From Desulfopila aestuarii DSM 18488 (GTDB lineage: Bacteria; Desulfobacterota; Desulfobulbia; Desulfobulbales; Desulfocapsaceae), in contig CAMBBS010000039.1 of NCBI GenBank assembly GCA_945863875.1, positions 1 to 41,076 of the forward strand: 41,076 nt of DNA, given 5' to 3'. Below are positions 1 through 41,076 of the stretch, in pieces. Below the pieces are notes generated by a model, which saw only the letters and a program-made list of their open reading frames with translations, was not told where the DNA came from and did no database searches. The position numbers and the translations under genes were made by a program. Each line of letters opens with the position of its first letter. Position 1 is the first letter of the stretch.

Positions 1-925
1 CCCGGCTGTTGACAAACCGAACCCATCCTCTTTTGGGCAGGAAAACCCGAGCCCCATCCAGCTTGAAACCTTGCGGGTATCGAAAGGAATCGATGCCCTG
101 GCCTTTTTTTCTTGAACCGGGGAAACCGCTGCGGATTCTTTTTATCGAATGCCTCCCTGGGAGCCTTGTCGAGCAACCTCGTAAGGTAAATTATACTTTG
201 GTCTATGGAGAAAGACAACGGGATTCGAACCGGAAGACATGGCGTTTTCAATATGCACGTCCCTCTGGTCGTTGTGACCAGGTGCCGGGAAAAAGTGTTG
301 GACGGAAAAGCTATCGAAATAGTTCGGGAATCTTCTGGTGGGATCTGCCAAAAGGTATGACAAGAGATGTTCTTTGCAGTCCGAGCTACTTTGCCGCTTC
401 CTGCGGCGGTGCGCCGATCTCCATTATCGGCCCTATGTCGAACAGCAACAGACACCGGAGTACCAGCTTACCCCTTGTCGCCCCGGCCCGAAGGACCGGG
501 CTTTACGGCGCGTTTTTGGTAAAAGAGTTCATCGATATCCGGCGGCCGGCCGTTGGGCAGGGAGATTGCTTTATTGGCTGGCCAGCGGGCATACTTATCT
601 TTCAGTTCATGCAGGGAATTGCGTATGAACTCGTGCATGGGAAAACCGTTTTCCACCAGATCGTGGGCGTCGGCGCAGACCCGGCAAGATGAATCATCAT
701 CGGGGCAACTCCGGCAAAGTTGACCATGTCAGACTGGACTACCGCCAGACAGAACCCCGCCGCTACCCCGGCATCGACACCATGGCCGCCTTTGTCGAGG
801 ATACGTATGGCCGCTTGCGTTGCCAGATGGTGGCCGGAGACGACCATCTGTTTGCGACCACGAACAGCCGGGCGATAGGAGGTGCTGGTTTGTTCGTACT
901 CTGAATGGACTTTTTCATCGGACAT
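1..925 (-). pseudogene. Decayed gamma-glutamyltransferase (Ggt) gene
   Basis: Reading leftward from an ATG at 925 (AAGGA lies 8 bases upstream of it), the first ~100 residues look like the N-terminus of a gamma-glutamyltransferase: GHHLATQAAIRILDKGGHGV then DAGVAAGFCLAVVQSDM, matching the family's conserved GGNAVDAAVAA...A..VVEP block. The frame then breaks. At 468-560 a different minus-strand frame carries NGRPPDIDELFYQK, equivalent to the family's GRPP..GE.F.Q stretch, and further fragments in shifting frames follow (TPVSV near 455, GSGF near 45). The catalytic threonine region cannot be read in any one frame. The gene is therefore broken by several frameshifts and its 3' part is degraded or lies outside the window. 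Intact members make a periplasmic enzyme cleaving gamma-glutamyl bonds; this copy should not. Assignment rests on motif recognition only. Confidence 0.6.
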
Positions 926-1181
926 GTTGTGCATCCTTAAAAAATATGACAGCCTCCCGACACGATACGAAAAATAACGCCAACTGGGCAGCCTGTCTTG
1001 GCAAAAATCCTGCTGAAATAAAAACGTATATGCGGGCAATTTGCAATATTTACGCTGCCTCGGCCAGCCGTTCCGGCATTAATTGATCATCTCTATATTC
1101 CCGCTTTCAATTTGCACCACACTTCTTATAATCTGAAAGCTGTTGCAAAGGTGCCGCGTTTTCCCATAGGAGAGAAGATAT

Positions 1182-2606
1182 ATGTATGACCAGCTTGTTA
1201 CAGAACTGATAGATATTGTCGGAAAAGATAATGTACTGACGGCGATGTCCGACAGGATCACCCATTCCTATGACGCCACGCAGGAAAAGCATCTCCCCGA
1301 TGTCGTCGTCTATGCCGCGTCGACGGAGGAGGTCAGTCAGGTGGTGAAAATTGCCAACCGCTTGAAGATGCCGCTCCTGCCCCGAGGCGCGGGCAGCGGT
1401 TTTACCGGTGGAACCCTGCCGGTGCGCGGCGGTATTGTGCTGGTGTTGACGAAGATGGACCGGATTATCGATATCGATACGGAAAATCTCACGGCGGAGG
1501 TGGAACCCGGTGTGGTGACCGCCGAACTGCAGCGGCAGGTTGAGAAGCTTGGCCTTTTTTATCCGCCTGATCCGGCCTCGAAGGAGTTCAGTACCCTGGG
1601 TGGCAATGTGGCCGAGTGTGCCGGTGGTCCGCGCTGTGTGAAATACGGCGTGACCAAGGACTATGTGCTCGGCCTTGAGGTCGTCACCCCCACCGGCGAT
1701 ATCATCAGGACCGGCGGCAGGACGCTGAAAAATGTAGTCGGTTATGACCTGACCAAACTCTTTGTCGGCTCCGAAGGCACCCTGGGTATTGCTACAAAGA
1801 TCATCCTGAAACTGCTGCCCAAACCGGCGGCGAAAAAAACCATGCTGGTCCAGTTTGAGACCATCGATGGCGCGGCAAAATCGGTTTCGGCAATCATCGG
1901 CGCCAAGATTATTCCGACAACACTGGAGTTCATGGATGCGGCGACCATCAATTGTATCCGCGACGTCTGCACCATTCCCCTGCCGGAAAACTGTCAGGCC
2001 GTGCTGATTATCGAAGTGGATGGCGATGCCCAGCTGCTCGATAAGCAGGTGGAACAGATTCTGGCCGTGATCAAGCCCTTTGGCATTCTGCACACGAAAA
2101 TAGCCGTGACCGACGAGGAGTCGGAGGAGATCTGGCAGGTGCGGCGCATTGTCAGCCCCAGTCTGCGTAAGATCAATCCCGATAAGTTTAACGAGGATAT
2201 TGTCGTGCCCCGTTCCAAGGTGCCGGATATGATCCGCGCCCTGGAAAAGATCGCCGCGGACTACGGTGTGGTCATTGTCAATTTTGGCCATGCCGGCGAT
2301 GGGAATATCCATGTCAATGTGATGGTTGATATGAAAGAACATGGCATGGAGGCTAAAATCGAAAAGGTGATGGATGAAATATTTGGTGCCGCGGTCAAGC
2401 TGCGCGGGGCTATTTCCGGCGAACACGGCATCGGCACCTCCAAGGCCAAATATATGAATATGGAGCTGGATATTGCCACCATTAGCTATATGCAGCGGAT
2501 TAAGGCGGCCTTGGATCCAAATAATATCCTCAATCCCGGCAAGATTTTTTTAGAGAGCTATCCCCAGCCACCTGCGGCAGTGTCCATACAAGAGCCGCGC
2601 AAATAA
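1182..2606 (+). CDS. glcD: FAD-linked oxidase, GlcD / D-lactate dehydrogenase type
   Basis: 474 residues, usual family length. The N-terminal FAD-binding PCMH domain has PRGAGSGFTGGTLP (about residues 67-80) for the FAD pyrophosphate and GGNVAECAGGPRCVKYG (about 146-162). The C-terminal FAD-oxidase domain carries the family signature GEHGIG near residue 410, and FGHAGDGNIH lies near 367-376, with histidines expected near the substrate. The enzyme should oxidise a 2-hydroxy acid such as glycolate or D-lactate and pass electrons to the iron-sulfur partner encoded 10 bases downstream. No GlcE-like gene is present, as in many anaerobes with a two-gene GlcD-GlcF unit. The start at 1182 has AGGAGAG about 7 bases upstream. 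Substrate cannot be decided from sequence: glycolate, D-lactate and 2-hydroxyglutarate enzymes all look alike here. Confidence 0.9.
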   Translation: MYDQLVTELIDIVGKDNVLTAMSDRITHSYDATQEKHLPDVVVYAASTEEVSQVVKIANRLKMPLLPRGAGSGFTGGTLPVRGGIVLVLTKMDRIIDIDTENLTAEVEPGVVTAELQRQVEKLGLFYPPDPASKEFSTLGGNVAECAGGPRCVKYGVTKDYVLGLEVVTPTGDIIRTGGRTLKNVVGYDLTKLFVGSEGTLGIATKIILKLLPKPAAKKTMLVQFETIDGAAKSVSAIIGAKIIPTTLEFMDAATINCIRDVCTIPLPENCQAVLIIEVDGDAQLLDKQVEQILAVIKPFGILHTKIAVTDEESEEIWQVRRIVSPSLRKINPDKFNEDIVVPRSKVPDMIRALEKIAADYGVVIVNFGHAGDGNIHVNVMVDMKEHGMEAKIEKVMDEIFGAAVKLRGAISGEHGIGTSKAKYMNMELDIATISYMQRIKAALDPNNILNPGKIFLESYPQPPAAVSIQEPRK

Positions 2607-2616
2607 CCATGCGATT

Positions 2617-3876
2617 ATGAAGAAGAGTAAAAATAAAAGTTTACGGGATTTTGAAAAGGTGATCCGCGAATGTGTCAAGTGCGGTGTCTGTCAGGCCCAT
2701 TGCCCGACCTATCAGGTCATTAAAAAGGAAGGGGCGGTCGCCAGGGGGAAAATTGCCCTGGCTGCCGCGCTTCTCGATGGGGAAACCGGCCTGGAAGAAA
2801 GGTTGCAGCAGGATATCAGCATGTGTCTGATGTGTGGTTCCTGCGTCAGTAAATGTCCGAATAAGGTGCCGACCCATGGGATCGTCGGGGCGATCCGGCG
2901 AGAAATTACCGACAATCAGGGGCTGTCCCTGATCGGTAAAGGGGTGTCGACCCTCCTCGGTTCGCCGGTGTTGATGAAGACCCTGGGGAAGAGTGGCGCG
3001 ATCCTTGCGCCTCTGCTGCTGAAAAAGGTGCCGGACACAAGCGGCTTGCGGCTCCGTTTTCCCAGTCTGATCATGAAGGACCGGACCATACCGCATATTG
3101 CCTTTCGTAACCTCTTTGACCGAGTGCCGGAATTTATCGAAGGCCGGGCCGATAAACCGGTGGTCGGTTTTTTCGCCGGCTGCGCCATCACCTATGTCTA
3201 CCCTGAGATAGGGGAGATGATGGTTGCCATTTTGCAGCGGATGGGGGTTTCGGTCTATGTGCCGAGATCCCAGCAATGTTGCGGCATTCCCGCCCTTTCC
3301 TCTGGCAACGGAAAACTGGTCGAGCAACTGGCCGAGACCAATGTCGGCGCCTTTAGAAAAAAAGAGGTTCGGCACATTATTACCGCCTGCGCCTCCTGTA
3401 ACGGCGGGATCGGTGAATACTACGAGACCATGACGGCGGATTACCATGACTTTACCGGCAAGGTCATCGACTTCAGTGTCTTTCTCAAACAGCAGGGACT
3501 TTTTGCCGAGTTGGCCGGGATGGACAAATGGCCGGAAAGAATCAAGGTCACCTATCATGATCCCTGTCACCTGAAAATTCAGGGCATAACCAAAGAGCCG
3601 CGGGAACTGCTGCGCGCTTTGCCCAACGTTGATTTTGTTGAAATGGAAAGTGCGTCCACCTGCTGCGGCCTGGGCGGTACTTTTTCCGTCTATCACTACG
3701 AGGAGAGCAAGGCAATCGGCGCCAGGAAGATACCGGGCCTGATTGAGAGCGGGGCGGAGCTGATAGCCACCGCCTGTCCCGGCTGTATTATCCAGCTGCA
3801 GGACATCATCAACCACGCGGGCTTGCAGGTGCGGGCGGGGCATATTCTGGAGTTGATTGCCGAGGCACTGAAATAA
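2617..3876 (+). CDS. glcF: Iron-sulfur subunit of 2-hydroxyacid oxidase, GlcF type (CCG domains)
   Basis: 419 residues. Two [4Fe-4S] ferredoxin motifs are near the N-terminus: C19-x2-C22-x2-C25-x3-C29-P and C70-x2-C73-x2-C76-x3-C80-P. They are followed by two cysteine-rich CCG domains with CCGIPAL in the middle and CCGLGGTF toward the C-terminus, plus the conserved H-D-P-C-H and ACPGC elements. This is the GlcF/LutA/HdrD-like fold that accepts electrons from a flavin subunit and passes them to quinone or another carrier, usually at the inner face of the membrane. It starts 10 bases after glcD, so the two are almost certainly co-transcribed. The local ribosome binding site is poor, which suggests translational coupling to glcD. 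No membrane segment is visible. Confidence 0.88.
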   Translation: MKKSKNKSLRDFEKVIRECVKCGVCQAHCPTYQVIKKEGAVARGKIALAAALLDGETGLEERLQQDISMCLMCGSCVSKCPNKVPTHGIVGAIRREITDNQGLSLIGKGVSTLLGSPVLMKTLGKSGAILAPLLLKKVPDTSGLRLRFPSLIMKDRTIPHIAFRNLFDRVPEFIEGRADKPVVGFFAGCAITYVYPEIGEMMVAILQRMGVSVYVPRSQQCCGIPALSSGNGKLVEQLAETNVGAFRKKEVRHIITACASCNGGIGEYYETMTADYHDFTGKVIDFSVFLKQQGLFAELAGMDKWPERIKVTYHDPCHLKIQGITKEPRELLRALPNVDFVEMESASTCCGLGGTFSVYHYEESKAIGARKIPGLIESGAELIATACPGCIIQLQDIINHAGLQVRAGHILELIAEALK

Positions 3877-4114
3877 TTTTTGCAGCTCGTCGCCAAGTTG
3901 GCATTTAATTGTCGGAATGCGAAAAGTTAGAGAGGACAATTTCTAAGAAACAGAGTAGAAAGTGCAATCTGCAAAGGCGTGGCGCGGCAACGTCATCGGT
4001 GCACGGTCGCCGCACCTGGGCATATCCTTTTTTCATTATACTGTCATGTGTTGTCATGCATTCCGGTCTTCTTTTTGTGTGCCGGGTTGAGAAAAACAGG
4101 TCAAAGGTATCGCT

Positions 4115-5275
4115 ATGAATCTGGTCTATCTGTCGCCCCACTTTCCCCATCACTACTATCAGTTCTGCAAAAACCTGAAACAGCTCGGCGCCAATGTGCT
4201 TGGCATAGGGGATATGCCTTTTGGTGACCTGGACCCGGTGATACAAGACGCCCTGACCGAGTATTACTACCTGACCGATATGCACGACTACGATCAACTG
4301 GTCCGTGCCTGCGGCTACTTTACCCATCGCTACGGCAAAATCGATCGTTTCGAATCCCTCAATGAATACTGGCTGGCCACCGAGGCGCGCATTCGTGATG
4401 ATTTTAATATCGACGGCGTGCGCGGCGCGGATATTGACGTCATCAAACGAAAATCGCAGATGAAGGTGCGTTTCCAGTCCGCTGCAATCCCTGTGGCGGC
4501 CGGCCGCGTCGTTAACACTGTTGAGGAGGCCGAAGAATTGATAGCAGAAACCGGTTATCCTGTGGTGGCCAAACCCGATGTCGGGGTCGGGGCCTTGAGC
4601 ACCTTTTTTCTCGAAAATAAAGCAGACCTTAATACCTTTTTTGCCACGAAAGCCTCAGTGGATTACATTATCGAGGCATTCGTCCCGGGTGCCATCTTCT
4701 CCTTCGACGGGCTTGCCGACGCCAAAGGCAAACTGGTGTTTTATACCGCCCATCGGTTCAGTCAGGGCATCATGGAAACCGTCAACGAGGCCCGGCACAT
4801 TCATTACACTTCTCTGCGTGATATCCCTCCTGCGCTTGAACAGGCCGGACGCCGCTGTGTTGAGGCCTTTGAGGTCCGGGCACGGTTTTTTCATATCGAG
4901 TTCTTCGAAACCGCGCCGGGTAACTATGTGGCCCTGGAGGTAAATATGCGTCCGCCCGGGGGCTTTACCACCGACATGTTTAATTTTGCCGGCGACATCG
5001 ACGTCTACCGGCTGTGGGCACAGGTTATGGTCGATGGCATTGCCCCGCTGCACTATCAACGTAAATACCACTGCTGCTATGCCAGTCAAAAAAATCGCTA
5101 CAGCTATCGCTACAGTCATGACGAGGTGATGGCCCGATATGGCGGATTCATCGTGCAGACTGTGGTCGTGCCTGGAGTCTTCAGCAGTGCCCTGGGCGAC
5201 TTCGGCTATATTTTCCGTTCACCGGACATGCGGCAGATTGATGAAATTGTCCAATTCATCCAGGCCGTAGAATAA
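4115..5275 (+). CDS. ATP-grasp domain protein (carboxylate-amine/thiol ligase superfamily)
   Basis: 386 residues. The N-terminus (NLVYLSPHFPHHYYQFC) is a small Rossmann-like pre-ATP-grasp domain. The centre has the ATP-grasp pattern: a lysine in YPVVAKPDVGVGA (about residues 149-161), an adenine-binding EAFVPG stretch (about 187-192), and the metal-binding E-x-N pair in VALEVNMRPPGG (about 272-283). Such enzymes activate a carboxylate as acyl phosphate and join it to an amine or thiol; the substrate is unknown. It is the first gene of a four-gene set (spacings about 29, 25 and 18 bases) with an esterase, an EamA transporter and CsaA. The ligase/hydrolase pairing suggests synthesis and breakdown of the same conjugate, but that is inference. 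The start at 4115 has AAAGG about 7 bases upstream. Confidence 0.82.
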   Translation: MNLVYLSPHFPHHYYQFCKNLKQLGANVLGIGDMPFGDLDPVIQDALTEYYYLTDMHDYDQLVRACGYFTHRYGKIDRFESLNEYWLATEARIRDDFNIDGVRGADIDVIKRKSQMKVRFQSAAIPVAAGRVVNTVEEAEELIAETGYPVVAKPDVGVGALSTFFLENKADLNTFFATKASVDYIIEAFVPGAIFSFDGLADAKGKLVFYTAHRFSQGIMETVNEARHIHYTSLRDIPPALEQAGRRCVEAFEVRARFFHIEFFETAPGNYVALEVNMRPPGGFTTDMFNFAGDIDVYRLWAQVMVDGIAPLHYQRKYHCCYASQKNRYSYRYSHDEVMARYGGFIVQTVVVPGVFSSALGDFGYIFRSPDMRQIDEIVQFIQAVE

Positions 5276-5304
5276 GAGACATCCAGAGCCATTGAGGAAT
5301 ATCT

Positions 5305-6054
5305 ATGCACATCGAAGAGCACCGTTGGCACAGCCCCCACCTTGACCGGGAGATGAGTGTTAAAGTCTATGGACACTGGGGGCAGCCGTTTATCGTTTTC
5401 CCCTGTTCCAGGGGGCGTTATTTTGACTACGAAGGTCTGGGCATGATCGACGCCATTGCGCCGTTTATTGAAGAGGGTCGTATCAAGCTCTTTTGTGTAG
5501 ACAGTGTCGATGCATACTCCTGGTACGATTTTGGCGTGTCTCCGGCGGAACGAAACGCTCGCCATGAACGATATGACCACTATATCACTGCGGAAGTGGT
5601 CCCTTTTGTGCGCAGCCACTGCAAGGATGATCATCTGCGCATCATGACCAGCGGCTGCAGCATGGGCGCCTTTCATGCCGTCAATTTTTTTCTGCGCCAT
5701 CCCGACCTTTTTGCCGGGACCATCGCGCTGAGCGGCCTGTATCGGCTGGACTGCCCTGAATTCGGCATGGGCCGGGAAGATCTTGCCGCCGTCTACGACA
5801 ACTCGCCCGTGCACTACCTGGCCGGGCTTTCTGATCCGGGATATCTCGATCTCTATCGGCAGAGTACCATCATCGTCTGTGTGGGCCAGGGCGCCTGGGA
5901 GTCGGAGGCTATCGAGGATACCCGTGCCCTGGAGCATCGCTTTCAGGCCAAGGGTGTCGGGGCCTGGATCAATTACTGGGGCCATGACGTCAATCATGAC
6001 TGGCCATGGTGGTACAAACAGATGAACTATTTTCTTGGGTGTCTGTATGCGTAA
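5305..6054 (+). CDS. Alpha/beta hydrolase, putative esterase family (COG4947-like)
   Basis: 249 residues. The nucleophile elbow is G-C-S-M-G-A (about residues 117-122), with serine as the expected nucleophile. A histidine in GHDVNHDWPWW near the C-terminus is the likely catalytic base, and this W-rich end is typical of small esterases related to the S-formylglutathione hydrolase/esterase D group. No signal peptide is seen, so it should be cytoplasmic. It begins 29 bases after the ATP-grasp gene with AGGA about 7 bases before the ATG, and is followed 25 bases later by an EamA transporter. Its substrate is unknown; the neighbouring ligase makes an ester or amide product of that enzyme a reasonable guess. 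Confidence 0.8.
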   Translation: MHIEEHRWHSPHLDREMSVKVYGHWGQPFIVFPCSRGRYFDYEGLGMIDAIAPFIEEGRIKLFCVDSVDAYSWYDFGVSPAERNARHERYDHYITAEVVPFVRSHCKDDHLRIMTSGCSMGAFHAVNFFLRHPDLFAGTIALSGLYRLDCPEFGMGREDLAAVYDNSPVHYLAGLSDPGYLDLYRQSTIIVCVGQGAWESEAIEDTRALEHRFQAKGVGAWINYWGHDVNHDWPWWYKQMNYFLGCLYA

Positions 6055-6079
6055 TATCGTCTGGAAAATGTGATTTGAA

Positions 6080-6952
6080 ATGAAACATTATCTCTATGCA
6101 ATTGGAGCCATCCTCTGTTGGGCCAGCCTGCCCGCAGCAACCGGCTCTGGTCTGGCTGGTCTTACCTCGGAGGAACTGATGTTTTTCAGTTTTACCAGCG
6201 CGGCCATCTATCTTTATCTGCAGGATGTTCTTCTAACTCGTTCGTTTGCCGTTTTTATTCCCGATCTAAAGGTTACCTTGCTGGGGGTGTGGGGAATTTT
6301 CCTCTATCACTATATCTACTATCTGGCATTGAGCCGGGCTCCTCTTGCCGAAGGGGCCATTCTGGCGACGACCTGGTCCTTCTGGATCGTGGTTTTTTCC
6401 TCGGTGCTCCTCTATCGGAAATTAAAAATCGCCATAATCATCACCGCCCTGGTCGGAATGGTCGGCGCCGCTCTGGTTATTTCTTCCGGCAAAGACCTCA
6501 GTTTTGCCATGGACGCCCTGCCGGGGTATCTGCTGGCCTTATCCTGCGGTGTAATCTGGTCGAGTTTTTCGGTCGCTCTCGGTCATGTGCCGATCAAGAG
6601 AGAACCGATGACCATCTTCACCATCTATGCGGCTCTACTGTCCGCCGTTCTCTACCTGGTGACCATGCCCCATGGCCTACCGTCACCGGCTGCTCTTTTT
6701 TCGGCCATCTATCTCGGCTGCGTGCCTCTGGGCCTGTCGTTTTTTCTGTGGAACCGCGCCCTGACCGGCGGGAATATGGTGATTATTGGTTTCCTCAGCT
6801 ATTTTACGCCCCCTCTTGCGGTGTTCATGGTGGCAATTATCCATGGGGAAAAAATCTCGTCCCAGGTGCTTTTCGGGATGGCCATTATTCTCGCTGCGGC
6901 AATTGGCGGTAAAATGAGCCTTGCCACCAGCGAAAAAAAGAAAACTACATAA
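6080..6952 (+). CDS. EamA/DMT-family transporter
   Basis: 290 residues, almost wholly hydrophobic, with about ten predicted membrane helices arranged as two five-helix EamA repeats, the usual size of drug/metabolite transporters. Short basic loops (for example LLYRKLKIA near residue 110) and the lysine-rich tail SEKKKTT point to cytoplasmic segments. The second repeat contains the typical W-S-S-F-S and PLGLSFFLWNRAL stretches. Family members move amino acids, nucleobases, sugars-phosphates or other small metabolites, usually outward; substrate cannot be inferred. Third gene of the ATP-grasp/esterase operon, so it may export the product or precursor of that pathway (inference). Confidence 0.85.
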   Translation: MKHYLYAIGAILCWASLPAATGSGLAGLTSEELMFFSFTSAAIYLYLQDVLLTRSFAVFIPDLKVTLLGVWGIFLYHYIYYLALSRAPLAEGAILATTWSFWIVVFSSVLLYRKLKIAIIITALVGMVGAALVISSGKDLSFAMDALPGYLLALSCGVIWSSFSVALGHVPIKREPMTIFTIYAALLSAVLYLVTMPHGLPSPAALFSAIYLGCVPLGLSFFLWNRALTGGNMVIIGFLSYFTPPLAVFMVAIIHGEKISSQVLFGMAIILAAAIGGKMSLATSEKKKTT

Positions 6953-6970
6953 AACATAACGGAGAAATTG

Positions 6971-7318
6971 ATGCAAGAAATGGAAACTATCTCCTGGCAG
7001 GATTTTGCCAGGATCGAGATGCGTGTCGGCAGAGTTGTCACGGCAGAGGTATTTAAAGAAGCGCGAAAACCCGCCTATATTCTTCAGGTCGATTTTGGTG
7101 AGGAGATTGGTATGAAAAAATCGAGTGTGCAGATTACCGAGTTGTATAGTCCCGAGGACCTGATCGGCAGACTTGTTGTCGGGGTGGTCAATTTTCCAAA
7201 GAAACAGATTGGTCCGCTCATGTCGGAATGTCTGATCACTGGATTTCACAATACGACCGGTGCGGTGACTCTCTGTATGCCGGACATGGATGTTCCCCTC
7301 GGGGCAAAATTGTGCTGA
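6971..7318 (+). CDS. csaA: CsaA-type tRNA-binding domain protein (export chaperone-like)
   Basis: 115 residues from the ATG at 6971, which has GGAG six bases upstream; a TTG three bases earlier is in frame but is a worse start. The protein is a single tRNA-binding OB-fold: F.RIEMRVGRVV near the start, EARKPAYILQVDFGEEIG, KKSSVQIT, VVGVVNFPKKQIG and SECLITGF, all recognisable CsaA features. Bacillus CsaA is a dimer with tRNA-binding and protein-chaperone activity linked to secretion. It is the last gene of the operon, 18 bases after the EamA gene. Its link to the ATP-grasp pathway is not obvious and may be only positional. Confidence 0.9.
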   Translation: MQEMETISWQDFARIEMRVGRVVTAEVFKEARKPAYILQVDFGEEIGMKKSSVQITELYSPEDLIGRLVVGVVNFPKKQIGPLMSECLITGFHNTTGAVTLCMPDMDVPLGAKLC

Positions 7319-7798
7319 ATGTGCTAGACTTGAATTATAAGTAATTAAATATAATCTATAAATTGATTTGTGGAGTGAGGTTCGGCAAGGACATCATTGA
7401 ACTGTTCTAGAGAAAAATATTTCAGAAAAGCGGAAAAACGCTCAGGTTACCGGAATGGAAACAGCTGACGGATTGCTTCAATACTAAAAAAGTGCTGAGG
7501 AAAGCATCCTGCTGCGGGATTGACGACATGGCAGTGATCAATTTTAACCATTTTTTATAACCTATTGTCAAATTAAATCAAATGGTTGCTTGGGGCCTTT
7601 CCGGTCATGCTCTCCGGTGCCAGGCGGTTTGTTTTGCATCTTCCGCACAACAGACCTGTGCTGCGCTTGTTTGTCGTAAGTTGGAAAGTGGCATGATAAT
7701 TGAATAACTATTTGTAAGTAAAAAAAAGAAAAACTGTATTTCTCAACCAAATATTCTCGAGTTACACCTCAAATGACTATTTGGACATGGAGGTGATT
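7319..7798. other. Intergenic stretch without a convincing gene
   Basis: 480 bases between csaA and a 43-codon gene. The sequence is AT-richer than its surroundings, contains many stop codons in all frames, and no Shine-Dalgarno/start pair opens a longer frame. No clear hairpin with a T-run follows csaA. The last bases hold the GGAGGTG ribosome binding site of the small gene at 7799. Confidence 0.5.
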
Positions 7799-7930
7799 AT
7801 GACTGCAAGAGAAGCGATTAGAATACTTATGCTGAGCCCGATCTACTTTAAGATACCACCGAATAGCCGAATTAAACTGATCAAGGACTACTGTCTCTTG
7901 TATGTGTCGGAGCCTAAAAAGAAGAAATAA
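7799..7930 (+). CDS. Small 43-residue protein, unknown function
   Basis: An ATG at 7799 is preceded by a strong GGAGGTG site 4-5 bases upstream and opens a 43-codon frame ending TAA at 7930. The product begins MTAREAIRILMLSPIYF and ends in a run of lysines (PKKKK). It has one amphipathic or hydrophobic helix (residues 5-18) followed by a basic helical segment RIKLIKDYC. I believe similar small MT.REAIR.LM.SP.YF proteins occur in other delta-proteobacteria, but this is from memory. The very good ribosome binding site and basic, compact composition favour a real gene. Function unknown. Confidence 0.6.
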   Translation: MTAREAIRILMLSPIYFKIPPNSRIKLIKDYCLLYVSEPKKKK

Positions 7931-8134
7931 GCCAACGCACTTTTCTTGCAGATTTGTAAGTCTGGTTGCAAATTTTGTGCTGCTGTTTCTTTCTACTGTA
8001 ACCTGACGTACTTAAGCGGGGTGATCGGATGTCATCCGCTTGACCATTCATCTGGCCATAGTCGGTCTCCTCTGATCACGAAGCTGCTGTTGATCGGAAT
8101 GGCGATGTTGATGCGTGCCGAAAAATAATCGTGG

Positions 8135-8341
8135 CTACTCTTCTTCTGCAATATCGCATTCCATATCGATCATTTCCCGGGCCCTTTCCAGGGCGCGTTT
8201 TTCATTGTCACCGCCCAGCGTGACAGTTTGGCTGCGACCGGATGGGCCGGTAATCTCAAAACTAAAATTTGAACACAATTGCTCTTCGGCCTTAACGGTA
8301 ATATTCCACCCTCGATACATATCCTGCACGACAGTTTTCAT
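8135..8341 (-). CDS. Small acidic hypothetical protein (68 residues)
   Basis: Minus-strand frame with two adjacent ATGs at 8344 and 8341; a perfect GGAGGTGA abuts the first, so the second gives better spacing and is chosen. The product is small and acidic, with a beta-rich first half (GWNITVKAEEQL, FSFEITGPSGR) and a helical, charged end (KRALERAREMIDMECDIAEEE). No cysteine motif, membrane segment or known domain is recognised. It is divergent from the flavoprotein gene at 8506, so the 8345-8505 interval should carry both promoters. Confidence 0.65.
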   Translation of the reverse strand: MKTVVQDMYRGWNITVKAEEQLCSNFSFEITGPSGRSQTVTLGGDNEKRALERAREMIDMECDIAEEE

Positions 8342-8505
8342 CATTCACCTCCAATTGTTTCCGGTTATTTTTCGTTTCTATTACCATCAACAATAAAACA
8401 GCTTACTGTAATTGGAAGGCTGACCAGGGTGCAAGGATGTGTAAGTAGGATGCACCCCCTGGAAATTCTTTTATTTTGCATGTTTTTTATAAAAGGAGGA
8501 AAATC

Positions 8506-9876
8506 ATGAAAGAACTGGATGTGCTGATAATCGGAGCTGGAACGGCGGGACAGACCGCCGCCTTTGATCTGGTCGCCGAAGGATATAGTGTCGCCGTGGT
8601 GGAAAGAAGTGCAAAACCGGGCGGAGTATGCGCTCTGTATGGTTGCCAGGCCAAGAAGTGGTTTTACGAAGTGACTGAAATTGTCGCCCGGAGCAGACAT
8701 TTGCAGGGACTTGGCATCACAGCTCCTCCCACCGTCAGCTGGCCGGCGATCCTTCAGGCAAAAAACAGTTTTACCTCCCAGATACCAGCAAATACGGTGG
8801 CCAGCTTGAAAGGTAACGGTGTGGAGTATCTTGAGGGCGAAGCGGTCTTTGCCGCCCCCGATACCATCATGGTCAATGGGGCTGCCTACAAGCCGCTCTT
8901 TACCATTATTGCCGCGGGCGCAACGCCCATGGCCCTGCCGATTGAGGGCCATGGGCTCCTGGCGACAAGCGACGATTTTCTCGATCTGGAGCAGTTGCCG
9001 AAACGGATCACTTTCATCGGCGGCGGTTTTATTTCCTTCGAATTCGCCCACTTTGCCGCGCGCTTAGGTGTTGACCCCGGGGAAGTTAATATCCTTGAAG
9101 TGATGGACCGACCGCTCGGGCCCTTTGATGCCGATATGGTCGAGGAACTCGTCAAGGCAACTCGGGCCGAGGGGATACAGGTGCACACAGGCATCTCCAT
9201 CGAGACGATTGCCCGTGCAGCCTCGGGTTTTGTCGTGCATCTTGCTTCCGGACAAACGATTGAGACGGATCTGGTCGTGCATGGCGCCGGCCGGGTGGCT
9301 GATATCGAGAGTCTCAACCTGCAGGCCGCCGGGATCACCTTCAATCGTCGCGGTATAGAGGTCGACGGTCATATGACTACCTCGAATCCACGGGTCTTTG
9401 CCGTTGGAGATTCTGCGGCAACCTTGCAGCTGGCCCGTGTTGCCGACCAGGAGGCACATGTTGCGGCCGCATCGATTATCTGTCGAGATAAAGAGGAACC
9501 TTCACCGTCAATTGACTACCGTGCAGTGCCGGCAATGCTGTTTACCTACCCCATGCTCGGCATGGTTGGCAAAACAGAGGCTGAGCTCATTAAGGAAGGG
9601 ACGAAATACTGGAAGAATTTTGCCAAAGAGGTAAGCTGGCCCACCTATCGCCGCGTTGGCCTGAAGTATGCCGCCTATAAAATTCTCGTCGATGGCGACA
9701 GTAAAATTCTTGGTGCACATATTCTTGCCGACAATGCCACCGGCCTGATCAACACCTTCAAGCAGGCAATGCTCGACGGCACGACCGTGCCTGAACTGCA
9801 TAAGGCCGGCATCATGAGCCCTTATCCGTCGCGGGAGAGTGATATCGTCTATATGCTCGCCCCATTGCTTGATTAG
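8506..9876 (+). CDS. FAD/NAD(P) disulfide oxidoreductase, MerA/Lpd-like, atypical C-terminus
   Basis: 456 residues from the ATG at 8506, which has AAAGGAGG about 8 bases upstream; an in-frame ATG at 8476 lacks a site. FAD-binding GxGxxG is at residues 10-15, and the redox-active disulfide motif is GGVCALYGCQAKK with C42 and C47. An NAD(P)-binding GGGFISFEFA element follows mid-protein, and AVGDSA marks the second FAD contact. The fold is that of dihydrolipoamide dehydrogenase, glutathione reductase and mercuric reductase. The C-terminal dimer-interface motif, usually H-P-T-x-x-E, reads Y-P-S-R-E-S, so the catalytic His is replaced by Tyr as in mercuric reductase. No vicinal C-terminal cysteines and no MerA heavy-metal domain are present. 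It probably reduces a disulfide or other electrophile of unknown identity. Confidence 0.85.
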   Translation: MKELDVLIIGAGTAGQTAAFDLVAEGYSVAVVERSAKPGGVCALYGCQAKKWFYEVTEIVARSRHLQGLGITAPPTVSWPAILQAKNSFTSQIPANTVASLKGNGVEYLEGEAVFAAPDTIMVNGAAYKPLFTIIAAGATPMALPIEGHGLLATSDDFLDLEQLPKRITFIGGGFISFEFAHFAARLGVDPGEVNILEVMDRPLGPFDADMVEELVKATRAEGIQVHTGISIETIARAASGFVVHLASGQTIETDLVVHGAGRVADIESLNLQAAGITFNRRGIEVDGHMTTSNPRVFAVGDSAATLQLARVADQEAHVAAASIICRDKEEPSPSIDYRAVPAMLFTYPMLGMVGKTEAELIKEGTKYWKNFAKEVSWPTYRRVGLKYAAYKILVDGDSKILGAHILADNATGLINTFKQAMLDGTTVPELHKAGIMSPYPSRESDIVYMLAPLLD

Positions 9877-9910
9877 TGCCTTATTCCAGCAAGCCTGGCA
9901 CTCAGTGCAG

Positions 9911-9925
9911 TACCCCTGAGGGGTA
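9911..9925. promoter_or_regulatory. Short perfect palindrome resembling a CsoR/CstR-family operator
   Basis: TACCCCTGAGGGGTA is a perfect inverted repeat with 7-base arms around one central base, followed by TATAAAT. CsoR, RcnR and CstR repressors bind AT-flanked C-tract/G-tract palindromes of this shape. No such regulator gene lies in the window, and the next gene starts about 300 bases downstream, so the target is unclear. It could also be the weak hairpin ending the preceding oxidoreductase transcript, although no T-run follows. Confidence 0.3.
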
Positions 9926-10220
9926 TAAATAACAAGGAATCTGGAGACACATCTGAAATTGAGATCTTAAAATAACCATTAAGGCATTGACTCCCGCTTA
10001 TTTCCTGTTCGACGGGCTTCGTGAAGCGGAGGCCGATGTTTTTTGCCTAATGCGCCGGCTGCGGTTTTTTTGTCAAATTATCAGTGTACCGATGACGAGG
10101 AATGTTTATAATGTCTCTGACAAATTTTTGAATTGACGGATCAGGGTGCGGAGAGAGCAGTAGCAGTTCGACAAATCAGTGCAACTCAAATAATCGTAAC
10201 CGGTTGGGCCGGGAAAAAAT
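9926..10220. other. Intergenic region upstream of cbpA
   Basis: About 295 bases with no supported gene. A small GCTTCGTGAAGC hairpin lies near 10018-10029 and short T-runs near 10040 and 10064. No clear sigma-32 heat-shock promoter could be picked out by eye upstream of the DnaJ-like gene. Confidence 0.4.
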
Positions 10221-11183
10221 ATGGATTACAAGGATTATTACAAGACCCTGAATATTTCTAGAGACGCGTCGCCGGAGGAGGTGAAGAGAGCTTATCGAAA
10301 AATGGCTCGCAAATACCATCCCGATGTGAACAAAGATGTCGATGCTGAAAAGAAATTCAAGGAGATAAGTGAGGCCTACGAGGTTTTGAAGGATGTTGAA
10401 AAGCGCAAGGCCTACGATACCTTCGGCAGTGACTGGCGGGCCGATCAGGAGTTTAAACCGCCGCCGAACTGGAAAAGTCGTTATCATAAAACAAGTGCCG
10501 GCCCGGGAGGGGCATCGACTGAGCATTTCAGCGATTTTTTCGAGTCACTCTTCGGCGGAGGACGGAGTCCTTTTGGGGCGGAAGATCTTTCTTCTTTCGG
10601 CCGTGAGCACCATGGGCGAGGAGATGATCTGCATGCGAAAGTTTCCATCACCCTTGAAGACAGTTACCACGGCGCCAAAAGAACCATCACCTTAAACAGA
10701 ACGACGGATGACGGCAGAGGTCATCTGACCATCCAGCCCCAGTCGCTGCAGGTGACTATCCCTAAAGGAGTAATCGAGGGCCAGCAGATCCGGCTTGAAG
10801 GACAGGGCAATGTCGGCTATGGTCGGGGAGCGCACGGCAATTTGTTCCTGGAAATTGTCTTTGAACCGCATCCGCTTTTTACCGTCAGTAAACGTGACGT
10901 CTTCCTGGTCCTGCCGGTGACCCCCTGGGAAGCCGCCCTGGGATCGGCCGTTGCCGTGCCGACACTGGGCGGCAAGGTCGATCTGAAACTTCCGGCCAAC
11001 TCCCAGACCGGTCGAAAACTCCGTCTGAAAAACCGCGGCCTGTCGTCGAAAACCCAGGCCGGCCATCAATATGTCACCCTTGCCGTTTATACGCCGCCGG
11101 CAGAAACAGTTGAACAGCGGCAATTGTATGAAAAAATGGCGAAACTCATGCCCTATAATCCCCGGTCCGAGTTTGGAGGTTGA
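10221..11183 (+). CDS. cbpA: CbpA-like DnaJ co-chaperone (class II J-protein)
   Basis: 320 residues. The N-terminal J-domain (about 4-68) contains the HPD tripeptide at 33-35 that stimulates DnaK ATPase. A glycine/phenylalanine-rich linker (about 85-130) is followed by two C-terminal beta-sandwich substrate-binding domains (about 135-300, with IPKGVIEGQQIRLEGQG and LKLPANSQTGRKLRLKNRG). The cysteine zinc-finger of DnaJ is absent, which makes it a CbpA-type class II protein. The gene is followed after 3 bases by cbpM, its usual modulator. CbpA acts with DnaK in protein folding and can bind curved DNA in E. coli. The upstream site GGGAAAA is a modest ribosome binding site. Confidence 0.93.
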   Translation: MDYKDYYKTLNISRDASPEEVKRAYRKMARKYHPDVNKDVDAEKKFKEISEAYEVLKDVEKRKAYDTFGSDWRADQEFKPPPNWKSRYHKTSAGPGGASTEHFSDFFESLFGGGRSPFGAEDLSSFGREHHGRGDDLHAKVSITLEDSYHGAKRTITLNRTTDDGRGHLTIQPQSLQVTIPKGVIEGQQIRLEGQGNVGYGRGAHGNLFLEIVFEPHPLFTVSKRDVFLVLPVTPWEAALGSAVAVPTLGGKVDLKLPANSQTGRKLRLKNRGLSSKTQAGHQYVTLAVYTPPAETVEQRQLYEKMAKLMPYNPRSEFGG

Positions 11184-11186
11184 GAT

Positions 11187-11486
11187 ATGAACCAGGAATT
11201 TCACTACATCGTCCTGGACGACAGCATGACTCTCGGAGTGAACGAAATCTGCACTCTTTGCCGGGTAGGTGTTGAGATGGTCAACGAGCTGGTCAACGAA
11301 GGGGTACTGGTCCCGGAGGGGACGTCACCTGAAACCTGGCGTTTTAGCGCAGTTGCTATTAAAAGGATTCAGGTAACGCTCAGATTGCAAAGAGACCTGC
11401 GAGTCAATCTACCGGGCGCCGCCTTGGCTCTTGATCTGTTGGATGAACTCGAGGAATTGCGCGCTCAGCTGAAAAAAATATCTTGA
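11187..11486 (+). CDS. cbpM: CbpM-like chaperone modulator
   Basis: 99 residues, the usual length for CbpM. It has a MerR-like helix-turn-helix-related fold: LGVNEICTLCRVGVEMVNEL followed by a VPEGTSPETWRFSA wing and a C-terminal helix rich in leucine and glutamate (LDLLDELEELRAQL). CbpM binds the J-domain of CbpA and inhibits its co-chaperone and DNA-binding activities. The gene starts 3 bases after cbpA with GGAGG upstream, so the two are translated from one message. Confidence 0.88.
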   Translation: MNQEFHYIVLDDSMTLGVNEICTLCRVGVEMVNELVNEGVLVPEGTSPETWRFSAVAIKRIQVTLRLQRDLRVNLPGAALALDLLDELEELRAQLKKIS

Positions 11487-11682
11487 AAAATCGATTGTAT
11501 TACTTTGGCCAACCGGTAAGAAAAGAGCGGTCTAGGTCCGGTGTTGTACTGTTTGTGTTCAATTTTGCCGGGGAGGAGTGGAGGAACCGAGTTGGAAAAA
11601 CATAGCTGAAGAGCCTTATTGCAAGCTGTACCTTGATGTTTAATGATGGTGAACTGGAGTACCTATTTAAAAGGAGTATTAA

Positions 11683-12126
11683 ATGAAAATCTATGTTGGG
11701 AACATGTCGTATGATGTTCAAGAAGACGATTTGCGGCAGGCTTTTGGCGAATTTGGCCAGGTTGACTCAGTCAGTATAATCATGGATAAATTCAGTGGCA
11801 GGTCGAAAGGTTTCGGTTTTGTTGAAATGTCTACGAAAGAAGCCGGGGAGGCTGCCATCAGCGGTTTGAACGGCAAGGAATTGAAGGGACGGGCGCTTAC
11901 CGTCAATGAAGCCAAGCCCCAGACAAAAACCCGTGACGATCGGGGAGGCGCCGGTGGAGGCCGAGGCGGCAAAGGAGGTTTCGGCAGTGGCGGAGGGCGT
12001 GGTGGGCCGGGCAATAAAGGTAACTTCAGCGGTGGTCGGGGTGGTGCCGGCGGTGCCGGTGGTGCCGGTGGTGGAAAAGGCGGCGGCTTTGGCGGCGGTG
12101 GCCGGGGCCGTGGCGGGGATAGATAG
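11683..12126 (+). CDS. RNA-binding protein: RRM domain with glycine-rich tail
   Basis: 147 residues. Residues 1-80 are one RNA recognition motif, with RNP2 KIYVGNMS at 2-9 and RNP1 KGFGFVEM at 42-49. The remainder (about 90-147) is almost entirely Gly with Arg, Lys and Ala, an RGG-like low-complexity tail. Bacterial RRM proteins of this type bind single-stranded RNA and are often cold-induced; the Gly-rich tail resembles cyanobacterial Rbp proteins. AAAAGGAG lies 7-8 bases before the ATG. The roughly 195-base leader (11487-11682) is gene-free and could act in regulation. The Gly codons make the DNA strongly repetitive, which explains several long antisense frames here that are not genes. Confidence 0.93.
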   Translation: MKIYVGNMSYDVQEDDLRQAFGEFGQVDSVSIIMDKFSGRSKGFGFVEMSTKEAGEAAISGLNGKELKGRALTVNEAKPQTKTRDDRGGAGGGRGGKGGFGSGGGRGGPGNKGNFSGGRGGAGGAGGAGGGKGGGFGGGGRGRGGDR

Positions 12127-12161
12127 TTCCCATAAACGCTTCATAGTAATTTCCTGAAAAA

Positions 12162-12209
12162 ATCGACCTGCCGAATCTGCTGGTGTCCTGCTTTTTTCGG
12201 CAGGTCGAT
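12162..12209. repeat. Perfect 14-bp inverted repeat with 20-base loop
   Basis: ATCGACCTGCCGAA at 12162-12175 is exactly complementary to TTCGGCAGGTCGAT at 12196-12209. The loop contains CTTTT but no T-run follows the right arm, so it is not a textbook intrinsic terminator. It lies 36 bases past the RRM gene and 80 before the hydrolase gene. It may stabilise the 3' end of the RRM mRNA or work as a bidirectional hairpin. Confidence 0.6.
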
Positions 12210-12288
12210 GCTTGGCTTTCGTTCTCTCGTGTGGTTGTGAACAATCCTCACTGCAGCAAATTATGGTGCACATGAAAGGCATGCCGGT

Positions 12289-13185
12289 ATGTCGCAACTA
12301 ACCCCGTTGCAAACCATTGAAGCGGGTGTTCTGCATGTCAACTATAGGGACAATGGGCCTGCAGATGGTCTGCCGGTGCTGCTTTTGCACGGCTTTCCTT
12401 ATGACGTGCATGCCTATGACGAGGTAAGTCCTTTATTGGTTGCAGCGGGGTGTCGAGTGATCGTCCCCTATCTGCGCGGATATGGGCCAACGCGCTTTGT
12501 ATCGGCAAACATACCACGCTCGGGGCAGCAGGCCGCAGTGGCCGCTGATCTGCTTGCCTTTATTGAAGCCCTGTCGCTGCCCCGCCCCGTCCTCGCCGGA
12601 TTTGATTGGGGCGGGCGGGCCGCCTGTATCGTCGCCGCTCTTTGGCCTGACCGGGTGCGCGCGCTTGTGTCCGGCGGCGGGTACAATATTCAAAATATTC
12701 GTAACTCGATGCAGCCTGAAGTGCCGGAAAACGAACACCGCTTATGGTACCAATATTATTTTCACTCCGAGCGCGGACGGGCAGGTCTTAACCAACACCG
12801 CCAGGATTTCTGCCGGCTTCTCTGGCGGCTCTGGTCCCCGGTCTGGAACTTTACCGAAGAAACCTACCGGCGCACCGCTGCCTCTTTTCATAACCCCGAT
12901 TTTGTCGACGTGGTCATCCACTCTTACCGGCATCGTTTTGCCCTCGTACCCGGCGATCCTGCGCTAGAGGAAATAGAGCAGCGCCTGAGTAAACAGCCGA
13001 AAATATCCGTACCGACCATTGCCCTTGATGGCAAAGCCAATGGCGTCCTCCCCCCGGATGGATCGAAACATCACCAACGCTTTTTCACCGGGAAATACGA
13101 ACGCCGGGTGATTGAAGGGGTTGGCCATAATGTGCCCCAGGAGGCGCCACGTGACTTTGCCGAGGCGGTGTTGTCCCTTCTCTGA
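12289..13185 (+). CDS. Alpha/beta hydrolase, haloalkane dehalogenase / epoxide hydrolase-like
   Basis: 298 residues, the usual size. The oxyanion HGFP motif is at 34-37, the nucleophile elbow is G-F-D-W-G-G with Asp106, and the C-terminal catalytic histidine is His280 in GVGHNVPQE. An aspartate nucleophile followed by Trp is characteristic of epoxide hydrolases, haloalkane dehalogenases and fluoroacetate dehalogenases rather than serine esterases. No signal peptide is seen. The upstream ribosome binding site is poor (AAAGG about 14 bases before the ATG). The gene stands alone between the RRM gene and a decayed efflux operon. Confidence 0.85.
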   Translation: MSQLTPLQTIEAGVLHVNYRDNGPADGLPVLLLHGFPYDVHAYDEVSPLLVAAGCRVIVPYLRGYGPTRFVSANIPRSGQQAAVAADLLAFIEALSLPRPVLAGFDWGGRAACIVAALWPDRVRALVSGGGYNIQNIRNSMQPEVPENEHRLWYQYYFHSERGRAGLNQHRQDFCRLLWRLWSPVWNFTEETYRRTAASFHNPDFVDVVIHSYRHRFALVPGDPALEEIEQRLSKQPKISVPTIALDGKANGVLPPDGSKHHQRFFTGKYERRVIEGVGHNVPQEAPRDFAEAVLSLL

Positions 13186-13470
13186 AGCATCCCACTTTAT
13201 TCCGCCCGTCCACTTCATCTCCAGCATAATACTCATCGCCTCCTCACCCCATCAGCTTTTCTGGATATTTCTAATAATCGTCTCTCTCTCTTACTGCTCA
13301 ATTGCAGCTGTCGTGGCTGCAGTTATAGCTGACGAACCAGACCGAATTTTTTCGTGCCTATCGTACTGCGGCAGCGGAGCGTTGCCCGGTTTTCGTATTC
13401 AGTTCGCCGCATCCATGGCCCGCGTGACTGGTCCTTGCGCGGTGATGCTCGAGGTAGCTCCGGAGTATTG
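13186..13470. other. Gene-free stretch before the decayed efflux genes
   Basis: No frame here shows recognisable protein similarity. It may include degraded promoter or leader sequence of the adaptor pseudogene that follows. Pyrimidine-rich runs occur around 13250-13300. Confidence 0.4.
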
Positions 13471-14085
13471 AAATGATAAATGCCCAGTCGTTTCTTCAGC
13501 AGGGGGACAGCAACCGGGGCGGGCCGTGGCCGTCATCGTCACGGGGGCGAATGTCGATCGCTTCGTCGACCGTGTTGCCGCTCTCGGCACCCTGCGAGCC
13601 TATGAAACCGTGGATCTCTCGGCAACGGTCATGGATACGGTAACAGTCATTCATTTTTGCCGACGGTCAGCGGGTACAAGGGGCTGATTTCTTAATCGAG
13701 ATGACCAGCACCAAGGAGCATGCACTGCCCGAAGAGGTACGGTCGCGACGAGGTACAAAAAGAATATGACAGAGTGAAGCCCATGGTTGCAGGGGCCGCG
13801 GCGGCCAGATCGCAGCTTGAGGGCCAGGGCACCGTCTTTTGCAGGGCGCACATTTTCCGGAGAAATTACCGACATTAACAGCCGAATCGATCAGACAATC
13901 CGCTCCTCTGTCGCCAAAGCCATTCTGCCGAAGCCGGACCGGTTGTTAAAGCCCGGCCTCCTGATGTCTGTAGAACTCCTGAACAATCCACGCGATGTTG
14001 TCGTTATACCCGAGGAAGCCCTGATTCCGACGAATCACTGGAACAATTACTACAGCAGGATAGCGGAGACCCGGGCCAATGATTT
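13471..14085 (+). pseudogene. Remnant of RND efflux periplasmic adaptor (membrane fusion protein)
   Basis: Successive frames give parts of an HlyD/AcrA-type adaptor. One frame near 13550-13650 reads RVAALGTLRAYETVDLSATV, the usual V.A.GTL.A.E.V.L.A.V block. The next frame reads FADGQRVQGADFLIEM (lipoyl-like half motif). A third reads VQKEYDRVKPMVAGA in the hairpin. The last, from about 13845, reads TFSGEITDINSRIDQTIRSS and then LLKPGLLMSVEL, which is the beta-barrel and membrane-proximal region. At least three frame changes and a deletion of part of the hairpin and lipoyl domain are needed to join them. It cannot encode a working adaptor. It directly precedes the RND pump remnant. Confidence 0.8.
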
Positions 14086-15790
14086 TATCCGATATTGATC
14101 CGCCGCTTGTCCCAGTTGAGACCATTTATCCCGGCGCTTCGGTGAACGTGGTCGAAACGCAGATTACCCTGCTCATTGAAGAACGGATTTCAGGCGTTGA
14201 AGACATGCCGTTTATCGCGTCAACCAGTGAAGACGGCCGCTCCCTGGTGACCAACGAATTTATTGCCGGACGGGACGTCGACGGGGCGGCCAACGATATC
14301 CGAGACCGGGTTGACGGAATCCTCGGGGACCTGCCAGTTGAAGCAGACCCGCCTGAAATAGAGAAAGTCAATTACAACGACGAGGTCCTCATGTGGCTGA
14401 ATTTGACCAGTGACCGCATGACCGTGCCGGCGTGACCGATTATGCCGATCGATATCTGGTCGACTATTTCTCTGTGCTAAGATGAGTTGCTACGGGCAGC
14501 CTCGAATCGGCCAAACGTGTTTTCACGGTGCGTGTCAAGAAGGCCTTTCAAATGGCGGAAGAATTCCAAAGTCTGGCCTTGAAACGCGGCGTCGATGAAC
14601 CCATCATTCGTCCGATCGCCATCGGCCCGGTTGTTCTGGCCATCTTTCTTTTCTCGGCAGTGTTCGGGCCACGCTGGTACCTGCCGAGACCGTGGCGACT
14701 GTTCTTGTCGCTACGTTTATCGCTCTGAACGCGCTTGGTTTTGCGGTCATCGCCACCTCGCTGGTGCTGAAAAATGTCATGAGCTGCCCGGTGGCGGTTT
14801 TCGGAGTTTTTGTCCTGCTGCCCGGCGCAACACTATGGCTGTTCGGGCAGATACCTTCCGAATACGCGCCCAAGGAAGACCGCGGAACCTTTTTTGCCCT
14901 GATCACCGGGCCTGAGGGTGCGGCCTTCGACTATGAATATATGGACGAAGTCAAGTGACGTCTCATGCCGTTTATTCAAAGTAATGAAGCCACGCGCATG
15001 CTGGTGCGTGCGCCGCGGACTTTTACAAATATTGCAAATTTCAACTCCGGCATTGCCCTTTTCGTTCTCAACGGCTGGAGCCTACGACGCCAGGCCTGGG
15101 CAAAGATGCAGGAGGTGCGCGGCCGGTGCGCAGGGGTTCGGGGAGGCTATTGAAAAACCGTGGCAGTTCGTCATCGGCGTCAGCACCTATCAGGCGCTGG
15201 CACAGTGGCGGGACATCCTCCTGCAACAGATCGAAGCGTATAATCCCGGCCTGATCGACAGTGGCTGAAAGTATAAGGAAACTAAACCCCAGGTGCAGGT
15301 GAACATCGATTATCATCGTGCGGCGGAAATGGGTGTGACCATCGGTGTAATCGGCCGGACCCTGGAAACGATGCCCGGCTCCAGCCGGGTAACGACCTGA
15401 ATAAATGAAGACGTTGCGTACGATGTGGTACCCGAAGGTGAGCGTGATGCGCAGCGTACCCCTGCCGGCCTGCAGAATATTTATGTACGTTCCTCGCGCA
15501 GCGGCGATCTTATTCCGCTTAGTAACCTCGTTACCCTGGAGGAATTTGCCGATTCGAGTGCACTCGACAGATATAACCGGGGCAGAGGGATAACCCTGCA
15601 GGCTAATCTGGCTGGGGGACTGGTACTCGGCAACTCTTTTTCCCCTGTTTGTCGTGCCGATTGCCGGCCCGCAATCCCAGCGAACCAGTTTGCCCGGTTC
15701 AGTGGCGGGCGTCTGCACCAGGAAGAGTCGATGTCGGATGAAGTTGACGGGCGAGGTTGAACGTGGCAGTGCCGGGTTGGAAAGTACTTG
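14079..15790 (+). pseudogene. Remnant of RND multidrug efflux pump (AcrB-like)
   Basis: Several frames match pieces of an RND inner-membrane transporter in order. The first reads MILSDIDPPL then YPGASVNVVETQITLLIEER and, further on, DGRSLVTNEFIAGRDVDGAA (porter domain PN1). Near 14860 LFGQIPSEYAPKEDRGTFF is the post-TM7 segment. From 15160 fragments include FVIGVSTYQALAQWRDILL, INIDYHRAAEMGVT-like sequence, GRTLETMPGSSRVTT and DLIPLSNLVTLEEFADSS. Near 15640 LFPLFVVP is the C-terminal end. Frameshifts, in-frame stops and large deletions (TM1, most of TM2-6 and TM8-12) are evident. In the first fragment the starter MILSDI is joined directly to DPPL, which in intact pumps lies after TM1, so TM1 has been deleted cleanly. 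Confidence 0.85.
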
Positions 15791-15896
15791 CCCATCGGCT
15801 TGCAGTGGGGTAATTTGTCGCACTGCGATAGGATTCCTTCCTCTTAGGTAATTTTTGCTTATTTGAATCATCAAGCGCTATTCCGAAAGCCATAAT

Positions 15897-16343
15897 GTGA
15901 AAAAAAATGACGTCCCCCAGCATAGCGGCCTGCTTTCTGGCAACCGCGAAGTCAATTACGCCGTCGATGTGGACGGCCGTTATATCCTTGAGTCGAGTGT
16001 CGGCTGGGAGGCAAAGAATATTGCCCTGCGTCAGGCCTGGGAGGCGATCGCTGACGAGTTGACTGTGGTCCTTGCCGAGATCAAGGACGGGAAAAAGAGT
16101 GCGCTGGCCTATCATATGGTGAAAAACCAGATGGATCCGGCGCTGCTCAGCCAATACTCCGGTGTTGCCCGCTGGCGGATTAAACGGCACCTGAAACCGG
16201 CGGTATTCGCCGGACTTCGTCCAGCCGATGTAGTGCCCTATGCAGAGCTGTTCGGTATCAGTGTCGATGAACTGCGTTTTGTTCCGGAAGAACTGATTTC
16301 TCCACTGGCCGGGCTGGATCAGGTTGAGGCTGATAATTCGTGA
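15897..16343 (+). CDS. HTH-like protein of the acyl-carrier cluster, unknown function
   Basis: 148 residues from a GTG at 15897; no better start is seen and the ribosome binding site is weak. The first half contains DVDGRYILESSVGWEAKNIA. The second half looks like a helix-turn-helix or XRE-type fold: MDPALLSQYSGVARWRIKRH, then LKPAVFAGLRPADVVPYAEL and FGISVDELR. It could be a cluster regulator or a small structural partner. Its stop overlaps the GTG of the BtrH-like gene (GTGA at 16340-16343), which strongly suggests translation coupling and a shared role. Not recognised from any characterised pathway. Confidence 0.7.
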   Translation: MKKNDVPQHSGLLSGNREVNYAVDVDGRYILESSVGWEAKNIALRQAWEAIADELTVVLAEIKDGKKSALAYHMVKNQMDPALLSQYSGVARWRIKRHLKPAVFAGLRPADVVPYAELFGISVDELRFVPEELISPLAGLDQVEADNS

Positions 16344-17344
16344 AAATAAACTTTCCCCATCGTCAGTTCGCCCATTGCGAGAGCGGCGTGACCGCCAACC
16401 TGCTCAATTATCATGGTTTTCCCTGCTCCGAGGCGATGGCCTTCGGCATCGGCGGCGGGCTGTTTTTTGCCTATGTGCCTTTTGTCAAAATTAATTTTCT
16501 TCCACTGACTACCTATCGCATCGGGCCGGGCAGTATTTTTGCCAAGGCAACCAGAAGACTCGGCATCAAGGTGATAAAAAAGAAGTTCGGCAGCCCCGAG
16601 TCCGCGGAAAACGAGCTCGACCGACTCCTCGAGGCGGGACGTCCGGTCGGAGCACAGACCGGGGTGTTCTGGCTGCCTTTTTTTCCACCGGCCTACCGGT
16701 TTCACTTTAACGGTCATAATCTGGTGGTCATTGGTAAAGAGGGGAGCGATTATCTGATCAGCGATCCAATTTTCGAAGAGACGGTGCGTTGCCCGGCGGC
16801 TGATCTGCGCAAGGCGCGCTTTGCCAAGGGGGCGCTGGCGCCAAAGGGAAGAATCTACTATATCGAAAAGATGCCGGTCCACTTCAACCTGCCGAAGGCG
16901 ATTGAGTCCGGCATCCGCGATGTTTGCCGGGTGATGTTGAAAGTTCCTTTGCCGCTGCTCGGCGTGCGCGGCATTCGTCTGCTGGCGCGGCAACTGGCCA
17001 AGTGGCCGGACAGGTTTGGCGAGAAACAGAGCCTGCTGCATCTCGGTCATGTCATCCGTATGCAGGAGGAAATTGGTACCGGCGGCGCGGGTTTTCGCTT
17101 TATTTACGCGGCCTTTTTGCAGGAGGCTGCCGGGGTGCTGGAAAACGACAGATTGATTGATCTGTCAAGGCGCTGTACCGCGGTGGGTGACCTGTGGCGT
17201 GACTTCGCCCTGCTCGCCTCCCGGGTCTGCAAGGGCCGGGCTGTGGGGCAGGATTCCTTTGACCATCTGGCAGCACTGCTTTCTTCCTGCGCGGTACATG
17301 AGGAAGCGCTTTTCGAGGATCTGCGGTCGGCACTTGTCCGCTGA
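16340..17344 (+). CDS. BtrH-like acyltransferase / C39-like cysteine protein
   Basis: 334 residues from a GTG overlapping the previous stop. Residues about 1-145 match the BtrH N-terminal domain: HCESG with Cys13, FNGHNLVVIG with His126, and SDP with Asp142, together a papain/C39-like Cys-His-Asp set. Residues about 150-334 resemble the DUF4872 domain that usually accompanies it. BtrH of butirosin biosynthesis moves an acyl group from an acyl carrier protein to an aminoglycoside amine. An acyl carrier protein is encoded in this same cluster, so ACP-to-acceptor acyl transfer is the natural hypothesis. No export signal is seen. The gene is followed 19 bases later by an ABC transporter. Confidence 0.82.
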   Translation: MKINFPHRQFAHCESGVTANLLNYHGFPCSEAMAFGIGGGLFFAYVPFVKINFLPLTTYRIGPGSIFAKATRRLGIKVIKKKFGSPESAENELDRLLEAGRPVGAQTGVFWLPFFPPAYRFHFNGHNLVVIGKEGSDYLISDPIFEETVRCPAADLRKARFAKGALAPKGRIYYIEKMPVHFNLPKAIESGIRDVCRVMLKVPLPLLGVRGIRLLARQLAKWPDRFGEKQSLLHLGHVIRMQEEIGTGGAGFRFIYAAFLQEAAGVLENDRLIDLSRRCTAVGDLWRDFALLASRVCKGRAVGQDSFDHLAALLSSCAVHEEALFEDLRSALVR

Positions 17345-17363
17345 TTATAACTGGCGAGAACCG

Positions 17364-18125
17364 ATGATCGTATCTGCCGAAAAAAATGCAATCACCACCG
17401 AGAACCTGGTAAAGGTGTATGCCCATGCCGATCGTCCGGCGCTCGACGGCCTGAACCTCAATGTTGTCCGGGGCAGGATTTTCGGCCTGCTTGGCCCGAA
17501 CGGCGCGGGGAAGACGACGGCGATCTCCATTCTCTCCACCCTGCTGCAACCGACCGCCGGCAAAGCGACCGTTCTTGGTTATGACGTGGGGAAGCAGGCG
17601 AAGGCCATTCGCTGCCTGATCGGCTTTGTACCGCAGGACATCGCTCTGTATCCAAGTATGACGGCAAGGGAAAACCTGTGCTATTTCGCACAAGTTCTGC
17701 GTATCCCGGCGCGGCGGGTCAACGAACGGGTGGGCGAATGTCTTGAGCTCGTCGGTCTCACCGACTGCGCTGATCGACGGGTCGCCACCTATTCCGGAGG
17801 TATGAAACGCCGGACTAACCTGGCGGTCGGTATCCTGCATGAACCGGAGATTCTTTTTCTCGACGAACCGACAGTCGGCATCGACGCGCAGTCACGCAAT
17901 CTCATCCTCGAGCGTCTCATCGAATTGAAGGGCGCCGGAATGACACTTTTTTACACGACGCATCATATGGAAGAAGCGCGGCAGCTCTGTGACGAAATCG
18001 CCATTGTCGATTCGGGCCGGGTGATTGCCGGCGGCACACCGGAACAGCTGGTCGGCGCTGCCGCCGATTGTGACAATCTTGAAGAATTATTTCTGTCCCT
18101 GACCGGAAAACAGGTGCGCGACTAA
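17364..18125 (+). CDS. ABC transporter ATP-binding protein (ABC-2 exporter type)
   Basis: 253 residues from the ATG at 17364; an upstream extension in the same frame overlaps the BtrH-like gene and looks like non-coding shadow. Walker A is GPNGAGKTT, the Q-loop lies in GFVPQDIALYPSMT, the signature is YSGGMKRR, Walker B is EILFLDEPT, and the H-loop is YTTHHMEE. The sequence fits the DrrA/CcmA/NodI group that pairs with an ABC-2 permease and exports drugs, glycolipids or polysaccharides. The permease gene starts 8 bases downstream. Confidence 0.93.
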   Translation: MIVSAEKNAITTENLVKVYAHADRPALDGLNLNVVRGRIFGLLGPNGAGKTTAISILSTLLQPTAGKATVLGYDVGKQAKAIRCLIGFVPQDIALYPSMTARENLCYFAQVLRIPARRVNERVGECLELVGLTDCADRRVATYSGGMKRRTNLAVGILHEPEILFLDEPTVGIDAQSRNLILERLIELKGAGMTLFYTTHHMEEARQLCDEIAIVDSGRVIAGGTPEQLVGAAADCDNLEELFLSLTGKQVRD

Positions 18126-18133
18126 GGACCGAT

Positions 18134-19453
18134 ATGTTGTTACTGGTGCATGTTAAAAAAGAACTGCTGCTGCTCCGCCGCGACCGTGCCGGCCTGCTGG
18201 TTCTCTTTGTCATGCCGATGCTGCTGGTGCTGGTGCTGTCGCTCATTCAGGACAACCTGTTTCGCGCCACAGGCGGGACGGCAACCCGAGCGCTCTTTGT
18301 CAGTTTCGATGAGGGCGCGTTGGCGGCGGAGCTGGCGGCGAATCTGGAGGCCACCGGCGCACTCGAACTGGTAAGGGAAGTTGCCGGAGACAAGCTCAAT
18401 GTCGACACCGCCCGGCAAAGGGTTTTTGACGGGGAGTACCAGTTTGCCATTATTGTTCCGGCAGGGTTCAGCGCGGCCATAAATGCGGCCGCACAGGCAG
18501 CGGTCGAGGCATCATTTCGCCAAGAGGCGCCGACACAACCGACCGGTCAGCTGACCGTTTACTTTGATCCGACCGTACGTGGTGTCTATCGGACGGCGGT
18601 CACCAGCGCCCTGCAGCGAGGCCTTCTCGGCCTGGAAATTGCGCGAAAGAGCGAGGCCTTCGGGCGGTTGCTGCCCCTGGAACTGCAGCGCGGTATTCAA
18701 GAGCAGCTGGCGGCCTATGCGCCGGCCGGGCTGCAGCTGAACATGCCGCATCTCAGTTCTGACTGGAGTGGACAGACGTTGATTGAACTGAGCGAAGAGT
18801 CGGCCTATCCGGATAAATATACGACACTGCCGACCTCAGTGCAGCAGAACGTCCCGGCCTGGACCCTGTTCGGCATGTTCTTTATTGTCATTCCACTGGC
18901 GGGGACGCTGATCCGCGAGCGTCAAGAGGGGACGCTGACCCGGCTGATGACCATGCCGGTTGCCAACGCTACCTTGCTGTTCGGTAAGGTTTTTGCTTAT
19001 CTTGGTGTCTGTCTCGTGCAGTTTGCCTTGATGCTGCTGGTCGGTAAGTGTATTCTGCCGATTCTCGGTACCCCGGTACTCGAACTCGGTTCGGCGCCGT
19101 TTGCCCTGCTGGCCGTTGCCGTCAGTGCGGCATTGGCGGCCTGCGGCTACGGCATTCTCGTCGGAGTCCTGGCGCGTAGTTACGATCAGGCGTCAACCTT
19201 CGGCGCGGTGTCGGTGGTGCTCGCCGCGGCAATGGGCGGGGTGATGGTCCCGGTCTATGTGATGCCCCGGGTGATGCAGGGCCTCAGCGTGATTTCGCCT
19301 CTGGGCTGGGGCCTAGAGGCGTTTCTCGATATCTTTGTCCGGAACGGCAATCTGGCCAGTGTACTGCCCCGTGTCGTGACTTTGGCCGCCTTTTTTCTGG
19401 TATGTATGGCCTGCGCCCTGTTGATGTTTCGACGTTGGCGGCGAGGTCTTTAA
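18134..19453 (+). CDS. ABC-2 type permease
   Basis: 439 residues. One N-terminal membrane helix (about residues 17-38, LLVLFVMPMLLVLVLSLI) is followed by a large, probably extracytoplasmic domain (about 40-240) and five further C-terminal helices (about 248-435). This is the ABC2_membrane_3 layout seen in DrrB-like and YhhJ/YbhR-like exporters. AAGGA lies 6 bases before the ATG, which is 8 bases after the ATPase gene. It should form the membrane part of an exporter for the product of the surrounding acyl cluster. Confidence 0.9.
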   Translation: MLLLVHVKKELLLLRRDRAGLLVLFVMPMLLVLVLSLIQDNLFRATGGTATRALFVSFDEGALAAELAANLEATGALELVREVAGDKLNVDTARQRVFDGEYQFAIIVPAGFSAAINAAAQAAVEASFRQEAPTQPTGQLTVYFDPTVRGVYRTAVTSALQRGLLGLEIARKSEAFGRLLPLELQRGIQEQLAAYAPAGLQLNMPHLSSDWSGQTLIELSEESAYPDKYTTLPTSVQQNVPAWTLFGMFFIVIPLAGTLIRERQEGTLTRLMTMPVANATLLFGKVFAYLGVCLVQFALMLLVGKCILPILGTPVLELGSAPFALLAVAVSAALAACGYGILVGVLARSYDQASTFGAVSVVLAAAMGGVMVPVYVMPRVMQGLSVISPLGWGLEAFLDIFVRNGNLASVLPRVVTLAAFFLVCMACALLMFRRWRRGL

Positions 19454-19494
19454 ATTGATCGGCCTGGGTGGGACAGGTGTTGCTTGGAGAAGAG

Positions 19495-19767
19495 ATGGAC
19501 GATAATTTGGAACGCGAGCTGGTGGCCATGGTCATCGACCTCTGTAACGTCGAGGACATTTTGCCGGAGGATGTCCCCCTTGATGTCCCGATGATTGGTC
19601 CGGAATCGCCGCTGGGCCTGGATTCGCTCGATGCCCTTGAGGTAGTGGTGGCTGTGCAGAGGAGCTATGATGTGCGGATCGGCGGAGAGAATTCCAGTCG
19701 GGAGATCTTGCAGTCCTTCACCACCCTGGCCGATTATATTCGTCTGAAGCAGCAAGAAGATGCCTAG
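19495..19767 (+). CDS. Acyl carrier protein-like phosphopantetheine-binding protein
   Basis: 90 residues from the ATG at 19495, which has GGAGA about 6 bases upstream; an in-frame GTG at 19468 is less likely. The 4'-phosphopantetheine site is GLDSLDALE with Ser44. The protein is acidic and helical, as expected for an ACP or PCP. A housekeeping fatty-acid ACP would sit among fab genes; here it is between an ABC exporter, a methyltransferase-like gene and a ketosynthase-III-like gene, so it is likely dedicated to this pathway. Its 3' end overlaps the next gene by 8 bases. Confidence 0.9.
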   Translation: MDDNLERELVAMVIDLCNVEDILPEDVPLDVPMIGPESPLGLDSLDALEVVVAVQRSYDVRIGGENSSREILQSFTTLADYIRLKQQEDA

Positions 19768-20587
19768 GAGGACGCCTGGTAAATGGCCGAGGCTCTTCGA
19801 ATTTGAAGATCAGAGATGGCTGCCCTGCATATTGCGCAACCAGATGACCGACGCTCTTCGCTATCTGATTGTCGAGATGAAAATATATGATCCGATTATC
19901 CCGGAATTTCTCTGGGTTATGCAGAAATCACGGACAAAAAAGGTGGTCGATCTCTGTTCCGGCGGGACAGGGCCCTGGCACTACCTGCTTGGGGCAATTG
20001 GTGATCTGGAAGAGGTTGTCGAACGGGTTACCCTGACCGATTTATATCCCAATGAAAACGCCTTAAAGACCCTGGCGGCGCATCATCACCTCTTTGCCTA
20101 TACAGCCGATTCGGTAAATGCCCTGGATATTGATGTAAAGCTGGAAGGGGTTCGAACGATATTTTCCAGTTTCCATCATTTTGACACAGCTGAAGCCATC
20201 TCCATCCTTCAAGATGCAGTAGATAAAAAGATGCCTATCTGTGTTTTTGAATTTACCGAACGGCGGCTGGTTAATCTCCTCATTACCCCGATATCCATGG
20301 TTGTTTTATTTGCCAAGCTCCTGTGCGCCAGGCCGCTGACCATGTCGAAGTTCCTTTTTTGCCTGGTTTTGCCTGTCGTACCGCTGATCTATATCTGGGA
20401 CAGCGCTGTTTCGCATCTGCGCAGTTATAGCCGTGAGGAACTACAAGCACTCGTCGGCTGCGTAGACAATGCAGGGACCTTTGTCTGGGAGATAGGGCAA
20501 AGCACCTCACCCAAAACCCCCCTGAAGAACACCTTCCTTATCGGCTATCCGAAAAAACGGCCGGCGGCCACAAATAAATCGGCTTAG
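19760..20587 (+). CDS. SAM-dependent methyltransferase-like membrane-associated protein
   Basis: 275 residues. VVDLCSGGTGPW (about residues 62-73) is the SAM-binding motif I of class I methyltransferases, followed by LTDLYPN (motif II, acidic residue) and SSFHHFD (about 134-140). A hydrophobic stretch of about 45 residues (about 170-215), NLLITPISMVVLFAKLL then FLFCLVLPVVPLIYIW, suggests membrane association or two membrane helices, unusual for a plain methyltransferase. It overlaps the ACP gene by 8 bases, so it is translationally linked. It may act on the ACP-bound or exported product; the substrate is unknown. Confidence 0.7.
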   Translation: MPRRTPGKWPRLFEFEDQRWLPCILRNQMTDALRYLIVEMKIYDPIIPEFLWVMQKSRTKKVVDLCSGGTGPWHYLLGAIGDLEEVVERVTLTDLYPNENALKTLAAHHHLFAYTADSVNALDIDVKLEGVRTIFSSFHHFDTAEAISILQDAVDKKMPICVFEFTERRLVNLLITPISMVVLFAKLLCARPLTMSKFLFCLVLPVVPLIYIWDSAVSHLRSYSREELQALVGCVDNAGTFVWEIGQSTSPKTPLKNTFLIGYPKKRPAATNKSA

Positions 20588-21732
20588 ACGACGGTCAGTT
20601 GCATATAACACATTGAAAAACGGCCACTCTCCGGAATGAAGCAGAGCAGCTTCTGCCCTTTTTGCAGCCGTCCCGAGTGAAACAGTTCTTCAAGGATAAT
20701 GTAGATCGAGGCCGATCCGGTATTTCCCTTGGTGGCCAGATTGGTAAACCAGCGCTCAAAGGGGATGCCGAAACCGATCTTCTCCATTCGTGCCTGCAGC
20801 TCGGCACGAAAATAGTCAGAGGAATAGTGGGGCAGGAACCAGTCGAATTCGTCCGCCTGCAGCTTATGTTTGGCAATCAGTCGCGGCAGGGTGCGCTCGA
20901 CGGCGGTGGTGATAATCTCCCGGTTGAGTAACTTGACGTCCTGTTTGATCAACAGGCTGTCCCTGTCGATACTTCCGGCAAGAGACGCCTGCTCGCGCCA
21001 GCCGCGCAGGGAGCCGTCTTCGAGCTTAATGGCTCCTGCGTACATGCAGGTTTCCATGGTGTTGGCAAAGGAAAGAAGATCAAGCCAGTCGATGCGCAAG
21101 GAGAGTCCCGTGTCGGTCGGTCGGTTGGTGAGAAAGGCGGCACCGGCACCGTCGGAGAGCATCCAGCGTAAAAAGTCGGCTTCAAAGGCGATGGCCGGCT
21201 GCTCTTTGATCCAATCGGCGTGCTGCTGGTTGACCACTCCGCAGAGACTGGCGCGGAGAAACGAGGAGGCCAGCTCGGAGCCCGTGGCCACGGCGTTGCT
21301 GCTTTGGCCGGAGGCGATGCTCATATAGGCATATTTCATGGCACTCATGCCGGCGGTGCAAATTCCGGCCGCAGTCATCACTTCGCAGGGCTGTCCTTTT
21401 AATTCGCCATGGACCATCGATCCGTGGCCGGGCATGAGCTGGTCCGGGGAAGAGGTGCCGCAGCAAAGGCATTCAATCTGATCCGGTGTAAAGTTGGGCC
21501 GTGGCCGTAGGCGCCGGATCGACTCGGCCGTCAACTGGGCGTTGGTATGGGTTGTTGCCCCGGTCGCCGGGTCGATGGCATAGTAGCGGCTTTTGATGCG
21601 GTTATTGCGCAAAATGATCTTTCGCGTGCGTGAAGGGAGTTGATTGACCATGCCGAGGAGCGCTTCCATCTGTTCGTCGGTGACCGGAGCATTGGGCAGG
21701 AAGGTGGCGATGTCGGTGATATAAACGGGCAT
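20584..21732 (-). CDS. 3-oxoacyl-ACP synthase III-like (KAS III/thiolase fold)
   Basis: 382 residues, longer than housekeeping FabH (about 320). The catalytic triad is in place: Cys125 in AAGICTAGM, His302 in FLPHYSSDYF, and Asn337 in KGNTGSAS. The two thiolase halves are recognisable (CLCCGTSSPDQLMPGHG and the C-terminal KGNTG region). Such FabH-like proteins condense or transfer acyl groups between CoA and ACP. It lies in the acyl-carrier cluster but on the opposite strand, and its TAA overlaps the TAG of the converging methyltransferase gene within four bases (20584-20587). AAAGG lies upstream of the ATG. Likely supplies or extends the chain on the cluster's ACP (inference). Confidence 0.88.
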   Translation of the reverse strand: MPVYITDIATFLPNAPVTDEQMEALLGMVNQLPSRTRKIILRNNRIKSRYYAIDPATGATTHTNAQLTAESIRRLRPRPNFTPDQIECLCCGTSSPDQLMPGHGSMVHGELKGQPCEVMTAAGICTAGMSAMKYAYMSIASGQSSNAVATGSELASSFLRASLCGVVNQQHADWIKEQPAIAFEADFLRWMLSDGAGAAFLTNRPTDTGLSLRIDWLDLLSFANTMETCMYAGAIKLEDGSLRGWREQASLAGSIDRDSLLIKQDVKLLNREIITTAVERTLPRLIAKHKLQADEFDWFLPHYSSDYFRAELQARMEKIGFGIPFERWFTNLATKGNTGSASIYIILEELFHSGRLQKGQKLLCFIPESGRFSMCYMQLTVV

Positions 21733-21738
21733 GTGTTC

Positions 21739-23031
21739 TTATACCTTTGCTGCTCGATGTCCTTCGGCCAGAAGGACTGCATAGCGATTGTAGAAGAGCT
21801 CTTCATCAAGCCGGGTCGGCAGCACGGCATTGGTCAGCGTGTAATAGTCGAGGTCGTGAATACTGATCTGCTCGCGCAGCTGCCGGTGGAGCCGGGTGCC
21901 GGGCAGGGGCGTGAGAACGGTGTGCATCGGCAGGTCGATCTGTTGCTTTTTGACAAAGGCACCCAATTTATCGAACTGTTGCTCAGTGTAATCCGGCGAG
22001 ATGATAAAATCACCGACGATGGTCAATCCGAGCTGGTGCAGGATGTCGATGGCCTGCAGATTGCATCGGGTGGTGTTTTCCTTGTTCATCGCGCCCAGTG
22101 CCGTATCATCGATTTCCTCAAAGCCAACGACCACGGCGCGCAGGCCGATGTCCCGCCAGCGTTTCAGCAGTTCGGGATGCCGGACCACTGTATCCGAGCG
22201 CACATCGGCTAAAAATTGTTTTTTGATGCCAGCGGCTTCTATTGCATCGGCCAGTTTCAAGGCATGGCCGGGATTACCGAAGGTGTTGGCATCGACCAGG
22301 CGGATCACCGGGGTCTGCAGGCAGCCGATGGCGCGGATGACTGTTTCGCTGCTGGCGGTCAGGTATTTGCCGCCGGTCAGCGGCGCGATACAGCAAAAGG
22401 AACAGTCATAGGGACATCCGGCGGCGGAGACAACCAGACCGAGCTGCAGACCAAGGGTTTCCAGGGTGTAATGCGGACGATACTGGTCAACCAGGTCGTA
22501 GCGGGGAAGTTGCTGCTCTGGTAAATCGCTGCGGCTGAATGTGCGTTGCCGGTAGTGCAGCGGTGCTCCGGGACAGGTGGCGGCAACGCCGGGAATAAGC
22601 GGCTTTGCAACACCCGATGCTAAAGCGGTGACCAGTTCGCGCAGGCTCTGTTTGCCGAGGCCGATGACGATCCAGTCGATCATCTTCCGGTTGAAAAACT
22701 CAGGATCAGCCGAGGCATGCACGCCGCCGACGACGATTGTCGTCGGCAGGCTTTGTCTGATTTCGCCTGCCAGTTTAACGACGGTTTGTGCCTCGCAGGT
22801 CATGGCCGTCATGGCGACGAGGTCCGGTTTGAAGGCCTTTAACGCTGATTGCAGCCCGTCCGGCTTAACCTTAAGGTCGAGAATCCGCGTCTCGTGATCG
22901 CCGACATTGCCGGCCAGTACTTCCAGGGACAGGGGTTCGCCGCGAAAAATCTGTTTAATCGAGGTTATGCCATACCGTTCTTCGGGTATGGAACGTCCGC
23001 AATTCGGAGGATTGATGAAAAGTATCTTCAT
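21739..23031 (-). CDS. B12-binding-domain radical SAM protein
   Basis: 430 residues from the ATG at 23031; a TTG at 23058 would add nine residues but has no ribosome binding site. The N-terminal ~130 residues form a cobalamin-binding-type Rossmann domain (KILFINPPNCG, then VVGGVHASADPEFF), though the DxHxxG His ligand is not evident. The radical SAM domain has the CxxxCxxC motif at C206, C210 and C213 in GCPYDCSFCC. This layout fits the BchE/HpnP/HpnJ-like class, which methylate or rearrange unactivated carbons. It is 6 bases from the ketosynthase-like gene on the same strand, so the pair is an operon. Role in the cluster: probable carbon-centred tailoring of the acyl product. Confidence 0.88.
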   Translation of the reverse strand: MKILFINPPNCGRSIPEERYGITSIKQIFRGEPLSLEVLAGNVGDHETRILDLKVKPDGLQSALKAFKPDLVAMTAMTCEAQTVVKLAGEIRQSLPTTIVVGGVHASADPEFFNRKMIDWIVIGLGKQSLRELVTALASGVAKPLIPGVAATCPGAPLHYRQRTFSRSDLPEQQLPRYDLVDQYRPHYTLETLGLQLGLVVSAAGCPYDCSFCCIAPLTGGKYLTASSETVIRAIGCLQTPVIRLVDANTFGNPGHALKLADAIEAAGIKKQFLADVRSDTVVRHPELLKRWRDIGLRAVVVGFEEIDDTALGAMNKENTTRCNLQAIDILHQLGLTIVGDFIISPDYTEQQFDKLGAFVKKQQIDLPMHTVLTPLPGTRLHRQLREQISIHDLDYYTLTNAVLPTRLDEELFYNRYAVLLAEGHRAAKV

Positions 23032-23058
23032 GAGCAGGAAGTGGATATAAAGCGGCAA

Positions 23059-23620
23059 TTAGGAGGACGATTTCGGCCATTGAAAAACATGGGAATATAC
23101 CGAGTTGCAGTGGCGCTGTAAATGATTAAGGCCGATAAACGAGATTAATACCTCCATGATCCGGTGTTTTGGCGGTGCTATATCGTGCTCTTTGCTGGTA
23201 TGCTCAGTTCCCGTAACTATGTCATGAGGGAACGATGGAAAATTCTTATTAACAGTTCGTTACTTCAATCGCTCCATCCAAAAATCCTCGTCACAATAGC
23301 CAAAAGTATAGCGAGGAAATTTGTAGGACAAATCATAGTTATCGATTGTTATTATTAGATATTTATCTTTTTATTGTTGCGTTTTCTCGGGAACTCAGGT
23401 GGTATATCATTGCAAAAATGTATATTATCCTGTTGAGTAATTGAGGTATGCTTTATGATGGTTTTCACCGTATGGTTTAAAAAAATTCCCTGAGCCGTAC
23501 CGAACAGAGAACAATGTCGCTTTCATCAAGGTACGCTGATAAGCTGAATATGGGTGGCCTGCATTGTAGATTGAGCTTGAAAACGCAATTTAACCTTGCA
23601 TAACTTTACTGGTATCGATT
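23059..23620. other. Intergenic stretch, no supported gene
   Basis: 562 bases between the divergent radical SAM gene and the PilZ-LysM gene. It is AT-richer than the flanks, particularly 23340-23480. Only short frames without good ribosome binding sites occur. It should contain the promoters of both genes but no clear -35/-10 pair could be chosen. Confidence 0.4.
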
Positions 23621-24730
23621 TTGAAAGAATTTGTTTCCTATAGACGAATGAGTTCTCGGGCTGAAGTCTACTGGCCAGCTACTGTTATCTGCAAGGAACA
23701 GGTACTGCAGGGGAGGATTAAAAATTTAAGCCGTGGAGGTGCACTTCTTTACCTCGAAGAACGAATCGATCTTCAAGAGAGCATCCGCATTGCTATTGAG
23801 ATTCCCAAGTATAATTATGTTATCTCCGCGAAAGGTCAAGTCGTCAGAACATTTACCCTGGAAAAAGAGATTGAAGGGTATTCCTTTGCGGCAGGAATAA
23901 AATTTACCGAAATTTCAGACGAAGATCTGAAATTTTTTACCGGCAATCTGGCGCCGGAATGGCAAAAAAATTATCAGGAACCCGAGATAAAATCCCCCAT
24001 CATGAAAAGTTTTAATCGAAATATTAGCTACTCTCTCGTCGGCATTGTGATTTTTTCCCTCATCTTTTATGCCATTGGAGCGAGCCGGGGCAAGAGTGTT
24101 GATCCGAAACAAATAGCAGCAGTGGAAAATCGTTTGGCAGCACTTGAGTCACAATTAACAATCCTCAAAGAAATGTCCGCATCGGATGACAAGACAGAAG
24201 AACAACTGCAGAGTATTTACGATCAATTGTCAGAGATGAAGAAAAATTTTGTCACGGTGACGGCCGTCGATCAATTACGAACGGAACTGCAGAGCACGCA
24301 AGAGAAAAACTTTGCTTTACTGCGCATAGTCATTGAGGAATCTATCGAGGACTCTGCTCGAACACCTGAAAAACCTGAAAAACCTGAAATGCTCGAAACA
24401 CTCGAAAAACCTGCAGCAATAGAAACATTAGATACAACAGCGACACCCAAAATAGATAAAACCAATGCCGCCAGGGAGACAATTAAAGCAGTCAAAGCCT
24501 CCAAAGTAGCCATGCCTGCCAAATCAGGCGAGGTGACCACACCGGCCAAACAAGCCACACCGGCCATACCGGCCATACCGGCCGAGGCGGTTCACCACGT
24601 TGTCCAAAAAGGCGAAAATCTGTTTAGAATAGCCTTCAAGTACGGCCTTACGGTCGATGAGCTCAGGAAATTAAACAATCTTCCACCCGATGCCTCAATT
24701 CAGCCCAATCAAAAACTGCTGGTGAAATAA
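23621..24730 (+). CDS. PilZ - transmembrane - coiled coil - LysM protein
   Basis: 369 residues from a TTG at 23621. The next in-frame ATG is at codon 10 and would cut off the first arginines of the PilZ signature, so the TTG is preferred. Residues 1-110 are a PilZ domain with the c-di-GMP motifs RxxxR (R9..R13) and N35-L-S-R-G-G40. Residues 135-154 form one membrane helix. Residues 165-245 are likely coiled coil. Residues 248-322 are a Pro/Glu/Lys/Ala-rich linker with EKPEKPEML-like repeats. Residues 325-368 are a LysM peptidoglycan-binding domain (HHVVQKGENLFRIAFKYGL, NQKLLVK). The layout places c-di-GMP sensing in the cytoplasm and wall binding in the periplasm, suggesting signal-dependent envelope coupling. 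It stands alone. Confidence 0.88.
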   Translation: MKEFVSYRRMSSRAEVYWPATVICKEQVLQGRIKNLSRGGALLYLEERIDLQESIRIAIEIPKYNYVISAKGQVVRTFTLEKEIEGYSFAAGIKFTEISDEDLKFFTGNLAPEWQKNYQEPEIKSPIMKSFNRNISYSLVGIVIFSLIFYAIGASRGKSVDPKQIAAVENRLAALESQLTILKEMSASDDKTEEQLQSIYDQLSEMKKNFVTVTAVDQLRTELQSTQEKNFALLRIVIEESIEDSARTPEKPEKPEMLETLEKPAAIETLDTTATPKIDKTNAARETIKAVKASKVAMPAKSGEVTTPAKQATPAIPAIPAEAVHHVVQKGENLFRIAFKYGLTVDELRKLNNLPPDASIQPNQKLLVK

Positions 24731-24827
24731 TTCCGCTGCATTCCTCCGCCTTGCGACAATGTCTTTCCCCACCCTGTGTTGCTGATTTTCCCTCACTCCA
24801 GTCACGGTAGTTACCTCGATACCTCGA

Positions 24828-26120
24828 TTATCTCCGATGTATAACATGGGTCGAACAAGAGATACACGGGTCGTAGGCCCGAACCAGCATCTCCAGCAGA
24901 TGGGTAATGGTCTCGGCAGATTCATGGGCGATGGTCGGAGCAAAAGCGCGCATGTCCGCCTCAAGGTTGGCAAGATTCTGGGCGGTCGGGATGACCATGT
25001 TGGCCGACAGGCATTTGCCGCGATCATCGTACTGGTATTCATGAAAGAGGATGCCCCTGGGTGCTTCAACGGCCCCTACTCCTGTTCCGGCACGATCCTT
25101 TATCTTCGTATGTTCTGTATCAGGCTGAATTCCCAGAACCAAAAGCGTCTGCAGAATTTTGCCGGCGTCTTCCAGGCAATGGATGCACTCCACCAGCTGG
25201 GCGATGGTGATCATGAAGGGTTTGTGGCAGGGATGCGGCAGGCCCAGCTCGTCTGCCGCCGTCTTGGCGCCATCGGTCAGCTGGTCATAGTTGTTGTTGA
25301 AGCGGGCCAGGGCTCCGGTCATGTATTCCGGCCGGTTCCACCTGGCATACTTGGCGGTGGAATAATCAACGACGTATTCTTTAATCACTTCCCTGTACTT
25401 GTCGCGGGATACCGATTCGTCGCGGTCGCTGGATAGAATTTCGCCGTCATAGAAAGCGTATCGGTTGGGATGGGTGAGGGAGACGTATTCGGTTTCCCGT
25501 TCCAGATGCGGCAGCTCTATCTTACGCAGAGTTCGTACGGTGTCGCGAAGGTCCTCCAGCCCCTGTGTCACTCGGTCTTGCATCTCCGCGAGGTGGGCGA
25601 CTTCTAGCGTGAAGGTGAAGCCTCCCACCGTCATGGCGATCGGATGGGTGTGGCGTCCGACCACCAAGGCACTCAGATCATAGCCTAGTTTTTTGAGTCG
25701 CATGGCCCGCCGGACCATGTCCGGTTCCCTTTCCACCAGCGGCAAGATGCTCGAAACACCGAAGAAGTCCGGGCCGGCCAGAAAATAGATGTGGAGAATA
25801 TGGCTGCTGAGTATTTCTCCGTGGTAGGCCAGGCGTCGTAACAGCTTGGTCTGCCGGCTGACCTTCACTCGCAGAGCCGACTCGGTGGCTTTCAGGGCGG
25901 CGCATTTGTGGCTCACCGCACAGATGCCGCAGACCCTTGAGGACATGTGGATCACCTCGTTAAAGTGGTGACCGCGAAGAAAGGCTTCGAAAAACCTCGG
26001 TGCTTCGACCACCGAAAAACGGAGCTGCTGCAGTATTCCGTCTTTGATTTCCGCGGTGATATCGCCGTGCCCTTCGACTCGGGTGACATGGTGGACATTG
26101 ATGGAATTATGCTGTGCCAT
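24828..26120 (-). CDS. hydA: [NiFe] hydrogenase large subunit, group 3b (sulfhydrogenase alpha)
   Basis: 430 residues. The nickel ligands are in RVCGICAVSH (C64, C67) near the N-terminus and DPCISCSTH (C419, C422) near the C-terminus. Five residues follow His425 and are presumably removed by a maturation protease. The N-terminal RVEGHG motif is also present. Size and sequence fit the cytoplasmic NAD(P)-linked group 3b enzymes (sulfhydrogenase/bidirectional type) that interconvert H2 and NAD(P)H and can reduce sulfur. It is the last gene of the hydBGDA operon and overlaps hydD by 14 bases. No maturation (hyp) genes are in the window. Confidence 0.93.
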   Translation of the reverse strand: MAQHNSINVHHVTRVEGHGDITAEIKDGILQQLRFSVVEAPRFFEAFLRGHHFNEVIHMSSRVCGICAVSHKCAALKATESALRVKVSRQTKLLRRLAYHGEILSSHILHIYFLAGPDFFGVSSILPLVEREPDMVRRAMRLKKLGYDLSALVVGRHTHPIAMTVGGFTFTLEVAHLAEMQDRVTQGLEDLRDTVRTLRKIELPHLERETEYVSLTHPNRYAFYDGEILSSDRDESVSRDKYREVIKEYVVDYSTAKYARWNRPEYMTGALARFNNNYDQLTDGAKTAADELGLPHPCHKPFMITIAQLVECIHCLEDAGKILQTLLVLGIQPDTEHTKIKDRAGTGVGAVEAPRGILFHEYQYDDRGKCLSANMVIPTAQNLANLEADMRAFAPTIAHESAETITHLLEMLVRAYDPCISCSTHVIHRR

Positions 26121-26925
26121 CGGAAGATTCCTCCCCCTTGCCGACTCGGCCTGTGTTGTTGTATAGGGAAAATCGGGCTATGATTTCCTTCCCGGTGAGC
26201 CGGTTATTTCGGGCAACCTCAGCCATTATCGGATGGAGCTTTTCCCCGAAGAGTGCCCGGACGGGTGCTTCAAGGTTGGCATCGTCGATCAGACCACGAC
26301 ATCCCCGGCAGGCGTCGCCGAAGGCGGTGCAGATGGCATTGCAGCCGCACCGGGTCACCGGTCCGAGGCAGACCATGCCCTTTTCATGGACACAGAGGAT
26401 GTCGTTGCGTTTGCACTCGACGCAGACCGGCTGATTGGATGGCGTATAGGCCTGGCGGGTGAGAATCCGCTTGAAGACCGTTTCAAACTCCGGCAGGCTC
26501 ACCGGACAACCAAGAATCTGATAATCGACATTGACCACATCGGCGATCGGCCGGGCGGGAATGGTGTCGATATGCTCGCCGTATTCGCTGTAGACCAGTG
26601 CCAAAAGCTCGTTCATAGCCCATTTGTTCTTCAGCGCGTTATGGCAGCTGATGCTGGCGCAGGTTCCTAAAGAGACGACAATCTCGGCTTTATCGCGGAT
26701 GGTCTTGATTCGCTCTATATCTTGTTGCCGGGTGATGGACCCCTCGCAAAAGGCGATATCATACTCTTCGCTTATCTCGGACATCACCTCCCGCCAGGCG
26801 ACCACCTCGACATGGGCAAGGAGATCGAAAAGTTTCTCGTCCAGCTCGAGGATGGACAGCTGACAGCCCTCACAGCAGGCGAAATCGAAAAAGGCCACCC
26901 TCGGTTTTCTCGCAAACGGCATCAT
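26107..26925 (-). CDS. hydD: [NiFe] hydrogenase small subunit, group 3b (sulfhydrogenase delta)
   Basis: 272 residues. The N-terminal cluster-binding motif is FACCEGCQ (C17/C18, C21), followed by LGTCASISCH, VNVDYQILGCPVSLPEFE, and a C-terminal cysteine-rich part (CVECKRNDILC, CLGPVTRCGCNAIC, CRGCRG) expected to hold further [4Fe-4S] clusters. No twin-arginine signal is present, so the enzyme is cytoplasmic. It passes electrons between the NiFe site in HydA and the HydB/HydG module. It overlaps hydG by 4 bases (ATGA) and hydA by 14. Confidence 0.92.
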   Translation of the reverse strand: MMPFARKPRVAFFDFACCEGCQLSILELDEKLFDLLAHVEVVAWREVMSEISEEYDIAFCEGSITRQQDIERIKTIRDKAEIVVSLGTCASISCHNALKNKWAMNELLALVYSEYGEHIDTIPARPIADVVNVDYQILGCPVSLPEFETVFKRILTRQAYTPSNQPVCVECKRNDILCVHEKGMVCLGPVTRCGCNAICTAFGDACRGCRGLIDDANLEAPVRALFGEKLHPIMAEVARNNRLTGKEIIARFSLYNNTGRVGKGEESSDGTA

Positions 26926-27827
26926 CGTTTCTCCTCTTTGGCCGCGTCCTGAGCCTTTTCCGGTACCCAGGCTTCCCCGGCTTCTTTACGGGTCTGAAGG
27001 TCGGAATACCGGAAAACCGGGCCGTCCCGGCAGACATAGAGATCATTGAGCTGGCAATGGCCGCATTTGCCGATGCCGCATTTAAAACGCCTTTCCAGGG
27101 AAAAATAGATGTTCTCCCCGGATAATCCTTTTTGCAAGAGCTCCATGGCGACAAAGCGAAACATCACCGGCGGACCACAGATGGCGGCGATGGTGTTGTC
27201 GGGGGCAAGATCCATCTCCCGGAGCGGTTCCGTGACCACGCCGGTCCGCCCTTGCCAGGTCTTATCCGGTTGGTCGACAGTGAGGTAGAAGTCCAGATGA
27301 GGGTTCTCAACCCATTGCGCCGTCTCTTTTTGGAACAGCAGAGTCGACGGAGTTTTCGCCCCGTAGACAACCTGTAGCCGGCCATAGTCTTTTTGTTTAT
27401 CGCAGATGAAATGGATCAGGCTGCGCAGGGGGGCGATGCCGATGCCGCCCGCCACCAGCAGAACGTTCTTTCTCCTCATTTGATCGATAGGGAAAAAGCC
27501 CTGCCCGTACGGCCCGCGAATGCCGACCCAGTCGCCGGAGGAGAGCGCGGTGATTGCCCGGCTGACATTTCCTTTCGGTTGAACACAGATACTAAAACTC
27601 TCGGATCTGGTAGGCGACGAGCAGAGAGAGAGAGGGGCCTCGCCATAGCCGAAGACCGACACCTGAACGAACTGGCCGGGAGAGTGGTGAAGAGGTCGTC
27701 CGTCTTCGAGAACCAGTTCAATAGTTGTCGCGGAAGACTCACGGTGCGTGCTTATCACTTTCGCCCGCTCCGGCATGTATGAGATAATGCTGATGTCAGC
27801 GGCCTGTTGGCGATCCGGCGCAGCCAT
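26922..27827 (-). CDS. hydG: Hydrogenase diaphorase subunit, FAD/NAD(P)-binding (sulfhydrogenase gamma)
   Basis: 301 residues, ferredoxin-NADP reductase-like. The FAD site is in APLSLCSSPTRSESF (about residues 64-78), the NAD(P) site is in LLVAGGIGIAPLRS (about 123-136) and ICGPPVMFR (about 216-224), and a [2Fe-2S] cluster is formed by C250, C255, C258 and C266. The subunit connects the hydrogenase to NAD(P)H. The C-terminal tail is rich in Lys, Glu and Ala. It begins right where hydB ends and overlaps hydD by 4 bases. Confidence 0.92.
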   Translation of the reverse strand: MAAPDRQQAADISIISYMPERAKVISTHRESSATTIELVLEDGRPLHHSPGQFVQVSVFGYGEAPLSLCSSPTRSESFSICVQPKGNVSRAITALSSGDWVGIRGPYGQGFFPIDQMRRKNVLLVAGGIGIAPLRSLIHFICDKQKDYGRLQVVYGAKTPSTLLFQKETAQWVENPHLDFYLTVDQPDKTWQGRTGVVTEPLREMDLAPDNTIAAICGPPVMFRFVAMELLQKGLSGENIYFSLERRFKCGIGKCGHCQLNDLYVCRDGPVFRYSDLQTRKEAGEAWVPEKAQDAAKEEKR

Positions 27828-28877
27828 TTATCCCTCCATTTTTGCGGCAGCGATGAGCTGATTGGTCACATCGACGATATTAATATCGACAGTGCAGGCG
27901 CGGCTGCATCGACCGCAGCCGGTGCAGTAGGGACGGCCGAACTGCCTGAAGAGGTAAAGAAATTTTCGCTGCCATCGGTGTCTGACCCGCTGCCACCGCT
28001 CTCCCCGAAAATTATGTCCGCCGGCGACCATGGCAAAGTCGAGGAGCTGGCACGAATCCCAGGTGCGGTATCGAGTGCCGCCGCGGAGGTCGGGATCGAG
28101 TTCGTCGATCATGTCGAAGCAGAAACAGGTCGGGCATGCGGTGTTGCAGGAGCCGCAGCTGTAGCATCGTTTGGCGGTTTCCTTCCAGGTCGGCGTCAAG
28201 CCCCCCGTTTCGAGAATATCGGCGATTCTTTCTAAGGGTGCATCGAACTTTGCCCTGATCCGTTCGACCTTTTGTTGCCGCCAACGTTTTGCGGCCGCAA
28301 GCTCTTCTTCGCCGGCATTGCTGGTATTGGCTTTTTGCAGGAGTTGTCTGCCTCTATCGGAATGGATTTCTGCCAGGTAGCCATGATCGATCGGGGTGAG
28401 AAAAAGGTCGCAGGGGATGCGGGCGGCATCCGTGCCGACGCTGCTGCAGAAACAGTAGGCATCAGGCTGACAATCGAGACCGATGATGGTGGCCCGCTTG
28501 CGGTTGGCGCTCCAGCGCATCTCTGCCGGGGGGTGGGCGTAGGCGTGGTCCAGGGCATCAATACCGGCGAGATCGCAGGGATGCACCCCGAGCAGTACGA
28601 ATGGCGACGCGTCTACATGGAGACGCAGTCTGGGAGGTTTGTCGAAAGTGAAGCTGAAAAGCTTTTCCTTTGGCGAGGCCAGGATTTTTTTGGGCGGGAG
28701 GGTTGTCGTCTTGTAGCCGGGAGCGAAATCTTCCGCCCGTTGCAGCCGGCTAAAGAGATAATACCCAGGCTGGTCACCCCGCTCCCTTGGGCCAATGACC
28801 GTTTGAACGGCCATAATTGCCTCGAGAAACATGTTGAAGTCCGGGCCTGAAATGATTTGAATGCCCCTTGGCGTCAT
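27828..28877 (-). CDS. hydB: Hydrogenase 4Fe-4S electron-transfer subunit (sulfhydrogenase beta)
   Basis: 349 residues. The C-terminal third carries two ferredoxin motifs: C238-x2-C241-x2-C244-x3-C248-P and C318-x2-C321-x2-C324-x3-C328; the second lacks the usual following proline (CTVDIN). The N-terminal region is the HydB/AsrA-like domain (LGVHPCDLAGIDALD, CFCSSVGTD). It carries electrons between HydG and HydD. GGAG lies close (2-3 bases) to the ATG. It is the first clearly recognisable gene of hydBGDA, which is divergent from the thi operon. Confidence 0.9.
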   Translation of the reverse strand: MTPRGIQIISGPDFNMFLEAIMAVQTVIGPRERGDQPGYYLFSRLQRAEDFAPGYKTTTLPPKKILASPKEKLFSFTFDKPPRLRLHVDASPFVLLGVHPCDLAGIDALDHAYAHPPAEMRWSANRKRATIIGLDCQPDAYCFCSSVGTDAARIPCDLFLTPIDHGYLAEIHSDRGRQLLQKANTSNAGEEELAAAKRWRQQKVERIRAKFDAPLERIADILETGGLTPTWKETAKRCYSCGSCNTACPTCFCFDMIDELDPDLRGGTRYRTWDSCQLLDFAMVAGGHNFRGERWQRVRHRWQRKFLYLFRQFGRPYCTGCGRCSRACTVDINIVDVTNQLIAAAKMEG

Positions 28878-29089
28878 TTCTCCGGTCCGAAAGGTCGATG
28901 TGCTCTTGACAACCTGCCGCCTCCTGTTCTGTAATGTGCTGCAGAGGAAATCAATAATGGTGTCTTGTCCTGCAGGACAATTTCTTGTTTCATAGGACTA
29001 TCTTGTAATCTTTCGGCGACGTGAAAATAAAGTTTGTCGGTAGAATTTATAGATTCCGGATCGAGCGAGCAATAATAAACCCTATCCAT
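28874..29089 (-). CDS. Possible small gene before hydB (71 codons)
   Basis: A 71-codon frame ends with TGA overlapping the hydB ATG (ATGA at 28874-28877), which hints at translation coupling. The product (starting MDRVYYCSLDPES) has no recognised domain, and its second half is arginine/glycine-rich and unlike a folded protein. The region also holds a perfect palindrome (28965-28980), which could mean that this is really the hyd leader and promoter. It could be a spurious frame or a remnant of a regulator gene. Confidence 0.3.
   Translation of the reverse strand: MDRVYYCSLDPESINSTDKLYFHVAERLQDSPMKQEIVLQDKTPLLISSAAHYRTGGGRLSRAHRPFGPEK
28965..28980. promoter_or_regulatory. Perfect 16-bp palindrome upstream of hydB
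   Basis: TTGTCCTGCAGGACAA is fully self-complementary, 88-103 bases before the hydB start codon. Its position and symmetry fit a dimeric regulator site for the hydrogenase operon. No matching regulator gene is in the window. Confidence 0.4.
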
Positions 29090-29345
29090 CGCCGTCTTCC
29101 CCGTTAAGTCCAGACAGAAAAGCTCTGCTCACTGCCGTCATTCCGGACTTGACCCGGAATTCACTTTAAAGAGGCGGATGAGCAGCAATCTCCCCTCTTT
29201 GCTCTATGATTTTCAATATCCGTGCCACCTCACTTTAAGCCTCGCAGTTTTTGTTGCTCCGCTGCGTATTGCCGACAATTGTCACGGGGCAATCGGTAAA
29301 CATGCGTTGACAAATGCGCTCGAGTCGAATAAGAAAGTTGGTATC

Positions 29346-29430
29346 GCTAGGGGTGCAGTGCATGCTGAGAGGAGTCTATCCAACCCTATGAACCTGATCC
29401 GGGTAATGCCGGCGAAGGGAAGCGGCCTGC
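29346..29430 (+). promoter_or_regulatory. TPP riboswitch (THI element)
   Basis: The conserved core is present: GGGGTGC at the start, CTGAGAGG in the P2-P3 side, then ACCCTATGAACCTGATCC and GGGTAATGCCGGCGAAGGGA. This is the thiamine pyrophosphate aptamer. It is followed by an intrinsic terminator (29468-29506) and then thiS, so binding of TPP should stop transcription of thiSGH when thiamine is plentiful. Confidence 0.95.
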
Positions 29431-29467
29431 TTGGAACCGAGGTTTCGGAGCACGAAGAATGGCCAGA

Positions 29468-29506
29468 CGCCGCTTTCCCGTTGTATGGGGAGGCGGCATT
29501 TTTTTT
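29468..29506 (+). terminator. Rho-independent terminator of the TPP riboswitch
   Basis: GCCGC with TTTCCC at 29469-29479 pairs with GGGGAGGCGGC at 29487-29497, followed by eight T. Its place between the aptamer and thiS makes it the expression platform. Confidence 0.88.
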
Positions 29507-29529
29507 GCTTTTTGCCAACAGGAAGAGCT

Positions 29530-29733
29530 ATGGTAATTGCGCTACGTATCAACGGCCAGGAGGAGCAGCTGGAAAAGTGCACAATTGAAGGCCTGGTCGC
29601 CGTCAAGGGGCTGGTTGCCGCTTCCCTGGTGGTCGAACATAACGGCCGGATCGTCAAACAGACCGATTGGCACACTGTATTGCTCAGACACGGCGATGTC
29701 CTTGAATTGTTAAATTTTGTCGGAGGAGGTTGA
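29530..29733 (+). CDS. thiS: Sulfur carrier protein ThiS
   Basis: 67 residues from the ATG at 29530, with AGGAAG about 5 bases upstream; longer frames start inside the terminator. It has the ubiquitin-like ThiS pattern (ALRINGQEEQLEKC, HGDVLELLNFV) and ends in Gly-Gly-Gly rather than the usual Gly-Gly, with the thiocarboxylate expected on the last glycine. It donates sulfur to the thiazole ring of thiamine with ThiG. thiG follows after 3 bases. Confidence 0.92.
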   Translation: MVIALRINGQEEQLEKCTIEGLVAVKGLVAASLVVEHNGRIVKQTDWHTVLLRHGDVLELLNFVGGG

Positions 29734-29736
29734 ACC

Positions 29737-30507
29737 ATGCAGGATGAACAATTGATAATTGGTGGACACGGCTTTAGCAGCCGTCTGTTGACCGGTACGG
29801 GGAAATTTGCCGCAAAAAGCTGGATTCCAAAAATGCTTGCGGCAAGTGAATCGGAGATGATCACCGTGGCACTGCGGCGCATCGACAGTGGTGGCACCAA
29901 TGAAAATATCCTCGATTTTATACCGGATAATGTCGTGCTGCTGCCAAACACCTCCGGCGCCCGCACTGCCGAAGAGGCGGTGCGCATCGCCCGGATTGCC
30001 AGGGAGGCGGGCTGTGGCAACTTCATCAAGATCGAGGTAATCACCGATATGAAGTATCTCATGCCGGATAACTACGAAACGTTGCGGGCCACGGAGATTC
30101 TCGCCCGCGAAGGTTTCATCGTCCTGCCCTATGTCCTGCCCGATCTGACCCTGGCGAAAAAACTCGAAGATGCCGGTGCCGCCGCCATCATGCCCCTTGG
30201 CGCACCGATTGGCAGCAACCGAGGCCTCGAGACGAAGCCGCTGATCGCCCTGCTCATCGAGAATTGCCGGGTTCCAGTGGTGGTTGATGCCGGCATCGGC
30301 CGCCCTTCCCAGGCGGCGGAAGCGATGGAGATGGGCGCCGATGCGGTTCTGGTAAACACGGCCATTGCCACGGCGGAAGATCCGGCCTTGATGGGTCGTG
30401 CCTTCTCCCTGGCCGTGCAGGCCGGACGACTGGCCTATCTGGCGCGGATGGCCCTGGAGAGCCCGACCGCCCAGGCCTCGTCGCCGTTAACCGGCTTTCT
30501 CAACTGA
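29737..30507 (+). CDS. thiG: Thiazole synthase ThiG
   Basis: 256 residues, full length. Typical TIM-barrel features are visible: LLTGTGKF near the start, [33 protein letters not shown] with the lysine region of the Schiff base, [14 protein letters not shown], and [20 protein letters not shown] with AVLVNTAIA as phosphate-binding loops. It condenses deoxyxylulose phosphate, dehydroglycine and ThiS thiocarboxylate into thiazole. It is read in one message with thiS. Confidence 0.96.
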
Positions 30508-30526
30508 AGGGACGTGGGGAAAAATT

Positions 30527-31120
30527 ATGTCATTTTATCATGAAATCAAAAAGTACGCACATTTCGACTTTCAGTCATTTTTCGCCGGAGTCACAACGGA
30601 TCGGGTGGAGGCGGCGCTGGCTAAAGAAAAACTCTCGGAACAGGATTTTCTGGCCCTGCTCAGTCCTGCCGCCTCCGGTTCTCTGGAACAGATGGCGGCC
30701 AAGGCCCATCAACTGACCAGGCAGTATTTCGGCCATACCATCCAGCTGTTTATCCCCCTCTATATTTCTAATTTCTGTGCCAATCTCTGTGTCTACTGCG
30801 GCTTTCATCGGGGCAATGCAATCAGCCGAAAAAAGCTCAGTCTGGCGGAAATTGAGGTGGAGGCCAAAGCGATCGCCGCCACCGGCATGCGCCATCTGTT
30901 GCTCCTGACCGGGGAGGCGCCGGGCGTCACGCCCATCGACTATCTCGAAGATGCCGTTTGGCTGCTGAAGAAATATTTCGCCTCGGTCTCCATCGAGATC
31001 TTTCCGCTCGATGAAGACGATTATCACCGGCTGCGGCTGGCCGGGGCCGACGGCTTGACGCTCTATCAGGAGGTCTCTTGGTTGATCTTAAATATTGTTT
31101 ATTCAATTACAGGCACTTAA
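30527..31120 (+). pseudogene. thiH: thiH (tyrosine lyase, radical SAM) truncated by an integrated element
   Basis: The first ~183 residues match ThiH: YGF-like start, C84-x3-C88-x2-C91 in CANLCVYCGF for the [4Fe-4S] cluster, and GLTLYQEV at the end. Intact ThiH is about 370 residues. After about position 31075 the frame continues for 14 unrelated, AT-rich codons (SWLILNIVYSITGT) and stops. Base composition drops sharply at the same point, followed by a terminator, a repeat array and mobile-element-type genes. The second half of thiH is not in the window and probably lies beyond the right end of the element. ThiH makes dehydroglycine from tyrosine; this copy lacks the C-terminal part of the barrel and should be inactive. 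Confidence 0.9.
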
Positions 31121-31145
31121 CACGTTTCTGGTTAGGTGCTTTTTG
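31113..31145 (+). terminator. Intrinsic terminator just inside the element
   Basis: GCACTTAAC (31113-31121) and GTTAGGTGC (31131-31139) form a 9-bp stem with one G-T pair and a 9-base loop, followed by TTTTT. It would stop transcription coming from the broken thi operon and insulate the element. Confidence 0.75.
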
Positions 31146-31240
31146 CTGTGAAGTGGTTTTTTAACCCTTTTTTTAACCCCTGGCTAGTTTGCTCAATTAT
31201 TTTGTCTTAAGCTGTTTCACTGCTTTTCACCTGTTCTCAA

Positions 31241-31552
31241 AAAGCCGCCTACATCAAGCGCCTTGACATCATCGCCGCCTGTACGATAGCCCTTGGCATT
31301 ATCACCACGGCATCAAGCCGCCATTGTATCGCCCTGGCATCATCGCCTACCCTGAACCGCCTACACCGAACCACCTGTATTGTATAGCCCTGGCACTATC
31401 GCCGCCATTGAAGCACCAACACTGAACCACTGAACCGCTTACCTTGTACCACCCACACTAAACCGCCTACCCCGAACCACCTACGCTATCGCCCTGGCAT
31501 CAAACCGCCTGTATTGTCGCCCCTACATCAAGCCTCGAACCGAGCAACTAAC
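31241..31552. repeat. C-rich degenerate short tandem-like repeat array
   Basis: About 310 bases in which a loose unit of 12-15 bases recurs some twenty times, roughly CCGCC or GCCC followed by TACACTGAA-like, TGTATTGTA-like or TGGCATCA-like sequence. Near-repeats include ATCGCCCTGGCATCA (twice) and ATAGCCCTGGCACTATCGCC, and CCGCCTAC-CCGAACCACCT (twice). The plus strand is very poor in G. All frames are broken by stops and there is no start with a ribosome binding site. It resembles neither a CRISPR array (no constant repeats) nor a clean iteron set. Confidence 0.7.
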
Positions 31553-31579
31553 TAATGTTTATTACTTTTTCTCAGTAGT

Positions 31580-31632
31580 GTATCAATTTTGATACAGTTT
31601 GAGTTGACTTTGCTTTTGCTAAGGTATATAAG
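31580..31632 (+). promoter_or_regulatory. Operator-like palindrome and sigma-70-type promoter
   Basis: GTATCAATTTTGATAC (31580-31595) is a perfect inverted repeat with 7-base arms. Eight bases later comes TTGACT (31604-31609), then 17 bases, then TATAAG (31627-31632). This is a good promoter for the two genes at 31745 and 32101, and the palindrome next to the -35 box suggests repression by an element-encoded regulator. Confidence 0.6.
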
Positions 31633-31744
31633 TAATAAATAAACTGCTTAATAGTCACATATCTATAGGATATTAATGAGATAAATATGAATAATGAAGC
31701 AACAAAAATACAACAAAAGGTCGTTTGGCCGCGGAGGTAAAAAA

Positions 31745-32104
31745 ATGAAAGGTATGAACCCTATTCTGATTCTTAATGAAACTGAACAACCTGTCGAAAC
31801 TCTGGAATCGATAATTGGTGGTTGCTGCGAAAAGCATGGGCTAACCGGAGCCAAAAAGGAATATTTAATCAACAATGGCCTCGAATTGTTCAAATTTGAC
31901 GCGGCCAATGATTTTATTTTCCCGCTCGGCATTTATCAAACGATTACCGAATTTGTTCTTGCTCATCGCAATGCAGATGATGCAGTGATGGTTGAAAAAG
32001 GAAAGCTTACAAAGGAACATTTATACAATCGGCTGGTGAAGGCAGCAGAAACAAAAAATGTTGCAGAGTACCGGCGACTTCGTAAACAGTACACATCAGC
32101 GTGA
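31745..32104 (+). CDS. Hypothetical element protein (119 residues)
   Basis: Start taken at 31745 because GGAGG sits 7 bases upstream; an in-frame ATG at 31694 has no site. The product is soluble, mixed charge, with GLTGAKKEYLINNGLELFKF and a helical C-terminus (KLTKEHLYNRLVKAAETKN, YRRLRKQY). No known domain is recognised. It overlaps the next gene by 4 bases (GTGA) and shares its promoter, so both likely act together. Proteins of this place in such elements are often small DNA-binding or accessory factors; that is a guess. Confidence 0.65.
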   Translation: MKGMNPILILNETEQPVETLESIIGGCCEKHGLTGAKKEYLINNGLELFKFDAANDFIFPLGIYQTITEFVLAHRNADDAVMVEKGKLTKEHLYNRLVKAAETKNVAEYRRLRKQYTSA

Positions 32105-32658
32105 TCATTATGACTATTCATGATGATCTTCCTCCTCTATGCGTCTGCAATTGTGGACAATTTGTTGAGCGTAGCAAGGTGTCCAAAAAATGGAATAAAT
32201 ACCTTCATGGCCACTCGAGTAAGCATAATACGTCTAAAAACGGGCAATTCACCGCAGGGAACAAACATGGTAAGGGACGACCAGCAGGCAGCAGAAATAA
32301 AGTGTCAATAAATGCTATGAATTTGATGAAGGATGAAGAACAAGCCCTGAGTCGCAAAGCGATAGACTCCGCCCTGAATGGCAATACTCAAATGTTGCAG
32401 TTTTGTTTATCACGCTTACTGCCTCCACCACCCAAGGATACACCAATAAGGCTCTCAGACATGCCTGTATGCAACGATATAAAATCATCAGTAGCCCTAT
32501 CATCATTTATTTTAAAAGAGATGTCAGAGGGCAATTTGACGGTCTCACAGGCTCACCTGATTTCAGGTATTGTGGAGAAACATCTACGATGTCTACAGCT
32601 TACGGATGTGGAACAAAGGTTAGAGGATATTGAAGCAAGGTTGGAAAAGGTCGGGTGA
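32101..32658 (+). CDS. DUF5681-like protein of mobile elements
   Basis: 185 residues from a GTG overlapping the previous stop; a start at an ATG three codons later is also possible. The central part GKGRPAGSRNKVSINAMNLM, then ALSRKAIDSALNGNTQML, then LSRLLPPPPKDTPI fits the DUF5681 pattern (GRP.GSRN...AL.G....L..CL.R..P), a domain common in phage and integrative element genes. A Cys-rich N-terminus (CVCNCGQFV) and a C-terminal helix (EQRLEDIEARLEKV) flank it. Function unknown. It is the second gene of a two-gene unit. Confidence 0.7.
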   Translation: MIIMTIHDDLPPLCVCNCGQFVERSKVSKKWNKYLHGHSSKHNTSKNGQFTAGNKHGKGRPAGSRNKVSINAMNLMKDEEQALSRKAIDSALNGNTQMLQFCLSRLLPPPPKDTPIRLSDMPVCNDIKSSVALSSFILKEMSEGNLTVSQAHLISGIVEKHLRCLQLTDVEQRLEDIEARLEKVG

Positions 32659-32759
32659 ACCCTTTTTCTGTGGAAAGGTGGCGGTGTACCCTATGGGGGC
32701 CAGCCTTGATCAGAAATATTTTGATCCAAAATACATAGACTTTAAATTGAGGTGCAACA

Positions 32760-32975
32760 GTGGCTGGAATTTCACACCTGAAAAACAGGGCTAAAAAACT
32801 GAGTAGGGATTCTTTCGAAGCACTGAGGGGGCGAAGGCACAGTATTGTCTATATGGACGCTGACAGAAACCTATTATGGGATGAAAAGGTTTTATACAAC
32901 GATGCGTTGCTGGCTATCCCGTATGCAGTTACTGTTGCGCAGTGGGTTAAAAAATACGGACAGCAAGACGGCTGA
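32760..32975 (+). CDS. Hypothetical 71-residue protein
   Basis: A GTG at 32760 has GAGGTG five bases upstream. The product begins MAGISHLKNRAKKLSRDSF; it is basic at the N-terminus, contains RRHSIVYMDADRNLLWDEKV and ends VAQWVKKYGQQDG. No domain is recognised. A strong terminator hairpin starts just before its stop codon, supporting it as the end of a transcript. Confidence 0.55.
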   Translation: MAGISHLKNRAKKLSRDSFEALRGRRHSIVYMDADRNLLWDEKVLYNDALLAIPYAVTVAQWVKKYGQQDG

Positions 32976-32996
32976 ATGGGCCGTGCTGTCTTTTTT
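32959..32996 (+). terminator. Intrinsic terminator
   Basis: GACAGC (32959-32964) pairs with GCTGTC (32985-32990), with an inner ACGGC/GCCGT pairing, followed by TTTTTT. It overlaps the last codons of the 71-residue gene. Confidence 0.82.
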
Positions 32997-33091
32997 AATT
33001 TTGCCTACCCTTGGTTGTACGGTTTATTCATGTTTTAAAATTGATCGCAAATTAATTCCGTCTAATAGTAGTTCAGCATCGACTTTTAAAA

Positions 33092-33120
33092 ATTAGACAA
33101 AAGGAATTATTTTGTCTAAT
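33092..33120. repeat. Perfect 11-bp inverted repeat
   Basis: ATTAGACAAAA (33092-33102) and TTTTGTCTAAT (33110-33120) are exact complements around a 7-base loop. It lies between a plus-strand terminator and minus-strand genes. It may end the minus-strand transcript that starts with the lipoprotein genes, or be a binding site. Confidence 0.6.
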
Positions 33121-33201
33121 GTGCACGAAAACGCCGCAGGAATCAAGAATTGCAAGATCATTTTGCAAGACAGAACACCAGCTCCCCCAGAAATATAGCC
33201 T

Positions 33202-33618
33202 CTAGTGGATAGAGCCCACTACTGTATTGAACTCGACAATTTGCTCTAATATTTCATCTTTGTCAAATGCTTTACTGATGGGGTTTCTCACCCCTATATC
33301 TAATACAATTTTATTCCCTTCTTTATATGGTCTTTTGGTTACTTGATAAAACCAATCAGTACTTGAATTTTTCAATGGCGTATATGTTGCTATCCTATTT
33401 CGAGTTATATCTCTTATTCTATATTCTGAATGATCAACTACCCATAACTCCGCCGCATCCATCATCCTCAGACATTGTTCTTCTGTCATACATATAGGAA
33501 CTGTAGATGCAGCCTTCATTTCAAGCTCATGCATAGCTCTATCTCGGTCAGGGTTTCTTGCGCAACCATTAAGTAACACCAGGGCACCGCAAACAATTGC
33601 GATCATCATTTTTCTCAT
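33202..33618 (-). CDS. Putative lipoprotein (138 residues)
   Basis: Start at 33618, where AAGGAGAG lies about 5 bases upstream; a longer frame runs into the neighbouring gene. The N-terminus MRKMMIAIVCGALVLLNGC is a lipoprotein signal with the lipobox LLNGC. The mature part (about 120 residues) includes MTEEQCLRMMDAAELWV and a C-terminal domain with DIGVRNPISKAFDKDE. No known domain is recognised. It is the last of a run of minus-strand genes for exported proteins in the element. Confidence 0.7.
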   Translation of the reverse strand: MRKMMIAIVCGALVLLNGCARNPDRDRAMHELEMKAASTVPICMTEEQCLRMMDAAELWVVDHSEYRIRDITRNRIATYTPLKNSSTDWFYQVTKRPYKEGNKIVLDIGVRNPISKAFDKDEILEQIVEFNTVVGSIH

Positions 33619-33694
33619 TTTTCTCTCCTTGTTACTCTCGCTTAGATTTCTAAATCTGACCTGGGATTTTTTTGAACTGAGCTTATATAAATGA

Positions 33695-34390
33695 TTATTT
33701 AGCTTTCGTAGGTGGAACGTATGGTGAAAGTTGAATAGCTTTTTTTGCACTTTCTTCAAATGATTTTATGAAATTCTTTTGTTTTTCATTAAATGAAGTG
33801 AATTTGTTCCAATCTAAACAAGACTCAACGTCATACTCAGAGTATCTTGAAACATCTTCCATGTAGTTAATATGCATTCTTACATTATTATTAGAACCGT
33901 ATCTCCTTGTTGCAGAAAGCGCAATGACACAAGGTGAGGTTATTATTCCTTTATCAAGTAAAAATTGAGAAGTTAAGTTCCCTACGTTTGAGCGATTGTC
34001 AATTTGATACGGATAGTTTTTGTCACCTTGTTTTAGCATTCCATGCGTTAACATTGAATCTTTGACAGACCAAGGAGTCCAATATTTATCTATTGGCAAT
34101 GTTTCGATATTTATTTGATATAATTTTAAAAGATGTTTGTTCTCTCCAATCACGACATAATTGTATAGAACTCTTTTTGTTTGTGTTTTTATAGATGGAT
34201 CAAATGTTGTACCAACCTTATAATCACCATTAAACTCTCCAATGTATTTAAATTCATCTGGCACATCAATTTGTAATGACGGAGATTTAGATGAATAGAA
34301 AATATTATCTTCAGTCCATCGTTTAGGAGGTTCAATGGCCGCGCAGCTTGTACAAAACAATCCAATTAATACAAAATATAGTAACCTCAT
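33695..34390 (-). CDS. Putative lipoprotein (231 residues)
   Basis: Start at 34390, with AAGGAAGG upstream. The N-terminus MRLLYFVLIGLFCTSCAAIE is a lipoprotein signal; the lipobox cysteine is probably the one before AAIE. The mature protein is beta-rich with YIGEFNGDYKVGTTFDPS and LYNYVVIGENKHLLKLYQI. No domain is recognised. It lies 76 bases before the smaller lipoprotein gene and may share its transcript. Confidence 0.7.
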   Translation of the reverse strand: MRLLYFVLIGLFCTSCAAIEPPKRWTEDNIFYSSKSPSLQIDVPDEFKYIGEFNGDYKVGTTFDPSIKTQTKRVLYNYVVIGENKHLLKLYQINIETLPIDKYWTPWSVKDSMLTHGMLKQGDKNYPYQIDNRSNVGNLTSQFLLDKGIITSPCVIALSATRRYGSNNNVRMHINYMEDVSRYSEYDVESCLDWNKFTSFNEKQKNFIKSFEESAKKAIQLSPYVPPTKAK

Positions 34391-34470
34391 TTTTAGCCTT
34401 CCTTTTAAATTAAATACCAACCACTTCATTATTCTAAGGTCATTAGTTAAACAAACTTGCCATTTTCTTC

Positions 34471-35037
34471 TCAGAGGTGACCTCCCGTAAGAACAGGAAC
34501 GGTTTTCTCAATATGAGATAGCAGTCCGCAGTACAATTGGACAACGATATCCCTGATCTGTTCAATGGAGTAGTACTCTCTATCGTACTCAATATACAAT
34601 CCTGGAGTAGTTGAGGTAAAAAAGTACTGGTACCAATCCTTAATGTTTGGAGTATCTTCAATTGCTGTGATATTGCTGGAACTGCACCATTGAAAATGCT
34701 TACTGGCGTTGGCTGTGTGCCAGCAAATCCGGGTTGCGTTCCAAACATGCAGCCTTAGGTCGCAACCATTATTGGGTAGGCATTCAGCATTTGCTATCCA
34801 TAATAAAGTTTCGTTTGGAAGCTTGGTCCAATCCTTGTTTTCCAACGCACTCTTTATCGATTTTACTGCTGAATTATCAGGATAGTATTTTGCGATCCAT
34901 TCGCTAAGAACAGCAGCGGTTATCAGGAAGTTGAAAGTATCGTGCGGATGCGGGACAGCAGTTATCTTGCTCGCATCGGCCATGAGCTTGGAGAGCAAGT
35001 TGGTGGGATTGGTTATCCCGTATGACAAAGTGCTCAT
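34471..35037 (-). CDS. Hypothetical protein (188 residues)
   Basis: Start uncertain: ATGs at 35052 and 35037 are both in frame and neither has a strong ribosome binding site. The product has no signal peptide. It contains HPHDTFNFLITAAVLSEWIA, CDLRLHVWNATRICWHTANA and, near the end, YSIEQIRDIVVQLYCGLLSH, which suggest a helical cytoplasmic protein rich in Trp, Cys and His. No known family is recognised. It is somewhat less AT-rich than its neighbours. Confidence 0.6.
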   Translation of the reverse strand: MSTLSYGITNPTNLLSKLMADASKITAVPHPHDTFNFLITAAVLSEWIAKYYPDNSAVKSIKSALENKDWTKLPNETLLWIANAECLPNNGCDLRLHVWNATRICWHTANASKHFQWCSSSNITAIEDTPNIKDWYQYFFTSTTPGLYIEYDREYYSIEQIRDIVVQLYCGLLSHIEKTVPVLTGGHL

Positions 35038-35217
35038 CGTTGATGATACCATACTTGTCTCCGTGTTTGTAATATGGGAAAAATTTCAGCTAATTCATTT
35101 AATGACTCGTGGTACACTATTTCCAATGGACCATAATCGGTGGAGCGAAAATGAGTTATAGTTTCAGCAAATCTTGTGGAACAATCACTTTTTTAAAAAT
35201 ACGATAAGGTTAAAAGC

Positions 35218-35301
35218 TCAGTCAAACATATCCAGTTCTAGGAATTCTTTCACCCGTGCTATTGATTGTTTTAAGAAAAATTTAATCTTAATTCTTCTCA
35301 T
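35218..35301 (-). CDS. 27-codon frame homologous to the C-terminus of the 557-residue protein
   Basis: The ATG at 35301 overlaps the stop of the 185-residue gene (TAATG). The frame ends in FFLKQSIARVKEFLELDMFD, closely matching FLKDSIERVKKFLELDMHD near the C-terminus of the protein at 36428-38101. The DNA is alike too: the strand reads catatccagttctaggaatt at both 35227 and 36459. It is probably a leftover of a duplicated gene end, not an independent gene, though translation coupling is possible. Confidence 0.5.
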   Translation of the reverse strand: MRRIKIKFFLKQSIARVKEFLELDMFD

Positions 35302-35858
35302 TAATTAGTTATTAGCTTGTCAATTTTTTCAATCATATCAGAGAAGACAGCTTCAATACTTCTAACCTTTGCCTTATCTTCTTCCGATAACGCTATCTTT
35401 TTGATAGCTGCAAGTCGCTTCTCTAGATCAGTTTTACTTTCATACAATTCAATGAATATATTGAGCCTTTGTCTACGTTCCGTTTCCCCCTCATTCTGCT
35501 CCTCTTCATTCTGTTCTTCAGTAACATTTTCTTCATTTTCTGTTACTTTTTTACATTCTAATGTTTTTTTTTGATTGGAGGCAGTACGAATATAGAAAAA
35601 CAGACCACCTACTAAAACAATGAAAAGTAAAAGGTCGAAACCAAATCTAGAGAAACTACCACTAGAACTAGAAGCGTCCTCCTTTCTGATCCTTTCCACC
35701 CACGCGTCCCTTTTTTTTTGTTTGTCAAATTGATCCAGCTGTTCCGCAGCATGTCTTATTGCTTCCTGATCATCGTAGCCATTACTAGCCATGGAAAAAT
35801 TAGAAATTATAAAAGATAAAAAAATGATATTTATAAGTATAATTAGTTTGTTTTTCAT
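35301..35858 (-). CDS. Exported single-pass membrane protein with acidic linker (185 residues)
   Basis: AGGAG lies 9-10 bases before the ATG at 35858. MKNKLIILINIIFLSFIISN is a signal peptide, followed by a short outer segment, a membrane helix (about residues 75-91, LLLFIVLVGGLFFYI) and a cytoplasmic Glu/Asn-rich linker (ENEENVTEEQNEEEQNEGE). The C-terminus DLEKRLAAIKKIALSEED resembles the YLEKRLVSVRELPLQEKK region of the 557-residue protein, so the two share a C-terminal helical module. Function unknown; a membrane-linked partner of the larger protein is conceivable. Confidence 0.65.
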   Translation of the reverse strand: MKNKLIILINIIFLSFIISNFSMASNGYDDQEAIRHAAEQLDQFDKQKKRDAWVERIRKEDASSSSGSFSRFGFDLLLFIVLVGGLFFYIRTASNQKKTLECKKVTENEENVTEEQNEEEQNEGETERRQRLNIFIELYESKTDLEKRLAAIKKIALSEEDKAKVRSIEAVFSDMIEKIDKLITN

Positions 35859-35941
35859 TCTATTCTTCTCCTAGAATTACTATTTATTAAAAATAATATA
35901 TCATTTTGTCCTTCAGATATTATACTACCTTGGGAAGAACC

Positions 35942-36310
35942 TCATTGAAGACATTCAGTATATATTGAATCTACATGCCAATTTTTTCGGTAACGATTGT
36001 TGATATAAACCTTATCGCTAGCTTTGTAACGCATAGGGGGACCTGATGTATAGTTTCTTATTGCCGCTTCTACGTGAGCAGAGCCTGAATCCTTACTGTT
36101 GGCAAAAAATAAAGATAAATTAAGTTGTTTACATTTCATGCCACTCTGAACATCTCCCCATACTTGGAAGTCATTATTCTTTTGCTTCCAGTAGATCCTG
36201 ACAACATAGCCATCCTTTTTAAAATCGACAGCGAAACAGTTTGACGCAATGAAGACAAGCGAAAGAAAAATTAATATAATAATACTGGCGAACCTATTTT
36301 TTACTTTCAT
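35942..36310 (-). CDS. Small secreted protein (122 residues)
   Basis: An N-terminal signal peptide (MKVKNRFASIIILIFLSLVF to SNCFA) precedes about 95 mature residues rich in beta strand, with YVVRIYWKQKNNDFQVWGDV, and cysteines at CKQ and at TECLQ at the very end, which may pair. No known family is recognised. It should be periplasmic or secreted. GGGGGA lies upstream of the ATG. Confidence 0.65.
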   Translation of the reverse strand: MKVKNRFASIIILIFLSLVFIASNCFAVDFKKDGYVVRIYWKQKNNDFQVWGDVQSGMKCKQLNLSLFFANSKDSGSAHVEAAIRNYTSGPPMRYKASDKVYINNRYRKNWHVDSIYTECLQ

Positions 36311-36427
36311 CTACTTTCCCCCTTGTTTGGCGTCATAATCAAGCGCCTAAGATTAATGAAGAATAGAATTCTTAATGTTGTCAGTACAAAAAATAACAAA
36401 TTAATTTACAGAATAAATAATTGTCCT

Positions 36428-38101
36428 TTAAGGGTTAGAAGGGGTAGTTGGTGAGTCGTGCATATCCAGTTCTAGGAATTTTTTTACCCGTTCAATCGAG
36501 TCTTTTAAGAATTCTTCAACTTTCGTATAGTCATCTATTTTCTTCTTCTCTTGCAGGGGTAGTTCCCTTACTGAAACCAATCTCTTTTCTAAGTATTTCT
36601 CTAGTGCTTTCAGTTCTTCACTATAAGTGTTCTGGGGTTTTTTCTTCTTGTTTAACTTATCCAGCTCTTGTTGAAGCTTTATGACCGTCAACTTCTCTTT
36701 AGCCGTTTTATTTATCAGTTTAACCTTTTGGTCTATATCCTTTACAGTTATCAGTTTTATCTGATGAGATACAGGTAGATTTCCATACGTGTGGAAACTT
36801 TTTTCATCCTTCTGCTCTAATAGCTTTCGGTCTGTGAAAAGATCTAATGCGTTATACATCCAGCTTTTTGAAGGTGCTCCAATCTTTTCAGCCCGCAAAA
36901 TCCTAATTACCTCATTGTATGATCGCACCTTATTACCAGCAGGCTTCTTGGCTTTAATCAGTTCGATGTCATTATTAAAGAACGTTTCAGCAAGATAATC
37001 AGCTATATCTAAATATGTTTGTTGTGCGTTCTTTATGTATATTAATTTTATTTTGACCACAGCTTCATCGACTAACTTTCTTTCCTCAGCCTTCAATGCT
37101 GGGGTAAAAGGTTTTGTAACTGCTGGCAAGGAATTAGACTTTGCTGGCAATAAATTAGAGTTAAGTATCTTTTGTACCTCTTCATTGTCATCTGACAACT
37201 CATAATCTTCAGGTTCTTTAAGGCCTTGATGCAGCATCTCTGCTAGTTCAAAGTAATATTCTTCGCTATCTGTATCAGGACCGAATGGCTTGCCCTCAGG
37301 GCCGAAAGGTTTGTTTTTTTCTTTTTTGATTTTAACTATCAAATCTACAATCTTCATCAAATGATCATCTGAGAAATTACGAACATTTGTTGCTAAGTTG
37401 GGGTCGTAAACTTCAGGAAGAGCGATAATCTCAAGCTCTCTGGCTATTGCGGCTTGGATTTCTTCTTTAGCGCGGAAATCGGTAGTTAAAGCTTTATTTT
37501 TTCGAACCGGCGCTTTAGCAAATTCATATGATTCTTTTGGATTTTTAACTGGTTGCAGTTGAAAGCCCCAAAGGTTTGTTACCTTGTCCCTCACAATCCT
37601 CTTGTATTTGCTTTTCATGCGTAATATCTCCTGCAGTTCATTGTTATTATCTGTCAATTCAAATTCATGAGGATCTGTAAGATGATCAAGAAGCTCTTTT
37701 GATATTTTAGTAAAATCTAACGCATAATCTGGTCTAATAAATGGGTTGAAGTTTTTGTCTTTTTTTCTTCGCAACTTCACTACCAATTTTAGTATCTGAT
37801 CAAGCTGACCACCAGTGAAAATACTCTCATTAGGCTTAAGAGTATAGTCGTAATGATCATACTGACCTACTAGCATTACCTCTCTTACTAAAGCGGCTTG
37901 GAACTGTGTTTTGGCATCCAACTCTTCAGTTTTTGGTTTCTTTTTGGGCTCTTCAGCTTTTGGTTCCTCTTTAGTATCCAACTCTTCAGTTTTTGATTTT
38001 TTTGGGAGGTGAACAAGATCAGAATCATCAATTGGTAGATGTTGAAAAGTCCATGAGTCACTATGACTGTTTTTGACAACCCATTTATATTTCTTTTGCA
38101 C
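36428..38101 (-). CDS. 557-residue protein with a tandem domain duplication, unknown function
   Basis: Two copies of a ~155-residue domain are visible: 1-160 and 162-313. Each begins KYKW/KYKR...W-F-Q...P, continues FQAALVREVMLVG versus IQAAIARELEIIA, then ILKLVVKLRRKKDKNF versus IVDLIVKIKKEKNKPF, and ends PHEFELTDNNNELQEIL versus PEDYELSDDNEEVQKIL. Copy 1 has a charged insert (about 35-64) with a repeated PKTEELD unit. Residues 330-440 look like a helical or winged-helix region (NEVIRILRAEKIGAPSKSW, MYNALDLFTDRKLL), and 450-545 is a long coiled coil. No signal or membrane segment is present. It is probably a DNA- or scaffold-type protein; this is only inference. Confidence 0.75.
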   Translation of the reverse strand: MQKKYKWVVKNSHSDSWTFQHLPIDDSDLVHLPKKSKTEELDTKEEPKAEEPKKKPKTEELDAKTQFQAALVREVMLVGQYDHYDYTLKPNESIFTGGQLDQILKLVVKLRRKKDKNFNPFIRPDYALDFTKISKELLDHLTDPHEFELTDNNNELQEILRMKSKYKRIVRDKVTNLWGFQLQPVKNPKESYEFAKAPVRKNKALTTDFRAKEEIQAAIARELEIIALPEVYDPNLATNVRNFSDDHLMKIVDLIVKIKKEKNKPFGPEGKPFGPDTDSEEYYFELAEMLHQGLKEPEDYELSDDNEEVQKILNSNLLPAKSNSLPAVTKPFTPALKAEERKLVDEAVVKIKLIYIKNAQQTYLDIADYLAETFFNNDIELIKAKKPAGNKVRSYNEVIRILRAEKIGAPSKSWMYNALDLFTDRKLLEQKDEKSFHTYGNLPVSHQIKLITVKDIDQKVKLINKTAKEKLTVIKLQQELDKLNKKKKPQNTYSEELKALEKYLEKRLVSVRELPLQEKKKIDDYTKVEEFLKDSIERVKKFLELDMHDSPTTPSNP

Positions 38102-38542
38102 AATGACAACACCCCCGGTTAAGATTTATTACCAATGGATTTATAGTATTCAGATTAGTTCGGCTTGATTTTATATCAACAAAATGTAAGGAGAATTTTA
38201 CATCACCACATAATTATTGTGGCCTGTAAAGGGCCAATACGTCGTCTTAATGGGTCGCAAAATACACATAGGTGCAATGGGTCAAGTATGGCGCAAAATA
38301 CCGCAAAAGTGCTTTTAGCGTCTTTTGGGCATTACTCTATTTTTTTGTCAATGTCCAGTAACAATTACGGCTTGTTAGAAGATGTAAACAATGATAAGGG
38401 GTAATTTTTTGTGGCGGGTAAGTGGTTGGGATGTAGTAAAAAACGGTCGTAGCGTCGTCTTGAGGGGCCAGTTGTGCTTTTCAGGTACTTTTGACAGGGC
38501 AAAGCCTAAAAATGCACCAGGGATCGTCTGGGAAAACTTGAG
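38102..38542. other. Gene-poor region with short direct repeats; possible replication origin
   Basis: 441 bases without a supported gene, next to the polymerase-like gene. CGCAAAATAC occurs at 38256-38265 and 38292-38301. A longer unit CGTCGTCTT-A/G-A-T/G-GGG recurs at 38240 and 38453, and CGTCTTTTGGGC near 38318. Short, spaced repeats beside a replication gene resemble a plasmid- or element-type origin. A T-run occurs at 38406-38411. Confidence 0.35.
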
Positions 38543-40180
38543 TTAGTCTACGGTTATGTACGGCACATGAGATGTTTTAGTTATTTTTTGATATGCATCT
38601 ACCATAACAGTACGCACATATTCACAATCTTTTTCAGGAACAATAACGCTGTCGTGAACGGGTATTGCTGGGACCCCTGTTTTTGTCAATTTAGCAAGTA
38701 TCTCGTCCATGATCTGACTATCGGTGTATTGCAGTTCAACGCCGAGGCCTTTGAATAAAAATTGTTCCAACTCAGGATTGTAAAGACACATCAACTCCAG
38801 TCCAAGTTTAATATCAGTATCTTTCAACATTACTTGGTATCTATCATTGTATTGCTTTCTGATAGCTCTCAGGGCTTTTTTTTCAGTAGGAGCATTGAAA
38901 GCAATTAACGAAATTATTTTCATTAACTTTCGCTCCTGAGGATCATTTGTTTTATCATAAACATAAATATTCTCAGGTGGCTGTATGCCGATTGACGAAA
39001 ACAGCAAGCTAGGGTGTATTGCTTGGTAATCCAGTTCTACTACAGGTGAACCATTAATTGTCATTTTTAACCGAATCTCTTCCGGTAACTGCTGGGCAAT
39101 TATGCCATAGAATCTACCACCCTTATCCATGTTTTTTGCAAATATCCTTTGGCAGTTATATCTTGTAAAGATATAAGCTGTATTTGGGTAAACTATCACA
39201 CTATTATCATTACATAATACATCATATTTGACTACGTCATTGGTGGGTGCGCTGTTGTCTTGCTGCTGTTCTATGTTTATATCTTTAAATGTTATTTCTT
39301 TATTATCTGTTTTCTTAATTATTTCTCTTCTGATTTCACTGTATCTTAAATCATCTTTTATTTTTTTTTTTACGTTTTCGCTTATGTTTATTACGATTTC
39401 CTGCTCTCGCATAAATTGATTGTATCGTTCTACGCGGCCACACATCGCGTTAACCACATTGGAAGCCCGACTCGGTGTATGGTATAAATTATCTCTAATT
39501 TTGATTACGACAGGTTCGCGTTCTGGTCTTGTGAGGGGTATTGCTTCAAATGCGTCGGTGCTGGTTATATCATCTGATAAGTCGCCTCCATTACATTTCT
39601 TGTTTCTAAAAACGTACTCTTCAATATGTTTTGTGAATTTTTCGGTTATCCTGAGCCTTGTAATAAAGGAGACGTCCCCTTTTTGGCCTCTACGCTTTTC
39701 GAAAAACCCGCACGAGCAGGCGCTTCTGATCACCGCTTGTAGTTCAGCGTGGTTCCAATACTCGTTATGATATATTGCTCCTTTGCAGTAATTCGCTTTA
39801 TCAAGAGAAATGCTTATTGCCTCGTCTTGATTTCGAACAGCCTGACAAGCATTCAGAAAGATAAACCGCCAACAATTTTGCAGCTTTTCCTTTTTCTTTA
39901 TTTGTGCTTTTGTTTTACATTTATTGCTTGCTTCCAGGTCAGGAAATATATTGTAAAATGCTTCTAAAAGCAGTGGCTGAAGGTGTTTATCGATGCTGAA
40001 TTTAGCATCTAATCTGAATTTATCGTTTAAGAGGTCATAGGTAATCTTCCGGCACTGATGACATTTCCAAAATTCAGATGTTTTAGTAAAACTTTCTTCA
40101 ATAGCGGTTTTCCGTTCCTGCTCTTTCTCCTGATGTCGCTTTTTCAGGTCATTTTTGAATAATAGTCTTTTGCCGTCCAT
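38543..40180 (-). CDS. Family A DNA polymerase-like protein of a mobile element (TV-Pol-like)
   Basis: 545 residues, AGGA 8-9 bases before the ATG. The palm motifs of superfamily A polymerases are recognisable: motif A VVELDYQAIHPSLLF with Asp384, a motif-B-like helix RKLMKIISLIAFNAPTEKKA (417-436), and motif C VPVHDSVIVPE-like sequence with His509-Asp510. Upstream, RFYGIIAQQLPEEIRLKMTI fits the region before motif A. No 3'-5' exonuclease or 5'-nuclease domain is present; the N-terminal ~340 residues are divergent and contain CHQC and CSCGFF cysteine pairs. From memory this resembles the TV-Pol group of transposon- and virus-borne polymerases. It is probably the replication enzyme of the element. 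Confidence 0.72.
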   Translation of the reverse strand: MDGKRLLFKNDLKKRHQEKEQERKTAIEESFTKTSEFWKCHQCRKITYDLLNDKFRLDAKFSIDKHLQPLLLEAFYNIFPDLEASNKCKTKAQIKKKEKLQNCWRFIFLNACQAVRNQDEAISISLDKANYCKGAIYHNEYWNHAELQAVIRSACSCGFFEKRRGQKGDVSFITRLRITEKFTKHIEEYVFRNKKCNGGDLSDDITSTDAFEAIPLTRPEREPVVIKIRDNLYHTPSRASNVVNAMCGRVERYNQFMREQEIVINISENVKKKIKDDLRYSEIRREIIKKTDNKEITFKDINIEQQQDNSAPTNDVVKYDVLCNDNSVIVYPNTAYIFTRYNCQRIFAKNMDKGGRFYGIIAQQLPEEIRLKMTINGSPVVELDYQAIHPSLLFSSIGIQPPENIYVYDKTNDPQERKLMKIISLIAFNAPTEKKALRAIRKQYNDRYQVMLKDTDIKLGLELMCLYNPELEQFLFKGLGVELQYTDSQIMDEILAKLTKTGVPAIPVHDSVIVPEKDCEYVRTVMVDAYQKITKTSHVPYITVD

Positions 40181-40280
40181 TTTGCGTCCTAGCTATTCGG
40201 GTAATAGTGTGGGTGCCCTTTGGTAAAAAAACGACGTGAGCGACCAAACAACAGTCTTAAAACAGCAAGTTCTTGACGTT

Positions 40281-40514
40281 CTATTCAAAAAAATCATGGT
40301 CGCAGTCGCCGCAAAAGTCTTCAAATACTTCATATTGTTCGGTGTATTGTGCCTGCAAGGGCTGTTCTATGGCTTCTTCCACGGGTGCAGGCACTTGCTC
40401 TGCCATTGTATTTTCTTTGTATGTAGCTGTTTTACTAATATTTTTCTCTGCAACTAACTGCTTGCTGCTACGGTCACCATCAAGTAGGAACCAAAAAAAG
40501 TCAATGAATCTCAT
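40281..40514 (-). CDS. Small acidic hypothetical protein (77 residues)
   Basis: AGGAGG lies 8 bases before the ATG at 40514, a good site. The product begins MRFIDFFWFLLDGD and ends in an acidic Cys/Asp/Phe-rich tail (FCGDCDHDFFE). It has no recognised domain. It lies between the AlpA-like gene and the polymerase gene on the same strand and is probably part of the same early transcript. Confidence 0.55.
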   Translation of the reverse strand: MRFIDFFWFLLDGDRSSKQLVAEKNISKTATYKENTMAEQVPAPVEEAIEQPLQAQYTEQYEVFEDFCGDCDHDFFE

Positions 40515-40577
40515 TCATGTTGCCTCCTAGTTTGCCATAGGTAAGTTGCTGTTCGACCCATGGCCTGAAAAACATTT

Positions 40578-40775
40578 TCAGTTCTGAAGCTCACGAGCCC
40601 ATGCGTCGTATTCACTACGCTTCCAAGCGATACTGCCGCCAATTCGGTATGGCTTAGGAAAAATACCAGCCTTGCCCCAACGGTAAATGGTAGGCCTACT
40701 TCGGCGGGTTAACTTCATGACCTCTTCAATAAGGTAAAACTGTTCACTTTTCGGTGTTAAATCGCGCTTGACCAT
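40578..40775 (-). CDS. AlpA/excisionase-like helix-turn-helix regulator
   Basis: 65 residues with AAGGAG about 9 bases before the ATG. The MerR-like winged helix is clear: YLIEEVMKLTRRSRPTIYRW then GKAGIFPKPYRIGG and WKRSEYDAWA. AlpA-type proteins regulate integrase and replication genes or act as excision factors in phages and integrative elements, and typically sit near the integrase and the element end, here presumably beyond 41,076. Confidence 0.88.
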   Translation of the reverse strand: MVKRDLTPKSEQFYLIEEVMKLTRRSRPTIYRWGKAGIFPKPYRIGGSIAWKRSEYDAWARELQN

Positions 40776-40991
40776 TGATAATACTCCTTTTTCTGAATTG
40801 ACATGCTGTAGTCGTGGTCACCATTGCTTGATACCAGTTGAAACGGCTTTATTTTGCCTACTATAACGGTTATTTTGATCACCGCAAGGTTGACGATCAT
40901 GTGTAACTTTATGATAATACGTCTTTATATGGTACATATGCTATAAACGAACCAGTTTGTGCAGTAAAAATTATTTTAAAAAAAGCAAAAA

Positions 40992-41020
40992 AAAACACCC
41001 TGCTCAGTGCAGGGTGTTTT
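40992..41020 (-). terminator. Strong intrinsic terminator
   Basis: AAAACACCCTGC (40992-41003) and GCAGGGTGTTTT (41009-41020) form a perfect 12-bp stem with a 5-base loop. On the minus strand it is followed by a run of T, so it ends the gene coming from the right edge of the window. Confidence 0.88.
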
Positions 41021-41038
41021 AAAAGCTGGCCGATCATA

Positions 41039-41076
41039 TTATGCGGTGATCACATGGCCTTTTGGGTCGGAAATGG
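41039..41076 (-). CDS. C-terminal end of a gene entering from the right edge
   Basis: One minus-strand frame ends TAA at 41039 with residues ISDPKGHVITA before it, just ahead of the strong terminator. A second frame ends TGA at 41034. Only 11-12 residues are visible, too few to identify. Given the AlpA-like gene nearby, an integrase or another element gene is possible. Confidence 0.3.
   Translation of the reverse strand, partial: ISDPKGHVITA

Follow-up and report, generated by a model that had tools for sequence, protein, structure and literature searches.

Gene content of the locus

The window, the whole stretch of 41,076 nucleotides that was analysed, carries eight genes that, judged by the matches of their products to DarG, DarH, an ABC exporter, an acyl carrier protein (ACP) and an StlD/DarB-family ketosynthase, are a dialkylresorcinol (dar) cluster. 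Dialkylresorcinols constitute the ring half of yellow-orange pigments. New here is that darA, the published aromatase gene, is missing, and that the gene of a B12-binding radical SAM (rSAM) protein lies in the darA slot upstream of darB, which suggests a different chemistry for finishing the ring. The genes, found at the same positions and on the same strands as in a first-pass annotation of this DNA, are as follows.

15897-16343, plus strand: putative DarG-family protein of 148 amino acids (NF053536, 140.6 bits, cut-off 70)
16340-17344, plus strand: DarH, BtrH-related acyltransferase (NF053550, 467.9 bits, cut-off 300; Pfam BtrH_N and DUF4872)
17364-18125, plus strand: ABC transporter ATPase (Pfam ABC_tran, 110.5 bits)
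18134-19453, plus strand: ABC-2 type permease (Pfam ABC2_membrane_3, 104.4 bits)
19468-19767, plus strand: ACP with the DSL serine present (PP-binding, 21.5 bits, cut-off 20.8)
19760-20587, plus strand: protein of 275 amino acids without a family (no Pfam or NCBIfam match)
20584-21732, minus strand: StlD/DarB-family ketosynthase (NF005293, 587.9 bits, cut-off 450)
21739-23031, minus strand: B12-binding rSAM protein (Pfam B12-binding and Radical_SAM)

The darB and rSAM genes on the minus strand are convergent to the six plus-strand genes, and the two stop/start overlaps reported earlier are real (16340-16343 and 19760-19767). A tRNA search of the window found none, and no amine-product genes were noticed by eye in the open reading frame lists. 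The cluster had been presented as uncharacterised, but DarB, DarG and DarH score over curated cut-offs, and the accessory genes (DarG, DarH, ABC exporter and ACP) are all present, as in dar clusters. The first gene, previously described as HTH-like, matched no HTH model; besides its DarG-family match it corresponds by gene order to Azoarcus darD (PMC3949708 Table 1), and it missed the flexirubin-specific DarG model NF053545 (132.9 bits, cut-off 170). The ATPase is DrrA-like, with 274.2 bits lying under the NCBIfam DrrA-family cut-off of 312.45. The ACP missed the cut-off of a PRK09184-like model (53.1 against 70 bits); its frame starts at GTG, with a possible alternative ATG start inside it at 19495, and the serine, counted by eye on the translation, is residue 53 from the GTG and, in agreement with the earlier numbering, residue 44 from the inner ATG. 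It is not the only ACP of the organism, as 8 PP-binding matches lie elsewhere in the genome.

The 275-amino-acid protein had been called methyltransferase-like from a motif seen by eye, a likeness that found no support in Pfam or NCBIfam at E values up to 1. Its homologues occur in 13 of the 257 genomes of the host's class, the host's own included, and a search at 140 other loci (60 of the class and the best 80 from named genomes) found none, for which reason it was rejected as a core member and is best regarded as a probable local accessory. The expectation that the genes keep together holds for the core genes, which recur in other genomes, but not for this one; among the 257 class genomes, DarH is present in 104, DarB in 99 and both in 96, a co-occurrence beyond chance.

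In the first-pass annotation, the ACP was to carry the assembly of an acyl product of uncharacterised kind, which a BtrH-like transferase would hand to an amine acceptor and which would be methylated and exported. The BtrH_N domain, the ACP and the exporter are present, a compact pathway to an acyl-derived product, with an ACP and an ABC exporter, was borne out, and acyl transfer by the BtrH-like protein is probable. The amine acceptor, taken from the BtrH name, was dropped for the DarH model match, a ring hydroxyl giving an ester being expected instead. With DarB, DarG and DarH over their cut-offs, with a gene content like that of the dar cluster set out in PMC3949708, and with a methyltransferase-like gene that is not conserved, this reading is very improbable as a whole.

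The ketosynthase and the radical SAM protein

The ketosynthase, formerly described as FabH-like, belongs to the ring-forming StlD/DarB ketosynthases and not to the chain loaders, and should build a six-membered ring by condensing two acyl thioesters. The DarB profile aligned at full length (558 bits) with structure 5gk0, StlD, the isopropylstilbene ketosynthase of Photorhabdus, and residues C125, H302 and N337 do not vary in any of the 44 sequences aligned, both partner types included. The stricter dialkylresorcinol DarB model NF053539 was missed by the window protein (485.5 bits, cut-off 550).

In the rSAM protein, the cysteines of the CxxxCxxC [4Fe-4S] motif (C206, C210 and C213) are invariant in 26 of 26 sequences. 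Every NCBIfam model listed for it scored under its cut-off, the best curated match being HpnR, the hopanoid C-3 methylase (178.8 bits, equivalog cut-off 650), with the equivalog for BchE, the anaerobic oxidative cyclase, at 102.5 bits (cut-off 481.35). Its Foldseek neighbours include the methylases TsrM, TokK, CysS and MgmA and also AprD4, an enzyme that is not known to need cobalamin. The Pfam B12-binding domain match marks the protein as a putative cobalamin binder, yet cobalamin binding is not assured because of the fold neighbour AprD4. HpnR and the four methylases lend weight to the main rival of the reading favoured below, namely that the rSAM protein is a cobalamin-dependent C-methyltransferase acting on the product of DarB or on the side chain of that product, with aromatisation being spontaneous or due to an enzyme encoded elsewhere; the product would then be a methylated dialkylresorcinol or cyclohexanedione.

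DarA and the rSAM protein exclude each other

In published work, expression of darB with darA yielded a dialkylresorcinol (DAR) (PMC3992019), DarA was termed the DAR-aromatase (PMC3949708), and darA mutants did not make the resorcinol (PMC6403133). In the present analysis, the name DarA is given by gene order and neighbourhood with DarB and not by a curated model: an NCBIfam search of three DarA proteins gave no match, Pfam gave a weak Flavodoxin_4 match (E 8e-4) for one of two proteins, and a PDB search gave one weak match (E 7e-4). There is no DarA at the window locus, and the best match in the host's own genome (8.5e-14, on C3) is within the general flavodoxin-like range.

Across the 257 genomes of the host's class, DarA and the rSAM protein never occur together. 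Among the 99 with DarB, 35 have DarA, 62 have the rSAM protein, none has both and two, in which DarB is present as fragments, have neither, so that 97 of 99 carry exactly one partner. Conversely, DarB is encoded in every one of the 62 rSAM genomes of the class, and DarA in none of them. A hypergeometric P calculated in the class takes no account of relatedness and was left aside as evidence. The same holds at 124 DarB loci (a count in which four contigs were entered twice), with DarA in 62, the rSAM protein in 58, both in none and neither in four. All 120 partners lie upstream of darB on the same strand, at a median gap of 38 bases for DarA and 16 for the rSAM gene, the latter being directly upstream in 58 of 58 rSAM-type loci. 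Among the best 80 matches from a collection scan of named genomes, DarA was found in 0 of 32 rSAM-type and the rSAM protein in 0 of 45 DarA-type genomes, and one locus (L172) has DarB with neither partner. Distant DarB relatives on Prevotella and Pseudoalteromonas plasmids have, by annotation, neither partner adjoining; the plasmid search also returned three Streptomyces matches for DarA, which lie beside DarB matches. A profile search for darA encoded elsewhere in rSAM genomes (host's class and best 80 named genomes) did not find it, the search of the class having scored no more than 6 to 9 candidates in each genome, so that a weak second copy may be missed.

Gene families were compared over 151 loci (71 DarA-type and 80 rSAM-type, some genomes appearing twice), using the 31 families with at least 6 members. 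A full and wide split was seen only for DarA (62 DarA-type, 0 rSAM-type) and the rSAM protein (0 and 60). Other families lean towards the rSAM type (17 against 2 for one of 222 amino acids, 15 against 4 for a SPASM-like rSAM, 8 against 0 for one of 468 and 6 against 0 for one of 354 amino acids) or towards the DarA type (15 against 4, 11 against 0, and 6 against 0 in two families). A further rSAM-specific gene as the aromatase was rejected, as no family spans its type like the rSAM protein or DarA. The rSAM gene replaces darA in its operon slot, and the two partners are mutually exclusive.

These observations weigh on the C-methyltransferase explanation. A methylase could coexist with DarA, and the lack of any co-occurrence of the two, with the rSAM protein filling the aromatase slot, counts against it. 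Moreover, among the genes at the loci, that of the rSAM protein alone is shared by the whole rSAM type and absent from the DarA type, so that a separate aromatase would need to be unlinked. DarA is also paired with a DarB of the rSAM clade, adjoining it in L141 and elsewhere in the genome in L134. Methylation as the role of the rSAM protein is thus judged unlikely.

Partner exchange and lineage

DarA and rSAM partners were exchanged repeatedly. The DarB tree of 120 rows (without the duplicate contigs L158, L176, L175 and L148, which are kept among the 124 loci) has two partner changes, or three when L134 is counted as DarA-type on account of the DarA encoded at another place in that genome; with that scoring, the hypothesis of a single clade gave an AU p of 4e-7. 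The DarH tree, from which L173 was additionally left out, has four changes. As a single DarB clade holds 59 of the 60 DarA-type rows, DarB and its partner mostly move as a cassette.

Since DarB and its partner are for the most part passed on together, each of the two DarB clades could form a ring of its own kind. In rSAM-type clusters the ring would then stay non-aromatic or differ in some other way, the rSAM protein would make another change, and the two types would be parallel pathways that lead to other products and share DarG, DarH and the exporter. This is improbable, as DarH of the rSAM lineage also serves three DarA-type genomes (G029, G031 and G186), the catalytic residues of DarB are invariant across both types, and DarA is also paired with DarB of the rSAM clade.

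Oxygen was rejected as the cause of the choice between DarA and rSAM within the host's class, where COX1 is commoner in rSAM genomes (34 of 62) than in DarA genomes (3 of 36); cytochrome bd, present in 226 of 257 class genomes, is uninformative on this question. Across broad lineages, and among the matches listed, DarA occurs in mostly aerobic and rSAM in mostly anaerobic groups, a correlation only. Many metagenome records carry an NCBI lineage that is uncertain, six rSAM rows being placed in Myxococcota from names giving only Deltaproteobacteria.

A proposed split pigment pathway

The dar cluster is linked to an arylpolyene-like cluster of its own genome, which lies on a separate contig (C9) and comprises ketosynthases, FabZ-like and FabA/ApeI-like proteins, LolA, a glycosyltransferase and an AMP-ligase-like protein, several of them under strict cut-offs. 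For four of its genes (a ketosynthase, an acyltransferase-like gene and two rSAM genes), between 7 and 15 of 60 dar loci carry relatives, at identities of 46-85%.

The best explanation as a whole, which we hold to be somewhat better than an even bet, is that the window cluster provides one half of a pigment pathway, split between arylpolyene and dialkylresorcinol parts, in which the rSAM protein does the aromatising job of DarA. DarB would join two acyl thioesters and close a cyclohexane-1,3-dione ring, which the rSAM protein, in place of the flavodoxin-like DarA, would turn into a 2,5-dialkylresorcinol by an oxidation that takes away two hydrogens. An arylpolyene acyl group made by the C9 enzymes would then be carried by DarH from an ACP onto a hydroxyl of the ring, and the ABC transporter may take part in export. 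The rSAM reaction, the ester product and the export are what we infer from sequence. More tentatively, and at slightly less than even chances, the rSAM protein may be a dedicated aromatase that dehydrogenates (and perhaps decarboxylates) the DarB dione, a functional analogue of DarA exchanged in the slot more than once.

If so, a radical SAM enzyme would aromatise a ring derived from acyl chains. In tetrapyrrole synthesis, HemN and BchE replace oxygen-using enzymes, and aromatisation by the rSAM protein would resemble that replacement. Dialkylresorcinol pigments or signals would also reach into Desulfuromonadia, Syntrophia and further anaerobic lineages, and genome-mining rules that require darA would miss rSAM-type clusters. 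An rSAM family that always accompanies DarB in the class examined would also gain a testable function.

Comparison with known systems

In the literature searched by title and abstract opening, mostly non-subscription papers, no rSAM protein in a dialkylresorcinol cluster was found. As described in PMC3949708, the dar (arcuflavin) cluster of Azoarcus sp. BH72 shares with the window DarB, darD (DarG-like), darE (BtrH-like DarH), the ABC ATPase, the permease and the ACP, and its arylpolyene genes are at separate loci, as in the source genome. In contrast, only Azoarcus has darA adjoining darB, together with darJ, darK and PHD/PIN-like genes, whereas the window has the rSAM gene in the darA slot. 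In the flexirubin pathway of Chitinophaga and Flavobacterium, the resorcinol comes from darA and darB and is esterified with an arylpolyene acid; this pathway differs in belonging to Bacteroidota and in having darA, and the accessible portion of its description mentions no rSAM partner (PMC3992019). The Photorhabdus locus (L167) also differs from the window, since DarA adjoins DarB, giving an aromatase of the DarA type, and no DarG, DarH or exporter match is present. Finally, HpnR, BchE and other B12-binding rSAM enzymes have the B12-binding and radical SAM domains and the CxxxCxxC motif in common with the window rSAM protein, which, unlike HpnR and BchE, lies under their cut-offs and belongs to a family accompanied by DarB in 62 of 62 class genomes.

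A dialkylresorcinol cluster with a replaced core enzyme

The window, which is contig 39 (positions 1-41076) of a source genome of 4.69 Mb in 93 contigs, carries a cluster of known kind, that of the dialkylresorcinol (dar) pathway, in which a core enzyme has been replaced. The genes needed for what follows are these:

15897-23031, both strands: dar-type cluster of eight genes
19760: gene of 275 aa
20584-21732, minus strand: darB, StlD/DarB ketosynthase
21739-23031, minus strand: B12-binding radical SAM gene (rSAM), directly upstream of darB

All eight genes reported in the first-pass annotation are present: a plus-strand run of six, with two overlaps, converges on a minus-strand pair. Its description of the cluster as uncharacterised does not hold, since NCBIfam names a DarG family member, the BtrH-related acyltransferase DarH and the StlD/DarB ketosynthase, all above curated cut-offs, DarB aligns over its full length with the StlD structure, and the gene content is near that of the Azoarcus dar cluster, listed in Table 1 of PMC3949708 as darB, darD, BtrH-like darE, ABC genes darF and darI, and ACP gene darC. 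Between the NCBIfam-named genes lie an ABC ATPase, an ABC-2 permease and an ACP. The 275-aa gene matched no Pfam or NCBIfam family; of the 257 genomes available for the class Desulfobulbia, 13 hold a homologue, its own included, and none of the 140 other loci gave a hit.

The window lacks darA. DarA is termed the aromatase in PMC3949708, expression of darB with darA is reported to have given the resorcinol (PMC3992019), and darA mutants of Pseudomonas chlororaphis make no resorcinol according to PMC6403133. Among 60 loci fetched around DarH, the position immediately upstream of darB holds a close relative of the window's rSAM in 25 and a ~303-aa protein weakly matching flavodoxin in 18; DarB is missing from the fetched stretch in the other 17. 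The ~303-aa protein is here called DarA on two grounds: its place in Dechloromonas and Azonexus loci agrees with the published gene order, and it adjoins DarB in Photorhabdus and Pseudomonas. The curated NCBIfam models gave no match that would confirm this name.

Mutual exclusion of DarA and the radical SAM protein

Profiles of DarB (E 1e-60 or better), rSAM (1e-100) and DarA (1e-90, above a gap down to 2e-24, where general flavodoxin-like proteins follow) were run over the 257 class genomes and detected DarB in 99, rSAM in 62 and DarA in 36, with DarA and rSAM together in none. DarB accompanies rSAM in 62/62 genomes and DarA in 35/36, leaving two DarB genomes with neither partner, both holding DarB fragments (G042, from contig base 1; G106, model positions 90-380). 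Four genera contain both types (7+4, 2+3, 1+2 and 1+2 genomes).

Beyond the class, the best 80 DarB loci of the collection, a few of them class members already fetched, comprise 44 with DarA, one with a DarA fragment at a contig start, 32 with rSAM and three unresolved. In whole-genome checks of these, DarA turned up in one of the three unresolved genomes (G289) and in none of the 32 rSAM-type ones, and rSAM in none of 48 (45 DarA-type and three unresolved), using a profile that the class search shows to detect rSAM where expected. In G289, DarA lies on another contig than DarB (L204 and L134), between methyltransferase-like and AMP-ligase-like genes followed by a ketosynthase-like gene (L204:115-4959; neighbours recognised by eye).

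Together, the 60 class loci, these 80 and the window make 141, of which 17 are without DarB in the stretch. The remaining 124 have DarA (62), rSAM (58), neither (4) or both (0); without four repeated contigs the counts are 60, 56 and 4 (n=120). In 120/120 cases the partner is upstream of darB on the same strand; the gap stays within 250 bases in 119 and reaches 924 in Neisseria. Running against this pattern, locus L172 has DarB and neither partner was found, and more distant DarB relatives on a Prevotella plasmid and a Pseudoalteromonas plasmid have neither in the annotation.

Oxygen was considered as a factor favouring DarA and rejected within the class, where COX1 is commoner in rSAM genomes (34/62) than in DarA genomes (3/36), the reverse of expectation. 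Among the best 80 DarB loci, those with DarA include Pseudomonas, cyanobacteria and other aerobes, and those with rSAM belong to mostly anaerobic lineages; this link across broad lineages stands as a correlation, not a cause.

Exchange of partners and the reaction of the radical SAM protein

Among gene families with at least six members over 151 loci, DarA (62 DarA-type vs 0 rSAM-type loci) and rSAM (0 vs 60) split cleanly; both types share DarB, DarH, the transporter genes, a ketosynthase, DarG and ACP. Other families lean to a smaller extent towards rSAM-type loci (17 vs 2, of 222 aa; 15 vs 4, SPASM-like radical SAM; 8 vs 0; 6 vs 0) or DarA-type loci (15 vs 4, 11 vs 0 and twice 6 vs 0).

The DarB tree (120 rows) requires two partner changes, or three when L134 counts as DarA-type on account of the DarA encoded at another place in that genome; under this scoring a single DarA clade is rejected on a quick tree (AU p 4e-7). 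The DarH tree has 115 rows, several of them on long branches and some carrying the label of the genome instead of that of the locus; it requires four changes, two forced by well-supported branches. Mixed examples also occur: in G186 DarA occupies the rSAM position of an arrangement known from rSAM-type loci (L197; compare L113), DarA adjoins a DarB of the rSAM clade in Desulfatitalea (L141), and two genomes (G029, G031) pair a DarH of the rSAM lineage with DarA-DarB on another contig or stretch. The partner-DarB pair thus moves mostly as a cassette, but each partner also occurs with the other's companions, and this exchange favours equal function over unrelated roles.

Replacement of DarA by rSAM is well supported. 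The radical SAM protein (430 aa, with a B12-binding domain) has a CxxxCxxC motif invariant in 26/26 sequences, falls under the cut-offs of the listed NCBIfam models, HpnR being nearest, and its AlphaFold2 model (mean pLDDT 83.7) resembles TsrM, OxsB, AprD4, MgmA, TokK and CysS, which are of mixed chemistry. Sequence and fold do not discriminate a methylase from an oxidase. The preferred reading, that rSAM is itself the aromatase, a reaction we infer, has about an even chance; C-methylation instead of aromatisation is the less likely alternative.

Other features of the window

13787-15760: pieces that by eye resemble an RND-type efflux pump, spread over different frames like a decayed gene; one of 118 aa matches ACR_tran (76.7 bits) over part of the 1021-position model
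24828-28877, minus strand: four genes resembling, by eye, an operon for a cytoplasmic NiFe hydrogenase
29339-31120: TPP riboswitch (69.3 bits) ahead of a thiG-like gene, then a thiH-like frame that matches Radical_SAM and ends early (197 aa)
32101-40180: five frames tested, including 557 and 545 aa, no Pfam match at E 0.001; beside the short thiH-like frame, possibly a mobile or phage-derived stretch

An arylpolyene-like cluster in the same genome

Contig C9 of the same genome holds an arylpolyene-like cluster with ketosynthases, FabZ-like and FabA/ApeI-like proteins, LolA, a glycosyltransferase, an AMP-ligase-like protein, several radical SAM proteins and, recognised by eye, a reductase; several members score under strict family cut-offs. 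For four genes of this cluster, relatives (at least 35% identity) occur among the 60 DarH loci.

Table. Relatives of C9 genes in the 60 DarH loci (gene; loci; identity)
SPASM-like radical SAM; 15/60; 47-84%
B12 radical SAM; 10/60; 72-79%
Acyltransferase-like; 9/60; 46-68%
Ketosynthase; 7/60; 82-85%

Inside this cluster, a U32-peptidase-like protein and a methyltransferase (L016:6164-8121) have relatives (81% and 63%) just upstream of rSAM-DarB in another locus (L081). The U32 proteins UbiU and UbiV are oxygen-independent hydroxylases, so anaerobic ring hydroxylation may be worth considering. In Azoarcus, arylpolyene genes likewise lie in loci separate from dar, with an ester of polyene acid and resorcinol as the predicted pigment (PMC3949708).
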